Shown piece by piece: positions 1 to 64,000 of a DNA stretch of 64,000 nt. The notes under the pieces were generated by a model. The model saw only the letters and a list, made by a program, of their open reading frames with translations. It did not search any database and was not told where the DNA came from. A program made the translations under genes and the position numbers. This stretch comes from Algoriphagus algorifonticola (GTDB lineage: Bacteria > Bacteroidota > Bacteroidia > Cytophagales > Cyclobacteriaceae): positions 1 to 64,000 of the forward strand of contig NZ_VLOG01000040.1 of assembly GCF_007655305.1 (NCBI RefSeq), given 5' to 3'. Position 1 is the stretch's first letter. The number at the start of each line of letters is the position of its first letter.

Positions 1-375
1 CTTATACGCAAAGTCAACTCTTTCATTCCCGTTTGTGAAGCTCTAATTCATGAATGTTTTTATGGGAATCATTTTAAAAGAAATCTGACTATCCGCAATC
101 ATGCCAGTTGCTTTATTTTCTTTGCTTGACCGATTGGATACTTCGACTTCGCTCAGCACAGGCGACCGATGACCCAGCCACGGCAGGCAAAGCTTCCGGA
201 TTCTGATCCATTTAGCTGACAATAAGCAGTATTTGGTTGTTACTGGTAAGAAAGTGGATATACGTAATTGGTAATTTCTGGATTATATCTTTTGTATTTA
301 AAGATTAATTCAAATGAGGGGAAATAGCTAAAGGAACTGTTTGGAAGGGAAATTTTAAAAAATAAAGAATTGTTT
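1..375. other. Gene-free leading region with possible gene remnant
   Basis: No convincing complete gene. On the minus strand a short open stretch runs through about 180-48 and ends in TAG. Its last 30 or so codons read like the C-terminus of a protein (ending PIKTFMN), but it has no plausible start and I do not recognise the family. The segment about 140-205 is visibly more GC-rich than its surroundings and contains a TTCGACTTCGCTCAGCAC-type sequence that resembles dispersed intergenic repeats I know from Bacteroidota genomes. A decayed gene interrupted by a repeat is one reading; this is inference. Confidence 0.35.
140..205. repeat. Candidate dispersed intergenic repeat
   Basis: A short GC-rich block in AT-rich surroundings contains cttcgacttcgctcagcac followed by a tract rich in C and G. 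Similar TTCGACnnCGCTCAG strings recur between genes in many Bacteroidota genomes. Only one copy was noticed in this window, so repeat status rests on recollection of the family and not on copies seen here. Confidence 0.3.
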
Positions 376-1350
376 CTAAGAGCTAGTAGAAGGGTGAGAT
401 TTCTGAACCTGGCTTTTGATAATTAAATAAAGGATGGCCATTCCAATTAAAAATACAAGCGCCAAATAGTTGCCAGGAAGCTTATCAGAAGGTTGGACGA
501 AGAGAATGTAATTAATCAATGCCTGCAAAACAGCATACAGTAAAGCAATATACACATGTGGGATTTTAGCCTGATTGACAAATAACTGATACAGATGACT
601 TCTGTGAGGTTCGGTTAATTTCTCCCCATTTTGATACCTTTTCACCATGGTAAGAAAGACATCTGCACCATAAACCAAAAGAATCAAAATAATGGTCCAA
701 CTTTCAGTTTCGATATACCACTCAGTCATGAAGTAGATCATCATGTATGCCATAGAAATGCTTCCGATGTCACCTGCAAACATCAGGGCTCTTTTCCGGA
801 GATTAAAAAGCAGAAAAACACTCAGGGACAGTAGAATATATTGAATCAGATCTTCATCAAATAATTGATAGTAATCATCCAGTACTAGTAAGGTACCAAA
901 AAACACAAGACCACTAAGGCCCGTAATTCCATTGATACCATCCATAAAGTTGATAGCATTGATCACTCCCAAAGCAAAAAAGAAAAATATCGGCCAAGTA
1001 TAGGCCGGGAAGTATGTAAACAGCCCCAAATCATAAAAACTAAAGCAAATAGCCAGAAACTGCACTCCAAAGCGAAGTTTTCGAGAAAGCTCAAACATAT
1101 CATCCAAAAGGCTGATACCGGAAATCAAAATTAATCCCAGGATCATCCAGGTATTTTGGAAGTCAAATATTATCCACCATAAAATTGCCGCGACAGGAAA
1201 AATAATCCCTCCTCCCCTCACTGTGGCATGGGAATGAGAAGATCGATGGTTAGGTTTATCGACGATGTTGAACTTTTTTGCTAGTTGGTAATAAAGCCAA
1301 CTTGCGGTCAAAAGAGAAATAAAAATGAATAAACTAGTAGGTGGCATCAA
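376..1350 (-). CDS. WecA/WbpL-like polyprenyl-phosphate sugar-1-phosphate transferase (MraY family)
   Basis: This integral membrane enzyme is expected to transfer a HexNAc-1-phosphate (GlcNAc, QuiNAc or FucNAc type) from UDP to undecaprenyl phosphate, starting the glycan repeat unit on the inner leaflet. The 324 residues are almost all hydrophobic segments. Family motifs are visible: DKPNHRSSH with a following RGGG (about 31-48), the LLDD aspartates (81-84), NFMDGINGI (134-142), FAGDIGS (192-198) and PHRSHLYQ (249-256), the usual HxH-type loop. It is the last gene of the minus-strand run and the only initiating transferase in the window. No WcaJ-type initiator was found. The exact sugar cannot be told from the sequence. 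Confidence 0.9.
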   Translation of the reverse strand: MMPPTSLFIFISLLTASWLYYQLAKKFNIVDKPNHRSSHSHATVRGGGIIFPVAAILWWIIFDFQNTWMILGLILISGISLLDDMFELSRKLRFGVQFLAICFSFYDLGLFTYFPAYTWPIFFFFALGVINAINFMDGINGITGLSGLVFFGTLLVLDDYYQLFDEDLIQYILLSLSVFLLFNLRKRALMFAGDIGSISMAYMMIYFMTEWYIETESWTIILILLVYGADVFLTMVKRYQNGEKLTEPHRSHLYQLFVNQAKIPHVYIALLYAVLQALINYILFVQPSDKLPGNYLALVFLIGMAILYLIIKSQVQKSHPSTSS

Positions 1351-1404
1351 AGGAGAAATACTGAAATATCTTTTCGCAAATAATATACTGTAATCAATTT
1401 TTTA

Positions 1405-1436
1405 AGGCAAATGATTCAATTTTTTAAGATTTGCCT
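1405..1436. repeat. 8-bp inverted repeat upstream of the WecA-like gene
   Basis: Perfect arms AGGCAAAT (1405-1412) and ATTTGCCT (1429-1436) enclose a 16-nt loop, in the gap between the asparagine-synthase-like gene and the WecA-like gene. No clear T-run follows on either strand, so a regulatory or weak attenuating hairpin is as likely as a terminator. Confidence 0.35.
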
Positions 1437-1500
1437 AAAACATTTCAATGAAATCTAAATAAGGAAAAAGGCGATGAGGAAAACACCTCCTTCTCTAGCA

Positions 1501-3201
1501 TCATTTATTATGAAGCAGTAGGGCTGTGTTTAACCACTGCCAGACATGAAAGCTGCTATCATTATCCCCTTTCATAAACTTACTGAGTTCTTTTTCAATT
1601 TTAGCATAATCAAACCAAGAATCCTGTCGAAGCAAGCTAATTTCATCACAAACCCAATCTTTCAAATTATCTGACAACCATTCTCTTTGAGGAGTTTGAA
1701 GAGGTCTTTTAGGAGCTAAGGAGATTTCCTCACCTAAGTATTTGTTTGCAATTTTTCTTAGAAGCCATTTTTGCTTTCCGTCTTTAATTTTAAAGTCTTT
1801 CGGACGCGAAAAAACATATTCAATTAATCGATAATCCAAGAAAGGCTCCCTCAATTCAGTACTAAAAGCCATACTAACTCTATCATTAAACCTGAGCGCT
1901 CTAGGGATCTTAGTATAAAACAAATCTCTGTATTGAAGATTTAATAACTCTTCTTCAAAAGGTTTAGGAAACTGATTTTGAGAAGCCAAACTACTGAAAT
2001 TAGCATCTAAAACTTCTGGTCTTAGAGGAGAAGATTTCACTCCTTGTATTAAATTTTGAGATTTCTTTAAATAATAATCATAACCTGCCCAAGCCTCATC
2101 AGAACCCTGCCCATCCAATAATACTATAATTCCTTTTTCACGGGCTTTTTGAAATACTTTTGCGTAAGCTAGTGTAGGAAGACCACCAAAAGGTTCATTC
2201 TGAACATCACTTATTTTCTTAGCTAATTCAGGGACCTCATCAGTCGACAACATGCAGGGATTCAAGGGAAAAGGCTTATCCTTTAGCATCTTTTCCACCC
2301 AAAATATTTCATCATAGCGGTCATCACCTGTCAAAAAAGTAAATGCTTCAATCTGTCTATTTTCGGGAAAAAGATCATAAACCAAGGCTAATAGAGTACT
2401 TGAATCCAATCCTCCGCTTAAGTTAAAACCAACCGGCACATCGGCTCTAAATCTTAATGAAACAGCACTTTTTAATAGCTCCAGAATATATTCTTCCTGA
2501 TCTTTAAGCTCCACTTCCGGTTGCGATTGAATCCTAGAAAAGAAATCATACCATTGGAAGATTTTTTGTTGCCCATCCTGCCAGATTAAATAATGGCCTG
2601 CAGGTAGCTGTTCCACCCCATTCCAAAAAGTTTCATTTGGTTGACCATAGGTCCCCTTACTAAAATAGGAAGACCAAACCGAGGGATTTGGGGTTTTTGG
2701 AACTCCAATTTTCCAAAACGGACTAATTTCAGAGGCAAAAAGAAAGGATCCATTCCAGTTGGTATAATTGAAAGGCTTCACCCCAAATCGATCACGTGCA
2801 GCAAATAACTTTCTCTCTAAATTATCCCAAATGGCAAATGAAAACATTCCATTAAAATGGGATAAACAGCTATCCCCCCATTTTAAAAAGGCTGCGAGAA
2901 GCACTTCTGTATCCGAACTAGTTCTAAACTTATAAAAGCTATTTAGCTGTTCTTTTAATTCGAGATAATTGTAAATCTCTCCATTGAATACTAGGATATA
3001 CCTTCCATTCTCGCTTTGAAAGGGTTGATTTGAAGAGTCTGATAGATCTAATATTGACAAGCGATTATGCCCTAAAGCTATCACTTGGTCATCCACCCAA
3101 AAACCAGTATTATCAGGTCCCCGATGAGATTGACTCCCTAACATTTGGAGAATTGGGGACTTCGAAGCCAGCTGTCCTAAAATTCCTGCTATGCCGCACA
3201 T
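1501..3201 (-). CDS. Asparagine synthase (glutamine-hydrolysing)-like amidotransferase, copy 1
   Basis: A 566-residue AsnB-type enzyme. The N-terminus MCGIAG exposes Cys2, the nucleophile of the class II glutaminase domain (about 1-200), followed by HNRLSILDLS at about 45. The synthetase half carries the ATP-pyrophosphatase loop SGGLDSS near residue 262 and a second conserved region (GQGSDE) further on. In polysaccharide loci such proteins are generally thought to amidate uronic-acid carboxyl groups rather than make free asparagine. It lies 1 nt after neuA and so is probably translated with the sialic-type genes. It is one of three paralogues in the window (others at 23041 and 39093), and they are divergent enough that recent duplication is unlikely. 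Confidence 0.9.
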   Translation of the reverse strand: MCGIAGILGQLASKSPILQMLGSQSHRGPDNTGFWVDDQVIALGHNRLSILDLSDSSNQPFQSENGRYILVFNGEIYNYLELKEQLNSFYKFRTSSDTEVLLAAFLKWGDSCLSHFNGMFSFAIWDNLERKLFAARDRFGVKPFNYTNWNGSFLFASEISPFWKIGVPKTPNPSVWSSYFSKGTYGQPNETFWNGVEQLPAGHYLIWQDGQQKIFQWYDFFSRIQSQPEVELKDQEEYILELLKSAVSLRFRADVPVGFNLSGGLDSSTLLALVYDLFPENRQIEAFTFLTGDDRYDEIFWVEKMLKDKPFPLNPCMLSTDEVPELAKKISDVQNEPFGGLPTLAYAKVFQKAREKGIIVLLDGQGSDEAWAGYDYYLKKSQNLIQGVKSSPLRPEVLDANFSSLASQNQFPKPFEEELLNLQYRDLFYTKIPRALRFNDRVSMAFSTELREPFLDYRLIEYVFSRPKDFKIKDGKQKWLLRKIANKYLGEEISLAPKRPLQTPQREWLSDNLKDWVCDEISLLRQDSWFDYAKIEKELSKFMKGDNDSSFHVWQWLNTALLLHNK

Positions 3202-3202
3202 T

Positions 3203-3901
3203 TTATCTGAATAGTTTATTTACCAAAATTTCAGCCTTCTTCCAGTCATCGAATGTATCAAGGTTTACATATCGAGATTCATCACCAACTATATAGGCTA
3301 ATTTTTCACTTAAAATGGAATTTTTCGAGAGGATGACCTCTGACTTCGTGATATAAATAGCCCCATCCCTGAAAAAAGAGGTGGGTAAATCTTGCCTTCG
3401 GGGAATTATTTGTTTTTCTCCTGTAGCAATTTCCAAAAATCCATTTAGGCCAGGTTCAAACACCCAATGTGGATTAAACTCATGTGGAACGGGCAAAACA
3501 GAAACTAAGGCTTCTGCATCTGTTCGAATAAATTCTTTGATCGCATCATCGATCAAACCTTTTCTTCTAAATGGATAAGTTGTCTGAAGAAGGCAAACTG
3601 CATCAAATTTTTCACCCTTTTCCTCAAAAAATCTGAGTGCATGAGCAATCACAGGAAGAGTTGGCGATTGGTCATTTGCTAAGTTTTCCGGACGTGTAAA
3701 TGGGACTTCTAAACCTATTTGATTTGCTACAGCAATAATATCACTGTCATCAGAACTCAAAATAACTTTACTCAGCAGCTTAGACTGTTTAGCAGAATCA
3801 TATGTGTAGGCTAACAGAGGTTTTCCTCCGAGTGCTTTTATATTTTTTCCAGGAATACCTTTGGAACCACCCCTAGCAGGAATCAATCCAAGTATTTTCA
3901 T
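3203..3901 (-). CDS. neuA: Acylneuraminate cytidylyltransferase (CMP-sialic-type acid synthetase)
   Basis: Activates a nonulosonic acid (Neu5Ac, or an analogue such as legionaminic or pseudaminic acid) with CTP. At 232 residues it matches the catalytic domain of bacterial NeuA/PseF/LegF enzymes. The nucleotide-binding motif LIPARGGSKGIPGKNIK is at about 5-21, with the substrate-contacting LLQTTYPFR at about 104 and an ASV/IP-type central region. It follows neuB and neuC in the same direction, separated from neuC by about 300 nt that contain only a doubtful open stretch. The neuBCA combination without PseB/C or LegB/C-type genes favours a Neu5Ac-like product, though enzymes encoded elsewhere could change this. 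Confidence 0.9.
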   Translation of the reverse strand: MKILGLIPARGGSKGIPGKNIKALGGKPLLAYTYDSAKQSKLLSKVILSSDDSDIIAVANQIGLEVPFTRPENLANDQSPTLPVIAHALRFFEEKGEKFDAVCLLQTTYPFRRKGLIDDAIKEFIRTDAEALVSVLPVPHEFNPHWVFEPGLNGFLEIATGEKQIIPRRQDLPTSFFRDGAIYITKSEVILSKNSILSEKLAYIVGDESRYVNLDTFDDWKKAEILVNKLFR

Positions 3902-4205
3902 AAGTTCATTTTGAGTTTTAAATAAAACTAATTTTAAAGCGCCTCAAATAATTACTTATTTCCAAATGATTGAGGGTTTTCAAAAATATACTAAATCCAA
4001 TGTAGCACATCAGAAACAAGGGCTTTTCATCCATCTTATTTGGATTGAAAATCAGTTCTTTTTCAATAGGGTATAAAGGCTGGACAATTTCACTGCTGTT
4101 TTTTATTGCAAGAGCATTAATTTCCTTATCCAATGATTGAAATGCATTTGTAGCATGGGAATATTGGAGGGATGCCAGTTCCCTATTTTAAATTTTAAAT
4201 ACATG
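3902..4205 (-). pseudogene. Possible short or decayed ORF between neuC and neuA
   Basis: A minus-strand reading frame is open from about 4180 to its stop at 3918, giving up to about 88 codons. The only candidate start in the usual region is TTG at 4133, which gives 71 residues. The translation has a plausible mixed composition (for example LYPIEKELIF and MCYIGFSIFL), but I recognise no family. In many sialic-acid loci an acetyltransferase or glycosyltransferase sits here, so this could be a remnant, a small real gene or chance. A weak AGGGA...TCCCT inverted repeat lies just after the neuC stop. Confidence 0.2.
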
Positions 4206-5360
4206 TCAAAAAGTAATGGTTTTATGGAAAATAAGAGGTACTTCAGCTAATAAATTAGCGATCTGAAACCCTGCATCTCCCCCTCCATAAACATCCGAGG
4301 AATCAGGTCTAGGATTGGATTTTATCTGATTGATTGCTTCAAGGATCTCAGATTTGGAATAGTTTACATCCAACACATTTTTGCCTCTTGCTCTTCTATT
4401 TTGTCTCGTACCAATATTGATCACTGGCACGCCCAGAAAAGCACATTCTCTGATCCCAACACTGCTGTTTCCTATCAGACCCTTGCTGTGAGATAACAGC
4501 TTAAGGAAATCAAGAGGATCCATATTCTTAAAGAAATGGAATTGACTCAGATCATTATTTTCTCGAAAAGCTCTAATACCGGTGCTAGTTCCATCAGCAC
4601 CTGCATCAACATTAGGCCAAAACCATAACACAGGCTCTTTTAATTCATGCAAGGCTTTTAGGGTCTCTTCAATATGCATTCTAGATTGACTTACTTCTGT
4701 TGTAACAGGATGCTGCATAACCACCCAATAGCCATTCTCAATGGATGGCTTCCCCCCTACTCCACCGTATTTCGAAAAAGGATTAAAATCCAATTTTGGG
4801 AGGTCCAATATTGTTTTCGCCAAGTCAATACTTGGGCAACCCGTATTAAAAACAAAATCAGGGTTTTCTCCTAAATCAAGCACCCTTTTTTTTGCATTTT
4901 CAGAAGCAACAAAATGGTAATCCGATAATTTAGTAATCGAATGCCTTACTTTTTCATCAATGTTTCCGGTAACTTCACCTCCTTGAATATGAGCAAGTGG
5001 AATATTCATATAGGAAGCAGAAATGGCTGTTGCCATAGTCTCAAACCTATCAGCAATTGTTACAACTATATCAGGATTAAGGTTGTCAAAAACAGTGGAT
5101 AACTCCAAGATTCCGATTCCGGTAGTCTTGGCTGCCGCTGTGAGGTTTTCACCTTCCAGAACATTAAAAACCTTAGCTGCTATACTGAACCCATCACTTT
5201 CAATTGTCCGAACCGCAGTTCCATATCGCTCCAACAAGGCAGAGGCAGCTACAACTAACTGAAGTTCTAACTCAGGATGATTTTGGATTGCATCCAATGC
5301 GGTCTTAATTCTTGAATAGGATGGCCTTGCGGTCACCACAACACAAATTTTTCTTTTCAT
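4206..5360 (-). CDS. neuC: UDP-N-acetylglucosamine 2-epimerase (hydrolysing)
   Basis: Predicted to convert UDP-GlcNAc (or a related UDP-diamino sugar) to a free ManNAc-type sugar plus UDP, the first step of sialic-acid synthesis. The 384-residue length fits NeuC/LegG. Visible family features are TARPSYSRIK at about 10-19, the HIQGGEVTGNIDE segment near 143 that is characteristic of the hydrolysing enzymes, and GNSSVGIRE near 297. The ATG directly follows the neuB stop (TAAATG, no gap), indicating co-translation. Its product is the substrate of the adjacent NeuB. Confidence 0.92.
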   Translation of the reverse strand: MKRKICVVVTARPSYSRIKTALDAIQNHPELELQLVVAASALLERYGTAVRTIESDGFSIAAKVFNVLEGENLTAAAKTTGIGILELSTVFDNLNPDIVVTIADRFETMATAISASYMNIPLAHIQGGEVTGNIDEKVRHSITKLSDYHFVASENAKKRVLDLGENPDFVFNTGCPSIDLAKTILDLPKLDFNPFSKYGGVGGKPSIENGYWVVMQHPVTTEVSQSRMHIEETLKALHELKEPVLWFWPNVDAGADGTSTGIRAFRENNDLSQFHFFKNMDPLDFLKLLSHSKGLIGNSSVGIRECAFLGVPVINIGTRQNRRARGKNVLDVNYSKSEILEAINQIKSNPRPDSSDVYGGGDAGFQIANLLAEVPLIFHKTITF

Positions 5361-6356
5361 TTAAATTATATCCTGATCAGTCAAAAATTCCCATTTTGTG
5401 AGTTTTCGAGCGGTCTTTTTGCCAATAACCGACTGATAATTGATTGCTGCTATTCCCTTATCGCCTGGTTTTTTTGATTCCAAATCATCAAAACCTATTA
5501 TGTGACCAGCTTGAAGATCCTTATTTACAGCCAGACTTTTTCCAAAAATTCTTTTCAGCTCAGTAAACTTAGAATTATCTGATTTGTGAATCGGGGACCT
5601 TAATGAGTTTTGTATCTGCCTGATTCCTTTACATAATCTTTCGGTATCATCGATTGAAATACTCGCCGGGGAATCAGGGCCAAACTGTCGCTTATCAAAA
5701 ACAACATGAAACTCGAAGATTTCAGCGCCAAGTGCAGCAGCAGCTAAGCAGGCGTAAATATCACCACTATGGTCAGAGAATCCAACTGGAATTTGAAAAC
5801 GGGTTTTCATCTCTGAAATTACATTTAAGCCCCACTCCTCTGGCTGGGTAGGATAGGCAGTAGTACATTGGAGAAGGCTAAGAGATGGCGTACCCGATTC
5901 TTTTAAAAAGGAAAGAGCTTGTTCCAATTCCTCAAAATCACTCATTCCAGAACTGACAATAACCGGTTTGCCGGTTTTACCTATTTTTTCAAGTATTAGA
6001 CGGTTGGTTATTTCCCCAGAGCCAATTTTGTAGACCTCGACTCCAACCTTTTCCAATAAGTCTACAGCCGCCAAGCTAAATGGGGAGGAAATAAACTTTA
6101 ATCCTTTTTCTTTACAATGCTCACTAATCCCCAACCATTGCTCCTCTGTAAATTCCATCCGCTTCCAATAATCAAACCTGGTTTTGTCCTGTTTTGAAAA
6201 TTTTACTCGAAAGGGCTCATATTCCGAACTTTCCGCTTCTGCAATATGAGTTTGAAACTTGATGGCATCGACACCTACAGTTGACAACGCCTCTATAAAA
6301 GCATGAGCATTCCCTAAGCTCCCATCATGGGCTTGGGCTATTTCTGCAATAATCAT
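5361..6356 (-). CDS. neuB: N-acetylneuraminate synthase family protein
   Basis: Condenses phosphoenolpyruvate with a ManNAc-type sugar to make a nonulosonic acid. The 331 residues show the TIM-barrel domain (AEIAQAHDGSLGNA at about 4-17, IKFQTH at 33-38, FISSPFS at about 90, YKIGSGE near 113, SSGMS near 136, GFSDHSGD near 194) and a C-terminal antifreeze-like SAF domain (about 273-331, KSLAVNKDLQAG). The start codon overlaps the stop of the giant adhesin-like gene by one base (TAATG), so translation is very likely coupled to that gene. Substrate may be Neu5Ac, Leg or Pse type; the NeuC neighbour favours a ManNAc-derived product. Confidence 0.92.
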   Translation of the reverse strand: MIIAEIAQAHDGSLGNAHAFIEALSTVGVDAIKFQTHIAEAESSEYEPFRVKFSKQDKTRFDYWKRMEFTEEQWLGISEHCKEKGLKFISSPFSLAAVDLLEKVGVEVYKIGSGEITNRLILEKIGKTGKPVIVSSGMSDFEELEQALSFLKESGTPSLSLLQCTTAYPTQPEEWGLNVISEMKTRFQIPVGFSDHSGDIYACLAAAALGAEIFEFHVVFDKRQFGPDSPASISIDDTERLCKGIRQIQNSLRSPIHKSDNSKFTELKRIFGKSLAVNKDLQAGHIIGFDDLESKKPGDKGIAAINYQSVIGKKTARKLTKWEFLTDQDII

Positions 6357-9300
6357 TAACGAATTAAAATAAATACTCCGGATTTATGAACAACTTCACC
6401 TGATCTGCTGGTAAACTTGCCTCTAAATACATAATTGCCATTTGGTGCAGGGCGACCTTTGAAATACCCATCCCAACCTTGAGCTTCTAGTGAAGAAGTC
6501 TCATATATTAACTCTCCCCAAGTTGTGAAGATGTAAAACTCCATTGAGGCGATTCCTCTAAATACCGGTTTAAAGAAATTATTTTTGCCATCCGCTCTAT
6601 CCGGCGTGAAGGCAGTAGGAACTTCTACCCAAAATTCATCTGATACCTGAATAGTTTGCTCATATACAGAGGAACAACCAAATTCATCAATTACAGTCAA
6701 TCTAATCAAATAGGTTCCTGCTTCTTCATAAAAGTGCGTAGGATTAATTTCTGAACTAGAATTTCCATCACCGAAATCCCAATTCCAAATAATTACTTTC
6801 CCTTTTGATAAATTATTGAATAGGATATTTTCAAAAATCTGAAGTGAATCCTGTGACACTAATTGACCATTGAAAAGCTCAACTTCAAAATCAAAGTCAG
6901 CCACTACTAACTCATCTGCGATAATCACTCTAATTCTTTGAGGCTCATTCCAACATCCAGAACCTTTGGTACTACTTCGCACCCTATAATCTCCAGATTG
7001 GTTCACGTTATCAATATCGCTAATCTGCATGGCCGCTCCAGAAGGGCTCAGAATATCATAATCATATATGGCAGGATTAAACCCTTCGATATATTGGGTT
7101 AAGTCCACCGTTCCTTGTGGATCGCACACCACTGAAGGGTTTGATACTCTTAAATCAGGTATCCTACTCACAAAAACCTGAACCGGTTTTGGCTCAATGC
7201 CACAAATACCTGTTCCGGAAACATTGACATAATAGGTATAAGGCGTAGATCTTTCTCTTAAACCATCAACCCTTAATTCCCCATTAGAAGAAATTGAATA
7301 AGTAACTCCTCCTGAACTTCCATTGGAAATTGGCTGAGTTCCATTTGAATCAAAAAACCAGGTAAATTCCTCATCTAAAATATTCTGAGGGACTCTTGGA
7401 GATAAGATCGCCTGCTGTCCTTCACAAATTCTTTGATCCTCAACGGTTATTTCAGTAGGAATTTCGGTTACTTCTATGGATTGAGGCAAACTGAATTCGC
7501 AGCCTGAGTCGTCAACTATCCTAATTTGATAATCTCCTAATCCCAATCCAGTGATTGAAACTATTCCTTCAGAAGCAACTGACAAACTATTCTCAGGGTC
7601 TCCAGATTTTTGATAATAAACAGTATATGGAGTATATCCACCTGATAGTTCAAATCGTACAATTCCATTATCCAACCCACAAGTCGGGCTGTCTATTTCC
7701 GGATTATCAACTGCAATAGCTGCTTGAGGACCATTTACAAGTATATCGGAAAGAATCACACTGCAGCCCGTAGCACTCATCACTTCAATACTATAAGTAC
7801 CTGCAGCAACTTCAAAAATATTATCATCAACAAAATCTCCTCCATTCAAACTATAGGTATATGGTCCTGTGCTTCCACTAGGATTTACCGTAATTCTACC
7901 ACCATCACCAAAACAGACTTCATCGATTACAGTATAAGTCGCATTCGGAATTTCTGAAACTTGAATGGTCCCGCTTCCTACAAAACCTTCACAGACATCT
8001 CCACCAGAAACCGTGACATAGTATGTTAAACTCGCATTAGCATCTGCAAAGCCACTGACATTCAATATCCCATTTGAAGAATTATATTGATAAGTTAAGC
8101 CATTCGGAGCAGAGTTAGGAGAGCTTGTGATAGGCTGAGAAAGATTTGAATCAAAATACCAAGTAAAATTGACTGAAGTTCCATTAGGGTCTAACTCAGG
8201 AATCAGAGTTGCATTTTGATCAGAACATATTTCTACATCATCAACCAAAATTTGGGTAGGACCGTCAACTAAAGTGAGTAAGTTGGTGTCAAATTGGCAA
8301 CCTTCTGAATCAGTTATTCTAATAGAATAATCTCCAATCGTTAGGCCGTTGATTTCTACTTTTCCATCCTGAGAAGAAATACTTTGATTTTGGCTTCCAT
8401 TCTTAATCAAATCAATTTGATAAGGAGCCCAACCACCTGTCACAGTCACAAATAATTTTCCATTTGCTGACCCACAACCAGGGTCTAAACCAGTTAAAGG
8501 AGAGGCAGTCAAGGCGGAAGAAGGACCTTCAACAGTGAATTCAATAAGTTGAGAGCAATTTGCAGGCGTAAATATTTCTAATTCATAATCCCCAGCGACA
8601 AGATTTAATGATTCAAGCTGATTTTTATCCATTACACTTCCCCCATCCAGACTATAAGTATAATCAGGTAAGTCCCCACTAGTCACTGTTACTTTACCGT
8701 TGGTATCTCCAAAACAAGTGACGGGAGAAACTTCCAATTCAACCGATGGAGTTTCATAAATACTTAGGTCAACTTTGATTTCCTGTCCGGTACATACCAC
8801 GAAGAAATAATAAGAATAATCACCAGCTGGCAATCCAGAAATAATTAATTCAGGATTAAGCCAATCAGAATCATTGATTGTATAACTAACATTCGAGTTC
8901 GAAGGATCTTGTCCATTTTCAATCAGACCATTTTGATTCGGTTGCTTATACCATCTAACTTCAGTGGCTGAAGCAGGTGGCAAAGAAGGATCCGGAGCCA
9001 AGTGAATAGGTCTTATCGAAACGTCGTTTCCAACACATGAATTGATTGGTGGAACTAATTGATAAACAGGATCCGAAGATCTTTCGATTATGAATTCAAA
9101 AATCTCTTCACATCCTTCAGCATCCTGAACGATTAAATAATAAGTGCCAGGCGCAAGATCAGAGATTCCAGATTCAGTTCCTTGTAAAATTTGACCATTT
9201 ATTGAGCCTGCCCTCCACTCTATTTGGAAAGAGCCCCATCCACCTGAAATTTCTAAACCAGAGATACTACCATTATCCAAATCGCAAGAAGCTCTGACTA

Positions 9301-12300
9301 TTGATGGAGAGTTAATTTGTATTGGTTCTTCAGGACCTAACAATTCGACAGTTTCAGAATAGGTACATCCCAAATCATTCCGAACTTCAATTGAATAAGT
9401 TCCTGGACTCAAGTTTTGGAAGTTCAAACCTGAACCAAACGCGCCTCCATTAAAACTCACCTCGTAAACCCCATTTCCACCAGAAGGAAGTACTGATATA
9501 GAACCATCATTAGCTCCAAAACATACTACGTTTTCAATATCAATATCAGCTGTTACAGGAGGATAAACCTTCACCTCAGCCATTTCAAAGAATGCGCAAA
9601 TGCCTGGACCTGATACTCTCAAATAATAGATATAATCACCTGCAGGTAGATTTTGAATACTTAATTCACCATTCGAATTAATTTGGAAAATCAATCCGTT
9701 TGCGTCAGGATTTGGACTTGAGTTAATTGGTTGTGAAGTATCTGGGGTTTTATACCAAGTAAGTTGAGGCTGAACACCAGCAGGAATTTCTAAATCTGGG
9801 GTTAAACTTACTATTTGTCCTACGCAAATTTCCTCAGAAATTGGCGTTGAATTTATTTGAACCCCATCATTATTGACTAAAGTAACGAAATCAATCTCAG
9901 TCAGTGAGCAATTATTCTGATCTACTACTTCAATGGAGTAATCTCCCGGTGCTAAATTGGTTAATGTATATTCTTGACCATTTTGAGTAAAACTATAGGT
10001 AGAAATATTCTGACCATTTATTTCAATTGAATAATCTGGCGTACCACCCTGAACAGCAAACGAAAATTCTCCATTTGAGTCGCCACAGCTTGGATCTGTA
10101 CTGTTAATAAAGTTAACAGCTAATGGTTCAGGCTGAACAATCTCCAACTCATATAGCTCAAAACAACCATTTGAGTCTTCAACTCTCACCTCATAAATCC
10201 CGGCAGCTAAATTTGAAAAATTACCAGTTTGATTAGATTCACCCGTGTTAATTGTATAAGTATAGCCTGCAGGGTCACCGATCAGACTAATTCTTCCATC
10301 ATTTGACTCAAAACAGCTCAACGGGGATACATCAAAATCTTTTTGAGGCAATGGATTTACAATGATAGATCCTGGAATCATTGGCCCTTGACAAACTCCA
10401 TCCCCACTTACTTGAAGTAGCAGTTGGTATGGAGAATCATTGGAAGAAAGTCCTGTTAAACTTATTTCTCCATTACTCGAAATTGAAACTTGAGCTCCAA
10501 AAAGCTCCTGACCATTCGAGATTTCAGTAGTGTCTCCTGTATCATTCAAATAAAACCAGGCGAATACAGGAGAAGAGCCAGCTAAATTTATAATCTCAGG
10601 AATTAAAACTGCTGAGTTTGGATTTCTGGTTGTAGGATCAATTTCACAAATTTCGGAATCAATTACTCCAAATTCCGGTATTTCGTCAGCATCAATAATA
10701 ATTGTTTCCTCTTTAGTACAACCTTTCGAATCCTCAATTAAGACTATATAGGACTTAGGCGCTAAGTCAGTTAGAATCGCTGTAGCGCCAGGGTTGGCAA
10801 GGTCACCTCCTGTTATTTCGGCTCCATCCAAAAATAGTTTGTAAGGAGCAGTTCCTCCAGAAATTTCTAATTCTATAGATCCATTGTCTAAATTACATGA
10901 GGCATTGAATCCAGAGATTTGAGTGAAAATCAATTCCTCTGGCTGATCTATTATCACTTCGAATACATCCAAGCAATTAGTTTGAGTATTTGTGACTTGG
11001 ATCGAATAAGTTCCGGCTGACAGGTTAGTAAAAGTACCTGAGGTATTGGACTCTCCTGAATTAAGTAGCTGATAAGCATAGTCATTGGACTCTCCTGCCG
11101 ATACAAATATCTCACCATCTGTTCCATTGAAACAACTCGGTATCGTGGAAGAGAATTCTGGATTTGGGAGGGGGTTTACAATCAATTCCACAGAAATCTT
11201 TGGTCCAGAGCATACCTTATCGCCTGTAACCTCCAATAAAAACGTATAAGGATTGGAAGAAGCTGGAACTCCAGTTAAAGAAAGGTTTCCATTAGAATCT
11301 ATCGAGGAACTACCACCGAAAACAGCATCTCCTGAATTTACTTGAACTTCATTCCCATTTTGATCTAGGTAAAACCAGGTAAATACCGGTGAAGAAGAGG
11401 CTAATTCTACTATGACAGGTGATAAAACTGCCGTATTAGGATTCCCCGAAGCTGGGTCAGACTCACATATGATTGAACCTGTTGCAGAGAACTCTGCAAA
11501 TGGGTCGGCTTGAATTACAAAATCCTGTGTAACCTGACAACCTTCTGAGTCTGTCACCACGATTTGATGGTTACCACTTGCTAAGTCGGTTAATTGGATA
11601 GTAATTCCTGAAGAGGACAAATCAAATCCTGATATGGAATTCCCATCTAATATTAGCGTATAAGCAGGAGTTCCACCTTCAATAAAAATAGTTGCTATAC
11701 CATTATCCTCACCACAGAAGGTATTTTCCAAACTTGATAATGCTACATTTAATACCGGTGCTTGGTCAAGAGTAAACGGAATAGAACTTACACAACCTGT
11801 GGTTTTATTTCTTACAGTTGCAGTATACGAGCCAGCAGTTAGGCCTGTAAAAGAAGGATCATTTTGGAAATTAGTCAGCCCATCAATTTGAAATTCAAAA
11901 TCAGCGATATTTCCATTCAGTACACCAATAGTTACTGCTCCATCATTTCCTCCAAAACATGATATATTTTGGAGACTCGTAATTTCTGGTTCAGGAAGAT
12001 CAAATATTTCGAAATTGACTGGGATTCTAGGTAGATTACAGGATTCTGGCCCTGACATCTCTAGATATAAAGTATAAACACCCCCGGATAGATTTGAAAT
12101 CGTCAAATCACCGGTTTGCGTTTCATAGAAATAATCCATCCCCCCAGGGCCTGTACCATTTGGTATTAGTGAACCTCCAGTCTCTTGGGTATACCAATTA
12201 AAAATTGGGGTGGCAGTGGCTTGAATCTCAAAGAAATCAAACGTGACATCTAAGAAATAGCTATTATCACTTTCACAAATTGAGGGAGGAGTATTTACTG

Positions 12301-15052
12301 AAAAAATTGGCTTGGTGATGTCATCAAGCGAGAAACTCAAAGTTACCAAACAAGACCGGGCATCTCTAAATTCAATAGTATAAGGTGTATTTGGTGCTAA
12401 GCCATCAACTCTATACTCGGAAGTTGCATTATCAAAATTCAGTGAGCCAAATGGACCACCTGAAATTGAAATATCAGAAATATTATATGGAGTATTTCCT
12501 CCATTTATCTGGAATGTAAACTCTCCATTGTTTAATTCACATGTAGCAGGACTTCTGGAGATTTCAGTTAAAGTTAAGTCAGTATCCGGGCCCTGAACTA
12601 TCACTTCTATTGTTTCGAAGCAAGAAGGTGACTGAGAGGTCACTTCTACCTGATATGTTCCAGGCAATAGTCCTGCAAATTGGCCATCTGAATTTTGACC
12701 GAGTGTTGAAGTTCCTGATTCATCGAATAAAGTGAAAGTTCTCGGACCATTCCCCCCTGTAGCTGCTATAGCTATGGAGCCTATACCTTCTCTACACCAA
12801 TCTGGAACTGAGCTTTGAGTAAGCTGTATAGCGGGATGAACAATTACCGTCGCAGAAGTGGCGATATCGCCGATAAACGGGCAAAAATTAGGGGTACTCG
12901 GATTATCTTGAGGAGCAACTTCAACGAAAAATTCATATTGCTGGGTTGAGGCTCCATTAGCAGGCAATCCTGTCAATGTTAACACCCCCTGAACTACTGA
13001 AACTTGAACTGGTGCACCGCCAATTGTAACGGTAGTATTATCTAAAAGAGGACCAGTTCTATTAGCATTTTGGAACCATCTAAAATCAGCCTGAATATTA
13101 GATGGATTGTAAACTCCATCAATGAACGGAGTAAAACTTACGGGTTGAAACTCACAAATCACTTCATTTTCAGAAGTCAACTCTATTGGAGTGCCCAGTT
13201 CCTGATCAACCACTATTGGGACATCCAGATAACACCCACCACCATCGGAAGGATTCCAAACTTGAAGTGTATAAGTACCAATATTAATACCTGTGATATC
13301 AAATACGCCAACTCCTGTGCTTGAGTCAAAACTTACATTCGCCCCTGATTTGCCCAAACTTACTTCAGGACCAGTACTTGGCTGCCACAACCACTGATAA
13401 TCAAATCCGGGAACTAAATTTCCAACTGTAACATCAAATATTCTTCCATTACTTTGGCCATCACAGGTTGGATATTCTAAATCTCCTCTATCTATTTCTT
13501 CTGGAAATGGATTGGAAATTACAGTAACCGTTTTTCCGAAAGATGTTAATCCATAGTTGTCAATTACTTGGTAATAAACCTGAGCTTCCCCTACAAATCC
13601 AGGCTCCGGCACAAAATTAATCGCTGCTTTTATCCTATCTTGATCATTTTCGAGATCAACATTTTCATCTAAAACGACAGTGAAAGTACCTTTTCCAGGA
13701 ATTGTTACAGAATTGTTCGCCGGGTTACATTTCTCTATACATACATCCGAAGCCCCACAATTATTGACATCAGGATCGCCACCTGTAGGCGGGCTGTTAT
13801 CAGGTGTTCCCGGATCAGTTTCAAAAAGCTGAACACACCTCACGAAAGAGTTTTCAGAAGTTAAAGTAACATCAAACTCAAATAAGTTTTCTTCGTCCTT
13901 ACAAATCTCGGCTCTTTGATCAATAATTTCAGGAATTGGAATCGCCAAGTAATCAGATACTTCGACTGTTACATTTCTGATCTCGTGAAAATTGGTTTGT
14001 CCTCCAGTAGAGGCCGCGAATCCAATCTTGAGGTTATCAGGAGCAGGGAAATTATAAGGAACATTAGTAATAATTGGCTCAATCCTTCTGAATCCATTTT
14101 CAGTAACCAAAAGATCTACTGATAATAAATAGGTTCCAGATCCTGTTGGTGCCAAGTTCACAAACACCTTTCTATACCCATCCAAATTACAGTCCACTAC
14201 CTTTACTGGTGAAGCTAAGGAAAACCTTCTTGAAATATCCGCAACATTGGGATAGAGATAAGCGGAAGGAGGCAACACTACTGCTGGACTAGGCTCATTA
14301 TCAGGCCCATGTAATACCCTTTTCCCTGCAATGAAACGATAATTGTCTGACTCTGGACCTCTAACTGCTATTGATTGAAAATATTCCTTATTCGGAGGAA
14401 TAAAGGAAAGATTAATCGGGGCAGCATTGGGATTGTCAAAACTACCCAATCTACCTTCCATATTATTACCCCAGTTTTTGAAAGCATCTAACCCTAAGCC
14501 CAAATACCCACCTTTCAACCCAGGTAAATTTACAGGAGCAGGAATGATATCAGTTGCATTTATTGGCGCATAACCCAAAGAACCTCCCCAACCTCCGATT
14601 TGGAAATCAGCCGCTGAAATATTTCCATCAAACAAAAAGACTGATATACCGTCAGCTCCAGAGCCACCATACATGAAATATTCAAATGAAAATTTCAAAC
14701 CATAGGCAGATGAAAAAGGCAAATCCACAAAAACATAGCCCCTTTGATCGGTGTTATTGTTAGTCAATCGTAGAAAACCCTGACCCTCGGGATTTTCACC
14801 ATTTGCAGCGGTGAGAATGGGATTAGTTGGACTACCACCCAATACGGTGTTTTGCCTAAAAGTTGAATTTGTAAATGGTTCGCAATAAGGAAACCCGTCC
14901 CTAGGTATTACCACCTGGGCTTCGGATACTGTATTCAATGCTAAAAAAAAGATTATAAAAACATATAAGAATCTAACATATAGACACTTATTGGACAAAA
15001 AAGACAATGTCCAAAGCCAATTACTTACTTTTATATGATCTCTACGCAACAC
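6356..15052 (-). CDS. Giant secreted repeat protein, lectin-like N-terminus, SprB-type repeats, PKD, T9SS type B sorting domain
   Basis: A 2,898-residue surface or secreted protein, probably an adhesin. Order: a signal peptide (hydrophobic VFIIFFLAL, cleavage near residue 46); an L-type lectin-like beta-sandwich at about 50-370 (GADGISVFLFDG motif); a linker with a Cys-rich insertion; then from about 520 to 2,640 a long tandem array mixing about 15 SprB-like units (CFGxNDG or CxLDNG, then LxxGxYxIxVxD) with about 8 Ig-like units starting ICE/ICV and containing FTWY; a PKD domain at about 2,720-2,800 (WNWDFGDG); and a type B sorting domain at about 2,805-2,898 (PTAFTPDRADGKN, then WGELIYE, WDGYFKG and PNGNYVF). 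It begins with GTG at 15052; TTG codons further in are alternatives. A promoter-like site lies about 40 nt upstream. Its stop overlaps the neuB start. Role in adhesion or gliding is inferred from family. Confidence 0.9.
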   Translation of the reverse strand: MLRRDHIKVSNWLWTLSFLSNKCLYVRFLYVFIIFFLALNTVSEAQVVIPRDGFPYCEPFTNSTFRQNTVLGGSPTNPILTAANGENPEGQGFLRLTNNNTDQRGYVFVDLPFSSAYGLKFSFEYFMYGGSGADGISVFLFDGNISAADFQIGGWGGSLGYAPINATDIIPAPVNLPGLKGGYLGLGLDAFKNWGNNMEGRLGSFDNPNAAPINLSFIPPNKEYFQSIAVRGPESDNYRFIAGKRVLHGPDNEPSPAVVLPPSAYLYPNVADISRRFSLASPVKVVDCNLDGYRKVFVNLAPTGSGTYLLSVDLLVTENGFRRIEPIITNVPYNFPAPDNLKIGFAASTGGQTNFHEIRNVTVEVSDYLAIPIPEIIDQRAEICKDEENLFEFDVTLTSENSFVRCVQLFETDPGTPDNSPPTGGDPDVNNCGASDVCIEKCNPANNSVTIPGKGTFTVVLDENVDLENDQDRIKAAINFVPEPGFVGEAQVYYQVIDNYGLTSFGKTVTVISNPFPEEIDRGDLEYPTCDGQSNGRIFDVTVGNLVPGFDYQWLWQPSTGPEVSLGKSGANVSFDSSTGVGVFDITGINIGTYTLQVWNPSDGGGCYLDVPIVVDQELGTPIELTSENEVICEFQPVSFTPFIDGVYNPSNIQADFRWFQNANRTGPLLDNTTVTIGGAPVQVSVVQGVLTLTGLPANGASTQQYEFFVEVAPQDNPSTPNFCPFIGDIATSATVIVHPAIQLTQSSVPDWCREGIGSIAIAATGGNGPRTFTLFDESGTSTLGQNSDGQFAGLLPGTYQVEVTSQSPSCFETIEVIVQGPDTDLTLTEISRSPATCELNNGEFTFQINGGNTPYNISDISISGGPFGSLNFDNATSEYRVDGLAPNTPYTIEFRDARSCLVTLSFSLDDITKPIFSVNTPPSICESDNSYFLDVTFDFFEIQATATPIFNWYTQETGGSLIPNGTGPGGMDYFYETQTGDLTISNLSGGVYTLYLEMSGPESCNLPRIPVNFEIFDLPEPEITSLQNISCFGGNDGAVTIGVLNGNIADFEFQIDGLTNFQNDPSFTGLTAGSYTATVRNKTTGCVSSIPFTLDQAPVLNVALSSLENTFCGEDNGIATIFIEGGTPAYTLILDGNSISGFDLSSSGITIQLTDLASGNHQIVVTDSEGCQVTQDFVIQADPFAEFSATGSIICESDPASGNPNTAVLSPVIVELASSSPVFTWFYLDQNGNEVQVNSGDAVFGGSSSIDSNGNLSLTGVPASSNPYTFLLEVTGDKVCSGPKISVELIVNPLPNPEFSSTIPSCFNGTDGEIFVSAGESNDYAYQLLNSGESNTSGTFTNLSAGTYSIQVTNTQTNCLDVFEVIIDQPEELIFTQISGFNASCNLDNGSIELEISGGTAPYKLFLDGAEITGGDLANPGATAILTDLAPKSYIVLIEDSKGCTKEETIIIDADEIPEFGVIDSEICEIDPTTRNPNSAVLIPEIINLAGSSPVFAWFYLNDTGDTTEISNGQELFGAQVSISSNGEISLTGLSSNDSPYQLLLQVSGDGVCQGPMIPGSIIVNPLPQKDFDVSPLSCFESNDGRISLIGDPAGYTYTINTGESNQTGNFSNLAAGIYEVRVEDSNGCFELYELEIVQPEPLAVNFINSTDPSCGDSNGEFSFAVQGGTPDYSIEINGQNISTYSFTQNGQEYTLTNLAPGDYSIEVVDQNNCSLTEIDFVTLVNNDGVQINSTPISEEICVGQIVSLTPDLEIPAGVQPQLTWYKTPDTSQPINSSPNPDANGLIFQINSNGELSIQNLPAGDYIYYLRVSGPGICAFFEMAEVKVYPPVTADIDIENVVCFGANDGSISVLPSGGNGVYEVSFNGGAFGSGLNFQNLSPGTYSIEVRNDLGCTYSETVELLGPEEPIQINSPSIVRASCDLDNGSISGLEISGGWGSFQIEWRAGSINGQILQGTESGISDLAPGTYYLIVQDAEGCEEIFEFIIERSSDPVYQLVPPINSCVGNDVSIRPIHLAPDPSLPPASATEVRWYKQPNQNGLIENGQDPSNSNVSYTINDSDWLNPELIISGLPAGDYSYYFFVVCTGQEIKVDLSIYETPSVELEVSPVTCFGDTNGKVTVTSGDLPDYTYSLDGGSVMDKNQLESLNLVAGDYELEIFTPANCSQLIEFTVEGPSSALTASPLTGLDPGCGSANGKLFVTVTGGWAPYQIDLIKNGSQNQSISSQDGKVEINGLTIGDYSIRITDSEGCQFDTNLLTLVDGPTQILVDDVEICSDQNATLIPELDPNGTSVNFTWYFDSNLSQPITSSPNSAPNGLTYQYNSSNGILNVSGFADANASLTYYVTVSGGDVCEGFVGSGTIQVSEIPNATYTVIDEVCFGDGGRITVNPSGSTGPYTYSLNGGDFVDDNIFEVAAGTYSIEVMSATGCSVILSDILVNGPQAAIAVDNPEIDSPTCGLDNGIVRFELSGGYTPYTVYYQKSGDPENSLSVASEGIVSITGLGLGDYQIRIVDDSGCEFSLPQSIEVTEIPTEITVEDQRICEGQQAILSPRVPQNILDEEFTWFFDSNGTQPISNGSSGGVTYSISSNGELRVDGLRERSTPYTYYVNVSGTGICGIEPKPVQVFVSRIPDLRVSNPSVVCDPQGTVDLTQYIEGFNPAIYDYDILSPSGAAMQISDIDNVNQSGDYRVRSSTKGSGCWNEPQRIRVIIADELVVADFDFEVELFNGQLVSQDSLQIFENILFNNLSKGKVIIWNWDFGDGNSSSEINPTHFYEEAGTYLIRLTVIDEFGCSSVYEQTIQVSDEFWVEVPTAFTPDRADGKNNFFKPVFRGIASMEFYIFTTWGELIYETSSLEAQGWDGYFKGRPAPNGNYVFRGKFTSRSGEVVHKSGVFILIR

Positions 15053-15091
15053 GCCTGAAGAATTCTACACTTTGTAAATCTTGGAATAAAT

Positions 15092-15121
15092 CAAATATAC
15101 GAATTGAACTACCAGCACCAA
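15092..15121 (-). promoter_or_regulatory. Bacteroidota-type promoter for the adhesin-neuBCA operon
   Basis: On the minus strand TTG (15121-15119) is followed after 19 nt by TATATTTG (15099-15092), an exact match to the Bacteroidota primary-sigma consensus TTG-N19..21-TAnnTTTG. The predicted transcription start would lie roughly 30 nt before the GTG start at 15052. Prediction only. Confidence 0.5.
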
Positions 15122-15331
15122 GAAATCTGGATCAATGAAGCATATTTCATACCAAGAATTTAGCATTCATATTTAAGGAACAAATTATTCTGATTTTGCA
15201 AAAAATACATGTAGCAGTAATTTAAAGGACTTTTAAAGCTCCTCGAAACAGATCATAAGCTAAAGATAGGCTAAGTTGATTTTTACACTTGCCCCAATGC
15301 CAAATTATTTTTTAAAATAGAACTTATAATA

Positions 15332-15346
15332 CTTTGATAATCAAAG
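15332..15346. repeat. 15-nt palindrome CTTTGATAATCAAAG
   Basis: Arms CTTTGAT and ATCAAAG flank a single central base. It sits between the stop of the upstream gene and the promoter-like site of the giant gene. It could be a regulator-binding site or part of a weak terminator; no T-run follows. Confidence 0.3.
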
Positions 15347-15368
15347 AGTAATGCTATACGAATTGTCA

Positions 15369-15384
15369 AATTTAGGTCTAAATT
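15369..15384. repeat. 16-nt palindrome AATTTAGGTCTAAATT
   Basis: Seven-base arms AATTTAG and CTAAATT flank a central GT. It lies 22 nt from the preceding palindrome at 15332-15346. The pair is unexplained by any gene. Confidence 0.3.
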
Positions 15385-15441
15385 AACAATGTCTCTGTTC
15401 TTATATTTAGAATTTCTACTTTAATTAAAAAATGGAAGAAA

Positions 15442-16296
15442 CTATGAATTATCGTCAGTTATAAGCTTAGGGCTTTGCTTATATTTTGGAATTGATGTGA
15501 AAGGAATATTGAATACAATATTTTTGATAATGCTGAGAAATTGCCTTAACCCAATCTTTCCTGCTCTATGCAAATAGATCAGCTGAGGATATTTACTATC
15601 GGGATATAAATCCTTTAATGGATTCCCAAACTGGGATGGGTCTCTATAACACTTGAAATTATTTCGCTTGACCAATAAGCTAAAAATGGATTGATCATGA
15701 CGATGCTCAACAAAGCAATCTATTCCCTGACTTGGGTGACTATCATCAATGTAAATCAAATTTTGAGAATATGACAACCACTCTTCTATTAACTTAACTG
15801 AGAGATCACTTTTTTTAATTAATATAAACCCCGCCAATCGCTGAAAGGAATCTTGAAATTGAGAAGATTCACAGTTCAATTCCTGAAAAACAAGTTGCTT
15901 GGTAAATGCCTTTTCTACATAGGGAAGCTCAAAGGAAATAACATCCTGGTCTAGATTTATACTTGAAATTAGGCGTCTGATATTTCGTTTAAAAACAGAC
16001 CCTGAATCAGAATAAAATAAGTACTGCCCATATTCTAATTTTTCTAATGTTTTTAAAATAACATAGGGTTTCCAGACCCAATACCCGCCTCCTCTGGATT
16101 TTTGAAAGTGATCTTGATTTTTTTCAACAAATTCAATCTCCAAATCTTCGAAACAATAAGAAATTACTTTATCGAATCCGCCAAGTAAAACACCTGAAAT
16201 GGAGTTAAAAATCTGGGCCGTCTTAAAATTACTATTTGAATAATTTACAAGGACAATTGGTACTTTGCTTTTGAAAAAGGATCTATATATTTTCAT
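15442..16296 (-). CDS. Probable glycosyltransferase of the RGGGYWxWKP family
   Basis: A 284-residue protein when started at the ATG at 16296; an in-frame GTG at 16362 would add 22 residues but gives an unlikely N-terminus. It begins with a beta-strand-like PIVLVNYSNS, followed by SRGGGYWVWKPYVIL and LFYSDSG, an acidic DxG metal-site-like motif. This combination is known from GT-A-like polysaccharide glycosyltransferases of unassigned family in capsule loci. A later segment has HRHDQSIFSLL, a conserved feature of these proteins. It is the last gene of the long transferase run. Substrate unknown. Confidence 0.65.
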   Translation of the reverse strand: MKIYRSFFKSKVPIVLVNYSNSNFKTAQIFNSISGVLLGGFDKVISYCFEDLEIEFVEKNQDHFQKSRGGGYWVWKPYVILKTLEKLEYGQYLFYSDSGSVFKRNIRRLISSINLDQDVISFELPYVEKAFTKQLVFQELNCESSQFQDSFQRLAGFILIKKSDLSVKLIEEWLSYSQNLIYIDDSHPSQGIDCFVEHRHDQSIFSLLVKRNNFKCYRDPSQFGNPLKDLYPDSKYPQLIYLHRAGKIGLRQFLSIIKNIVFNIPFTSIPKYKQSPKLITDDNS

Positions 16297-16507
16297 TAAA
16301 GGCTTTGTGAAGTAGCTTTTGTGAAAATCATGATGAATTTTGGCATGAGTGCCCAAACCCACCTATTCTATAAGTATAAAGCTAAAATTTAGAAGAATAC
16401 TGAAATAGATTAGCATTGACTGACACTTAGCAGGTCTTTTCTATTGAACTCTTGCAAAAAGAATAAAAAAAGTCCAACGGGTAAATAAATTATTGAATCC
16501 AAAAAAA

Positions 16508-17539
16508 TCAATCCGGGTCGCCCAATAAATTTATAAGAACCCGGTCGAGCTTTTTTAAATCAATTTTAAAATCGGCATACCCTGTCTGAGCACTTGTGGC
16601 TTCATTATCAGTATAATAATAATCATGGCCTAAAAATGAAGCAAGAGAGTAAAAGCTTTGACTTAAAACCCAAGAATCATTCTCATTTCGAAACTCTAAA
16701 ACCTTTCCATTCTTTGGCATATAGAGCATATTCACCAAACCTGCTCCATGGAGTCCTACCAATATTTTGGTTTCCATCATGATTTCAATTTGTTGTCTTA
16801 CAGTCAAATGCTCAAAATAGACGATTTCAAATCCTTTTCTCTTAAGTTTTTCAATTACTTGATCCTCATTAAGAACCTTTCTATGGGCAGCATTTTCTCT
16901 ACTGATATAGATTTTTCTACTTGCCTTCTTGACCGGGAAATTATTCCAGATTTTTTCTCTAAGTCTAAGAATTGCACTTTCCTGAAAGTCTATCACATAC
17001 CCTGCTTTATTAACTGTTATTAATTCCCCTACCACATAATTCACTTTTCTATCAAAGTAGAGGGGCTTAACACCCAGAATTTCCAAGCTTTCCTCCACAA
17101 ATTTTAGCCCTTTAAATTCTGAGGGTAATAAAACAGGATGGTCTTCCAAATATTCTAAACAGGAGATAAGTCTAGGGAGAGCTTCACTATTCCAGTGATA
17201 AAAATTCATGCTCCAGTTATCTATGATCCAAACACCTCTTTCTATATGCTTTGTTTTCCTTAGAAGCCCTAGTACTAGCCTTTTGAATTTTGCTCTAGGT
17301 TTTAATTTTAGTGCATGGGTTAACTGATCCAGAACTTTCAGTTTATAAATAATTGAATCAGTAACTAGAGACACATTTTTAAATATATATGCATCTACTT
17401 GATTGGCAACTCTTCTTTGAATATCTGAAAAGATTGCTGTGTCTTTTTCTTCCAAATTCACAGGAAGTTGAAGAAGATATTCAGTTTTTGGATAAACTGT
17501 ATGCCTTTCGAGGCTTGAATTTTTGGGCAGTAATCTCAT
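16508..17539 (-). CDS. GT61-family (DUF563) glycosyltransferase
   Basis: A 343-residue protein resembling GT61 capsular transferases. Supporting features are NWSMNFYHWNSEALPRL at about 126-142, YISRENAAHRKV at about 211 (the family's conserved basic YxxR segment), and VGLHGAGLVNMLYMP near 260, the hallmark GxHGAGLxN motif. It has no signal peptide or membrane segment and probably acts at the cytoplasmic face. It is followed after 145 nt by the unassigned transferase at 15442 and preceded by an FkbM-like methyltransferase gene. Sugar specificity is unknown. Confidence 0.8.
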   Translation of the reverse strand: MRLLPKNSSLERHTVYPKTEYLLQLPVNLEEKDTAIFSDIQRRVANQVDAYIFKNVSLVTDSIIYKLKVLDQLTHALKLKPRAKFKRLVLGLLRKTKHIERGVWIIDNWSMNFYHWNSEALPRLISCLEYLEDHPVLLPSEFKGLKFVEESLEILGVKPLYFDRKVNYVVGELITVNKAGYVIDFQESAILRLREKIWNNFPVKKASRKIYISRENAAHRKVLNEDQVIEKLKRKGFEIVYFEHLTVRQQIEIMMETKILVGLHGAGLVNMLYMPKNGKVLEFRNENDSWVLSQSFYSLASFLGHDYYYTDNEATSAQTGYADFKIDLKKLDRVLINLLGDPD

Positions 17540-17565
17540 TTAACCTAATTCAAAGATAGGTTTGA

Positions 17566-18378
17566 TTAAGAATTAGAGAAAGGTTTCATATACAACCAGG
17601 ACATTCCTTTTGGCCTTCTTTCATCTAAAGCATATCGTTTCTCTTTTTCAGATAGCATGTGTAGAGGGTAACTTAATACTCTTCCAGAATAGTCAAGAGC
17701 TATTTGAATAGCATGGCTTGCTTGGAACCTTTCCACTAAGGCTTTTTGAATTCCCGGAAAAAAACAATCATGAACCTCTACCAAAATCTCGCATTTTAAT
17801 AAGCTTTTGCTTTTTAAAGGATCTAATAAAGACAATTCATGACCTTCTATATCACAAAAAAGTAAAGTCGATTCATCACAATGCTGATCTAAAAATTTAT
17901 GGTCTACCTCCTTAATAAAATCGATATTCTTCAATCCATTTCGAACTGAAAGTTCCTTTGCTAGTGCAAGTGCATTTTCATTAATATCGCATGCAATTAT
18001 TTGGGCAGTCGGGATTGATCGGGCAAATCCAATTGCATAAAAGCCTTCAGCACAACCAACATCAATAATTCTTTTGTATTTGTTTGATGCCAAAATCTGG
18101 AAAATCCAATCATGTATCGGTTCTTCATAGGCTCCTATAATTTTCGGAAGCAACATGCTTCCACTAGCCATCCCCCCATATTTCATTCCTTTGAAAGGTC
18201 CCTGAAGAACAACCATCTGATCATTAAACCCAAGTTTATTCAGAATTTGATGTTGTAAATTTTCCTCCTCTTTTTTTAAAGCCTGACTTAATTCTTGACT
18301 CTTTTTATAAGAATTTGTCTTTCTATAAAAAGATCTATACAAGCCATATAATGACTTTTTAAGAGAATTTGCGAGCAT
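17566..18378 (-). CDS. FkbM-like SAM-dependent methyltransferase
   Basis: The 270-residue form begins at ATG 18378; a TTG at 18417, only 5 nt after the deacetylase stop, would add 13 residues and is possible given the frequent TTG starts here. A SAM-binding motif IIDVGCAEGFYAIGFA (about 100-115) is followed by ACDINENALALA and, later, LLFCDIEGHELSLL, matching the acidic DxEGxE motif of FkbM methyltransferases. It probably O-methylates a sugar of the glycan. It lies between the deacetylase and GT61 genes. Confidence 0.75.
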   Translation of the reverse strand: MLANSLKKSLYGLYRSFYRKTNSYKKSQELSQALKKEEENLQHQILNKLGFNDQMVVLQGPFKGMKYGGMASGSMLLPKIIGAYEEPIHDWIFQILASNKYKRIIDVGCAEGFYAIGFARSIPTAQIIACDINENALALAKELSVRNGLKNIDFIKEVDHKFLDQHCDESTLLFCDIEGHELSLLDPLKSKSLLKCEILVEVHDCFFPGIQKALVERFQASHAIQIALDYSGRVLSYPLHMLSEKEKRYALDERRPKGMSWLYMKPFSNS

Positions 18379-18422
18379 ATGAGATTTTTCTGTAAATGAG
18401 ATGTTATTAAGATTCAAAAAAG

Positions 18423-19388
18423 TTAATTTTTTTGATTTCTGGGGGAAAATTTTTCAGTTGTTATGTCATTTGTATCAATTCGACTTAATTGAAAGGCATT
18501 GTTCGAGTTTACACGAGCAACTCCTGGAGATACTGTAAGTGCAAGCTTGAATCCCATTGATTTTATCACTTCAATCGTATCAGAATTATAGCCCCCATGA
18601 GGATAGCACATTGTCTTGGTGTTTTCATTCACCCCAATTGAACCTAAAAACTGACTACACTTGGATATTTCCTCCTCCTGCTCTTTTCTTGAGAGCAGAT
18701 TAAGCCATGGATGAGAGTATGTGTGATTTCCAAGATGCATCCCAGAAGAAACCATGTATTCTAACTGATCCTTACACATATATAATTCCTTACTGAATGA
18801 CTCTTCGTCCATCCTGACGGAATCCCTAAACAACTCATCAATCAATTGATTTCTATAAGGCTGAGGAATAACCTTCTGAAGCATTCTTTTTATCAGCATA
18901 ATCTCTCCGCAATCGTTGAGGTGTGGTATAGCATGCATCTGAAATAGGCTATCGGAATCAGGAAGAGGAATTTCCCTTCTGATCTTATCTACTTCTTCAA
19001 ATATTTTCTTGATAATTTCTCTTTTATTCGAATTTAAGGCTAAAATAAAATGAATCTTATTCACATTTAAGACTCTGTTTTCAGTAATCATTTGAGATGG
19101 AATGTAAAAACTTCCCTGAATACCCCACTTTTTTAATATTGGAAAAACCTGAGCAAAATGATCTGAATACGAATCATCAAAAGTAAGTATTGCTGCATTT
19201 TCCGGAAGTTTAGATTGGCTCACGATTGCATCAATCAAATCTTCCATTGTAATCAATTTATAATTATTCTTCAAAAAGGCCACTTGCTCCTTAAATAAAG
19301 ACGTTTCAAGCCCCTTTATTCCTGGAAATCGTGACTTTTTAATTTCTCGAACATAATGATAAACAACAATAGAAACGGTATTAGTCAT
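18423..19388 (-). CDS. Polysaccharide deacetylase (NodB/CE4 domain)
   Basis: Removes N- or O-acetyl groups from a carbohydrate. Starting at ATG 19388 it gives 321 residues beginning MTNTVSIVVYHYV, the usual start of this family. An earlier in-frame start at 19418 would lengthen the overlap with the preceding gene. CE4 motifs are present: TFDDSYSDHF (catalytic Asp and metal Asp, near 80), GNHTYSHPWL (metal His pair, near 220) and CYPHGGYN (near 260). There is no signal peptide, so it is probably cytoplasmic and acts on a lipid-linked intermediate, or leaves by another route. It overlaps the stop of the GNAT gene by 8 nt. Confidence 0.85.
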   Translation of the reverse strand: MTNTVSIVVYHYVREIKKSRFPGIKGLETSLFKEQVAFLKNNYKLITMEDLIDAIVSQSKLPENAAILTFDDSYSDHFAQVFPILKKWGIQGSFYIPSQMITENRVLNVNKIHFILALNSNKREIIKKIFEEVDKIRREIPLPDSDSLFQMHAIPHLNDCGEIMLIKRMLQKVIPQPYRNQLIDELFRDSVRMDEESFSKELYMCKDQLEYMVSSGMHLGNHTYSHPWLNLLSRKEQEEEISKCSQFLGSIGVNENTKTMCYPHGGYNSDTIEVIKSMGFKLALTVSPGVARVNSNNAFQLSRIDTNDITTEKFSPRNQKN

Positions 19389-20511
19389 TAGTTTTAAAAG
19401 TTTGGTCCAATTTTGCAATTCTATCTCTGTCTGAATCCATTCGGGTAAAATAGATGTCTTCAGACCTTAAAGAACGAATCTCTTGGTTAAAAAGGTTACT
19501 ATAAATTGCTAAATATTCTTGATTGGGTCTATTTTCAACTGGAGAAGAAACCTGAGGAAATAAAGCTGCATCGTCTTCATCTAACCTGATAAATCCTTGG
19601 TCTAGCAATTCATCGCTATAAAGATTTCCAATTTTGGAAAACTCTAAATAGATATGATTTCTTTGAAAGCTCCAAATTTTAATTTTCTTTAAGAGAGATC
19701 TAACTAATCTAGGCCTGCCGTATAAATCAATGATCCTACCTATCTTTTTACCGGATGGTTCTAACTTTTCTTCTCTTATTACAGCATATGCATTTATTTC
19801 ATCTCCTACTTTTTCAATAAATATTTTGTAATCAATGAATGGATTGTCTAAAAATCTCCAAGAGATGAAATCTTTATCTCTATGAGTAGTACAAGTGGCA
19901 TGCACACCCAAATCGAAGGAATAGTTCTTTAAATTTTCATTTTTAACTGGTTGAATCCCCATACCCTCTTCAACGCTTTTTGGAATAAAAGTAACCGGCG
20001 CCAACGATTGAGCTCTTTCAGTATTTTGCCCCATTCCAGAAATAATTAAAAAAGAATCCTCTTTAAAATTTAGTATAAACCTACTAAATCTTAAATGATC
20101 AAACACCTGATATCCCAATTTTTTGTAAAATTTGTGGGTTTCAAGGCTCATTCCTAAGGCAGCATTCACCACATTCTCCTCAAAAAGTATTTTGACAAGG
20201 TTTCCATTGAACCCCAAGCCTCTATATTCCGGTAAAGTGTAGGCATTTACTCCCCATGCTACTTGCAAGGTTTTTTCGCCTAGTTGCAGTTTATATTGTA
20301 GTCCCCCATAGTGAGAAACTATTTCACCTGTTGGATTTAAGCCAATCCAATTTGATGAAAAAAATTGAGATGGATCATAAGGATTTCTGAAATAATATTT
20401 TAAAAAATCGAAGGATTGAAATGCGGTATTTGAGCCATAAGCTTTCAAAAAAAAAGAAGCGATCTTGGATAGATCATCAAGCTGGGCCTTCCTTAAAATT
20501 AAATCTCCCAT
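19381..20511 (-). CDS. GNAT-family acyltransferase
   Basis: A 376-residue protein with an N-terminal GNAT fold: LILRKAQLDDLSKIASFF at about 4-21, WGVNAYTLPEYRGLGFNG near 90-107 (the acetyl-CoA loop RGLGFNG) and HKFYKKLGYQVF near 128. The C-terminal half looks like a second, degenerate GNAT-like domain (AVIREEK, IIDLYGRPRLVRSLLKK). Such two-part proteins occur in polysaccharide loci and may acylate an amino sugar. It is flanked by the exostosin-like and deacetylase genes and overlaps the latter by 8 nt. Acyl donor and acceptor are unknown. Confidence 0.7.
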   Translation of the reverse strand: MGDLILRKAQLDDLSKIASFFLKAYGSNTAFQSFDFLKYYFRNPYDPSQFFSSNWIGLNPTGEIVSHYGGLQYKLQLGEKTLQVAWGVNAYTLPEYRGLGFNGNLVKILFEENVVNAALGMSLETHKFYKKLGYQVFDHLRFSRFILNFKEDSFLIISGMGQNTERAQSLAPVTFIPKSVEEGMGIQPVKNENLKNYSFDLGVHATCTTHRDKDFISWRFLDNPFIDYKIFIEKVGDEINAYAVIREEKLEPSGKKIGRIIDLYGRPRLVRSLLKKIKIWSFQRNHIYLEFSKIGNLYSDELLDQGFIRLDEDDAALFPQVSSPVENRPNQEYLAIYSNLFNQEIRSLRSEDIYFTRMDSDRDRIAKLDQTFKTND

Positions 20512-20526
20512 TTTTTTAAGAAAAAC

Positions 20527-21588
20527 TTACCTCAAATTATTTCTTAATTCGATATTCATGGCCTTGAAATAGGACGGTTTTCTAAAATAATCCATCCAAA
20601 CCTTCCTGCATTCAGACTGAATACGTTGGAGGTCTTCAAGGGTTTTATCTTTTAAAAACCCATGGATATACTGGTCGGCCTTTAACCTATTTTCAAAAGG
20701 AACCCGAACAATAAAATTGTCATAATTTAATTGGGATTCAAAGGGCAAAAGGGAATCTGATTCAATGACTACAGGGATACGTCCCATAGCCAGAGTTTGA
20801 AAAAATCTTACAGAATAATTTCCAAATCCCCTGATGCAAAGTGTAAAAAGGTTTCTATTTATATTTTCAAAAAACTCTGACTCTAACTGCATTAAGTCTT
20901 CTTCACTTTTACCTCCCCCTTTATATCTTTCTCTTTTAAGAAAATTTGTGTCTATTAATGAAGATTTTTCCAAGTGATTTAAAATTTTCGCACGTTCACT
21001 GGCTGCGAAAAAAAAGGGAATATATAAATGGGTCTTGTCTCCAAGCAATTTTTTAGCATTTAATTGTAGATATTGAAGCCTATCTTTTAAGTACTTTAAA
21101 CCATGAGAAGTTGCCTGCCCACAGAATCCAACACTAAAGCGGGATAGGTCTTGAATAGGTTCCCATATTTCCCCAACCCATTTGGCATATGGATCTTTGG
21201 GCAATAATGCGGGAATTGAAATTTGATTAGGCAGACTTTTGTAAGCTCCGGGAGTTAAAATAATTACATCATCAAATCCTGGGTTGAAAATCAGATCTGC
21301 GTCTGAAACAACAAATACCTTTTTATTAAAAGCTCTTCCTATATGGACATGACTTTTTATTTTTTCACGGCCAAGTTGATTTTTTACAAGTTCAGAAAGA
21401 GGAACCGGAATAAAAATTAAATCTGCATCTTCAGGTTTTTCGACAATGGTAAAATAATCTGTCGCCTCGGAGAGGATTTGAATACTTTGGTCCGTACTTC
21501 TTAAAAAGAGGTCAAATACATATCCTTCAGGGAATAAGGATTGGTCAAAGTATAGTTTAACTTGCTGTAGGCTATCCTTTTCAATCAT
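20527..21588 (-). CDS. Exostosin-like (GT47-type) glycosyltransferase
   Basis: A 353-residue protein related to the exostosin/GT47 family. Evidence is the C-terminal motif block IRGFGNYSVRFFQTLAMGRIPVVI near 260-283 with the following LLPF...NYDNFIVRVPFEN, which is the usual nucleotide-sugar binding region. The N-terminal half has the EDADLIFIPVP segment typical of the family. No signal peptide is seen. Family members in bacteria act in capsule or O-antigen assembly; the sugar cannot be told. The GT8 gene stop lies 6 nt before its start. Confidence 0.75.
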   Translation of the reverse strand: MIEKDSLQQVKLYFDQSLFPEGYVFDLFLRSTDQSIQILSEATDYFTIVEKPEDADLIFIPVPLSELVKNQLGREKIKSHVHIGRAFNKKVFVVSDADLIFNPGFDDVIILTPGAYKSLPNQISIPALLPKDPYAKWVGEIWEPIQDLSRFSVGFCGQATSHGLKYLKDRLQYLQLNAKKLLGDKTHLYIPFFFAASERAKILNHLEKSSLIDTNFLKRERYKGGGKSEEDLMQLESEFFENINRNLFTLCIRGFGNYSVRFFQTLAMGRIPVVIESDSLLPFESQLNYDNFIVRVPFENRLKADQYIHGFLKDKTLEDLQRIQSECRKVWMDYFRKPSYFKAMNIELRNNLR

Positions 21589-21594
21589 AAAAAT

Positions 21595-22518
21595 CTATTT
21601 CATTAGCTTAAATTTTCCTCTCGGAAAAAATCTATACTGAAATCTTCTGATTCCCTGCCTGAAAATTTTAGGAGTTAAATATTTAATAAAATTGAGGGCA
21701 TTAAAATCCTCAGGCAAAGATCTGGAATAAGGAGTTTGTCTCAAGAATTTCCAAAATTTCTTTTTGAATGGATGTTGATTACTGGTATGCCAAGGCTTAC
21801 TGGTGCCGGTGAAATGAACTATTAAAGGATTCTTTTTCGCTTTGTTTATATCTTCTTTACTACATCCGCAATCACCAAATTCAAAGTCTCCTTCGTATAC
21901 ATCCACCGTTAAGTTATGAGACAATGGGAGCCTTACCCAATGATTTTTAGCAAGTGCGTTTAAGCCACATTGGTCCACGAAGCGGATTAATTTGGGGTTA
22001 TCACTTACAAAATCAATTACTCTTCTTCCGAAGTTCTCTTCGCGCCACTTTCTAAGATTTAGTAACATTACTCCAGAATTAAAGTATCCATCCTCTTTAC
22101 TAACACCCAGTTCTGGATGCCAACTAACCCCAGGAGTACAAACTGCTGCTAAATAGTAATTTGTTAATGGCGTTTCCCAAATGGGAAGAAGAGAACCTAA
22201 GATTAACAGGTCCGCATCTAGATATATTACTTTATCCTCTTTGACAAATTCAGGGATAAGTAAACGATAGTAATTAGCTTTTTGGAAATGAAGAGTGGTA
22301 ACAAGACCTGATAAATCATCATCTGAAATCTGAATTAACTCAAAGTCTATATCATTACCCCCTATTATTTCCTTAATTTTTTCCTGATCACTTTCAGGAA
22401 TTTCATCAGTCAAAACAATAAGCTTTTTCAACTCACCCTTGTTATGAAGAAGGAGAGAATGAAGCGTAACTGCAAAAGGTAGCAGAAATGATTTATTGAT
22501 GGTAAAAACTATAATCAA
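21595..22518 (-). CDS. GT8-family glycosyltransferase
   Basis: A 307-residue retaining transferase of the LgtC/glycogenin type. It opens IIVFTINKSFLLPFAVTLHSLL (only the first motif is diagnostic), has the metal-binding DADLL at about 100, YFNSGVMLLNLRKW at about 142-155, DQCGLNAL near 180 and HFTG...KPWH near 235-242. The start is a TTG at 22518, with no suitable ATG in frame, which fits the family's usual N-terminus. It is the first gene after a gap of about 520 nt and leads a run of six genes. Donor may be UDP-Gal or UDP-Glc. Confidence 0.85.
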   Translation of the reverse strand: MIIVFTINKSFLLPFAVTLHSLLLHNKGELKKLIVLTDEIPESDQEKIKEIIGGNDIDFELIQISDDDLSGLVTTLHFQKANYYRLLIPEFVKEDKVIYLDADLLILGSLLPIWETPLTNYYLAAVCTPGVSWHPELGVSKEDGYFNSGVMLLNLRKWREENFGRRVIDFVSDNPKLIRFVDQCGLNALAKNHWVRLPLSHNLTVDVYEGDFEFGDCGCSKEDINKAKKNPLIVHFTGTSKPWHTSNQHPFKKKFWKFLRQTPYSRSLPEDFNALNFIKYLTPKIFRQGIRRFQYRFFPRGKFKLMK

Positions 22519-23040
22519 ATGACAAAAATTTACTGTGACTATCTTGTTATTGGAGTTCAGAAGTTATGAGATTCTATAAAAGATATATCTTCTAAAGCAA
22601 TTTACCCCGAATTACCGATTTAAAAACGAAACTAAGCTTTTTTTAAATAAAGATAAATAGCTAGTATCAGAAAAAATCAAAGAACCTTCACTCCTCAAAA
22701 TGGGCAGAAGATTATTTTTATTTATAAGGAGGGTGTAGGATGCGGAATCTAATCAAGCTACACTATTTAATATTTAGTAATAGGTATCTAACTGGCATGA
22801 AGGGGTTCAAATCATCATTACAAAAAAATCAAGAGGATTTTTCATGGGATTAAATAAATAGATGATTGCAAAAAAATATCATTGAAGGTTGGGCTAAGAA
22901 ATTTTAAAAGCTTTTCACTCGAAAAAATTCAAACACCTATATCTTTTAGGTTGGTAAAAAGAGTATTTTTTATTCAATGAAAAATTCGTTTTGAAAAAAA
23001 CATTGAGTTTATCTCTTAAAAAAGTTGAAAAAAGCCATTC
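22519..23040. other. AT-rich intergenic region
   Basis: About 520 nt between the second asparagine-synthase-like gene and the GT8 gene, with no convincing gene. It contains a 37-codon plus-strand ORF at 22740-22853 (see separate entry) and no recognised promoter consensus. Confidence 0.6.
22740..22853 (+). CDS. Doubtful 37-residue small ORF
   Basis: ATG at 22740 is preceded by AAGGAGG at 22726-22732, a good Shine-Dalgarno match at suitable spacing. The ORF runs opposite to its neighbours to a TAA at 22851. The translation (MRNLIKLHYLIFSNRY...) resembles nothing I recognise. Bacteroidota often do not use strong Shine-Dalgarno sites, so the match may be chance. Confidence 0.12.
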   Translation: MRNLIKLHYLIFSNRYLTGMKGFKSSLQKNQEDFSWD

Positions 23041-24885
23041 TCATTTTTGGAAAGAAATTTCATACCATAAGGAAGTGAAAAATAGCTGCTTCATCCAACC
23101 CAGGTTTGATTTTGGATTATTTTTAAAATTTTCAACTGCCTTTTTGATATCAATGTGAGATAAAAATCCCATTTCAAAAAGTTCTGATTTATGCATTGAT
23201 TCTAAATGCTGTCTCAACTCAGGATTTTCCATAATATATCGATCCCAGGGCATGGATAAACCGATTTTCCTATGATTTCTGATATAGTCTGGGAGCTTTT
23301 TCCCGAAACTATCCATGGCCAATAACTTTCCTTTTCCCTTACTATTAAAGTATTTATCATGAACTGATGCCGCTCCGACCACTAATCGATAGTCTAAGTA
23401 AGGTTCTCTGCATTCAATTGAAGCCCCCATAGTAGTTCTATCATTTTTATCATTTAAAGAATGTAAGTGAGTGTGCTGCTCCAGATACAAAAGTTGACGA
23501 TAACGATTTTTCGGAAAAAGAGACTTGGCTTCTTCCAAAATATTAATTCGATATTCGGGTAGTAAGTTTGAAGATAGAATTCCTAGTTTTTTCAAATCAG
23601 AAAGATATACCTCATTTGCATTCATGAGCATTTGTGCATCAGGATTCCTCAAAGACATATATCGTTTTAGCTTTTTCAATCTATCTTGAGACAGATATTT
23701 CTCAGGGATTAGATTCAATAAGCTGAGCATGCTATATCTGAATTCGCCATCGTGTACTTTGTACCTTACATATCCACCTAACACCTCATCAGCACCCTCC
23801 CCTGTCAATAATACGGTTACTTTCTTTTTTGCCTCCAAACTCAGTCCCAGTAATACATTATCTGTAAAATGCATCAATGGTTCATCATTGATTCTTATGG
23901 CTTGCTTGGTGAGTTCAACCTGCCTTTGTCCTAAAAACTCATGACCATTATATTCTACTCCCAATTCATTGGAAAATCTTTCAGCAATACTGGACTCATC
24001 GTGTTCGTAGCCTTTAAATTTCACATTCCAAGAACTCAATCCAGTGAAACCTTGGGTAGCTTGACTGTAAACAATTCCACTACTATCTAATCCTCCACTC
24101 AGCAAAGTACCTACAGGAACATCTGAGATCATTCTTAACTTCACGCTATCAAAAAATGTCTCTTCAAACCATTCGATTGGATTCTTAATATCCTTGAAAT
24201 TTTTGGCTTCTTCTCCTAAATGAAACCATCTTTTGGTCTGAACTACTCTGCTATCCTGTGAAAGAGTCATCAAATGTCCAGGAAGTAATCTTTTCACCCC
24301 CTTGAAAATGGTGTTTTCACCTGATACAAATCGGTAAATAAACAACTCATCTAAATACGATGGATCAATTTCTTTACCAATGCCTCCAGCGAATATGCCC
24401 TTGGGCTCGCTTGCAAAGCTAAATCCCAAATCATTTTGATGATAAAATAAGGGTTTAACTCCAAATCTATCCCTAACTAGACTCAGCTGTTTTTTAGTTT
24501 TATCCCAAAAAGCAAATGCAAAAAATCCGTTTAGCCGAGAAAGAACATCAAATCCATACTCCATCAAAAGAAATAACAATACTTCAGTATCTGAAGTGGT
24601 TTTGAATTGATAGCCTTTTGATTTTAGCTCAGGATAAAACTCCTGAAAATTAAAAATCTCCCCATTATACACCAGTATATAATTTCCGCAAGGAGAATGA
24701 AAGGGCTGATTCGCATGCTCGGACAAATCCAAAATAGAAAGACGCCTATGACCTAAAGCTAAAGTCTCCTCAATGTAAGTACCCTCTGCATCAGGACCTC
24801 TGTGAAAAATTGCATCATTCATTGATTTTAATCTTTCAGGAGAAGCAACTTGATGATTCTGCCAAAAGCCTACTATTCCGCACAT
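23041..24885 (-). CDS. Asparagine synthase (glutamine-hydrolysing)-like amidotransferase, copy 2
   Basis: A 614-residue AsnB-type protein. MCGIVG provides the Cys2 nucleophile of the glutaminase domain. GHRRLSILDLSEH lies near 46, the synthetase ATP loop SGGLDSSG near 263 and LLTGEGADEVLGGY near 356. It sits downstream of a GT4 and a nucleotide-sugar epimerase in a tightly packed run, so a role amidating a uronic acid of the glycan is more likely than asparagine supply. The conserved active-site residues are present, so there is no sign of inactivation. Confidence 0.9.
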   Translation of the reverse strand: MCGIVGFWQNHQVASPERLKSMNDAIFHRGPDAEGTYIEETLALGHRRLSILDLSEHANQPFHSPCGNYILVYNGEIFNFQEFYPELKSKGYQFKTTSDTEVLLFLLMEYGFDVLSRLNGFFAFAFWDKTKKQLSLVRDRFGVKPLFYHQNDLGFSFASEPKGIFAGGIGKEIDPSYLDELFIYRFVSGENTIFKGVKRLLPGHLMTLSQDSRVVQTKRWFHLGEEAKNFKDIKNPIEWFEETFFDSVKLRMISDVPVGTLLSGGLDSSGIVYSQATQGFTGLSSWNVKFKGYEHDESSIAERFSNELGVEYNGHEFLGQRQVELTKQAIRINDEPLMHFTDNVLLGLSLEAKKKVTVLLTGEGADEVLGGYVRYKVHDGEFRYSMLSLLNLIPEKYLSQDRLKKLKRYMSLRNPDAQMLMNANEVYLSDLKKLGILSSNLLPEYRINILEEAKSLFPKNRYRQLLYLEQHTHLHSLNDKNDRTTMGASIECREPYLDYRLVVGAASVHDKYFNSKGKGKLLAMDSFGKKLPDYIRNHRKIGLSMPWDRYIMENPELRQHLESMHKSELFEMGFLSHIDIKKAVENFKNNPKSNLGWMKQLFFTSLWYEISFQK

Positions 24886-24895
24886 ATTTAAATTA

Positions 24896-25930
24896 TTATT
24901 TTAAAAGCTGTTGGTATCGGGACCATATTATTTTCATATTCTTATTGAAGTCAACTTCAGATTCAATATAAGCCCTGTTTTCTATGATGTATTCGGTGAA
25001 TTTGCTTCTGCTGGCCAAAAACAACTCTATGGCATCGGCCAATTTCTGAGCATCACCTGAAGGAACTAACAATCCATTTTGTCCTGGACGAATAAATGCT
25101 CTATTGGAGGGCAGGTCTGTTACTATAGGAAAACAACCTCCAGCCATGGCCTCAAACAAAGAAGCTGAGACCCCTTCTGTTTCAGGTATAGCGACATAAA
25201 AATCAGAGTCATCCAATAAGACTGGTAATTTATCATTATCCACTCTTCCTAAAAACATCACCTGATTTGAGATCTGAAGATTTTTTGCAAGAAGCTTTAG
25301 ATCTTCCATCAAAACTCCATCTCCAACAATCCTTAGTTTTACTTCAATACCTTTCTCCTTCAGTAAGGCCAAAGATTGCAAAATAATATCATGTCTATAG
25401 ATATCTGAAAGGGATCTGGTAACAATTCCTATCGGAGTGGAATTGAACTCGTGTTTTTCTGAAAAAGTATATCGTTGAAGATTAATTCCTTTAGGTAAAA
25501 CCATGATTTTAGATGGAGCTGCCCCACTTTCAAGCATCGCATAAGTCATTACGTGGCCCCATGCATGTATCAAGTCCACATTTTTATAGACTCTTCTTTG
25601 AAAAAACCTCTTATAAAGGCCAGTAAACCCTTCCTCTGGGAAAGCATCCGTAATACCTTGTTGTGCGACTACTTTCACTCGTGCTTTGACCAATAAAGAA
25701 AAAAAACCATAACTCGTGGCTCTTTCCGCTAAGACTATATCAAAGGATTTTTGAGTTCGAAGTCTAATGAGTTGCACTAAAAAAAGGAGAAACAGAGAAA
25801 TCCTTTTCCATCTTCTCGGAGAAAATGGCACCTCCATAGTATCAATTTTAGCACCAGAGAAGGTTTCAATTCCTTCTATCCAAGTTTTGGCATCAGCACG
25901 ATAAGTTTCTCCCAGAAAAAGGATCTTCAT
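24896..25930 (-). CDS. GT4-family glycosyltransferase
   Basis: A 344-residue GT-B retaining transferase. The C-terminal domain has IGIVTRSL near 165, GDGVLMEDL near 203, LGRVDNDKLPVLLDDSDFYVAIPETEGVSASLFEAMAGG with its conserved EGxSxSxFEAMAGG core near 240-270, and a following CFPIVT. It uses a nucleotide-activated sugar at the cytoplasmic face. The stop of the upstream epimerase overlaps its start as ATGA, so the two are co-translated. Specificity is unknown. Confidence 0.85.
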   Translation of the reverse strand: MKILFLGETYRADAKTWIEGIETFSGAKIDTMEVPFSPRRWKRISLFLLFLVQLIRLRTQKSFDIVLAERATSYGFFSLLVKARVKVVAQQGITDAFPEEGFTGLYKRFFQRRVYKNVDLIHAWGHVMTYAMLESGAAPSKIMVLPKGINLQRYTFSEKHEFNSTPIGIVTRSLSDIYRHDIILQSLALLKEKGIEVKLRIVGDGVLMEDLKLLAKNLQISNQVMFLGRVDNDKLPVLLDDSDFYVAIPETEGVSASLFEAMAGGCFPIVTDLPSNRAFIRPGQNGLLVPSGDAQKLADAIELFLASRSKFTEYIIENRAYIESEVDFNKNMKIIWSRYQQLLK

Positions 25931-26829
25931 TTTTTGATTTTAATTTTATTTTTTAAAAAGTCCAAAACAGGAGTTGGCTTCCAATTCAAGTCGGTGACCG
26001 CTTTGGAATCATCAAAGGTTAAGGAGGAAGTCAACTTTTCTAAGCGATTGGAATTTACTGGAAAAAAGGAAATTTGATCTCCAACTTTAGCCATAAAGTT
26101 GACTAATTGAAAAGGGATAGATTTCAAAGACCTATTGCATCTATCTGAAAGCACTTGCTCTATTTCGCTGATACTAGGATGTATTCTGTCAGTTAAATTG
26201 AAAATGCCACATTTCCCATGTATATGTGGAATAAGCTTAGCAACATCTTCCGCAAGGACAATTGACTTTTTTGATGTATTATTTCTTAAACCAAAATAGA
26301 ACCCTTTTTTAATGGCATTAATCATCGCGCCTAGATTCCCTGGAGGATGGTTACCTGCTATCAATGGTAGTCTAAGAATTATTAATTTCACACCAGTTCT
26401 ATTAGACCATTCCTCAAGCATTTTTTCAGCAAGAATTTTACTTCTTGCATAAGGTGAGTCACCCAGTAAAGGACTTTCTTCTTTTATTCCCAACCCCTTT
26501 TCAATACCATAAACTGCAACCGTACTTATAAAAACAAAAGTTTCAGGTATGGCCTTGCTTGCCTCCAAAGACTCTAAAAGAAAGGAGGTTCCTTTTGTAT
26601 TCATCGAAAAAAAAGCCTCTTTTTCATCCTCTGTTTTAGGAATTGAATGGGCTTTTCCTGCACAATGAATTACCATTTTGACCTTTGGAATATCGGAGAC
26701 TACCGATCCGAAATCAAAATAAATGTCACTGGAAGGAGATCTCCCCAGAGTAAGAGTCTCTTTTTTAATTTTCTGATAAATTTCTGATCCAAGAAATCCT
26801 GTCGCACCTGTCAATAAATAGGAGTTCAT
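25927..26829 (-). CDS. NAD-dependent epimerase/reductase (extended SDR)
   Basis: A 300-residue extended short-chain dehydrogenase. The Rossmann motif TGATGFLG is at 7-14, VIHCAGKAH near 58-66, and the catalytic pair in SPYARSKILAEK (YxxxK) near 125-136. Proteins of this length and pattern, next to a WbuB-like GT4, act as nucleotide-sugar 4-epimerases or as UDP-4-keto-6-deoxy-GlcNAc reductases (WbpV-like). It overlaps the neighbouring genes on both sides by ATGA. No partner dehydratase (WbpM-like) is in the window, so the exact reaction is unresolved. Confidence 0.75.
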   Translation of the reverse strand: MNSYLLTGATGFLGSEIYQKIKKETLTLGRSPSSDIYFDFGSVVSDIPKVKMVIHCAGKAHSIPKTEDEKEAFFSMNTKGTSFLLESLEASKAIPETFVFISTVAVYGIEKGLGIKEESPLLGDSPYARSKILAEKMLEEWSNRTGVKLIILRLPLIAGNHPPGNLGAMINAIKKGFYFGLRNNTSKKSIVLAEDVAKLIPHIHGKCGIFNLTDRIHPSISEIEQVLSDRCNRSLKSIPFQLVNFMAKVGDQISFFPVNSNRLEKLTSSLTFDDSKAVTDLNWKPTPVLDFLKNKIKIKK

Positions 26830-28043
26830 TTCAATTCAAGCAACCTATTTAGGTAAATGTTAGCAAGTTTTCCTCGATCAAACCTTTCGACAGCTACTTT
26901 TCTAGCCATAAGGCTCATTTCACTTCTTAAACTTTCATCAGCATGGATTGCTTCCATCGCATCAGCAAAAGACCTTGGATTACCTGGGTCTACATTGAAA
27001 CCACAATGGGTTTCGTCTATCAAATCTTTGATCCATCCCTTCGTGGACTGGATTATTGGTACTCCAGCTGCGAAGGAGTCAAACATCTTATTAGGTGAGT
27101 TTGTATGCAATACTGGAAGATCTTTAAATGTGACAAAGCTCCCTTTTGCTATGGAGAACCATTTTACCAATTCCTGTTTAGGCATCAAATTTTTGAATAA
27201 AATTCTATCCTCCAATTGTAATTCGGTAACCAATGATTTTAGTAATTGCTTCTCTGCACCATCCCCAATTATTACAATTTTTATATCCTCACTTTTCAGA
27301 TGTTTGGCACCATTGATGATTTGCGAGCAATCATCCATCAAGCCTAAAGAACCCGCATAGATAAAAATAGATTTTTGATTCCACTCAGCCGGAAAACCAA
27401 TAGGAATTTCTGATTCGTTTGGAGAAAAAAGTTCATTATCTGATGAGTTTGGAATTATCAAAGTAGGAACGTTCTGATTTACATCTTTTACTCCCTCATC
27501 CATTCCTGGAGAGCAAGACACCACCAAATTTGCCCTTTTATAGATCCATTTTTCGAAACTGAGACCTACTTTAATCAGAAGTTTATTTTGAATAGTTTTC
27601 AACTCAATGGCTCCTTTTGGCCAGAGGTCCCTAACTTCAAACGCAAACTTCTTTTTCCTAAAAATATTTGCCATCAAAGCTGGAAAGGCGATTGTAATTG
27701 GACCTGAACTCGCAAGAACAATATCATAGTTCAATTTCAAGGCGTAATAAGTCGAGACCAAAGAAAACCTCATCGCATTGATCATTCTTTGAATTACTCC
27801 TACTTTATTTGAATCAGGAGAATTGATTACTATTAAATCAATCCCTTCAATATTCTGCTTTGAAATAAATCCATCTGCTTTAATGTCAGATTTGTAATAA
27901 GGTGATGTAACAATTGTGACTTGATGACCTAGGCCCACCCATCGCTTAGCAAACTCATAATACCTTGTACTCCAACCTCCCTTGGGAGTTCCGAAATATT
28001 GATAAAAAATCAAAAGATTTAAAGGCTTATCGACCTGATTCAT
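26826..28043 (-). CDS. GT4-family glycosyltransferase, WbuB-like
   Basis: A 405-residue GT4 protein with start at ATG 28043; an in-frame TTG at 28070 is a less likely alternative. It shows the WbuB-type opening LLIFYQYFGTPKGGWSTRYYEFA near 10-33 (only the core is diagnostic), EVRDLWPKGAI near 140, VVSCSPGMDEG near 178, IFIYAGSLG near 228, and KMFDSFAAGVPIIQ near 325. WbuB-like proteins add a second sugar (often FucNAc) to an initiated lipid-linked unit. The gene overlaps the preceding transferase-like gene by about 17 nt and the epimerase gene by 4 nt. Confidence 0.85.
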   Translation of the reverse strand: MNQVDKPLNLLIFYQYFGTPKGGWSTRYYEFAKRWVGLGHQVTIVTSPYYKSDIKADGFISKQNIEGIDLIVINSPDSNKVGVIQRMINAMRFSLVSTYYALKLNYDIVLASSGPITIAFPALMANIFRKKKFAFEVRDLWPKGAIELKTIQNKLLIKVGLSFEKWIYKRANLVVSCSPGMDEGVKDVNQNVPTLIIPNSSDNELFSPNESEIPIGFPAEWNQKSIFIYAGSLGLMDDCSQIINGAKHLKSEDIKIVIIGDGAEKQLLKSLVTELQLEDRILFKNLMPKQELVKWFSIAKGSFVTFKDLPVLHTNSPNKMFDSFAAGVPIIQSTKGWIKDLIDETHCGFNVDPGNPRSFADAMEAIHADESLRSEMSLMARKVAVERFDRGKLANIYLNRLLELK

Positions 28044-29163
28044 TGGATTGGATTTTAGGTCTTTTTTCAAAATTTTCTCTGGCTTTAGAAATTATTTCAT
28101 TTAAATGTTGAAGAAATTTTTTTCCGAAAATCTCAGGATTTAAGACGTTTTCGAAATCGACTTTGCCTTGTAAAGCTAATTTTTGAAAACTAGAAGGATC
28201 ATCTAGCACATCCTTTATTTTTTCTTCAAGATCAGAAGCGTCCCATCGATACGAAATATGATTCTCAGATGTATAAAGGTCTGGAAAAGTATGGATATGG
28301 TCCATTTCCGGTTTAAACAATAAGGATCCTGTCCTGAAAGCTTCAAAATCCCTATAGCAAATTTCACCCCAACCAAAAGGAGATAGACTTATTACAGTCT
28401 CTTTCATTTGCTCAAGATATTCTTTGTGAGATAAAGGGCTATTGGATACAGGCGGAGCATTAGTCTTTACTTTTGAGGCTACTCTAAAAGTTAACAGTCT
28501 ATGAAGACGACTTACATCGTGCTCTTTGGGGAACAAATTCCCTTTAAACATAATCGGAATCCTTCTTTCACTCAAAGGCTTAACCCGCTCCGGTGAGATT
28601 GGCTTTTTGTTTTTTAAAAAAATGGTTAAGTACCTTTTCCATTTGGTGGAAGTCTGCGTTTTCCAATCAATAAGTGCCAAATTCCAGGAAACGCCGAGTT
28701 TAGAAAGATCTTTTTCTTCAAGGGATACAGGTACAAACTTATTTTCATTTTTAAACCTGAACAAGTCCATCATTTTCTCTCTGAAATAATGGCGCTTGTG
28801 AGGGATGAGATATAAATTTTTATTTTTTAGTATTTGCTTGGATAAATAAAGGTCCACTAAATTTAAAATCTCTTTTTGTATAGGTCCTGTTGAATCATTA
28901 CCTGATAAAAAAATGACAGGATACTCCTTTTGATCATACAAGCTTTTTAAAAACTCCTCTTTGGAATTTTGTTTTCCAAGCAATTTTGGAAGAGAAAGTC
29001 CTGAGATAAATAATATGTCAAAAGAACCTTCTTTGAGTTTTTTTATAGACGTAAATAGTTGAAGCTTGATACCTGAGCTTTCAATTTGAGATTTATAAAG
29101 AAAAAATGGAAATATAGAGTTATGTCCTTCCCTATGTGGAAAATATAAAAGTGCAATTTTCAT
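28027..29163 (-). CDS. Probable glycosyltransferase with group 1 C-terminal-like domain
   Basis: A 378-residue protein of no firmly recognised family. Residues about 260-330 carry SPFGWGEICYRDFEAFRTGSLLF, which resembles the glycosyl-transferase-family-1-like C-terminal motif (GxGxxxxRxxEA...GxxLL) and exostosin-like proteins. The N-terminal 100 residues look like a Rossmann-type half (IALLYFPHREGHN, DILFISGLSLP). It sits inside the transferase run, overlapping the CapK-like gene by 4 nt and the WbuB-like gene by about 17 nt. Function as a glycosyltransferase is inferred. Confidence 0.5.
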   Translation of the reverse strand: MKIALLYFPHREGHNSIFPFFLYKSQIESSGIKLQLFTSIKKLKEGSFDILFISGLSLPKLLGKQNSKEEFLKSLYDQKEYPVIFLSGNDSTGPIQKEILNLVDLYLSKQILKNKNLYLIPHKRHYFREKMMDLFRFKNENKFVPVSLEEKDLSKLGVSWNLALIDWKTQTSTKWKRYLTIFLKNKKPISPERVKPLSERRIPIMFKGNLFPKEHDVSRLHRLLTFRVASKVKTNAPPVSNSPLSHKEYLEQMKETVISLSPFGWGEICYRDFEAFRTGSLLFKPEMDHIHTFPDLYTSENHISYRWDASDLEEKIKDVLDDPSSFQKLALQGKVDFENVLNPEIFGKKFLQHLNEIISKARENFEKRPKIQSNESGR

Positions 29164-30482
29164 TTTGAATCCTGACTTAGATTCATGATTAATTGATATT
29201 TTCCAGACTTTCTTCGTGGCAATTGATTGACCTTTAAAAAATCGATTTCAAAAGACGCATCGTAGAGATTGGAAAAAGACTTGGTAATTTGACTTTCGAC
29301 ATCTTCAGAAAGATTTTCTGAACCAATATATTGAAGTTGAAGACTGTTATCCTCCTTCTTAATCAAGGTAAATTGTTCAATCTGAGGATAAAACTTCATT
29401 ATTCTGACAACAGTCTGAACGGTAATATATTTTTTATTTTGGGTTTGAATAAACTCAGTTGACCTGCCAATGATTTCGCCTAAATGAGGCAAGTTTAAAC
29501 CACATGCGCAGGTACCAGAATCACTTTTGACAGCCATGTCTCCAATATCATAACGAATCAGAGGAGTGGTAAAATTATCTAAGCCTGTCAATACAACTGA
29601 CCCTATCTCACCCGGCTTAACTTCTACCCCATTTTCATCAAGGATCTCCACGTACACATGTGGAGACATGATGTGATAAGTTCCATGTTTGCATTGAGAA
29701 GCTACCATCAAACCTTCTGAGCTCCCATAAGTATCAAATACTTTACAACTGAATGCCTTTTCAATAGATTCTCTGAAATTTGGAAGGAGTTTTTCCCCCA
29801 GAGAAATAACAGACTTGAATTGAACATTTTTGATCTCATTATCCAAAGCGGCTTTACTGAACAAAAACAAGCTGGATGCATATCCTACAAAATGGTCTCT
29901 TTTCTCTGATTGAAGCGAACTCAATTCCTGAATAATTTCCTCCTCATTGTGCTTTAAAGCTTCAATATATTTAGTCCTGAAAAAAAAGTCTTTGATCTGT
30001 TTTTCCTTGGAACGATTTAAATTAACCCCAGTTTGTAATATGCTATTTCCATATTCATAATCTGCCCAAGACCACCATATAAGTTGTATAGCCCTAGGAA
30101 TTGCCAATTCTTCACTCGTATAATAAACTTTGCTTGGGGGACCAGTTGATCCACTGGATAAAATTTGATGCAGATTAGCTGTATCCTTTACAGTAATAAT
30201 TTCTTCAATTTTATCTCTTAAGGTTTGTTTTGTTAAGATGGGATATGAAGAAATTTCGGTAGAGGGAAGAATTTTATCAGAAAAAAGTGATCGATAATAA
30301 GGACTATTCTGGACTGCATATTCCAGGACTTGATTTAGTTTTTTCCGCTGAACCTCAGCAATCTCAGAGGGCTGAAGACTTAAAATTGATTCGTATTCCC
30401 TGATTTTTTTTGAAATACCTCCTCCCATCAATTTGCTACCTAGAGGTAAAACAAAATTTTTTAGAATAAATGGATAAATCAT
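29160..30482 (-). CDS. CapK/PaaK-like adenylate-forming enzyme
   Basis: A 440-residue member of the phenylacetate-CoA ligase-like ANL family, which includes CapK of capsule clusters. The phosphate-binding loop ILSSGSTGPPSKVYYT is near 107-122, the aryl/acyl adenylate motif YDTYGSSEG-like FDTYGSSEG near 245, and YDIGDMAVKS near 310 with GRSTEF near 332. The C-terminal mobile domain (about 340-440) is present, unlike in short CapK relatives. It may activate a carboxylic acid for ligation onto an amino sugar; the substrate is unknown. ATGA overlaps join it to both neighbours. Confidence 0.75.
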   Translation of the reverse strand: MIYPFILKNFVLPLGSKLMGGGISKKIREYESILSLQPSEIAEVQRKKLNQVLEYAVQNSPYYRSLFSDKILPSTEISSYPILTKQTLRDKIEEIITVKDTANLHQILSSGSTGPPSKVYYTSEELAIPRAIQLIWWSWADYEYGNSILQTGVNLNRSKEKQIKDFFFRTKYIEALKHNEEEIIQELSSLQSEKRDHFVGYASSLFLFSKAALDNEIKNVQFKSVISLGEKLLPNFRESIEKAFSCKVFDTYGSSEGLMVASQCKHGTYHIMSPHVYVEILDENGVEVKPGEIGSVVLTGLDNFTTPLIRYDIGDMAVKSDSGTCACGLNLPHLGEIIGRSTEFIQTQNKKYITVQTVVRIMKFYPQIEQFTLIKKEDNSLQLQYIGSENLSEDVESQITKSFSNLYDASFEIDFLKVNQLPRRKSGKYQLIMNLSQDSK

Positions 30483-31894
30483 AGAGAAGGTGATGCTTCT
30501 TTCACTTTCAAATCTTTGGCGGCACTAACTTTATCTCGTCTTTTCTTGATTTGATAAACGCTTAGTAAACTTATTCCAATCATCAAGGGAGAAATAAATG
30601 TTCTCATAGCTGCATGGAAACTTGTATAAATCCCAACTGCAAAACAGGCCAATAAAATACCTTTGATCATGGGGTTCTTGTGAAAAGAAAAATTATTGAG
30701 TCCCACATACATTAATAATAAAAAATTGATGAGGCCTAGGACCCCATGCTCAGCTAGTAGTCTACTGAGTTCTATGTGGGCGGCAACTTCCACCATAGTA
30801 TCTCTTAAATATCTTGAAGCACCCGCTCCGACTCCAAAAAGCAAATTGTCATACCAAAGCTCCAAATCCCCCAAGAAGATGTCTACCCTACCAGTTGTAT
30901 AAGTATTGAGATCAATTTCTTTAGAACCTGCCAAGGTACCTGCCGTTTCTCCCTGGTATCGAAGCAGCAAAAGTCCATCCGTAATTTCATTAGCTATATA
31001 AAAAGCAGTAACAACAAAGACGATAGTAGGAACAACAAACTTACCTACTTTTGGAAGTTTGAACCTCTTAATTTCATTTTGCGAACTTCTTGCAAGGAAA
31101 AAGAGCACAACAACCACTCCGACCACTGTTCCAAACATTCCTCCTCTGGAAAAAGTCAAAAGCCCTTGGACGGTAAAGACTAGGAATATAATAGCGTCCA
31201 ACCAGCGATATCCAGTCAGCTTCCATTTATTCAACCAAATAACAAATACCAAAAAAGCTCCCAAGCCCAAGGCAGTAGAAACTTGATTGGATCCAAACCC
31301 AGCACTAGTTACAGAGTTGGCACCTAATTCAAAATCTATGTCATCAAAGTCAGGCAATCTGTAGAAAGTATAGCTTAAAACAGAAATAAGAGGTAAAGTG
31401 GCTAATAAAAAGACTTTGGAAAAAACTGAAACACTGATCTTTTTCTTGTAAAAGAACCAGACAACCAATGCAACATTGATTGGCCCCACCACATTAAATA
31501 CTATGTCGAGCCATTCAACTTTTCCTGACAAGTCTATCATTAGCCCAGGAATAAGACATATCAAAAGTAAAAAACCGATCCAGCTTTTTGACTCGAACAT
31601 GATAATGCCAAATACCATTAAAAGAAACAAAAGATATTTCCCTAATTCGTAAGGTATATAAGGCGATGTACCTGCCATTCGTGCAAGTAGTTCAAAAGAA
31701 ATCAGATAAACTGTGTATAAAATCAAATAGCTTGGGCTATCGCTGGACTTTATGACTCCAAAAAACGAGATAACCGCGATTGAATAAAACCAAACTATTA
31801 AAGGAATAGGAGAAATTGCTGAAATAACTCCCAGAGCTATATGAAAAATTATCCATAGTAATGGATATTCGGAATTAGCGATTGATTTTAGCAA
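30479..31894 (-). CDS. O-antigen ligase/polymerase (Wzy-like) membrane protein, first copy
   Basis: A 471-residue protein with about 11 hydrophobic segments, and a large extracytoplasmic loop in the C-terminal half bearing GVGAGASRYLRDT and HIELSRLLAEHGVLGLINFLL, the Wzy_C/ligase motif (HxxxLxxLxExGxxG). It could polymerise repeat units or ligate glycan to an acceptor; sequence alone does not decide. The start is a TTG at 31894 and no ATG is available at the right place. The C-terminus is a Lys-rich cytoplasmic tail. It is followed by the CapK-like gene with 4-nt overlap. Confidence 0.8.
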   Translation of the reverse strand: MLKSIANSEYPLLWIIFHIALGVISAISPIPLIVWFYSIAVISFFGVIKSSDSPSYLILYTVYLISFELLARMAGTSPYIPYELGKYLLFLLMVFGIIMFESKSWIGFLLLICLIPGLMIDLSGKVEWLDIVFNVVGPINVALVVWFFYKKKISVSVFSKVFLLATLPLISVLSYTFYRLPDFDDIDFELGANSVTSAGFGSNQVSTALGLGAFLVFVIWLNKWKLTGYRWLDAIIFLVFTVQGLLTFSRGGMFGTVVGVVVVLFFLARSSQNEIKRFKLPKVGKFVVPTIVFVVTAFYIANEITDGLLLLRYQGETAGTLAGSKEIDLNTYTTGRVDIFLGDLELWYDNLLFGVGAGASRYLRDTMVEVAAHIELSRLLAEHGVLGLINFLLLMYVGLNNFSFHKNPMIKGILLACFAVGIYTSFHAAMRTFISPLMIGISLLSVYQIKKRRDKVSAAKDLKVKEASPSL

Positions 31895-31949
31895 GACTTG
31901 AAATAGAGTAGAAATTCAAATAAAGGTAAAAAATTGATTGAATGCATTC

Positions 31950-31966
31950 TGATTAATTTTTAATCA
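31950..31966. repeat. Inverted repeat TGATTAA-TTT-TTAATCA
   Basis: Perfect 7-base arms with a 3-nt loop lie between the acyltransferase stop and the polymerase start. Neither strand has a following T-run, so it may be an operator-like or mRNA-folding element rather than a terminator. Confidence 0.3.
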
Positions 31967-31989
31967 ATTATAGGATTCAGCCTTACACT

Positions 31990-33174
31990 TTAATTTTTTG
32001 AAAAGCCTAAGCTTTGCTTGGTAAATTCCCAAAGTTTTTTTGGCCAATCCTTATCCATACATGGCTTTTCAACCAATATGAAAAAGACTATAGAAACTAC
32101 AATTGCAACCGGGATTCCTATGAGCATTTGAATGGAAAGGTTGAACATGTAGCTATCTGATAGAAGTAAATGCTTTGAAAATTTGACCATTAAGTGAAAG
32201 AAGGGATAATGAATTAAATAGATAGTATAACACATTCCCCCTATCAAATAAATTATTGGAGTAGTGAAAAATTTATTAAAAATCTTTCCCTTAAAAGTCG
32301 AAATGAACAATAGATAAATTGAAGTATTAAATATCAAATTATTGATCATATCCGATTGCGGCTTGTAAAAATAAAAGAGTGTGAATACAGAAATTAAACC
32401 TAGAAGGTCAAACCCAAAAGACTTGATTTTGAAAAAAGACTTGAATTTTAAATATGTGAGCGCAAATAGAAAGCCTGTTAGGAAGTTGCTTAAAAAGACA
32501 AACACCGTATAATCCCATCCAGGTGTAGAGTTGGTGTAGATATAATTTTTTGCCCAAACTGACAGGATGATTAAGAAGAAAACCAGAAGCACTGTCAATG
32601 CTTTTTTAGACTTCTTTATAAACAAAAGAGAACTTAAAAATGGGATCAACACATAAAATTGTACCTCTGTCTCCAAGCTCCAAGTAACAGGATTTATGAT
32701 GGAAGGCATTTCATAAATAATGGTATGCAAGTAAAATAAACTTGCCCAAAAATGAGATTGAATCAATTCTGGATCCTCATTCAGCACATAAATATGAACC
32801 CCCGCAAATAAAACCAATGTGATAATAAAGGGAGGTTCTAATCGAGTGAGCCTTCTTATAAAATATTGTTTTAAGGAGACAATTTTGCCATTATAATGAT
32901 ATTGTAAAATAAAGGGTACTGCTAAAATGAACCCAGAAATACCAAAAAATACTTTTACTCCCAAATCCATCCTTACAATCCACCATCCAAGGTTCATAAA
33001 GGATGCAGTGGGTAAAAACTCAGTCCAATCTATTGCCAGTTCTCTGGAATAAGCTGTATTCAAATGAAAAATCAAGACAGTGAAAATTGCAAAAAACCGC
33101 AATCCATCTATTTCAGGTATAAAGTTTCCCCCTGAAGTTTTCCTTTGTAGCAGGCTTTTGACTGATAGATTCAT
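31990..33174 (-). CDS. Acyltransferase 3-family membrane protein (O-acetyltransferase)
   Basis: A 394-residue integral membrane protein of the acyltransferase 3 (OafA/WecH-like) family. It has the N-terminal IDGLRFFAIFTVLIFHLN (about 23-40, with the family's conserved RxxA/H positions), FFGISGFILAVPF near 77 and RRLTRLEPPF near 107, plus about ten membrane segments. Such enzymes move acetyl (or other acyl) groups from cytoplasmic acyl-CoA to sugars of extracellular glycans. The start ATG is clear. The gene is separated from its left neighbour by about 95 nt, wide enough for an internal promoter. Confidence 0.85.
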   Translation of the reverse strand: MNLSVKSLLQRKTSGGNFIPEIDGLRFFAIFTVLIFHLNTAYSRELAIDWTEFLPTASFMNLGWWIVRMDLGVKVFFGISGFILAVPFILQYHYNGKIVSLKQYFIRRLTRLEPPFIITLVLFAGVHIYVLNEDPELIQSHFWASLFYLHTIIYEMPSIINPVTWSLETEVQFYVLIPFLSSLLFIKKSKKALTVLLVFFLIILSVWAKNYIYTNSTPGWDYTVFVFLSNFLTGFLFALTYLKFKSFFKIKSFGFDLLGLISVFTLFYFYKPQSDMINNLIFNTSIYLLFISTFKGKIFNKFFTTPIIYLIGGMCYTIYLIHYPFFHLMVKFSKHLLLSDSYMFNLSIQMLIGIPVAIVVSIVFFILVEKPCMDKDWPKKLWEFTKQSLGFSKN

Positions 33175-33226
33175 TTTAGGGATTAATATGGGCTAAATAA
33201 AAAAGCTTAAGAGATCTATTCGCAGC

Positions 33227-34171
33227 TTATTGAAAATAATTTAGAACAAAATTGATTTGTTTCTCTGGAGTGCAATATTTATCAAAAAACAACTTTCCAC
33301 CTTTAGAAATCTTTTGATGGTAAGAATCATTCTTCATGATGTAATCAATGGATTCTGAAATTTCTTCCAACGAGTTGATCATATGAATCTCCTCACCGTG
33401 AAGGGGATATTTTGGTAGATGAATATCAAAAGGGAAAGAAAGAACAAAAGAACCTAAATTTTGACTTTCAGCTAATCGCCAACTCACTGCACCCAATACA
33501 GCTGGGTTATTAAAAATAATTCTTGACTGTCTGGAAAGGGAAGCAAACTCCCTTGGCTTGTATTTCTTTGTATTCAATAAGTGATCATAACCTCCATGCT
33601 GCCCATCTTTTCTTTCCACAAACCCACCCTCGAAATTAATCATAGGATGATCTTTACAAGCTTGAATGAATGTCGCTCTTAACTGATTAGCGAAGGGTTC
33701 CTTTTTCCAAATTGAACCTGAAAAAAAGACATAATTGGAGCCATGATATTGAAACTGCTCTGAATTGTATAATGGTCTCAAACTTTGAGCATACAATTCT
33801 TTAACAAAATCAATGGGCCTCAACTTTAAAAAAGGATGGAGACCAAATAATTTAAGATAAGAAGATCTTACATCTATAGGATAATGAGGAAACAATGGAA
33901 ATACTTTTTCTCTTTCATAGGATGGATTACCCTTGACTTTGTTTGTAACAAAATAAAAATCAGATTTTTCATACAACTCCTCATTAACCCCGATTGGATC
34001 ATGATTATCAATGACACCTAATTTCCCGTTGATTTCAAAAACTATATACCCCCTATTATTAAAGCTTGAAAATTCTTTAGACGCAGAAAAATGAGGCTCA
34101 TGGACTTTAATAAGCCCATGCAAGTAATAGGAGGAATAATAATTCGAAATGTTATGAATAATTACTTTCAA
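33227..34171 (-). CDS. Probable glycosyltransferase, unassigned family
   Basis: A 314-residue protein of no named family that I recognise. A region near 145-270 resembles GT-B proteins of the exostosin/family-1 type: YVFFSGSIWKKEP, YKPREFASLSRQSRIIFNNPAVLGAVSWRLAE with a conserved core, and LGSFVLSFPFD, in the usual place of a conserved C-terminal nucleotide-binding domain. The start is TTG at 34171, overlapping the preceding stop as TTGA. It sits in a run of transferase genes, which supports a glycosyltransferase role. Confidence 0.5.
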   Translation of the reverse strand: MKVIIHNISNYYSSYYLHGLIKVHEPHFSASKEFSSFNNRGYIVFEINGKLGVIDNHDPIGVNEELYEKSDFYFVTNKVKGNPSYEREKVFPLFPHYPIDVRSSYLKLFGLHPFLKLRPIDFVKELYAQSLRPLYNSEQFQYHGSNYVFFSGSIWKKEPFANQLRATFIQACKDHPMINFEGGFVERKDGQHGGYDHLLNTKKYKPREFASLSRQSRIIFNNPAVLGAVSWRLAESQNLGSFVLSFPFDIHLPKYPLHGEEIHMINSLEEISESIDYIMKNDSYHQKISKGGKLFFDKYCTPEKQINFVLNYFQ

Positions 34172-35268
34172 AAGGAAGCAGGGATTAAAGTATGCGGATT
34201 TACTACTTTCAAAAAACTGTAGTATTCTTTTAAAAATTGTTTCGCTCCATAATTTGAGCTTATATGATTATGAAATTTATTGGCCTTTTCTTTGGCTTCA
34301 ACTTGATGATCCCTCATGTAAATCAACATTGATGCAAGTTGGTCTGGACTAGCAGGCTCCACCAAATAGCCGAATTCTCCATTATTCAGGACTTCTGGGC
34401 AATTACCCACTCTTGTGGAAAGTACCTGTAGGTTCGCCAAACCATATTCCAAAAGCGATACAGGTAAGCCTTCTCGATCAGAACAAACCAAACCAATAGT
34501 AGCTTTTTCAAGTTCAGAAGCAATATTATCTACTGGCCCAACTACTTCAACCTCATCTTCAAGATTATTTATTTTGATACTTTCTAAAACTTTTTCGTAA
34601 ACCTCTGATTCCAAAACTTGACCAATTAACCTCAACTTGAATTCCACCTGCTGAGATTTAAGCATTTTACAAGAATCAAGAAGAGTTAGATGTCCTTTTT
34701 CCTGACGGAAATTCGCCACATGAACTATATCCAATGATTTCCCTGATTTTGATGAAAGACTGAAGATTAAAAAGGGAAAATTCCTGATATATTTAATTTT
34801 TTCGGGATTAAAATTCAAAAATGAAATCCACCATTCTTTTATCGCTGGATTCACAGCAATTATTCCATCAATCCACTTTTTTAAAACTTTGAGCTCTTTT
34901 CTTGGATTATTTTGAATCACCTCTTCATTTACTCCTAAGTGATCATGCCAGATCAGTTTAGTCGAAGGAAAAAACCAAGAAAGTATTATGGCCCAATAAA
35001 TAGATGTTCCGTGAGCATGGATAAATACAGGGTTGAAATCCTTAGTTACTCTGTATAATTGATAAAAAGCTCTGAAATCAAAAAATCGGGTTTTATCTAA
35101 ACTTATGAAAGGAATTCTTTCAAGTAAAAATTTAGAAAGTGGGCCTTTTTTTCTTGAAACAATGACCAAAACCTCATTTCCATCCTGATGCAAGGCATTA
35201 GAAATATTCACTGCCATTCTTTCAGCTCCTCCCATTTCAAGGGTATCAATTAATTGAATAATCCTCAA
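34168..35268 (-). CDS. GT4-family glycosyltransferase
   Basis: A 366-residue GT-B transferase. It begins RIIQLIDTLEMGGAERMAVNI (diagnostic core DTLxMGGAER near 8-17), and has VHVANFRQEKGHLTLLDS near 180, RLIGQVLE near 207 and SDREGLPVSLLEYGLAN near 258, the retaining-transferase ExxPxSxxE motif. The TTG start overlaps the upstream stop as TTGA. This unusual junction type also occurs at both neighbouring genes. Sugar specificity is not evident. Confidence 0.85.
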   Translation of the reverse strand: MRIIQLIDTLEMGGAERMAVNISNALHQDGNEVLVIVSRKKGPLSKFLLERIPFISLDKTRFFDFRAFYQLYRVTKDFNPVFIHAHGTSIYWAIILSWFFPSTKLIWHDHLGVNEEVIQNNPRKELKVLKKWIDGIIAVNPAIKEWWISFLNFNPEKIKYIRNFPFLIFSLSSKSGKSLDIVHVANFRQEKGHLTLLDSCKMLKSQQVEFKLRLIGQVLESEVYEKVLESIKINNLEDEVEVVGPVDNIASELEKATIGLVCSDREGLPVSLLEYGLANLQVLSTRVGNCPEVLNNGEFGYLVEPASPDQLASMLIYMRDHQVEAKEKANKFHNHISSNYGAKQFLKEYYSFLKVVNPHTLIPASF

Positions 35269-36422
35269 TTTTTTAAGAGGTTTTGAATTTCATGCTCGAA
35301 TCTTTCTAAAGTATATTTTTGCGACCAATCTCTAGCGGATTGAGCCTTTTGATAATACTTTTCGGGCTCCTCCACATATCTACAGATGATATCAAAAATC
35401 ATATCTTCCGAATTTAAAACAAGGTCTCCTCTTGATTCATCTCCCAACATCCCAGGCACACAAGAAACTGGAGAAGTTATAGGAAGACAAGCCCAAAACA
35501 TTGACTCTGCAACTACTTTAGGCCATCCTTCACTTTCAGAAACAAAAATTAAAAAATGAGAATTTTGATAGGCCTTCATCAATTCTTCACTATTCACATT
35601 TCCATGAAGAATGACGTTATTGCTTAAATTATTTTTTTCAACAAAATCTAAAAGCTTTTCCATCTCAGGACCTTGTCCATAAAGATTTAACTCTGCTTCT
35701 ACATGATTTTCCAGTAATTTTTGGCAAACTCGAATACTTAACAAAGGATTTTTAGCCTTTTGTAACCCCCCAACATATATGAGCCGGATTTTTTGATCTA
35801 AAGAAAGTTGTCTGGGTTTTACAGCTTTTTTATCCTTTTCTGAATAAGAGGCAGTGAAAAAGGGTACTAAATTTTGATTTGAGGAATCCCAATCTCCATA
35901 GGTGAGGACTCTCATGTTTTTAGAAAGTGCTTGGCTGGCTAAAATCTTTTTTTGTAATCGGTACGTGAAAGGTTGTTGACTGGCGGGATCCCAATTAGAC
36001 GCATATTTGGCGGTTTTATGTTTTGAGGGAAACAAAACCTGAATGAGTGCACCAATCAAGCCCATATTTCCAGGACATCTGAGGTGAACATGATCTGATT
36101 TTTTTATTTCTTTCCAAGTTTTAAAAAAAATAGACGGTAAGAAAAAAAGCGCTGTTAAGGAAGATCTTAAACTAGTTAATTCGAAGCTTTCGACTTGTAC
36201 AAATCTCAAAGTTGAACATTCATAAGGTAAGTCTATAGGATCTGGTGCTTTTTTACTACTAAGAGGTGCCAATAAAGTAACTGAAGCTACATTTCTTGCC
36301 CATAAATTCATTTCCTTAACATAGGGCCCATATCCCCAATATTTCCCCTGAAATCTAACATGGGCTACATGAGTGATGATCAAAAAGTGTGTGGGGGACT
36401 TCAAGGGGGTTTTAGAGTTCAA
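35265..36422 (-). CDS. GT4-family glycosyltransferase
   Basis: A 385-residue GT-B protein. It has IRLIYVGGLQKAKNPLLSIRV near 210, LYGQGPEMEKLLDFV near 240, NNVILHGNVNSEELM near 255, and FLIFVSESEGWPKVVAESMFWACLP with its conserved ESEGWPKVxxESM core near 285-310. The start is TTG at 36422, within TTGA at the preceding stop; no useful in-frame ATG follows until well into the domain. It belongs to the packed transferase run. Confidence 0.85.
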   Translation of the reverse strand: MNSKTPLKSPTHFLIITHVAHVRFQGKYWGYGPYVKEMNLWARNVASVTLLAPLSSKKAPDPIDLPYECSTLRFVQVESFELTSLRSSLTALFFLPSIFFKTWKEIKKSDHVHLRCPGNMGLIGALIQVLFPSKHKTAKYASNWDPASQQPFTYRLQKKILASQALSKNMRVLTYGDWDSSNQNLVPFFTASYSEKDKKAVKPRQLSLDQKIRLIYVGGLQKAKNPLLSIRVCQKLLENHVEAELNLYGQGPEMEKLLDFVEKNNLSNNVILHGNVNSEELMKAYQNSHFLIFVSESEGWPKVVAESMFWACLPITSPVSCVPGMLGDESRGDLVLNSEDMIFDIICRYVEEPEKYYQKAQSARDWSQKYTLERFEHEIQNLLKN

Positions 36423-37558
36423 GAAATCAATTGCTGATAATAATCTACACTTTGATCAGCAATGGCATCCAGTGTGAATTCTCGCAGCACTTTTTCTCTG
36501 GCATTTCTTCCCAAACTCTCTTTCAATTCCTGATTTTCCAGTATTTGAAGAATTTTCTCTGCAAGTTCGTTGGCGTTCAATGGGTCCGCTAAAAGCCCTG
36601 ATATCCCATCATCTACAAGTTCAAAGGCTGGGCCTATTTTGGTGGCTACAAATGGCTTCCCCATACTCATAACTTCTATCCAAGCTAGAGGCATTGCCTC
36701 CATGTGGGAAGGGTAAACGCAAATTTCACTTGACTCAATCCATTGAGGAATTGAAGAATTGGGTAATGGACCTAAGAAATGAACTGACTCAAAAAGATCT
36801 TTGGATACAATCTCTTTAATCTTTTCTGTGTAGGAAGTTCCATCGGGATAAAACCAATCCCGTCCTGCCATAAATAATTCAGTATGTGGGAATTTTTCAT
36901 GAACAATATGAAAAGCTTGAATCAATTGTCTAATTCCTTTTTTCTCACAAATAGTCCCTGCAAAAAAAAGTCTTCCGGGAACCACTTTGGATTCATCTGC
37001 TTTGAAAAAATTTTCAAGATTAGCTGGATTAAAAATTACAGGGCCCTCTTTGGAAGAGAAGTCAATATATTTCTTTGTATGATCCATCACATACCTGCTT
37101 ACACCGCATACAGCATCCGCATTTGAGAATGAACGCTTTTCCATAAAAGCTTTCCATAAATTAACTTTTCTCTTTTCTGCTTCGGAAAAAAAATGGTGTC
37201 CTCCATTCATTCGAATCAAATATTTTACTCCAGGAATCTTTTTTATAAAAGAAAAAGACATCTCTGGCCCTTCAACCACGTCAATTTTATGGTTAAGATG
37301 AATTTTATCCAACTCCTTATTTAATCTTCGAAAATTAAAAATTGCTTTTGGTTTTAATTGAGAGGAGGCGGGAATAGTAATTACGTTTACTCCTTCTGAA
37401 TTTACCACTTGTTTTTCGGAAATTGAAGACAAGCCCAAGACGGTAACTTTATGCCCTCTTCTGGCAAGTTCTGGGCAAAGTAATTTCAAAAAAGTACCTA
37501 CTCCACCATGAATTACTCCTTCCAATGGATATTCATTCGTTAAGAAAACAAGATGCAT
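36419..37558 (-). CDS. GT4-family glycosyltransferase
   Basis: A 379-residue GT-B transferase, starting at ATG 37558. It has the N-terminal FLTNEYPLEGVIHGGVGTFLKLL (core near 4-26), an RMNGGHHFF element near 115, LFFAGTICEKKGIRQLIQAF near 197, ELFMAGRDWFYPDG near 225 and SEICVYPSHMEAMPLAWIEVMSMGKPF (core near 290-315). Part of the run 33.2-39.0 kb. It may add a hexose or hexosamine to the lipid-linked unit. Confidence 0.85.
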   Translation of the reverse strand: MHLVFLTNEYPLEGVIHGGVGTFLKLLCPELARRGHKVTVLGLSSISEKQVVNSEGVNVITIPASSQLKPKAIFNFRRLNKELDKIHLNHKIDVVEGPEMSFSFIKKIPGVKYLIRMNGGHHFFSEAEKRKVNLWKAFMEKRSFSNADAVCGVSRYVMDHTKKYIDFSSKEGPVIFNPANLENFFKADESKVVPGRLFFAGTICEKKGIRQLIQAFHIVHEKFPHTELFMAGRDWFYPDGTSYTEKIKEIVSKDLFESVHFLGPLPNSSIPQWIESSEICVYPSHMEAMPLAWIEVMSMGKPFVATKIGPAFELVDDGISGLLADPLNANELAEKILQILENQELKESLGRNAREKVLREFTLDAIADQSVDYYQQLIS

Positions 37559-37559
37559 T

Positions 37560-38936
37560 CTAATTTTTTATTAAAGCTTTTACAATTCTTTGAGATGAGG
37601 TCTCCGTCTTATTGGGCTGTACTACTCTTTCAAACCATTTCATCTTATCAGGGCCTACCTCCCCTTGACTTGAAAGGGCTTTATGAATTGAAGGCAGAAT
37701 AGCATCTTTTGACCTTATCCAACCTACTGCATCCAGTCCATTCATCGTTTTAAAATGTTCAAACCCGTAAACATCTTTCACAAACCTTTTCCTTTCATGA
37801 GGTTGATCATAGGCCAAATAAAATGCCGTGCTTCCAAAGACAGCAAAATCAAGAGCCATTGTAGACCCTAAATTGATAACGACATCACAATGATATGCCA
37901 GATTTACTAAAAGTTTGATATCACTCGGTAAAGGAAAAAAACTGCCCCACTGTGAGCTTTTTACCCACTCTGGGGAGATATTTTTTATTTCCGGGAATTT
38001 TGACAAAACCTCCTTAAACCTATCAATGGACTCTACTGGAACTTCTCTAAAAATCAGCTGGACATTGTTTTGATTCTTGAGAGCTTCCGCCACATCTTCT
38101 AAATATTCATGATCATTTGGAGAAGAAATACTGTCAGACCCTGAAAAGCAAATCCATTTCTTATCCTGATCCAAACCATATTTTTCGGCAAAATCACCCC
38201 TCTTATCAATCAATTCCTCTTTTCTGTAAAAATCAAATTGTGTAGTACTGGTAACATCAATTTGATTCTCATCTATTTCCGGATAATAAGTCAACAATTC
38301 ATCTTTCATATAATCCGACCAAACCAGGTATCTGTCTGTTCGAAATGCAAGCCTAGCTTTAGGTAGATTATCCCAAGAAAAGACTGCTGTAAAAGTTTTT
38401 ATTTGAAGATCCTGCGCAGCCAATACTGCAGGAGTAATTGAGGGTACTCTTTGATGGGTGCAGAATAGGACATCTGGCTTAGTTTTTCGTAAAAATTGCA
38501 AGGATTCTTTATATGCTTGACTCTTTCTTACTTGCAAGAATCCAATTTTTTCAAAAGAATGAATCTCATGGTAATTATTTAAAAATAACGCCGATTTCTC
38601 AACCAATTTATAAAACAGTTTATTCTTCCATCCAATTTTTCTTGGCATCCAATTATCCAAAATAGTTGGGTTTTCCTTCAATTTTACATTTTGCTTTAAC
38701 CTAGCATATGTAGTGGTCTCTCGAATAAACTTTACAATAGGGAGTTCAGGCCTGTGAATAAAATCATAGTCCAAAAAGTCCAAACCTACAATTTCCTTAA
38801 CCTGAGAGATTTGAGGTTTTCCTAAACTATGCCAAATAATTACTTCGTTACTCCGGGAAGTAAGATCCTTAATGATATCACTGTATAGATAATTTCTTAT
38901 TCCTACACCGTCCGGTATTAAAAAGCAAAATTTCAT
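37560..38936 (-). CDS. Probable GT-B glycosyl/glycerophosphotransferase-like surface polysaccharide protein
   Basis: A 458-residue cytoplasmic protein. The overall pattern (N-terminal FLIPDGVGIRNYLYSDI; FSWDNLPKARLAFRTDRYLVWSDYMKDELL near 190-220; CFSGSD near 264; a downstream region with VNLGSTMALDFAVFGSTAF near 353) resembles GT-B proteins with a CDP-glycerol glycerophosphotransferase or UDP-GlcNAc-2-epimerase-like C-terminal half found in surface carbohydrate loci. No firm family was recognised. It follows asparagine-synthase copy 3 after about 156 nt and precedes a GT4 by 1 nt. Confidence 0.45.
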   Translation of the reverse strand: MKFCFLIPDGVGIRNYLYSDIIKDLTSRSNEVIIWHSLGKPQISQVKEIVGLDFLDYDFIHRPELPIVKFIRETTTYARLKQNVKLKENPTILDNWMPRKIGWKNKLFYKLVEKSALFLNNYHEIHSFEKIGFLQVRKSQAYKESLQFLRKTKPDVLFCTHQRVPSITPAVLAAQDLQIKTFTAVFSWDNLPKARLAFRTDRYLVWSDYMKDELLTYYPEIDENQIDVTSTTQFDFYRKEELIDKRGDFAEKYGLDQDKKWICFSGSDSISSPNDHEYLEDVAEALKNQNNVQLIFREVPVESIDRFKEVLSKFPEIKNISPEWVKSSQWGSFFPLPSDIKLLVNLAYHCDVVINLGSTMALDFAVFGSTAFYLAYDQPHERKRFVKDVYGFEHFKTMNGLDAVGWIRSKDAILPSIHKALSSQGEVGPDKMKWFERVVQPNKTETSSQRIVKALIKN

Positions 38937-39092
38937 TTATTTAATTTATTGATTAAATGGTTCAACTTGAAAAAGTACATTGATTATGCTGAAACAGGTA
39001 TTGAAACTGAATTTCCTGGGTCTTTTAAAAATTTATGAGAGTCATACAGTTTGCTTTTAAAGGCTATTACAAGAAGCAAAAAAGAAAAATGT

Positions 39093-40973
39093 CTATTGGG
39101 TATATACTGAATTTACCTTATACACATTAAGGTGAAAAACCCTTATCCAAATTTCCAAAACCAATAATGCAAAAAGGACTCTAGCTAAGGTTGGACTTGG
39201 ATTACTTTGATGTTGAAAGATTAATTCTTTCACACCCGCTTGATTTATATCTAAAAGTGAAGTTGATTTTCCTTCATTGATATAATCGAGTAAGACATCT
39301 CCCCATTCTCCTTGCATGAATTTTGAGTATGGAATTGAAAATCCTTTTTTAGGACCCTGCATGGGTTTTTTAGTAAAATCAACTAAGATAGATTTTGTCA
39401 GTTCCTTATCGATCTTATTTGGCATTAATGAAGAGTTTGGGATTTTCATAATGAAATCCACCAAGGTATGATCCAGAAAAGGAGCTCGGACTTCTACACT
39501 ACTGTGCATAGAGGCAGAGTCAATTTTCTGCAAAAATGCTCCTGGAAGTCTAGTTTCATAATCGAAATGAAAGCTGATTTTTTGGTGGTCTGCCCCTAAC
39601 TTTTCTTCAATCTCCAAAAATTTTTTAAAAGCCAAACCTTTGTTAGTCTGATTATTAAAAACCTTTTCTATCAAGGAGTTATTTAAATTATTCTTTTGAT
39701 AATAGCCGTTCCAACCACCCAATTTTATCCTTGTCCTGTCATCTAGTCTAATTCCTAAATGCTTCTCGACCCAAGGAGAGGTATTATTCAAAATACTCTT
39801 AACAATTTTTTTACCTCCAGGGATACCTTTGAATTTTAGACTGTCATATACATTAGTTCTATTGTATGAGCCAAATAATTCATCTCCTCCATCTCCAGAA
39901 AGCATCACTTTAAACCTGGATTTTATTTGATCTGTCACCATATAGGATGGTATCAAAGAAGCATCTGCTAATGGTTCTATATCCTTGAGTATATAGGAGA
40001 GATGTTGCAATGAATCTACATCCACAGGTACTATTTCATGATTAATATTGAGTAGCTTGGCAAATTTCCTTGCTGCCGATGATTCATCCATTTGAGCATC
40101 GTGGGTGCTCATAGTTATGGCCTGAATACCAGGTTTGATATCATTTGCAATGGCCGTAATTAGGGAAGAATCAATTCCAGCACTTAAAAAAGAGGCTACT
40201 GGTACATCTGCATGAAGCTCCCGCGCGATAATTTCATATAACTTCTCTTTTGTAAGCCTTTTTAATTGCTCAAATGGAATGGGTTGAACTAGATCTGAGG
40301 GGAGAGAATAATAAGTAGAAAAATTGGGCTTTTCTGAAAAACTTAAATACGACCCCTTTGGAAATTTCTTTACCTCTTTGTAGATGGTATGTGAATCGGA
40401 TATATAAAGATTTTCTATTAAATCTACTACCGCTTCCTGATTAATCTGACACTCTTTCGGGTAAAGAGATATCAATGTTCTCAATTCGGAGGCAAGGTAT
40501 AAAACCCCATCTTCGAAAATATAGAATATAGGTTTTTCTCCGAATCTATCTCTAGCAGCAAATATTGAGTTGTCTTGTTCTTTGTAAATCACAAAAGCAA
40601 ACATCCCTACAAGCCTTTCTAAAAAATTTTCGCCATATTCTTGAAAAGCTACGAGAATTACTTCTGTATCAGAGTCTGTATAAAATTTGTGACCTTTCCG
40701 TAATAGATCTTTCTTTATTTCCTGATAGTTATAGATCTCGCCGTTAAAAATAATTTTTAAACCCAGATCAACTCTACTGAAAGGCTGATTAGCTGAATCC
40801 GAAAGATCAATAATTGATAGTCTATTATGGCCTAAGGAAATGAAATCATTTGAAAAAACACCATGGGAATCAGGACCTCTATGAGCTTGCAGTGGTAAGG
40901 ATGCATCCATCCTGGCAAAATCATTTTTGTTTAAATTCCCTTTAGGAGAAAATATTGCAGCTATCCCACACAT
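39093..40973 (-). CDS. Asparagine synthase (glutamine-hydrolysing)-like amidotransferase, copy 3
   Basis: A 626-residue AsnB-type protein with Cys2 in MCGIAAIF. GHNRLSIIDLSDS is near 48 and the ATP loop is SAGIDSS near 266, so the second Gly of the usual SGG is Ala while the Asp and Ser are kept. LSGDGGDELFG follows near 359. It lies in the same packed run as the ABC transporter and a GT4. Together with copies 1 and 2 it suggests amidation at several sites or of several sugars; the UDP-sugar dehydrogenase at 47296 could supply the uronic acid. Activity of the altered loop is likely but not proven by sequence. Confidence 0.9.
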   Translation of the reverse strand: MCGIAAIFSPKGNLNKNDFARMDASLPLQAHRGPDSHGVFSNDFISLGHNRLSIIDLSDSANQPFSRVDLGLKIIFNGEIYNYQEIKKDLLRKGHKFYTDSDTEVILVAFQEYGENFLERLVGMFAFVIYKEQDNSIFAARDRFGEKPIFYIFEDGVLYLASELRTLISLYPKECQINQEAVVDLIENLYISDSHTIYKEVKKFPKGSYLSFSEKPNFSTYYSLPSDLVQPIPFEQLKRLTKEKLYEIIARELHADVPVASFLSAGIDSSLITAIANDIKPGIQAITMSTHDAQMDESSAARKFAKLLNINHEIVPVDVDSLQHLSYILKDIEPLADASLIPSYMVTDQIKSRFKVMLSGDGGDELFGSYNRTNVYDSLKFKGIPGGKKIVKSILNNTSPWVEKHLGIRLDDRTRIKLGGWNGYYQKNNLNNSLIEKVFNNQTNKGLAFKKFLEIEEKLGADHQKISFHFDYETRLPGAFLQKIDSASMHSSVEVRAPFLDHTLVDFIMKIPNSSLMPNKIDKELTKSILVDFTKKPMQGPKKGFSIPYSKFMQGEWGDVLLDYINEGKSTSLLDINQAGVKELIFQHQSNPSPTLARVLFALLVLEIWIRVFHLNVYKVNSVYTQ

Positions 40974-40975
40974 CT

Positions 40976-42064
40976 TTATTCTACGATTGCCTTTTTAAAT
41001 TTATACTCCCAATCTTCATAAGAATGAAAACCAGCAAGGTGAGTTTGATCAAAGTCCAACTTTTTTCGTGACCTCATTTCCAAAAACTTCTTTACCCAAT
41101 TTTCGGTCTTATTGGGTTCTGAGATAAGGGCAACTTGATCACAATCCTTGATTACCTCAGGAATACCTCCATTGGCCGACGAAATTACAAATAGCCCGCT
41201 TTTAATGGCCTCAACTAATGAAAGCCCAAATCCCTCTTTCCAAAGCGAAGTGAAGAAATAATAATCTGATATTTGAAGATACTTTGGGAGCAAATCATGA
41301 CTGAGTCTACCTAATTGAAGTACTTTATCTGACTCAATATTCAGTTCAGTTTTGTTACCAATGATAAAAAATTTGAGATTGGGATCTTCAGCCAGTAAAA
41401 GCGGAATTATTTTTTTAAAAAGATGTATTCCTTTGGCTGGTCTTGAATTAGCCATCCAAACGATTATTTCATCATCTTCAGAAAACCCCATTTCTCTCCT
41501 TGCCTTAAGTTTATCTTTCTTGTCTAGCGGAAAGAACTTGTCAGAACGAACTCCGTTTCCGACAATAAAAACTTCAGGACTAAAAATTTTATTTTTTGAC
41601 AAAGACTCCAAATAACCAAGATTAGTCAGAAAAAAAATTTTATCAATTGAATGACCAAAATTTTCCGGAAGATTTAAATAGTGACCGTGGTAGGAATATA
41701 TTAATTCAATTCTATCAGGGTATTTTTCTTTCAGAAGGGCAATAGCTTCACAAAGAACTAAGTCATCCATTACCACAACTTTCAAAAAATCATTAGAACT
41801 TTTTAGAGTTTTCTCAATAGCTTTAAGATAATCCTGTGCAACCCAGTTTTTTAATTGCCATTTATATAATTGAGGGTGATAGGATATCCATTTTTTTTTT
41901 GAGCAGTGCAGACTCTTTTCTCCTAATATTTTAGAGGGAGATAAGATATAATCAAAAAAGTCAGGGTCATTTTCAATCAAAAAGCTAATTCTATTAACCC
42001 AACTTCCAATTAAGTCTGATGGAACTTCAATATTTGAAACAAGAATTTTTTTAATTTTTCTCAT
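40976..42064 (-). CDS. GT4-family glycosyltransferase
   Basis: A 362-residue GT-B transferase, started here at ATG 42064, which overlaps the ABC transporter stop as TGATG; a TTG one codon earlier is the alternative. It shows IIVWMANSRPAKGIHLFKKI near 205, FFIIGNKTE near 235, FTSLWKEGFGLSLVEAIKSG near 275-294 (the ExFGxSxxE motif) and SANGGIPE near 300. A short-chain specificity cannot be told. Confidence 0.85.
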   Translation of the reverse strand: MRKIKKILVSNIEVPSDLIGSWVNRISFLIENDPDFFDYILSPSKILGEKSLHCSKKKWISYHPQLYKWQLKNWVAQDYLKAIEKTLKSSNDFLKVVVMDDLVLCEAIALLKEKYPDRIELIYSYHGHYLNLPENFGHSIDKIFFLTNLGYLESLSKNKIFSPEVFIVGNGVRSDKFFPLDKKDKLKARREMGFSEDDEIIVWMANSRPAKGIHLFKKIIPLLLAEDPNLKFFIIGNKTELNIESDKVLQLGRLSHDLLPKYLQISDYYFFTSLWKEGFGLSLVEAIKSGLFVISSANGGIPEVIKDCDQVALISEPNKTENWVKKFLEMRSRKKLDFDQTHLAGFHSYEDWEYKFKKAIVE

Positions 42065-43866
42065 CAAAACTCTTGGAGTTCAACCATTTTTTTAAACTTC
42101 AAACTCTTTCCGAGTAATGTTTGGAAAGAGCCTGAATCCTTGATTTTTCCTTTTTCCATTAAATAGATGCAATCCGCCTTTTTAATAGTGCTTAGTCGGT
42201 GAGCTATGATAATGATGGTGAATTTTCCCATCAAATTATCAATATTTGCTTGAATTGCTCTTTCTGTCTCTGAGTCTAATGCAGATGTCGCCTCATCGAA
42301 AATTAAAACATCTACATTTTTATATAATTCTCTTGCAATAGAGACCCTCTGTTTTTGTCCACCGCTTATCAATATTCCATTATCTCCTAAGAACGTTTCT
42401 TCCTTCTCTGGAAGATCTTCAAGAAACTCTTGAAGGTTGGCAAGTTTAATAGCGTTTTGAAACAGTTTAATATTCTCAGGTGTCTTCTCAGACCAAAGGG
42501 TAATGTTATTGAAAAGAGTATCGTTGAAAATTACAGATTCCTGAGTGATGTACCCAAATTTTCTGCGATAAGTAGAGATATCTACTTTATTTCTCTCCAT
42601 ACCATTCACTATGATATGCCCCTCACTTGGACTTAACAAACCAATGACCAGGTTTACCAGAGTTGTTTTCCCACTCCCACTTTCTCCTACAAATGCATAA
42701 GTCTTCAATGGATCTAAGGAAATATTGATTTTATCCAGAACTTTGAATCCTGATGGGTAGGCGAAGGATAAATCTGCTAATTCCAAAGTTGTTACTTTTT
42801 CCACTGGATGTGTCCTATCAATTTTCTCCTTCCCTTTTTTAAATTCATCGATTAGCTCAACTGAAGCCAGTAAACCACCAATATTTGAAATAAATCCTTG
42901 CCAACTTCCTTGAAGAGTAACTATATAGTTTAATGCTCGATACAAAAACATTAAACTTAATAGAATTGATGACATCTTACCTCCCAGAACATTCACCTGA
43001 ATCAAAATAATTAGCACCACTACTGCCAAAATAATCGGCTCTCTGGTACTAGACATAATGGCAGAATAAATGCCAATTTTCTTTTGATTATTTTCAATCT
43101 TATCTATTACCTCCATGAGTTTAAGTCGATAAGAAGAAAAGTAATCTGTTGCCTTTAAATATTTAAAGTTAGAAACAGCCTGTACTAAAAATGACTGGAA
43201 TGAGTTACCAAGCTTTGAAAGACCAATTGAAGCTTTTTCAGTATTTGTAAATAAAAACTTAAAGACAAGATTAGATAAATATCCACCTATACTCACCAAA
43301 ATGGCGAATTGGAAGTTGGAAAGCATTGCCAAGCCAATATAAACCAACAAAAGTATAGCATGCTGCAAAGAATTAAAATATGCCAAAAAGCCGTAGGTTA
43401 ATTTAATTCCTTCCGATGATAAAGTATTTTGGATTTTTCCAGAGTCAAAATTAAGAAACTCCTTGTAGTCTAAATCACTTAGTCCATTAACCAGTTGATA
43501 TCTGAGTTTTTTGACAAATTGATTTTGGAGTTTGATTTTGAAATAGCCGTCAATAAACCTCATGATTGCTTTCAACAGAAAAAGGAACACCATGAAGGTA
43601 ATTACTACATTCAGATTTAGTTCAAAACCCAGGTTTTGAATCCAGTTAAGCAGGAATTGAAGTTCCCCCATTGTTTCTGGATTTGTAGACGTTAGGTCTG
43701 AACTGTCAGCAGCTATCTGAAATATTGGAATAAATAAAGCAAGACCAAATCCATCCAATAATCCGACCAATAGACTTAAAAAAAGAAGGAAGAATATCCT
43801 ATATCCTAAAAAAGAATAAAAGAATGAAAAGTGTCTAAAGTATTTTTGAATTAATTTATTCAACAT
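42064..43866 (-). CDS. ABC transporter with fused membrane and ATPase domains (PglK/MsbA-like)
   Basis: A 600-residue half-transporter: an N-terminal transmembrane domain (about 1-330, six hydrophobic segments) and a C-terminal nucleotide-binding domain with Walker A GESGSGKTT near 396, Q-loop ITQES near 446, signature ISGGQKQRVSIARE near 502, Walker B LIFDEATSALD near 523 and the H-loop HRLSTI near 554. The architecture fits MsbA or PglK-type lipid-linked oligosaccharide flippases. Placed in a glycan locus it probably flips a lipid-linked glycan. That would duplicate the function of the Wzx at the far right of the window. Confidence 0.8.
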   Translation of the reverse strand: MLNKLIQKYFRHFSFFYSFLGYRIFFLLFLSLLVGLLDGFGLALFIPIFQIAADSSDLTSTNPETMGELQFLLNWIQNLGFELNLNVVITFMVFLFLLKAIMRFIDGYFKIKLQNQFVKKLRYQLVNGLSDLDYKEFLNFDSGKIQNTLSSEGIKLTYGFLAYFNSLQHAILLLVYIGLAMLSNFQFAILVSIGGYLSNLVFKFLFTNTEKASIGLSKLGNSFQSFLVQAVSNFKYLKATDYFSSYRLKLMEVIDKIENNQKKIGIYSAIMSSTREPIILAVVVLIILIQVNVLGGKMSSILLSLMFLYRALNYIVTLQGSWQGFISNIGGLLASVELIDEFKKGKEKIDRTHPVEKVTTLELADLSFAYPSGFKVLDKINISLDPLKTYAFVGESGSGKTTLVNLVIGLLSPSEGHIIVNGMERNKVDISTYRRKFGYITQESVIFNDTLFNNITLWSEKTPENIKLFQNAIKLANLQEFLEDLPEKEETFLGDNGILISGGQKQRVSIARELYKNVDVLIFDEATSALDSETERAIQANIDNLMGKFTIIIIAHRLSTIKKADCIYLMEKGKIKDSGSFQTLLGKSLKFKKMVELQEF

Positions 43867-43977
43867 ATAAAGTTTGAATCAATCTAAAACGGCTCTTATT
43901 TACTTATTTGTGAGAAATTCCAGATATGATTATTAATTGCTGGTAAAATGAAACTTGTAGTGCACAGTGAGTGGTAG

Positions 43978-44017
43978 ACAAAAAAATAATTAGGAGAGAA
44001 ACAATGTTTCTCCCCTA
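43978..44017 (-). terminator. Rho-independent terminator after wzc
   Basis: On the minus strand just after the wzc stop (44025), a stem GAGAAAC/GTTTCTC with a 3-nt loop, extended by GG/CC with a bulge, is followed by TAATTATTTTTTTG. The AT-rich T-tract and position fit an intrinsic terminator closing the dehydrogenase-wza-wzc operon. Confidence 0.65.
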
Positions 44018-44024
44018 TTTAACC

Positions 44025-46412
44025 TTAATTATTTTTTTTCTTGAGCTTCTTTTTGCCCTTTTTATCGTCATCGTAATATCCATAGCCATAACCATAAGTA
44101 TACCCATAGCCATACGTTACATTACTTGACTCAACCCCATTGAATACGGCATAGATATTCTTTAATCCTTTGCTGGATTTTAAGCCATTCAGAGCATCAA
44201 CAAAGGATCTTTGGCTGTAATTCTGTCTAAATAAGAATAGAGTGAAATCCACATAATTTAATAGATCCAATGTCTCACTCACCAGACCAATAGGTGGAGT
44301 ATCAAGAATGACAACATCATAATGTGCCTTTAACTCATTCATTAATACATCAAATCGCTCAGTAAACAAAAGTTCAGCTGGATTAGGAGGAGTTGGACCA
44401 GAAACCAGGATATCCAAATTTTCAAACTCCGTAGGCTTAATCACCTTTTTCCAGTCTTTCTCTTGACCACTCAAAAATGTAGAAAGACCTTTGTCATTGC
44501 TTAAACTAAAGTCATCAAAAATTTTCGGTTTTCTCATATCACATCCTACAAGGATGGTCTTTTTTCCTGTAAGGGAATAAACCGATGCGAGGTTGATTGC
44601 ACAAAAAGTTTTCCCCTCTCCTGAAATGGTTGATGTCAACATGAGCGCTATTTTCTCTTCATTTGGCTGAAGAAATCTCAAATTCGCCCTTAATGATCTA
44701 AACCCTTCTGCTATACCGGATTTACCCTGTTTAAATACGACAAGATTGTCATCTGATTTATTATGTAGTATGGTTGCTACCAAGGAAGTCTTCAAATGAG
44801 TCTCCAAGTATTTAGCATCTTCTATTTTCGTCCTAAAAAACTCTCTAAGTACAAGTATAAAAATTGGTATAAAAACACCAGCTAGAGCAAAGCCTAAATA
44901 ATTTCTAACTGGCCTTGGAGATAGTTGATAACCTCCTGATGCCCTTTCTATAATCTTATTTGCGGCTTTATTAGAAGCTTTGGTTATCGCTGACTCGGAC
45001 CTCCGCTCCATCAAAAAGGTGTAGAGGTTTTCGTATAATTTAAATTGTCTCTCAATCCTGATTAGGTTTTGCTCTGTCTGAGGAAGGTTTCTGAAAGATT
45101 TTTCAGTCTCAGAAATTCTTCTTTCTAGATCCGCAATAAGCCTTCTTGCATTATCATCAACATTTGTCAGAACTTCACGAATCGTTTCATTCAAGTCGGC
45201 TATTTTTCGATTAACTTCTTTCACAGCCGGCGAAATTTCTGTCTGAGTTGCAAGTAGTCTAGACTTATCCACCTGAAGAGATAAGAGGTTTTCAATTTGA
45301 GCATTCAAAATCGGATCATCTATTCCTATTCCGGAAGGCACCACTAAGTCTCTATAATTCTCTCTTACTAGATAATCCTTCAGACTCTGATAATAAGTCC
45401 TTTTGAATTTCTCTTCGTTCAGTTGTGTCCCAAGCTCTGATAATTGACTAAAAACTGCAGACCCTTCTGCACTTAAATCAAAAAACCGATTTTGAGATCT
45501 GAAGCTTTCTAATTGACGTTCAAAAAATCTTAACGAATCTTCAATGCCTGAAACTTGATCGTCAATAAACTTAATTGTATTGGAATAAACTTCATTCTTT
45601 TCTTCCAGCTCATTCGTTAAATAAGTGTCCATTAATGAGTTCAAGTATACTTCCCCAACTGCAACGTTGGTAGTATTTATACTTAAATTCATTATTGAAG
45701 CGCCACGTTCAACTGGGGAAACTCTTAACGAATTTGAAAATTGATTAACCAGTGAGTTGATATCTCTAACTTTGACATAGATTTCTCCGGATTTCTCAGG
45801 GTCAACTTTTGATATTTTTAGTCTGAAATTTATGGTTTCAACCCAATCACCGAATTTGAAACTTTCTGGCTTTGGAATGTTATTTAAGGTAATGGAAGTC
45901 CCGTCAGGTAGATATTTAGTATAATAATCATCTTCGAAAGACACCGTAAATGATTCATTATTCTCCCATGAGATCTTTAAAAGTCCATTAGTAACCTGTG
46001 GGGCTAACCAATCTACCTGAACAAGTATTGGAGTATTTTTATAAAGTCTGTTATATATAAATGTTCCTTTGGTAAAGTATTCTACATCAAAGTCCAGCGT
46101 TTTCAATGTAGCCTCAGCGATTGGTCTGGATTTTAATATAATGATCTCATTTTGAAGCCCTACATTTCCTACCTCAGTAATGCTTGGCTTTTCAAAAAGT
46201 GCAAAAGCGGACTCTTTTTCTTTGATAAAAAACTTACTTGATACACTAAATAGGGGAACTGTAGTTTTTGTTAGATAGAAACCAATCGCTAATGAAATTG
46301 CTACCGATAAAATAATCCAAGGCCATATTCTTAAAATTTTAGGAAGAATTGACTTGAAATCAATGGATTTATCTGGCTTTTCAGAAAAATCTAGATCTTC
46401 GAATTCATTCAT
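44025..46412 (-). CDS. wzc: Wzc-like polysaccharide co-polymerase/bacterial tyrosine kinase
   Basis: A 795-residue inner-membrane protein that regulates chain length and export. It has an N-terminal Wzz domain with a membrane segment (about 30-50), a periplasmic region with coiled-coil-like stretches (about 290-480), a second membrane segment near 505-525, and a cytoplasmic BY-kinase domain with Walker A SGEGKTF near 600, Walker A' ILVGCDMRKP near 624 and Walker B VVILDTPP near 704. The C-terminal tail is a YGYGYTYGYGYGYY repeat followed by a Lys-rich end, the autophosphorylated tyrosine cluster. The gene follows wza by 5 nt. Confidence 0.93.
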   Translation of the reverse strand: MNEFEDLDFSEKPDKSIDFKSILPKILRIWPWIILSVAISLAIGFYLTKTTVPLFSVSSKFFIKEKESAFALFEKPSITEVGNVGLQNEIIILKSRPIAEATLKTLDFDVEYFTKGTFIYNRLYKNTPILVQVDWLAPQVTNGLLKISWENNESFTVSFEDDYYTKYLPDGTSITLNNIPKPESFKFGDWVETINFRLKISKVDPEKSGEIYVKVRDINSLVNQFSNSLRVSPVERGASIMNLSINTTNVAVGEVYLNSLMDTYLTNELEEKNEVYSNTIKFIDDQVSGIEDSLRFFERQLESFRSQNRFFDLSAEGSAVFSQLSELGTQLNEEKFKRTYYQSLKDYLVRENYRDLVVPSGIGIDDPILNAQIENLLSLQVDKSRLLATQTEISPAVKEVNRKIADLNETIREVLTNVDDNARRLIADLERRISETEKSFRNLPQTEQNLIRIERQFKLYENLYTFLMERRSESAITKASNKAANKIIERASGGYQLSPRPVRNYLGFALAGVFIPIFILVLREFFRTKIEDAKYLETHLKTSLVATILHNKSDDNLVVFKQGKSGIAEGFRSLRANLRFLQPNEEKIALMLTSTISGEGKTFCAINLASVYSLTGKKTILVGCDMRKPKIFDDFSLSNDKGLSTFLSGQEKDWKKVIKPTEFENLDILVSGPTPPNPAELLFTERFDVLMNELKAHYDVVILDTPPIGLVSETLDLLNYVDFTLFLFRQNYSQRSFVDALNGLKSSKGLKNIYAVFNGVESSNVTYGYGYTYGYGYGYYDDDKKGKKKLKKKNN

Positions 46413-46417
46413 GATTA

Positions 46418-47248
46418 TTAGTTTCTAACAAATGTTGTAATTAGGGCAAATGCAGTGATCATTGAAGTCACAAGAGTCAAAGTCTGAATAAAATTAGTTG
46501 CAGTTCCAACCTCTCTAACTTTAAGAGGCTCTGCATATAAAACATCATTAGGTCTAATAAAATAGAATTCAGAACTCAAAAGATTTTTATCATTCAAATT
46601 TATCCTGTGAATTTGAGAACCATCGGGATACTGTCTGAGCAAAACCAGGTTATTTCTTTTGGCAAGTATCGTCAAGTCACCAGCTGCAGCTATAGCTTCA
46701 AAAATAGTAACCCTATTTTGAAGAATCGTCATTTTCCCGGATGAATTAAATTCTCCCAAAGCACTAAAACGAATACCTCCTAACCGAACTCGTACAAAAA
46801 ATTCGTCCTCATTAACATATTTTCGGACTTTATCTTCTATGATTGATTTAGCTTCTGCTGTTGTTTTTCCCACCAATTCTACCTCTCCGATCAAAGGCAA
46901 CTCCACCTTTCCATTCTCATCAAGTGTATATCCATTCATAAAAAAAACATCTCCTCCTTGGCCTCCGCCCCCGCCCATCATGGCAGCGCCCGCGTTATTA
47001 TCAATATTGACAACAGAAAGTAATTCATTCAACTCAGGACTCGTTGTCTTTATATTGATTTCTACTATATCAAAGGATTGAAGCAAGTATTCTTCAAATT
47101 TATACCCCATCCTTTCATCAGAAGACATGTGGGCTTCGGAATCCTTTCCAAGATCTTGCATGTAAATGATTCGCTTATTTGAAATACAAGACCCTAGGAG
47201 GAAAAGTAATAAAAGCGAAAAAAACAGTTGATTTCTTTTAAAGCTCAT
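46418..47248 (-). CDS. wza: Wza-like outer-membrane polysaccharide export lipoprotein
   Basis: A 276-residue lipoprotein with lipobox LLGSC giving Cys21. It has a polysaccharide-export (SLBB-containing) domain: SFDIVEINIKTTSPEL near 58, EVELVGKTTAEAK near 123, and a second beta-grasp SLBB (TILQNRVTIFEAIAAAG near 172-188), with a C-terminal hydrophobic helix. It is short for Wza, a common Bacteroidota form. An odd Gly-rich loop AAMMGGGGGQGG occurs near 87-98. It forms the outer-membrane exit with Wzc and the dehydrogenase in the same operon. Confidence 0.9.
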   Translation of the reverse strand: MSFKRNQLFFSLLLLFLLGSCISNKRIIYMQDLGKDSEAHMSSDERMGYKFEEYLLQSFDIVEINIKTTSPELNELLSVVNIDNNAGAAMMGGGGGQGGDVFFMNGYTLDENGKVELPLIGEVELVGKTTAEAKSIIEDKVRKYVNEDEFFVRVRLGGIRFSALGEFNSSGKMTILQNRVTIFEAIAAAGDLTILAKRNNLVLLRQYPDGSQIHRINLNDKNLLSSEFYFIRPNDVLYAEPLKVREVGTATNFIQTLTLVTSMITAFALITTFVRN

Positions 47249-47295
47249 TTTGTGTTTAAAGATTTACTTTGAAAATTATAGAAGTTATTCGAATA

Positions 47296-48600
47296 CTACA
47301 ACCTTCCGTCCACATGATCTTTTTGCAAAACTCCTTTAACATCAAAAACAACTTGGTTGGGTGATCTTTTGATATTCAATTGTTTAAACTGATCATGAGA
47401 GACTGCTAAAATCAAGGCCGAATATTTATGAAAATCGGGAGCATTTTCTCCAGATAAAATGTCCACATCGTATTCATGTTTCACTTCTAAGGGATCTGCC
47501 CAGGGATCATAAACGTCCACTTCCATATCAAAGGAACGCAATTCTTTATAAATATCAATAACTCTGGTGTTTCTTACATCAGGACAATTTTCTTTGAAAG
47601 TAAATCCGAGAATTAAAACCTTTGAATCGATGACTTTTAAATCCTTTCTCATCATAAGCTTAATTACTTCCGTTGCTACATGCTTGCCCATACTGTCATT
47701 CAATCTCCTACCTGCCAAAATGATTTCTGGATGATAGCCGACTTCCTGCGCTTTCTGTGCAAGATAAAAAGGATCGACTCCAATACAATGTCCCCCAACT
47801 AATCCCGGTTTAAATTTGAGAAAATTCCATTTTGTGCCCGCTGCTTCAAGAACTTCCTGAGTATCAATTCCCAGTAAATTAAATATTTTCGAGAGTTCAT
47901 TTACAAAAGCAATATTGATATCTCTCTGGGAGTTTTCAATCACTTTAGCTGCCTCAGCTACTTTAATAGATGAAGCTTTGTGAGTGCCTGCTGTAATTAC
48001 TTGTTTATAAAGCTGGTCTACATACTCAGCTACTTCCGGTGTACTTCCGGATGTAACTTTCAAAATTTTCGAGACAGTATGTTCTTTATCCCCGGGGTTA
48101 ATTCTTTCAGGAGAATAACCCGCATAAAAGTCTTGGTTGAACTTTAAACCAGAAATAGACTCTAAAACAGGAACACACTCGTCCTCAGTTACGCCTGGAT
48201 AAACGGTTGATTCATAAACTACCACATCGCCTTTTTTAAGATACTTTCCGATATTTTCAGATGCTTTTAGCATAGGAGTGAGAACCGGACGATTATGCCT
48301 GTCTGTAGGAGTTGGAACAGTAACTATATAAATATTGCAATCAGAAAGAGAACTGCTATCTGAAGTATTAAAAAGTCCTGTTTCTCCGTTTAGAGGATTA
48401 TTGCTGAGTAAAACTGATTTTAAAAGATTATCCTCAACTTCCAAGGTAGAATCAACTCCAGAATTAAGTGAATTAATCCGCTGATTATCAATATCAAAAC
48501 CAATAACCGGGAATTTTTTTGCAAATTCAACAGCAAGTGGTAGCCCCACATACCCTAGCCCTATAATGGCTATTTTGGAATCATTAATAGATTTTATCAT
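47296..48600 (-). CDS. UDP-sugar dehydrogenase (nucleotide-sugar uronate type)
   Basis: A 434-residue four-electron UDP-sugar dehydrogenase that would make a nucleotide-linked uronic acid (UDP-ManNAcA, GalNAcA or similar). It has the NAD motif [14 protein letters not shown] near 15-28, VPTPTD near 98, a central ESTVYPG near 129, the catalytic cysteine in [11 protein letters not shown] near 270, and [14 protein letters not shown] near 330. The WbpA/TviB-type pattern favours N-acetylhexosamine substrates over UDP-Glc. It leads the wza-wzc operon, with the wza ATG 47 nt away. Its product is a candidate substrate for the amidotransferases. Confidence 0.9.
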
Positions 48601-48701
48601 CGAAAAAGAATTTATTCAAATGGTTGTATATAGCTTCGCCCTCTCAGTCACAAAGACTTAGCATTATTTTTTTTACAGGAGAGGAAATACTCTTCTAAAA
48701 T

Positions 48702-48719
48702 GAGTACCAAAATTACTCA
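48702..48719 (-). promoter_or_regulatory. Promoter-like -7 element inside an inverted repeat
   Basis: On the minus strand TAATTTTG (48715-48708) matches the Bacteroidota -7 consensus TAnnTTTG, about 110 nt before the dehydrogenase start. It lies within TGAGTA (48701-48706)...TACTCA (48714-48719), perfect 6-base arms 7 nt apart, which would be a natural operator site. A clear -33 TTG at the correct spacing was not found. Confidence 0.35.
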
Positions 48720-48769
48720 CATTGTTATTAGATAAAAATATTTGAAGATTTTTCAGCACTTTATTCGTT

Positions 48770-50473
48770 TTAGAATTGGTATTGAAAATGAAATTGAAGA
48801 AAAGCACCTATTTGGTTAGAACTTTCAGGGAAATCTCTTCTGCTACTCTCCCCGCTTTTCCATTGGTAATTGTACGCGTTAATCAATTGAGCTTTCCCGC
48901 TAAAGGTTAAGTTATTCCACTGTTGATCCCATAGTAATGCAACACTGTAATCTATCCATGGTCTTACTTCTGGGCTTGTCCTAAATGCTCTGCTATAAAA
49001 ATCCTGATGATTGACCAGTCTTTCTAAAAGAACCCCCTTCTTACTTAAACCTTTAACTTTAGCTATCTCAAAAGATTGTACATTGGAACCTACCCCAGGA
49101 CCGGTTCCAAGAGCCTCACCATAGTTAGAAAAACCCCTAGCCTGCCCGTGAGTATGCCAAGTATACCCTCCACCAAATCCAGCATACCTTATTGTTCTAT
49201 TTATTGACTCTTGCTGATGAAGGATTTCAGATCTTAGGGAAATAAATTCCTCTGTTCCTTGAATCGGAAAAAGCTTTTGGAAACCTAATAAAAAGGCTCT
49301 TGCATGTTCTGGATTTAAAATGGCTTCTCGCCAGTTGAAAGCGTGGTCCCTGCGTCCATACTCAAAATACATCTCTGCAGAAGCCTTGAAAGACTTAAAT
49401 CTCCCGAAAAAAGTAACTTGTTGATCTCTTCCTTCACTGTCTCTATCAAACCCATAAACCGTCTTTTGAAATGGCTCAATTACAGGCATATAGTCCATAA
49501 AACTATTGCCCATCTGTCTTGAATACTGTTGATGAGTTCTGGCAAAACCTATTGAAATTCCTTTCAACCATTTGGGTTGATAACTAATCAATAGAGCATT
49601 CAAATATTTATAATCTCCCGTAAATCGATTAAAATACCTTTGATTTAAATTTGGCAATTGGGATGGGAAATAACCGGAATCCTCCAGTCTACCTACTAAT
49701 AACTCTCCTTCGAACTCACCCAAAAATGTTTTAGCTGGCCTTCTACTTCTCAATGTAAGGTGAGGAAAACTTCTGGCATTATTGCTAAATGTCAAAGAAG
49801 AGAATTGTCCCGGTCCCCAAAAAATATTTTCTGTGGAGATCCCCGTTTCTAAAAAACCCAATTGAATCGTAAACTTAGACTGTCCCCACCAAAGAAAGCT
49901 AATGGGTTGGTCACCAAATCTTTCAGGATAATCTCCAAAGCTCCAGTAAAAAAAACGTGCTCTGTTAACCGCATCAGAAAAATCTCCAGAATATCCTTGA
50001 AAAGCCCTATTCTGCAAGTAAACGAACTCTGGTGCAAGCTGAAGTCTAAAAATAAACCACTTGGCCGAGAGACCAGTACTGGTATAGGTTGAAATGCCCA
50101 CGTTAGGAAGCAATGGACCGTTTCCCCAACCGTAAGTCCGATTAGAATTAAATGATATAGATTGACGTAAAGGAAGTAAGGAAAAATAATTTTGAGACTT
50201 TCTTGATTCAGTATTGGAAAAACTAGTATTTCCCCCTTTCCATACTTCCAGAAACTGCTTTCTGCCTAGATCTACTGGTCGCAGGTTCATAGAGAAATTA
50301 TGCGCATTTTCTTCTAAGAGTTGACTCCTTCTAAAGTATTCTTCAAATACTGGATTTGAGGCAACTATGGTTTGAGAATACCCTTCAATCCCAAAAAAAC
50401 AGAAGAAGTAGAATAAGCCTAAGCCCTTAATAAGTAGGTTCAGATTTAAATAAGTATTTTTAATAAATTTCAT
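48770..50473 (-). CDS. wzi: Wzi-like capsule assembly outer-membrane protein
   Basis: Predicted outer-membrane beta-barrel protein involved in surface attachment of capsule. It starts at ATG 50473, giving 567 residues; a TTG-rich upstream extension overlapping the plus-strand gene is rejected. The signal peptide covers about 1-34, ending YSQ. Wzi family motifs are visible: FWGPGQFSSLTFSNNARSFPHLTL with its core STENIFWGPG near 220-245, and an overall high content of aromatic residues in alternating strands. It lies beside the export operon, in keeping with a role in the same pathway. Confidence 0.85.
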   Translation of the reverse strand: MKFIKNTYLNLNLLIKGLGLFYFFCFFGIEGYSQTIVASNPVFEEYFRRSQLLEENAHNFSMNLRPVDLGRKQFLEVWKGGNTSFSNTESRKSQNYFSLLPLRQSISFNSNRTYGWGNGPLLPNVGISTYTSTGLSAKWFIFRLQLAPEFVYLQNRAFQGYSGDFSDAVNRARFFYWSFGDYPERFGDQPISFLWWGQSKFTIQLGFLETGISTENIFWGPGQFSSLTFSNNARSFPHLTLRSRRPAKTFLGEFEGELLVGRLEDSGYFPSQLPNLNQRYFNRFTGDYKYLNALLISYQPKWLKGISIGFARTHQQYSRQMGNSFMDYMPVIEPFQKTVYGFDRDSEGRDQQVTFFGRFKSFKASAEMYFEYGRRDHAFNWREAILNPEHARAFLLGFQKLFPIQGTEEFISLRSEILHQQESINRTIRYAGFGGGYTWHTHGQARGFSNYGEALGTGPGVGSNVQSFEIAKVKGLSKKGVLLERLVNHQDFYSRAFRTSPEVRPWIDYSVALLWDQQWNNLTFSGKAQLINAYNYQWKSGESSRRDFPESSNQIGAFLQFHFQYQF

Positions 50474-50486
50474 TTCTATACTACAC

Positions 50487-51812
50487 ATGAAAAAAATCTT
50501 TACTCTTCTTTTTTTAATCAACATCTTTTTCACCTCTCATCTCTTCAGTCAAAGAATTGTTGACGCAAGAAACTTAGGATTGGATGCCACCGGAAATTCA
50601 GATGTGAGCTCTACTCTTAATGATATTATTGACAGTCTCTCATCAGCTGGAGGAGGTACAATTTTAATTCCATCAGGTAAGTTTCTTTTAGAAAATGCCA
50701 TTATCCTTCAATCTTTCATTCATCTAAAAGGAGTTTCAGAAAGTGAAACTCTATTTTTTAGAAAAAAAGACTCCAAAAACTGGACAGACCCAAAAATCCA
50801 AGCACTAATTACAACCAATCCTTCAGTGAAAAATAAGGGAATTTCTGTGGAGAAAATCAGCATTAATGGCAATTTTGAAAAAGGTCAGCTTTCTGCCAAA
50901 GGAGGTATCTGCCTTCGTAATTGCACCAAATCAAATATTAAGGATGTAACCACAGAAAATACCTGGCATGGTGTTGCATTCTATGGTTCTAAAGAACAAA
51001 ACACTGAAAACAGCATTGAAAATGTGAGCGTTTTCCGAGCCCAAGGATTTACCTCAAAAGATAATGCAGGAAGACCAAGGGGAATTTTGGCAATAGGTTC
51101 TGGCATATTGGTGAAAAACTCTAAAAGCTCTCAGTCTGGAACAGGGTTCTATGCAGAAGGTGAAAATATAACCCTACTTAAAAATTATGCAGAGTATTGG
51201 TTTGAGGATAATGGGTATTACTTAATAGTAAATAATCTAAAAGTCATAGACTGCAGAGCATTAGGAGGTGATTCGCCTGATACAGGTTTTGGAAGTGGAT
51301 TTGCAATCGCCTACAAACAAGGAGCTTTGATAGAAAATTGCATCGCTGAAAATTGTAGTAATTATGGCTTTAGGATTCATGTTCCTCAATCCAATACTAA
51401 ATTGATCAATAATCAAGCCGTAGGATGTGGTAATGGGTTTGGGATTGAAACTGCATCACATCCATACCCTGAGGTCTCAGAAAATTTATTATTTCAAAAG
51501 AACATTGCTAGAAATAGTGGACTTCATGGTTTTCTATTCAGGCAAATGAAGAATGCTCGAGTTCTGAATAACTCCGCTATCAATGGCAATCAAAGGGGAG
51601 TAACTCTCTCCACTCGAGGAGCTATTGCCATTAAAGAATACGTCTCAGATAGTCGGTTTAGGGGAAACTTGTGTTTGGATAACCAATTGAAAACTACCCA
51701 AATATTCGGACTCTATAATTATTCTGTTGACCTGATTAATTCAGAGGATAAAAAGGCTAAAAACATTAAAATAAAGCATCAATCCAAGTCAGGAATTGAT
51801 ATCATTCAATAA
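50487..51812 (+). CDS. Secreted right-handed beta-helix protein (pectate-lyase superfamily)
   Basis: A 441-residue secreted protein, the only convincing plus-strand gene. The signal peptide ends near SQ at about 22. The N-terminal ARNLGLDATGNSDVSSTLNDII followed by GGGTILIPSGKFLLE resembles the pectate-lyase superfamily beta-helix start (core near 27-70). Repeated beta-helix turns (NCTKSNIKDV, NSIENVSVF, LKNYAEYW, IENCIAENCSNYGFRI, NKNIARNSG) fill 130-400. Such proteins may be lyases or C5-epimerases acting on exported glycans. The divergent Wzi start is only 13 nt away (50474-50486), so promoters must lie inside coding sequence or transcripts be nearly leaderless. Confidence 0.8.
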   Translation: MKKIFTLLFLINIFFTSHLFSQRIVDARNLGLDATGNSDVSSTLNDIIDSLSSAGGGTILIPSGKFLLENAIILQSFIHLKGVSESETLFFRKKDSKNWTDPKIQALITTNPSVKNKGISVEKISINGNFEKGQLSAKGGICLRNCTKSNIKDVTTENTWHGVAFYGSKEQNTENSIENVSVFRAQGFTSKDNAGRPRGILAIGSGILVKNSKSSQSGTGFYAEGENITLLKNYAEYWFEDNGYYLIVNNLKVIDCRALGGDSPDTGFGSGFAIAYKQGALIENCIAENCSNYGFRIHVPQSNTKLINNQAVGCGNGFGIETASHPYPEVSENLLFQKNIARNSGLHGFLFRQMKNARVLNNSAINGNQRGVTLSTRGAIAIKEYVSDSRFRGNLCLDNQLKTTQIFGLYNYSVDLINSEDKKAKNIKIKHQSKSGIDIIQ

Positions 51813-51873
51813 TTTGAATTCTTCTAATCCTCTTTTCTTAAAAAAATTTAGTACTGAAAACTGGGGAATCTCT

Positions 51874-52572
51874 TTAATATTTTTTGAGAATCATGTTTCT
51901 TACAAAACCGACTAGCTTTAATTGTCTCTTCAACCTTTTAGGCTCTGTCACTAACCTGTAAAACCATTCCAGTTTCAGGTCAATTAAAAATTGAGGTGCT
52001 CTTTTCGTCTTTCCCGAATAAATGTCAAAACTCCCGCCTAAACCTATGTAAATTGCCGGATGAATTTCAGAAAGTCTCATCATCAATCTTTCTTGAGCTG
52101 GTGAGCCCATCGCCACAAAAACATAGTCTGGCTTCTTTATTTGAATATCATTGATTAGGCCATCCATTTCATGAGGTTTTATATACCCATTGCGATAACC
52201 TGCTAAATTAATCCCAGAATATTCTTCTTTCAATTTATCAACTGTGGACTGAATTATCTCTTCTCTGGCTCCAATAAAGTAAAATGATTTTTTCAGGTAA
52301 TGTTTTTCTACAAATTCTAACCAAAGCTCGACTCCCGGTATTTTAGCCACATTTTTGATTCCTTTTTGGCCTAAAGCCCAAACTGCCCCTACTCCATCGG
52401 GATACCCAATGTTTTTATTGATAACATCTTTAAGTTCTTGGTCAGCATTCTTGATTTTTTCTGCATTTACAGCTACCAGAATCTCATTCTTACCTTGAAC
52501 ATAATTAATCAAGGAAGCTTTATCAGGGAAGCCAAATATCCTAATGCCATTTACGTATCTAAATTCAGGCAT
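51874..52572 (-). CDS. WecG/TagA/CpsF-family glycosyltransferase (GT26)
   Basis: A 232-residue GT26 enzyme. The start is the ATG at 52572 (MPEFRYVNGIRIFGF), overlapping the stop of the GT4 upstream as ATGCCTGA; an earlier in-frame start would overlap the neighbour by over 100 nt. Family features: LVAVNAEKI near 34, YPDGVGAVWALGQKG near 57, GAREE near 107, KKPDYVFVAMGSPAQERLM near 150 and LGGSFDIYSGKTKRAPQFL near 180. Members transfer ManNAc(A) or similar sugars to lipid-linked GlcNAc, typically the first step after WecA-type initiation. Confidence 0.88.
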   Translation of the reverse strand: MPEFRYVNGIRIFGFPDKASLINYVQGKNEILVAVNAEKIKNADQELKDVINKNIGYPDGVGAVWALGQKGIKNVAKIPGVELWLEFVEKHYLKKSFYFIGAREEIIQSTVDKLKEEYSGINLAGYRNGYIKPHEMDGLINDIQIKKPDYVFVAMGSPAQERLMMRLSEIHPAIYIGLGGSFDIYSGKTKRAPQFLIDLKLEWFYRLVTEPKRLKRQLKLVGFVRNMILKKY

Positions 52573-53635
52573 AAAAGAGTTCTCTGAGCCATTGTCTGAG
52601 TCTTCCATTAACTTGATCTGAATAGTATTGCTTGGCTGTAACAATTGCGTTTCTGGATAATTCTTCTCGGGATTCATTTTCCAAACCATAAAACTCTAAA
52701 ATTTTCTCCTTTAAGTCCTTAACGTTTCCTGACTCAAAGATGATACCGTTCGACCCATTTTTTAAATAAGATTCCATACCTCCCATTGCAGTTCCTATCA
52801 CAGGTAAACCGCAGGCCATGGCTTCAATCCCAACTAAACCAAGGCTTTCTTCTAGCTGGGAAGGAAAAACCAATGCGTCCCAGTTTTCAAAAATGGCTCT
52901 TAATTGATTTTGAGGTGCATTTCCAAGGAACTTAACTCTATCTTGAATCTCTAAGTTCACACAGATCGCTGATAAATCATTTTTCAAAATGCCTGGTCCA
53001 CAAATTTCAAGATTTAATTTATCTGTGGGCAATTCAGAAAATGCATGAATTAAAGTGTCTACTCCTTTACCGGGATCCAACCTCCCTACATATCCCAAAG
53101 TACCTCTGTTTATCTCTTGGAAATTAATTGGATAAAAAAGTTCTTTTTTCACCCCGCCTGAAGGAGAAATTTTGATTCTCTCTCTTTTTACTCCCAGTCC
53201 TTCAATCTTCTGTCTAAAAAAATCCGAAGGAATAATTATAAGATCAGCATGTCGAATCAACGATAAATTCCATTTTCTGAGTATTCTATAAAATGGAGAA
53301 GAAGCAGTAATATCAGTACCATGAGCGTTCAAAACCATTTTTTTGGAAGATGAATTTAACCAAAAATGAAGAGGAACTAAGGAATGCTGTAGAAAGTGAA
53401 CATAGACTAAGTCAAATTCACCTTTATTTAATTTATAAACACAATCAATAAAGAATTTAACGTAGGCCAAGAGTAATAATACACCTTTTTTCTTGCCCTG
53501 GATAATTGTTTTATCAATTATTTGAACATCTTCCCTTTGGATTCCTTCTTCAAAATTTTTCACAAAAACCCCAAAATTGGGACTTTTTTCAGAAGGGTAC
53601 ATATTGGAAATCAAATAGATTTTCAATTTTTCCAA
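52565..53635 (-). CDS. GT4-family glycosyltransferase
   Basis: A 356-residue GT-B transferase. The start TTG at 53635 lies inside the tail of the Wzy-like gene; no better in-frame ATG gives the normal N-terminus KIYLISNMYP. It has VLNAHGTDIT near 104, GTLGYVGRLDPGKGVDTLIHAF near 184-205, LEICGPG near 215, and FPSQLEESLGLVGIEAMACGLPV near 265-285, the conserved ExxGxxxxEAMA core. It acts before or after the GT26 step; sugar unknown. Confidence 0.85.
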   Translation of the reverse strand: MEKLKIYLISNMYPSEKSPNFGVFVKNFEEGIQREDVQIIDKTIIQGKKKGVLLLLAYVKFFIDCVYKLNKGEFDLVYVHFLQHSLVPLHFWLNSSSKKMVLNAHGTDITASSPFYRILRKWNLSLIRHADLIIIPSDFFRQKIEGLGVKRERIKISPSGGVKKELFYPINFQEINRGTLGYVGRLDPGKGVDTLIHAFSELPTDKLNLEICGPGILKNDLSAICVNLEIQDRVKFLGNAPQNQLRAIFENWDALVFPSQLEESLGLVGIEAMACGLPVIGTAMGGMESYLKNGSNGIIFESGNVKDLKEKILEFYGLENESREELSRNAIVTAKQYYSDQVNGRLRQWLRELFYA

Positions 53636-54876
53636 TATTTGAATCCAAGGCCATTCAACATTCCTAGACTAATTCCCAACATAGCCGAGTTGAAAATATG
53701 CCCGGCCATAAAAGAAACAAAAAGCAAAACGAGATTGATAGCCCAAATAGGTGATTTACTCTGTTTTTGAGTGAGACTTCTAAAAGTTGCCCAAACAAAT
53801 ATTCCCAAAACAAGAGAAAGACCAAGGAATCCATTCATGAATAGCAAATCAAAAAAATCAATTTCAATCGTATGCGGATTTCCATGGTAAATCCCCATCA
53901 ACTTTAAAAACTCCTGATTCCCTACTCCAAATAAATAGTCCCAAAAAGAATACATCGAGGGATAAAAGGTCAGTGCCCCTTGAACCATTTGATTTCTACC
54001 TGATAAGATAAAAGTCAAGAGGTCTAGTTTATCATAAAAAAATGCTATCCTGTCTATCAGGCCTGTAGCTTGAATGCCCCAATAGATAATTCCAACTAAA
54101 CCAATTACCAGAAGGGGAAGAGAGAGCAAACCCAAAAATCTCCCTAATGACATTCTTTTTGTGAAAAACTTTGGAACTTCAATGAGTCCAACAATTAAAA
54201 TAATCCCCAAAATTGCTGTCTTTGAGGTATTTAAAACACCTAAAACCAACAATAAAAGGAAAAATAAAAACCTGGATATTCCGTTTAAATTCTTGGTTAA
54301 ATACCAGCATACACCTGAAAAAAGCAGGAAAATACCTGCCACTTCATTCCCTGCAAAAAAGAAGCCTCTCCCCCCTATACCTTGCCCCTCGGGACTGTCA
54401 TATTGACTATAACCTACACCTAATACACCTAAAAAGATATTGAAGGCAATTAAAATAAAATTAAACCAGGCGAAACTCTTCCAATAAGCTTTTAAATTCT
54501 CTCGGCTAAGTTCAAGATTTGAAAAGAATAAGAATGAAACAGGAAATAGAATCAGTTTAAGGTTATATCCAAAATTCCCAACGAATGTGGAGGTGTCACC
54601 TGAAAGCAAAGACTTAAATAATAGCGGAATTAAAAAAAATAGGATTAAGCCAAATGCTGCCAAAAATGCAATGGGCCTCCTCCCTAATAAAAATAGAAGC
54701 ATTCCGGCCAAAAGCCCAATTTTGTATAATTGGGAAATACTAATCCCAATTCCTATCCTCATTAGCAAACCATTGAAACAGTCTACCAACAAATAGGTGA
54801 AGGTCATAAAAAGAAGAATGCCCTGAAGTAGGGCAAATACTGTCTGAAAGCTCTGACTTTTATTTAGCGCTGTCAA
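53623..54876 (-). CDS. Wzy-like O-antigen/exopolysaccharide polymerase, second copy
   Basis: A 417-residue protein with about 11 hydrophobic segments and a periplasmic loop containing DYLFGVGNQEFL and HTIEIDFFDLLFMNGFLG (near 310-345), which resembles the Wzy/ligase family motif. It would polymerise repeat units delivered by Wzx, under the control of the adjacent Wzz-type protein, whose gene overlaps its TTG start by 17 nt. With the first copy at 30479 the window carries two such proteins, which is consistent with two glycans or with one polymerase plus one ligase. Confidence 0.78.
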   Translation of the reverse strand: MTALNKSQSFQTVFALLQGILLFMTFTYLLVDCFNGLLMRIGIGISISQLYKIGLLAGMLLFLLGRRPIAFLAAFGLILFFLIPLLFKSLLSGDTSTFVGNFGYNLKLILFPVSFLFFSNLELSRENLKAYWKSFAWFNFILIAFNIFLGVLGVGYSQYDSPEGQGIGGRGFFFAGNEVAGIFLLFSGVCWYLTKNLNGISRFLFFLLLLVLGVLNTSKTAILGIILIVGLIEVPKFFTKRMSLGRFLGLLSLPLLVIGLVGIIYWGIQATGLIDRIAFFYDKLDLLTFILSGRNQMVQGALTFYPSMYSFWDYLFGVGNQEFLKLMGIYHGNPHTIEIDFFDLLFMNGFLGLSLVLGIFVWATFRSLTQKQSKSPIWAINLVLLFVSFMAGHIFNSAMLGISLGMLNGLGFKYWKN

Positions 54877-55921
54877 ATTGACTTTTGAAATACGCGAGGA
54901 GAATTCTCACGAAAGCAATTATAACTCCCAAGAAAACTGATAATGCTAATATTAATGGGATATTTGGTTTGGATACTTGGTAGGAAACAACTGGCGGATT
55001 AATGATGGTAAGTTGAGGAATATCCTCTTGAACTTTTATTTTCGCCTGGTCCAGCTGAATTGCCAAATTATTATAAAGGTTACTGGCTAGATTATATTCC
55101 GCCAATAATCTCTCTTCCTGAGCTCTTGCTGAAGAGAAATTTAAATTTTGATTTCTATCCCTAAAATTTGAAAGGCTTTTTTGGGTATCGTAAAATTTAG
55201 ATTGTGCTTCTAAGAATCTCTCTTGAATAAATTCCAGATTTTGCTTTGCCTTTTCTGTTTTATATTCCGTAACATATTCTGACAATAGCTCAAAAACATG
55301 CGCAGATACCTGTGCTGAAACTTCAGGAGAAACCGTTTGGGTTTCTATAGAAATGGATCCGTTTTTGGGATCCTCAGTGAGAAGTATCAACTTTCTATAT
55401 TCATTAAACATTGGAATCAACTCTCTTTGAGCAAAAACTAGAGAATCTTTAATTTCAGAATCCAAATTTATTTGTGGTGGTTCATCCCCAAACAAGACAT
55501 TAGGCAAGCCAAGTGTGTATTTTTTGATTAATGAGGGAATAGAAGGTCTTCTATTTTCATCAACAAACAAACCTAATTTCTGTTTTTGCCCTTCAATTTC
55601 GATTGATCTCTTACTTAATCTCCACAAAAAAGGATAACTGTATATAATTTCCTGATATAGCTGTGGAGAAATATTGCCGGTTTCCTGACTATTAAAATCT
55701 CCCAAGTTTAAGCCAGACAACCCTCCCAATTGTCTCATGATACCACCTGAAGAAGAATTATTTTGAGCTACAAATTTCAAGGTGGAACTATAATGATTTC
55801 TAGTCAAAAGAATGACTACCAAACCAAACCCAAGCATGATCAATAAGGATGTTAGCAACCTCTTTTTCTGCTTTGCGAAAAATCGGAATAAATCACCGAT
55901 ATCTACAGACTCATTAGCCAT
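54860..55921 (-). CDS. wzz: Wzz-type chain-length determinant
   Basis: A 353-residue inner-membrane protein with two membrane segments (about 25-45 and about 325-345) enclosing a periplasmic domain with a long predicted coiled coil (about 205-290, ...RFLEAQSKFYDTQKS and similar) and a Pro-rich segment before the second segment (SKPNIPL). It lacks the cytoplasmic kinase domain present in Wzc, so it is the regulator of the Wzy at 53623 rather than a Wzc duplicate. Overlap with the GT2 gene upstream (8 nt) places it in the same operon. Confidence 0.88.
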   Translation of the reverse strand: MANESVDIGDLFRFFAKQKKRLLTSLLIMLGFGLVVILLTRNHYSSTLKFVAQNNSSSGGIMRQLGGLSGLNLGDFNSQETGNISPQLYQEIIYSYPFLWRLSKRSIEIEGQKQKLGLFVDENRRPSIPSLIKKYTLGLPNVLFGDEPPQINLDSEIKDSLVFAQRELIPMFNEYRKLILLTEDPKNGSISIETQTVSPEVSAQVSAHVFELLSEYVTEYKTEKAKQNLEFIQERFLEAQSKFYDTQKSLSNFRDRNQNLNFSSARAQEERLLAEYNLASNLYNNLAIQLDQAKIKVQEDIPQLTIINPPVVSYQVSKPNIPLILALSVFLGVIIAFVRILLAYFKSQFDSAK

Positions 55922-56852
55922 GGAATCTTTGGTTTTTCATTAAATATGATTTAAAAATACCTCTAAGTAAATTATTTCTAAGAAGTATTTGTACAATTTT
56001 GGTTTTCAAGTCGGTTTCCGGAAAAAAGTATTTCAAATTCCTTTTTTCAAACCTTCCACTAATAATTGATTTAGAAAGAGATGAAAACTGATATTTATTG
56101 GCAAACTTTTTCCAGAGAATAGCTAATTCTGGGTCTTGCACTTTATCTAAAATCATATTTACTGTTGAAAAAATATGCCCTGGAAAACTGACTTTAAATT
56201 CTTTAGATAACATGTTTGAACTATCAGCCCGATAGGAAGCAGAAAGATCATTGATAAAATGAATTCCCTTTTGAAGCCTAATTAACTGAACCCATAGAGC
56301 AACATCCTCCCCATGCGCCGGCAGTGGTTCCGGAAAGCCCCCTGCTTGGTTAAATAACTTTTTATGAACCACGATTGCTGAAGTCCAAAATGGAGGAGAA
56401 TTTTGAAGAGTTAATTCCAAAACTCTCTTTTCAGAGAAAAAAATTCTCTTTTCATTAATAGAAGTGGCTAAGGTAGATGGACTAATAGTATTGCTTTTTA
56501 AGACTTTCCAAGAACTTGAAAAAAAATTCACATTTGGTTGTTTTGAAATTGCCTCAAAAATATTCTGCAGGTGAAATTTTTCCCAAAGATCATCCGCATC
56601 TAAAAAAGCAATCCAGTCATTTTTTGAATGGGCAACACCAACATTCCTGGCAGCTCCTGGACCAATTTGATTGGTTTGTATTAGCTTGATTCTAGGGTCA
56701 TTAAAGGATTGAATAACAGAAAGAGAATTATCCGTAGAACCATTTTCTATCAGGATTAACTCGAAATCCATATAGTCCTGGGACAAAACCGAATCTATTG
56801 TTTCTTTAAGCTCCTTTTCTTTGTTGAAAACAGGACAGATTACACTAAACAT
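55914..56852 (-). CDS. GT2-family glycosyltransferase
   Basis: A 312-residue GT-A inverting transferase. It opens SVICPVFNKEKELKETIDSVLSQ (core near 3-13), has ENGSTDNS near 36, NVGVAHSKNDWIAFLDADDLWE (metal-binding DADD, near 75-95) and GEDVALWVQL near 190, an acidic base region. The start is at ATG 56852, directly adjacent to the neighbouring GT2 gene. It precedes wzz in the operon. Donor and acceptor are unknown. Confidence 0.88.
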   Translation of the reverse strand: MFSVICPVFNKEKELKETIDSVLSQDYMDFELILIENGSTDNSLSVIQSFNDPRIKLIQTNQIGPGAARNVGVAHSKNDWIAFLDADDLWEKFHLQNIFEAISKQPNVNFFSSSWKVLKSNTISPSTLATSINEKRIFFSEKRVLELTLQNSPPFWTSAIVVHKKLFNQAGGFPEPLPAHGEDVALWVQLIRLQKGIHFINDLSASYRADSSNMLSKEFKVSFPGHIFSTVNMILDKVQDPELAILWKKFANKYQFSSLSKSIISGRFEKRNLKYFFPETDLKTKIVQILLRNNLLRGIFKSYLMKNQRFHG

Positions 56853-57767
56853 TTATTCTCGGCGAGCAGATTTTTTCCCTAAATGAAGGCTGATCATTTC
56901 CTTTACACCCACCCACTCCAAATCCCATCTAGCCTGAAAAAGACTCATTTTTTCTGAAAAAGATAGGCCGGAAAATTTAAAAATAGTGATTGGAGGTCTT
57001 AATATCCATAAGGTAAAACTCAGTTTTCTAACAAAAGAAAAATCTTTGTAGAAACTATAATACATCCCTCCGGCTGTTCTCTTTTTTTTATTGATTAAGG
57101 CCTGAAAATCTCTCCTTGAAGGATGTAATACAAGAGCTTTTTCTCCATAAGCTATGCTATGGCCTGCATCAGTTGCCCTTTTTGTCCATTCATAATCACC
57201 GCCTGACATCAGGCTCTCGTCAAAATTTCCTACTTGGTCAAAAACTGTCCTCCTGACAAAAAGATTAGCCGTGATACTTTGCTTATTTACTAATACATTT
57301 CTGTCTTGACGAAATGAAAACCTACTTTCAAACAAAAAAGCTTTGTGATCTCCTCCCTCGGGCTTAAAAAACTTCATTTTCCCACCAACCAAATCATACC
57401 CTTTTTCCAAAAGAGCTATTCCCTCATTCAACCAATTTTTATCTGGAATGCAGTCAGAATCCGTAAAAGCTATGAATTTACCTTTTGCTTTGCTGAGACC
57501 TAAATTTCTGGCAGCATAAGAACCTGGTTTTCCTTCTGTGAAAATTTTCACATTGGATTCAATTGGAAAGTTTTCTGGAATTACCGAATTCGGATCATTA
57601 TTGACTACAATGATTTCATATTCATCTTTTGGAAAAGATTGTTCAGACAAAGCATCTAAACACTTTTTTAAAAGTTCCCATTCTCTAAAAGTCGGGATAA
57701 CGACTGAAAGTATTATGTAATTTTGTTTCAATTTAAAATTGAATATTTTCCAATTGATAAATTTCAT
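56853..57767 (-). CDS. GT2-family glycosyltransferase
   Basis: A GT-A transferase, about 304 residues from ATG 57767. A TTG at 57731, just after the stop of the upstream gene, would give a more typical start closer to ILSVVIPTFREW and remove the overlap, so the start is uncertain. It has VNNDPNS near 56, GSYAARNLGLSKAKGKFIAFTDSDC with the DSD metal site near 80-102, and MSGGDYEWTKRAT near 183, an acidic ED-type region. It belongs to the glycosyltransferase run 55.9-59.7 kb. Confidence 0.83.
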   Translation of the reverse strand: MKFINWKIFNFKLKQNYIILSVVIPTFREWELLKKCLDALSEQSFPKDEYEIIVVNNDPNSVIPENFPIESNVKIFTEGKPGSYAARNLGLSKAKGKFIAFTDSDCIPDKNWLNEGIALLEKGYDLVGGKMKFFKPEGGDHKAFLFESRFSFRQDRNVLVNKQSITANLFVRRTVFDQVGNFDESLMSGGDYEWTKRATDAGHSIAYGEKALVLHPSRRDFQALINKKKRTAGGMYYSFYKDFSFVRKLSFTLWILRPPITIFKFSGLSFSEKMSLFQARWDLEWVGVKEMISLHLGKKSARRE

Positions 57768-58806
57768 AAACCCGCGCTGATGCAGTTTGAATATCAATTG
57801 GATTTTTTATTCCCCACTGTTGCTTTTTTTCTGAATATGATCTTTTAAAATCCTCCTTTAGAAAAAAATTAACACTTGATTCTTCTCCAAATTGTTGAAG
57901 GGCAAAGGCTAATTCAAATCCAGGAGGATTATAATTAAAGCTATAAGGAGACTCTTGTATTTCTTTCTTAAATCCATCAGAATTTATTATGTCAATTGTA
58001 GATTTAAAAAGTTTCGTATTAAAAATTGGTAGGTTGGGGATTATTTTATGAATAATTCCTAGTGCATATAAATTAAATCCATGGTACCCCACTGATTTGA
58101 GATAGGTATATTTTTTTTGTTTTTTTGGTAATCTTAAAAACTTATACGCTGAAATAATCCTTTCTTTTTTATTTTTCAACAAGTACCCTGTAGGATGATG
58201 CATAATAACACCATTTGAATACGTTTTCATTGTGACCGGTAAAGCAGATAAAAAATCATCGACTGAGTTCTTAATAGATTCATCTCCGTGCCTTGACAAT
58301 AAGCATCCTGACGCAGCAAACCACAATTGATGATTAAATGTAGGATCAAACCCTCTAATACTCCCATCTACATTTACTGTCTTCCAAGCCTTAAGCCCTG
58401 AATCATATGGATGAATTTGAAAGACGCTCTTTGCAACATTTAATATCTTCTCTTCCTGAAAAAATTGATATGCATATTCCAAAGCCTCTATAGTCCAGGC
58501 CTGTCCCATTAATCCGTTAGAAAAATCTTTTTTCGGGTTTTTCCTATGCCAAAAAGTAGCATTCATTGGCCTAGCATCCTCAGACAATAAATAAGCTAAG
58601 GATTTTTCAGCTGCTTCTTTGAATTTCTTTTCACCAGTTAATTCATAGGTTCTTAAAAAAGAAATTAGCCAATGAGAAGTATTTCTAACTGGTGTCTCTT
58701 CGTCATTATAAGGACCATTATGACCAGGAGGCATCCCTCCGTTTGAAAGTTGCAAATCTAAAGCTGATTCTGTAGATCGTACTAATACTTCGTTTGTATT
58801 CAACAT
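57733..58806 (-). CDS. Cytoplasmic alpha/alpha-toroid (six-hairpin glycosidase-like) protein
   Basis: A 357-residue protein without a signal peptide. It is helix-rich with repeated helix pairs typical of the six-hairpin (GH88/GH105, AGE, GH127-like) fold: RNTSHWLISFLRTYELTGEKKFKEAAEKSL with core near 42-70, GLMGQAWTIEALEYAYQFF near 99-117 and FNHQLWFAASGCLL near 156-169. I recognise no specific family. Its position among glycosyltransferases is unusual for a hydrolase; it could be a lyase, epimerase or inactive scaffold acting on a precursor. The neighbouring GT2 overlaps its 3' end. Confidence 0.5.
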   Translation of the reverse strand: MLNTNEVLVRSTESALDLQLSNGGMPPGHNGPYNDEETPVRNTSHWLISFLRTYELTGEKKFKEAAEKSLAYLLSEDARPMNATFWHRKNPKKDFSNGLMGQAWTIEALEYAYQFFQEEKILNVAKSVFQIHPYDSGLKAWKTVNVDGSIRGFDPTFNHQLWFAASGCLLSRHGDESIKNSVDDFLSALPVTMKTYSNGVIMHHPTGYLLKNKKERIISAYKFLRLPKKQKKYTYLKSVGYHGFNLYALGIIHKIIPNLPIFNTKLFKSTIDIINSDGFKKEIQESPYSFNYNPPGFELAFALQQFGEESSVNFFLKEDFKRSYSEKKQQWGIKNPIDIQTASARVYEIYQLENIQF

Positions 58807-58808
58807 CT

Positions 58809-59732
58809 CTATCGAATAAAGGCTACAATATTACCAATAAACACCTTAATAGAATCTTTGGGGTCAACTTTCATCATCCTCTTTATTAGATCTAGACTTT
58901 TGCCAATTTCCTTTTCCTTAGCATATATTCTAGATAGTTTTCTTTCGATACTATAGATTCTTTTATCGATGGACCTTTGTTGTTTTTGATTTTTGAAGTA
59001 CCCTTTCATCTTAAAAAAGGTATCAAGCTGCATCTCAAATTGTCGAATCTCACTTTTACCTGACCATACTCCCTGATTATGGACGCGATAACAGCCTGAA
59101 TTAAAATTCAAAAAACCTGCAGGTCCGTTTTCAGTAGCAATTGCACACAAGAAATTGTCTGTATTAAAAGTTTGAGAAAAAATATTAGGAAATCCATTTT
59201 TAAACGCACTTTTCCGAAACATAGAGGTCAAAATTTTAGGCTTATAATGTTCCAGAATCATCTCATGTGTAATAACTGGAGAAAGTCTAAACCCATCCCA
59301 GATATTTTCTTTCAGTAATTTTCCATCTTGATCTACTTCAGAGTAATTAGTACAACAAATAGTAAAATCCTGGTTTTCTTCTAAAAAATCTACTTGTTTT
59401 TGAAGTTTATCAGGATCTATCCAAAAGTCATCCCCTTCACAAAAAGCAATATACTTCCCGCGGCATCTTGGAAAATTAAATCGAGGCGCAATTCCACGGA
59501 CTCCTTTAGAATATTGATTTTCTTTCTGAAAGAACACATTGAATAGATCAGGATATTTATGGATATATTCTTGGATAATTTCAATTGTCCCATCAGTTGA
59601 GGCATCATCATAAACCACTATTTCAAACGGAAAATTGGTTTTTTGAGCTAAAATCCCCTCAAAACACTGGCGAATGTAATTTGCGTGGTTAAAACTCAGA
59701 CAAGAGACAGATACTAAAGGGTCAGAAATCAT
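58809..59732 (-). CDS. GT2-family glycosyltransferase
   Basis: A 307-residue GT-A transferase. It has PLVSVSCLSFNHANYIRQCFEGIL (core near 4-15), VYDDASTDGTIEII near 38-51 (nucleotide-binding DDASTDGT), and GKYIAFCEGDDFW near 88-100, the metal-binding EGDD in place of DxD. It overlaps the methyltransferase gene by an ATGA. The C-terminal 80 residues are basic and helical, perhaps for membrane contact. Confidence 0.87.
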   Translation of the reverse strand: MISDPLVSVSCLSFNHANYIRQCFEGILAQKTNFPFEIVVYDDASTDGTIEIIQEYIHKYPDLFNVFFQKENQYSKGVRGIAPRFNFPRCRGKYIAFCEGDDFWIDPDKLQKQVDFLEENQDFTICCTNYSEVDQDGKLLKENIWDGFRLSPVITHEMILEHYKPKILTSMFRKSAFKNGFPNIFSQTFNTDNFLCAIATENGPAGFLNFNSGCYRVHNQGVWSGKSEIRQFEMQLDTFFKMKGYFKNQKQQRSIDKRIYSIERKLSRIYAKEKEIGKSLDLIKRMMKVDPKDSIKVFIGNIVAFIR

Positions 59733-60490
59733 TTACTCTTTAGTATAAAAATTGGTCTATTTCTAAATTCACCCATAGAATCATCCCTTTGAAGATTTAT
59801 TTCTGATAAAGGTCGGTATACAGTTTCTTCATTATCTATTTCTGAAATTCCAATTGATTGTACATCCCAATTACTTTCACAAGTACCTTGAATAAACGTA
59901 ATCATTTCTTCTTTGGTACCATTTTCAAATAGTAGTTTTGTTCGATCTCCTTTCCAACAAAATCCCATTTGAAGGACCAATAAATCACATTTATCCGAAA
60001 AATAATTGATAGCACCACTCATTTGCTGTTTGGCTTCATCCATAGAGATTTCGGAATTCCCAAAGTCATCCCCAAGATGGTGTATCACATTAAATAGTAA
60101 GACGACATCAAACTTCTCCTTCGAAAAATCAGTACTAAAGTCAAAATAACGATTATAAACTTTAAGATTTTTATTAAGGAGCCTTGCAGCTTTTTCCACA
60201 AACTCTGCATGATTCTTATTTCCTTCCACATAAACCACCTCTCTTGCACCAAGGTCTAAAGTCTCGAATGAAAAATAACCTGTATTCCCTCCTATATCTA
60301 ACACCCTCATCTTTGAAAAATCGACTTGAGCTTTTAACCAATCCAAACGTTGCGTTTCATATCTAGGAATAAATTGAGTTACATCTTCTTCAATAATTGA
60401 CTTCAAGGAATTCGGTAAGATTTGATAACCAGAATGTTTACTGTTCCTTTTATATAAATCAACTAATATATCTTTATCAGTTATGTTCAT
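59729..60490 (-). CDS. SAM-dependent methyltransferase
   Basis: A 253-residue class I methyltransferase. Motif I VLDIGGNTGYFSFE is near 60-73 and VVLLFNVIHHLGDD (motif IV-like) near 129-142. It has no signal peptide. A YERNS-like N-terminus and a C-terminal VYRPLSEINLQRDD tail are not diagnostic of substrate. It probably O- or N-methylates a sugar of the glycan. It overlaps the ATP-grasp gene by 14 nt and the GT2 gene by 4 nt. Confidence 0.8.
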   Translation of the reverse strand: MNITDKDILVDLYKRNSKHSGYQILPNSLKSIIEEDVTQFIPRYETQRLDWLKAQVDFSKMRVLDIGGNTGYFSFETLDLGAREVVYVEGNKNHAEFVEKAARLLNKNLKVYNRYFDFSTDFSKEKFDVVLLFNVIHHLGDDFGNSEISMDEAKQQMSGAINYFSDKCDLLVLQMGFCWKGDRTKLLFENGTKEEMITFIQGTCESNWDVQSIGISEIDNEETVYRPLSEINLQRDDSMGEFRNRPIFILKSK

Positions 60491-61595
60491 TTAAGTAAAT
60501 TTTTATAGTATCCTCTTTTAAGTAGATATCATGAGTCGTTAACTTTTCAAAGTCTTCAAAAAATTGAGACTTAGAATAATTATAAAACTTCGGTTGTTTT
60601 TGTTGTCTTTGATTTGCAACCAATCCTCCTGACCAAAAATAAAATTCATCTGACCGATAACCATGGTTTATAATTTTGTCTTTCAGACCATTATCCACAG
60701 CAAAAGCGTCGAATAAAGTCATATTTGAATCCAAAATTAATTGCGACGGCCCCCATAATCTTGGATTCGCCTCGATCATAACGAATTTTTCTCCGTCAAA
60801 TTTGACCTCAACCATGACTAAGCCCGAAAAATTAATTTTTTTCAACGCAAAAATAAACTGCTGTGCTATTTCATGCTGATGAATGGTAGACGAACGCGCT
60901 AAGATCATTGATGCACCCTCATCTTGCTGAATCAAATTCTCCTGCGAAAAACATTCAACTTTTCCATTTTTAAAGAAATAGAAAAGTAAGTAGTAGCTCT
61001 TACCATCCACATATTCCTGAAAATAATAATCAGAAGAATTTCCGATCCATCCGGCCTTATTTAAATCATTTTTGGAAAAAACTAAAACTGGTTTTTCATT
61101 AATTTTCGACAGCCCTTTGCCATAATATTTAGGCTTCATCACATAGGGATATTTTTTGGGGGGGCTATCAAAATCTTCTGGAACGGGGATATTTTGAGAT
61201 TTACAATATTCAGAAAATTCATATTTATCCGAAACCAGCGAGTACGTTACCTCATCACAAAGAGCAAATTCAATCTTTTTTTCTTTTAATTTTTCTTTGT
61301 GCTGCAACAAAAATCTATTCAAAAATTCAGTTGACGGTAATATTAAAACCTCGTCAACATCATATTTTCTTTTACAGATCTCACACAGATTAATAATAGA
61401 ATCAAAATCAAGTTCATTTTTTCTCCTTGTAGCTATGACTTGATTAGCATAGGAACTTTCAAAAATTGTATCCTCTTTTCCATTAGCGACAATACAAAAG
61501 AGTATCCCTTCCTGTAAAACATATCTGCAAAAAGCGATAACAGCCCTTTGATTGTTACCAGAAAAAATTAAAACGACTTTACTTTTAATATGCAA
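60477..61595 (-). CDS. ATP-grasp ligase
   Basis: A 372-residue ATP-grasp enzyme. The start is TTG at 61595. It has an N-terminal Rossmann-like half (VVLIFSGNNQRAVIAF near 7-22), the lysine-containing YPYVMKPKYYGKG near 149-161, YFQEYVDGKSYYLLFYF near 190, and the metal/ATP site MVEVKFDGEKFVMIEANPRLWG near 260-281. ATP-grasp ligases join a carboxylate to an amine or thiol through an acyl-phosphate. In glycan loci they can add amino acids to sugars; the substrate is not known here. It neighbours a DegT aminotransferase. Confidence 0.8.
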   Translation of the reverse strand: MHIKSKVVLIFSGNNQRAVIAFCRYVLQEGILFCIVANGKEDTIFESSYANQVIATRRKNELDFDSIINLCEICKRKYDVDEVLILPSTEFLNRFLLQHKEKLKEKKIEFALCDEVTYSLVSDKYEFSEYCKSQNIPVPEDFDSPPKKYPYVMKPKYYGKGLSKINEKPVLVFSKNDLNKAGWIGNSSDYYFQEYVDGKSYYLLFYFFKNGKVECFSQENLIQQDEGASMILARSSTIHQHEIAQQFIFALKKINFSGLVMVEVKFDGEKFVMIEANPRLWGPSQLILDSNMTLFDAFAVDNGLKDKIINHGYRSDEFYFWSGGLVANQRQQKQPKFYNYSKSQFFEDFEKLTTHDIYLKEDTIKIYLNEHN

Positions 61596-61602
61596 GCCTA
61601 GT

Positions 61603-62679
61603 TTAATTAAAAGCGGTATGCATTATCCTACAAATCAAATCCACCTCTTCAAAAGAAAGTTCATAGTAAAGTGGCAGACACAATACTCTTTGAGATATAT
61701 CATCACAAATTGGCACATTGGCCTTCTTTACATATGGCAAGGTATCTAATGATGGGTAAAAATATCTCCTTGGGAAAACTTGTGACCTATTTAGTTTTTC
61801 AAGACATTTTTTCATCATATCATGACTATCAAAGAGAATAGGGTAATAACCATAATTGTAGTCAATTCCATATTTTATTTTAGGCCTCTGAAGATTTAAA
61901 TCTTTTAATCTATAATTATAGTGCTCGGTTAAGCTTTTTCGCTTGGCTATGATTTCGTCTATTTTTCTTAAATTAACTAAACCCATAGCGGCATGGAATT
62001 CAGAATTCTTTCCATTTATTCCCAGCCCACTAAATACCTCTGGTCCATCATGACCGAAATTTCTATTAAGAGTCATCTCCCTAAACAGCGCATTATCCTT
62101 AGTAAATACTCCTCCCCCTTCTATGGTATGAAACAGTTTAGTAGCATGAAAACTTACAGTTGAAATATCACCAAATTCAAAAATTGACTTTTTATTGACT
62201 CTAACCCCAAAGCAATGCGCAGCATCATAGATTACTTTAAGATTATGCTTTTGAGCGATTTGTTCAATTTTTTCAAGATCACAAGGAATTCCATAAACAT
62301 GGGTAGCTAGGATCGCTGTTGTATTTGAAGTTATGGCTTTTTCAATTTTGTCAGGATCAATATTAAAAGTATCTGGATGAATGTCTACAAAAACAGGCTT
62401 ACAGTTTTCCCATACAATGGCACTAGTGGTAGCAACGTAGGAGAAGGGTGTGGTTATAATTTCACCTGAGACTTTTAGGGCTTTAAGAGCAATTTGTAGT
62501 GCAATTGTTCCATTCCCCAAATACAAAAAATATTTTGTATTTAAGTACTCGTTGACTTTAATTTCAAGTTCATTTACAAGTGGGCCATTATTGGTGAGCC
62601 ATTGCCTTTTCCATATACTTTGGAGGTATAAATTATACTCTTCGAGAGAAGGAAGGTATGGTTTAGTTACAGGAATCAT
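61603..62679 (-). CDS. DegT/DnrJ/EryC1/StrS-family sugar aminotransferase
   Basis: A 358-residue PLP enzyme that converts a keto-sugar to an amino sugar. It has TKPYLPSLEEY near 4-14, LGNGTIALQIALKAL near 54-68, TTPFSYVATTSAI near 77-89, DAAHCFGV near 157-164 and the PLP lysine in SFHATKLFHTIEGGG near 181-195. The pattern fits nucleotide-linked 4-amino-4,6-dideoxy-hexose synthesis (VioA/QdtB-like). The dehydratase partner is not in the window. It overlaps the Wzx gene by ATGA. Confidence 0.88.
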   Translation of the reverse strand: MIPVTKPYLPSLEEYNLYLQSIWKRQWLTNNGPLVNELEIKVNEYLNTKYFLYLGNGTIALQIALKALKVSGEIITTPFSYVATTSAIVWENCKPVFVDIHPDTFNIDPDKIEKAITSNTTAILATHVYGIPCDLEKIEQIAQKHNLKVIYDAAHCFGVRVNKKSIFEFGDISTVSFHATKLFHTIEGGGVFTKDNALFREMTLNRNFGHDGPEVFSGLGINGKNSEFHAAMGLVNLRKIDEIIAKRKSLTEHYNYRLKDLNLQRPKIKYGIDYNYGYYPILFDSHDMMKKCLEKLNRSQVFPRRYFYPSLDTLPYVKKANVPICDDISQRVLCLPLYYELSFEEVDLICRIMHTAFN

Positions 62680-64000
62680 CTTTTTAAAATCACTTTTCTA
62701 AAGTCTATAAAAGGTTGGATTTGGAATATCCAAGAAAAAAAAACATAAACACTTACTCCAAATATACCACCGATTATCAACTGCATGAAATCTACCCAAG
62801 AAGAGTTTATGGCCAAGCCTTTTCCAATCCACCCTAATAATCCAGCTATAGCTCCCATTAAAAAAATCGGTGAGATATCCTTAACTTGGTTCCAAACCGG
62901 ATACCCAATGAACCTGCCACTGAAATAAGAATTGATCCCAAATGCTACAACATTCAATACCACCTGAGTCCAAAGTAAAGCAAAAACCCCATGAGGGAGA
63001 GCTATTAAAACCCCAAAAATTGTCAAAGATTTTTTGATAATTTCTAATCTCAAGAATAAATCACTTCTCCCTTTTACTTTAAGAATATTTAAATTGTAAG
63101 AATGAATAGGAAACATTAAACCTACAAAACATAAAATTTGGAAATAGGGAACAGCTGGCACCCATTTCTCGGTCAATACAAAGCGGAAAAGTGGTTCAGC
63201 TAAAACGGAAGAAAGTGCCATGACAGGAGTTAACCAAAATAGTACCTGCTGCATGATTCTTTTGTATGAAACCTTTAGTTTTTCTTCATCATCTTGGATC
63301 TCTGAAAACATTGGAAATGTAACCTTAGATAAAGTAGATGAAATATTTTTTACAGGAATTTGTTTTAAAGAATCAGCTTTGGTGTAGTAACCTAGTTGAG
63401 CAATTGAGAAATACTTACCTATAATCAGATGGTAAATATTTGAAAAAATTGAATTAATTATGCCAGCTAAGGTCAATTTAGCACCGAATTTAAAATGATA
63501 ATGAAATCTCTCCCAATCTAAAACCCAAGAAGGCCTCCACTTGGAATAAAACCAAAATTGAAGACTTAAAAGTAAGTTTTGGATTAAATTCATCCAGATA
63601 AGTGCCCAAACACCAAAGCCATAAAAAGCAAAGGTCAACCCAACTATACTACCAATAACAATAGAAGGAATGGTAACTTTAAGCTCAGTCTTAAAGTCCA
63701 TTAGTTTGACAAGCCTAGTACGCTGTACTGCAGAAAAAGGATAGATCAGAAATGTCAAACAATAAACTTTAATTATTTTTTCTAATAACGGTTGGTTGAA
63801 AAAGTCACTAATCAATTCAGAACTTACAAACATTATCAAATAGACTACAAAACCAATTCCTAGATTTATAAAGAACACTGTAGAAAAATCAACCTGATCT
63901 GCTTTTTTTGTTCGAATTAAGCTAGAAGTCATACCAGCATCTATAAGGCTATTGCCTAAGGCCATGAAAATCGCTAGCATGCCTAGAAGACCAAAGTCAG
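62676..64000 (-). CDS. wzx: Wzx-like polysaccharide flippase (5' end beyond the window)
   Basis: A partial gene; the reading frame runs off the right edge. At the window end the frame reads DFGLLGMLAIFMAL, the usual start of the second transmembrane segment, so roughly 40 N-terminal residues are missing and the ATG at 63980 is internal. The remaining about 440 residues are rich in membrane segments (FFINLGIGFVVYL, TFLIYPFSAVQR, and ten others) as in PST/MATE-like flippases. It would flip the lipid-linked repeat unit made by the adjacent genes. Confidence 0.85.
   Translation of the reverse strand, partial: DFGLLGMLAIFMALGNSLIDAGMTSSLIRTKKADQVDFSTVFFINLGIGFVVYLIMFVSSELISDFFNQPLLEKIIKVYCLTFLIYPFSAVQRTRLVKLMDFKTELKVTIPSIVIGSIVGLTFAFYGFGVWALIWMNLIQNLLLSLQFWFYSKWRPSWVLDWERFHYHFKFGAKLTLAGIINSIFSNIYHLIIGKYFSIAQLGYYTKADSLKQIPVKNISSTLSKVTFPMFSEIQDDEEKLKVSYKRIMQQVLFWLTPVMALSSVLAEPLFRFVLTEKWVPAVPYFQILCFVGLMFPIHSYNLNILKVKGRSDLFLRLEIIKKSLTIFGVLIALPHGVFALLWTQVVLNVVAFGINSYFSGRFIGYPVWNQVKDISPIFLMGAIAGLLGWIGKGLAINSSWVDFMQLIIGGIFGVSVYVFFSWIFQIQPFIDFRKVILKR

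Follow-up and report, generated by a model that had tools for sequence, protein, structure and literature searches.

The window analysed here, a stretch of 64,000 nucleotides of Algoriphagus algorifonticola (contig NZ_VLOG01000040.1, positions 1 to 64,000), carries a polysaccharide island in which the gene of a giant adhesin stands directly before genes of nonulosonic-acid synthesis (Table 1). The stop codon of the adhesin gene overlaps the start of neuB, as the initial annotation had read it: the junction is TTAATG, and the final A of TAA is the A of the neuB ATG. The neuC gene does follow neuB without a gap, its start being the base directly after the neuB stop, but neuA, which had been placed next, is separated from neuC by a 304-nt gap holding a 71-aa ORF (3918-4133) with no Pfam match. 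The NeuC protein exceeds the cut-off of its equivalog profile (TIGR03568, 383 vs 236); NeuB stays below that of the N-acetylneuraminate synthase equivalog (TIGR03569, 312 vs 400), and its product is left unassigned.

Table 1. Features of the adhesin gene and its surroundings in the window
Feature	Position	Strand	Basis
WecA-like initiating sugar-phosphate transferase	376..1350	(-)	PF00953
asnB-like amidotransferase	1501..3201	(-)	TIGR01536 over cut-off
neuA-type cytidylyltransferase	3203..3901	(-)	Pfam/NCBIfam
neuC-type hydrolysing UDP-GlcNAc 2-epimerase	4206..5360	(-)	TIGR03568 over cut-off
neuB-type nonulosonate synthase	5361..6356	(-)	Profile matches
TAATG, adhesin stop over neuB start	6354..6358	(-)	
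Giant T9SS type B adhesin, 2,898 aa, GTG start	6356..15052	(-)	
CHU_C / TIGR04131 type B T9SS sorting domain	6359..6625	(-)	Pfam/NCBIfam
PKD domain	6644..6823	(-)	Pfam PF18911
Repeat region, SprB repeats and Ig-like matches (limits approximate)	6826..13700	(-)	Pfam SprB, five stretches
L-type (legume-type) lectin domain	13937..14908	(-)	AlphaFold2 model, Foldseek, VIA-align, profile match with peanut lectin
Promoter-like site TTG-N19-TATATTTG, 69 nt upstream of adhesin GTG	15092..15121	(-)	Regex match
Remaining polysaccharide island: glycosyltransferases, Wzy-like, ABC-type exporter, Wzc-like, Wza-like, UDP-sugar dehydrogenase	15442..48600	(-)	Pfam

The C-terminus of the adhesin scores above the curated cut-offs of the sorting-domain profiles (PF13585, 35.6 vs 27; TIGR04131, 36.1 vs 35), and its lectin region scores 29.0 bits with PF18483, below the gathering cut-off of 78.3. 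Structure prediction covered the lectin domain only; a poor earlier model built from 12 sequences (pLDDT 55) was set aside. The AlphaFold2 model (pLDDT 88.1) matches the jelly roll of legume lectins (Foldseek E 4.5e-10; VIA-align Z up to 21.5, rmsd 2.5 over 211 residues), and in a profile comparison the region matches peanut lectin with a whole-sequence E of 4e-6. As modelled, the N-terminus clearly has the L-type (legume) lectin fold. Asp88, Gly110/111 and Asn147, invariant across 62 sequences, correspond in the alignment to DG, GG and N in peanut lectin, a triad which we take to be the legume-lectin sugar site. Where legume lectins carry a Glu, presumably a ligand of their Mn/Ca site, the alignment places a Gly in the adhesin lectin, so that its sugar binding may be altered.

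The adhesin gene probably opens a transcription unit running into neuB. The median gap before island adhesins is 166 nt (n=38), whereas that before 328 other genes in these loci is 5 nt, and this makes the single transcript proposed earlier for adhesin and neuB a probable one. Position 15121, at which the region delimited by the initial annotation ends, is the first base of the promoter-like site TTG-N19-TATATTTG (15121-15092), whose TTG at -33 and its spacing we take to be a promoter element. Its -7 part conforms to TAnnTTTG, the consensus which a passage of PMC9723704 gives for F. psychrophilum. The -7 box is modestly enriched before adhesins (17/36 vs 18/77, p 0.016, Fisher, relatedness ignored), and the full promoter consensus stands upstream of only a few of them.

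Forty-nine giant homologues were classified, 39 in polysaccharide islands and 10 in a core locus. Counted apart from these are the core-site copy of G001, fragments in G001, G032 and G057, and matches from beyond the genus, among them those in G116, G145, G160, G173 and G186; two further matches (G062:C1:1608912 and G009:C1:808362, loci L227 and L228), each containing 5,000 N, were excluded from the giant set as artefact frames across N-runs, the gene being probably the short paralog. The neighbourhood of adhesin and nonulosonic-acid genes recurs in the genus, since 23 of the 39 island adhesins adjoin such genes, in four gene orders and with two distant NeuB lineages. The tight adhesin-neuB join is more than chance, because 11 other genomes with the same order join the two genes equally tightly (1-nt overlap in two, no gap in eight, 1 nt in one). 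It should not, however, be read as the mark of a special link between adhesin and sugar, as had been supposed: behind another export-block gene of the island, orthologous neuB overlaps its neighbour or lies within 25 nt of it in 10/12 genomes, and among class-wide neuB loci (the best-scoring 30 of the matches listed, with 1.5-kb flanks, eight showing no upstream gene) the upstream gene overlaps or lies within 12 nt in 18 of the 22 where it is visible. A T9SS signal was found in none of these 30 control loci with a profile built here, which detected 4/4 positive controls. Neither does the lectin appear to read the particular acidic sugar made next to it, another proposal of the initial annotation, as the lectin domains of G059 and G033 are 90.6% identical beside NeuB enzymes that are 36% identical; with lectin sequence independent of NeuB type, no sugar can be named as the ligand.

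The 10 core-locus homologues sit directly before a PorP/SprF gene. According to a passage of PMC10202324, type B substrates need PorP/SprF, and the genes are usually clustered. With a profile built here, which remote members could escape, PorP/SprF was found in none of 36 island loci (9.7-20 kb each), against 10/10 unmasked core-type loci and 38/40 short-paralog loci in the same comparison. TIGR03519 found none on contig 35, which carries the window adhesin, and this adhesin stands without the clustered partner gene that is usual, if not obligatory, for type B substrates. Conversely, the core locus has no adhesin between ODC and PorP1 in 36 further genomes (32/32 island carriers and 4/4 genomes lacking a giant copy), and of the 33 island carriers read at the core locus, 32 have PorP/SprF at that site but lack the adhesin there. 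In total, exactly one of the two sites is occupied in 42 of the 43 adhesin-carrying genomes of the genus with the core locus read; the fragmented MAG G001 has both a filled core site and an island copy, the latter cut by the contig end. The leader DNA before the adhesin in 10/10 filled core sites matches the leader before PorP1 in the empty ones. The orphan PorP1 of the window genome (G000:C63:92990-93991) is 76% identical to the partner encoded immediately after the adhesin in other species.

The position of the adhesin and the sequence of its lectin are exchanged among species, for the most part independently of the chromosome backbone. On the rpoBC tree of 40 genomes the arrangement is scattered (22 changes vs a shuffled mean of 23.6, as low in 42/200 shuffles), and on the core-locus tree it clusters slightly (25 vs 28.2, as low in 12/200); a single inherited arrangement is rejected by these trees, both made by a quick method with SH-aLRT only. 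Lectin identity is uncorrelated with core-site identity (rho -0.004), while the latter follows rpoBC (rho 0.63), and the association of lectin identity with RpoBC is weak (rho 0.17, Mantel p 0.005). Two sister genomes with RpoBC 99.8% identical carry lectins 43% identical; other close pairs retain the same lectin (G000/G053, 97.9%; G028/G066, 93.8%). Lectins of core-site adhesins are on average 69% identical, against 48% in islands, with host species no closer to one another than the others. Since related species have the gene at one of two places, the island or the locus of its secretion partner, the data suggest that the coat polysaccharide and the adhesin are exchanged together.

The most probable reading, in our opinion, is that the gene encodes a secreted matrix or capsule adhesin which is part of the polysaccharide island and is traded with it, its secretion partner being encoded elsewhere. 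The adhesin gene would start a transcription unit including neuBC; its product would leave by the T9SS with a PorP/SprF partner acting in trans, most likely the orphan PorP1, and remain at the cell surface, where the lectin domain may hold or cross-link polysaccharide from the same island. We infer that the adhesin binds its own polysaccharide. The nonulosonic acid should enter this polysaccharide rather than the adhesin, and nonulosonic-acid cassettes would turn over beside the adhesin because both belong to the exchanged island.

Alternatively, the adhesin could be mere cargo of a hypervariable surface-antigen island, having no physical contact with the polysaccharide; lying near wecA, it would be a spot where nonulosonic-acid cassettes recombine. 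Three observations agree with this: many loci have the adhesin towards their 3' end, ahead of wecA; arrangements are scattered across the species tree; and lectin sequence is independent of NeuB type. Yet hitchhiking is rather unlikely in view of the occupation of exactly one of two sites in nearly all genomes and of the greater likeness of the core-site lectins, which are unlinked to the island. It is also unlikely, and slightly more so, that the lectin faces outwards and binds foreign (algal or animal) glycans, the placement in the island only coupling expression. L-type lectins bind many different glycans. Furthermore, RbmC of Vibrio cholerae, as described in PMC10102183, joins a matrix-binding domain with host-surface domains; still, an outward lectin leaves the movement of the gene between island and core site unexplained.

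As for the attachment of the nonulosonic acid or island glycan to the adhesin itself, by O-glycosylation or C-terminal anchoring, the adjoining genes and the Tannerella S-layer proteins, whose O-glycan ends in Pse or Leg at D(S/T)(A/I/L/M/T/V) (PMC6120980), speak for it, but it is very improbable. The sequon D[ST][AILMV] is depleted fourfold in the 39 island adhesins (72 observed, 285 expected, 0.25) and falls to 0.10 of expectation in the 10 core-site adhesins, against 1.04 in 253 cytoplasmic proteins (213 vs 204 expected). A part of this depletion may reflect repeat structure, as the reversed tripeptide is enriched in island adhesins (1.49) and E[ST][AILMV] is low (0.58). The adhesin is therefore unlikely to carry the sugar by the general O-glycan route of Bacteroidota, contrary to what had been envisaged, and, PorV being reported in a passage of PMC10202324 as dispensable for type B secretion, anchoring by way of PorV-PorU does not have to be involved.

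The reading of the protein as an adhesin traded with its polysaccharide island can be extended, albeit tentatively. As a rule, each Algoriphagus may have a single giant lectin adhesin, the gene of which moves back and forth between a fixed partner locus and an exchangeable island; a change of coat would then bring a change of its holding protein too, with the core PorP/SprF serving any arrival. If this is true, coat and anchor form a single exchange unit, and one PorP/SprF is a docking partner indifferent to the lectin carried. According to PMC10202324, it is not yet understood how type B substrates are transported, and their anchoring by PorP/SprF is so far a proposal. Here adhesin and partner have been separated repeatedly, empty and filled sites with matching leader DNA provide natural controls, and the adhesin resides with polysaccharide genes in place of its secretion partner. 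Environmental bacteria thus allow two questions to be put to a direct test: does a type B adhesin use a PorP/SprF partner encoded in trans, and is a coat polysaccharide exchanged along with the lectin recognising it?

Among known systems, the legume L-type lectins and ERGIC-53/VIP36 share the fold and the Asp/Gly/Asn sugar-site residues of the adhesin lectin, which differs from the legume proteins in one metal-ligand Glu replaced by Gly and in its score below the PF18483 cut-off. Tannerella forsythia, with its S-layer glycoproteins, likewise has both T9SS cargo and nonulosonic-acid genes; its glycoproteins, however, bear the sugar themselves, at DS/DT sequons in which adhesins of the window type are depleted. 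The fold and secretion route of Bap1 and RbmC of Vibrio cholerae presumably differ from those of the window adhesin. These secreted adhesins act together with matrix polysaccharide, as PMC10102183 describes, and are compared here for the way they work, no homology being claimed. SprB of Flavobacterium is likewise a giant protein, and like the window adhesin it combines SprB repeats with a type B T9SS signal. SprB shares an operon with SprF (remFG-sprCDBF, in a passage of PMC9723704), whereas no PorP/SprF lies on the contig of the window adhesin; unlike SprB, this adhesin begins with an L-type lectin and has its site in a polysaccharide island.

The window makes up bases 1-64000 of contig 35 (122,566 bases) in a 4.45-Mb draft genome. 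The lectin domain of its giant adhesin is 98% identical to a relative in Algoriphagus ornithinivorans DSM 15282 and its RpoBC are 99.6% identical to those of genome G053; therefore, the genome belongs to an Algoriphagus near A. ornithinivorans. The polysaccharide island surrounding the adhesin encodes a UDP-sugar dehydrogenase, Wza-, Wzc- and Wzy-like proteins, an ABC-type exporter, many glycosyltransferases and a WecA-like transferase. Its three asnB-like amidotransferases raise the possibility that the island polymer contains amidated acidic sugars. A second, distant NeuB (33% identical) is encoded on another contig, and CHU_C matches in this genome form two clusters of three.

Positions of the features discussed (window coordinates, or genome:contig:range in the same genome, G000)
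Feature	Position	Strand	Remark
Polysaccharide island (genes)	376-48600		
asnB-like amidotransferase	1501-3201		
Gap between neuC and neuA	3902-4205		304 nt
Giant adhesin	6356-15052	-	2,898 aa
asnB-like amidotransferase	23041-24885		
asnB-like amidotransferase	39093-40973		
Second NeuB	G000:C24:21979-22935		
CHU_C cluster	G000:C51:117154-124636		three matches
CHU_C cluster	G000:C11:4500-11503		three matches
Short paralog	G000:C19:2543-3523		locus L127
PorP1 orthologue	G000:C63:92990-93991		orphan

The adhesin stop overlaps the neuB start in TAATG, as the initial annotation had stated. The gene order given there holds for neuC, which comes directly next, but neuA follows only after a gap, which holds a 71-aa ORF without a Pfam match. 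The arrangement of neuB right after a type B T9SS gene recurs in other genomes. NeuB orthologues (at least 51% identity) are present in 29 of 194 genomes, this one counted; 51 giant lectin-adhesin rows were taken, two masked ones were dropped, and the remaining 49 reside in a polysaccharide island (39) or elsewhere (10). Among the 39 island copies, the order adhesin-neuB-neuC is found in 12 genomes, and in each of them adhesin and neuB overlap by 1 nt, abut or lie 1 nt apart. Five have adhesin-neuA-neuB-neuC, with a NeuB that shares 32-35% identity with the window NeuB; one has adhesin-neuB-neuC-neuA with this same NeuB type; five have neuB-neuC-adhesin-(one gene or none)-neuA, including G001, where the contig ends before neuA. 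The other 16 copies, two in G110 and two in G114 among them, are not adjacent to nonulosonic-acid genes; G009 and G052 have an island adhesin, yet their best NeuB match reaches only E 6e-6. Similar adhesins adjoin differing cassettes: between G059 and G033 the lectin domains are 90.6% and two neighbouring island proteins 71% and 68% identical, with NeuB at 36%, NeuC at 31% and NeuA at 31%. The lectin domain is uncommon beyond the family, occurring in 13 of 395 genomes sampled across the phylum, four of these in the genus. Arthrospiribacter (G114) and Indibacter (G110) carry tandem giant lectin adhesins with an opposite-strand GT61-like gene between them (loci L226 and L244).

The overlap itself is not supported as a sign of a special link: tight upstream spacing is a habit of neuB, which also lies close behind other genes. 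Twelve genomes, namely G110, G114 and 10 from the genus, have orthologous neuB after the Wzc-ABC-GT block, mostly behind asnB3; it overlaps the preceding gene in six, lies within 25 nt of it in four and at 57 and 97 nt in two. At 30 class-wide control loci the gene upstream of neuB was visible in 22, with an overlap or at most 12 nt in 18 of them, and a T9SS signal was found in 0/30. The gap before the adhesin has a median of 166 nt (at least 70 nt in 36/38), compared with 5 nt before other genes (at least 70 nt in 77/328). A TAnnTTTG box within 130 nt upstream is commoner before adhesins (17/36) than before other spaced genes (18/77), and the window adhesin has a full TTG-N19-TATATTTG 69 nt upstream.

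The 10 non-island giant adhesins share one conserved locus, ending in u231-u568-ODC-adhesin-PorP1 (by gene lengths, and for nine of the 10 filled loci also by homology). PorP1 belongs to PorP/SprF (Pfam, 251 bits) and starts at the adhesin stop or a few bases off, in the position that neuB takes in the island. Its orthologues (75-93% identity) occur in 52 of the 71 genus genomes searched; those without it are mostly of 2.2-2.9 Mb, and also G015 and G067. We examined this core locus in 36 more genomes (32 that carry the adhesin in the island, four that lack a giant copy), leaving out G017, G066, G110 and G114. In all 36 the site is empty: ODC and PorP1 are separated by ~140-230 nt that hold no adhesin. 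The leader DNA of the adhesin in 10/10 filled sites is 72-93% identical over 43-169 nt to that of PorP1 in empty ones. The exception is G001, a 510-contig MAG in which the island holds one copy and the core site is filled as well. The adhesin is at both sites in 1 genome, in the island alone in 32, at the core site alone in 10 and at neither in 4 (Fisher p 1.9e-6, ignoring the relatedness of genomes). A PorP/SprF profile built for this analysis matched 0/36 island loci and 10/12 core-type loci, the remaining two being masked; it matched 38/40 short-paralog loci, including other genera of the family. All seven PorP/SprF genes of the window genome lie on contigs other than contig 35. The short paralog, with the same lectin domain and mostly 780-830 aa long, is found in most genus genomes and relatives, often near contig ends; that of the window genome has a CHU_C signal and an adjoining PorP/SprF gene. 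In six genomes (L306, L308, L322, L324, L325, L326) a ~400-aa protein resembling part of the adhesin lies directly 3' of PorP1.

Adhesins are exchanged between species. Mapped onto an RpoB+RpoC tree of 40 genomes, the arrangement classes have to change 22 times, against a mean of 23.6 after shuffling, and on a tree of four core-locus genes 25 times (shuffled 28.2); core-site residence has to change 6 times on the former, with at least five changes forced by supported branches. Between G023 and G016 identity is 99.8% for RpoBC, 99.0% for core-locus genes and 42.7% for the lectin; the pairs G021/G019, G030/G026 and G052/G043 behave alike, but in G000/G053 and G028/G066 both members have the same lectin. 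Core-locus genes track RpoBC (rho 0.63). Lectin identity does not track that of the core locus (rho -0.004) and is weakly associated with RpoBC (rho 0.17, Mantel p 0.005). Mean lectin-adhesin identity is 69% at the core site (in seven species that have diverged as far as the rest) versus 48% in islands. Of 11 genus genomes with neuB behind the Wzc block, all but G034 and G065 carry their adhesin at the core site (9/11), as does one of 34 other carriers (G038, whose island itself was not read). Island type is thus associated with adhesin site (Fisher p 5.9e-7, rising to 4.8e-6 when G110 and G114 are counted as further exceptions, relatedness again ignored).

As to the N-terminus, called lectin-like in the initial annotation, the predicted structure (built from 62 sequences, pLDDT 88.1) has the L-type lectin fold: the model resembles legume lectins as well as ERGIC-53/VIP36 (Foldseek E 4.5e-10; against L-type lectins VIA Z 21.5, 211 residues, rmsd 2.5). 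A sequence profile of the domain finds peanut lectin (whole-sequence E 4e-6). The positions aligned with the legume sugar site, which we take to consist of Asp, Gly and Asn, are invariant in all 62 sequences; a metal-site Glu is replaced by Gly. The adhesin would be exported by the T9SS together with a PorP/SprF protein, the likeliest candidate being PorP1 acting in trans, and would remain at or near the cell surface, where its lectin end may bind the polysaccharide made by the same island. We suppose that the island is exchanged between species, that an adhesin arrives with an incoming island, whereupon the copy at the core site is lost, or the reverse, and that nonulosonic-acid cassettes are swapped beside the adhesin, inside islands.

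The protein had also been proposed to carry the sugar. In Tannerella, the O-glycan is attached at D(S/T)(A/I/L/M/T/V) (PMC6120980). The sequon D[ST][AILMV] is depleted in the 39 island adhesins (72 observed, 285 expected), the ten core-site adhesins (7 and 70) and the window adhesin (1 and 8.5), compared with 213 observed and 204 expected in 253 cytoplasmic proteins encoded at these loci. This depletion speaks against a Tannerella-type route, not against all kinds of attachment.

In the open-access literature, no paper was found on L-type lectins together with the T9SS, or on capsule, adhesin, T9SS and sialic acid together. Judged by titles and the opening text of abstracts, the pairing of adhesin, nonulosonic-acid genes and polysaccharide island is not described in the open-access papers (subscription papers and preprints lying outside) found on T9SS with nonulosonic acid and exopolysaccharide, which concern Tannerella or plaque, on Algoriphagus exopolysaccharide gene clusters or T9SS, or on Bacteroidetes neuB/neuC, nor, among the matches listed, in those on SprB with polysaccharide gene clusters (including PMC7440613), O-glycosylation/T9SS/gliding or SprF/exopolysaccharide/lectin/transfer.
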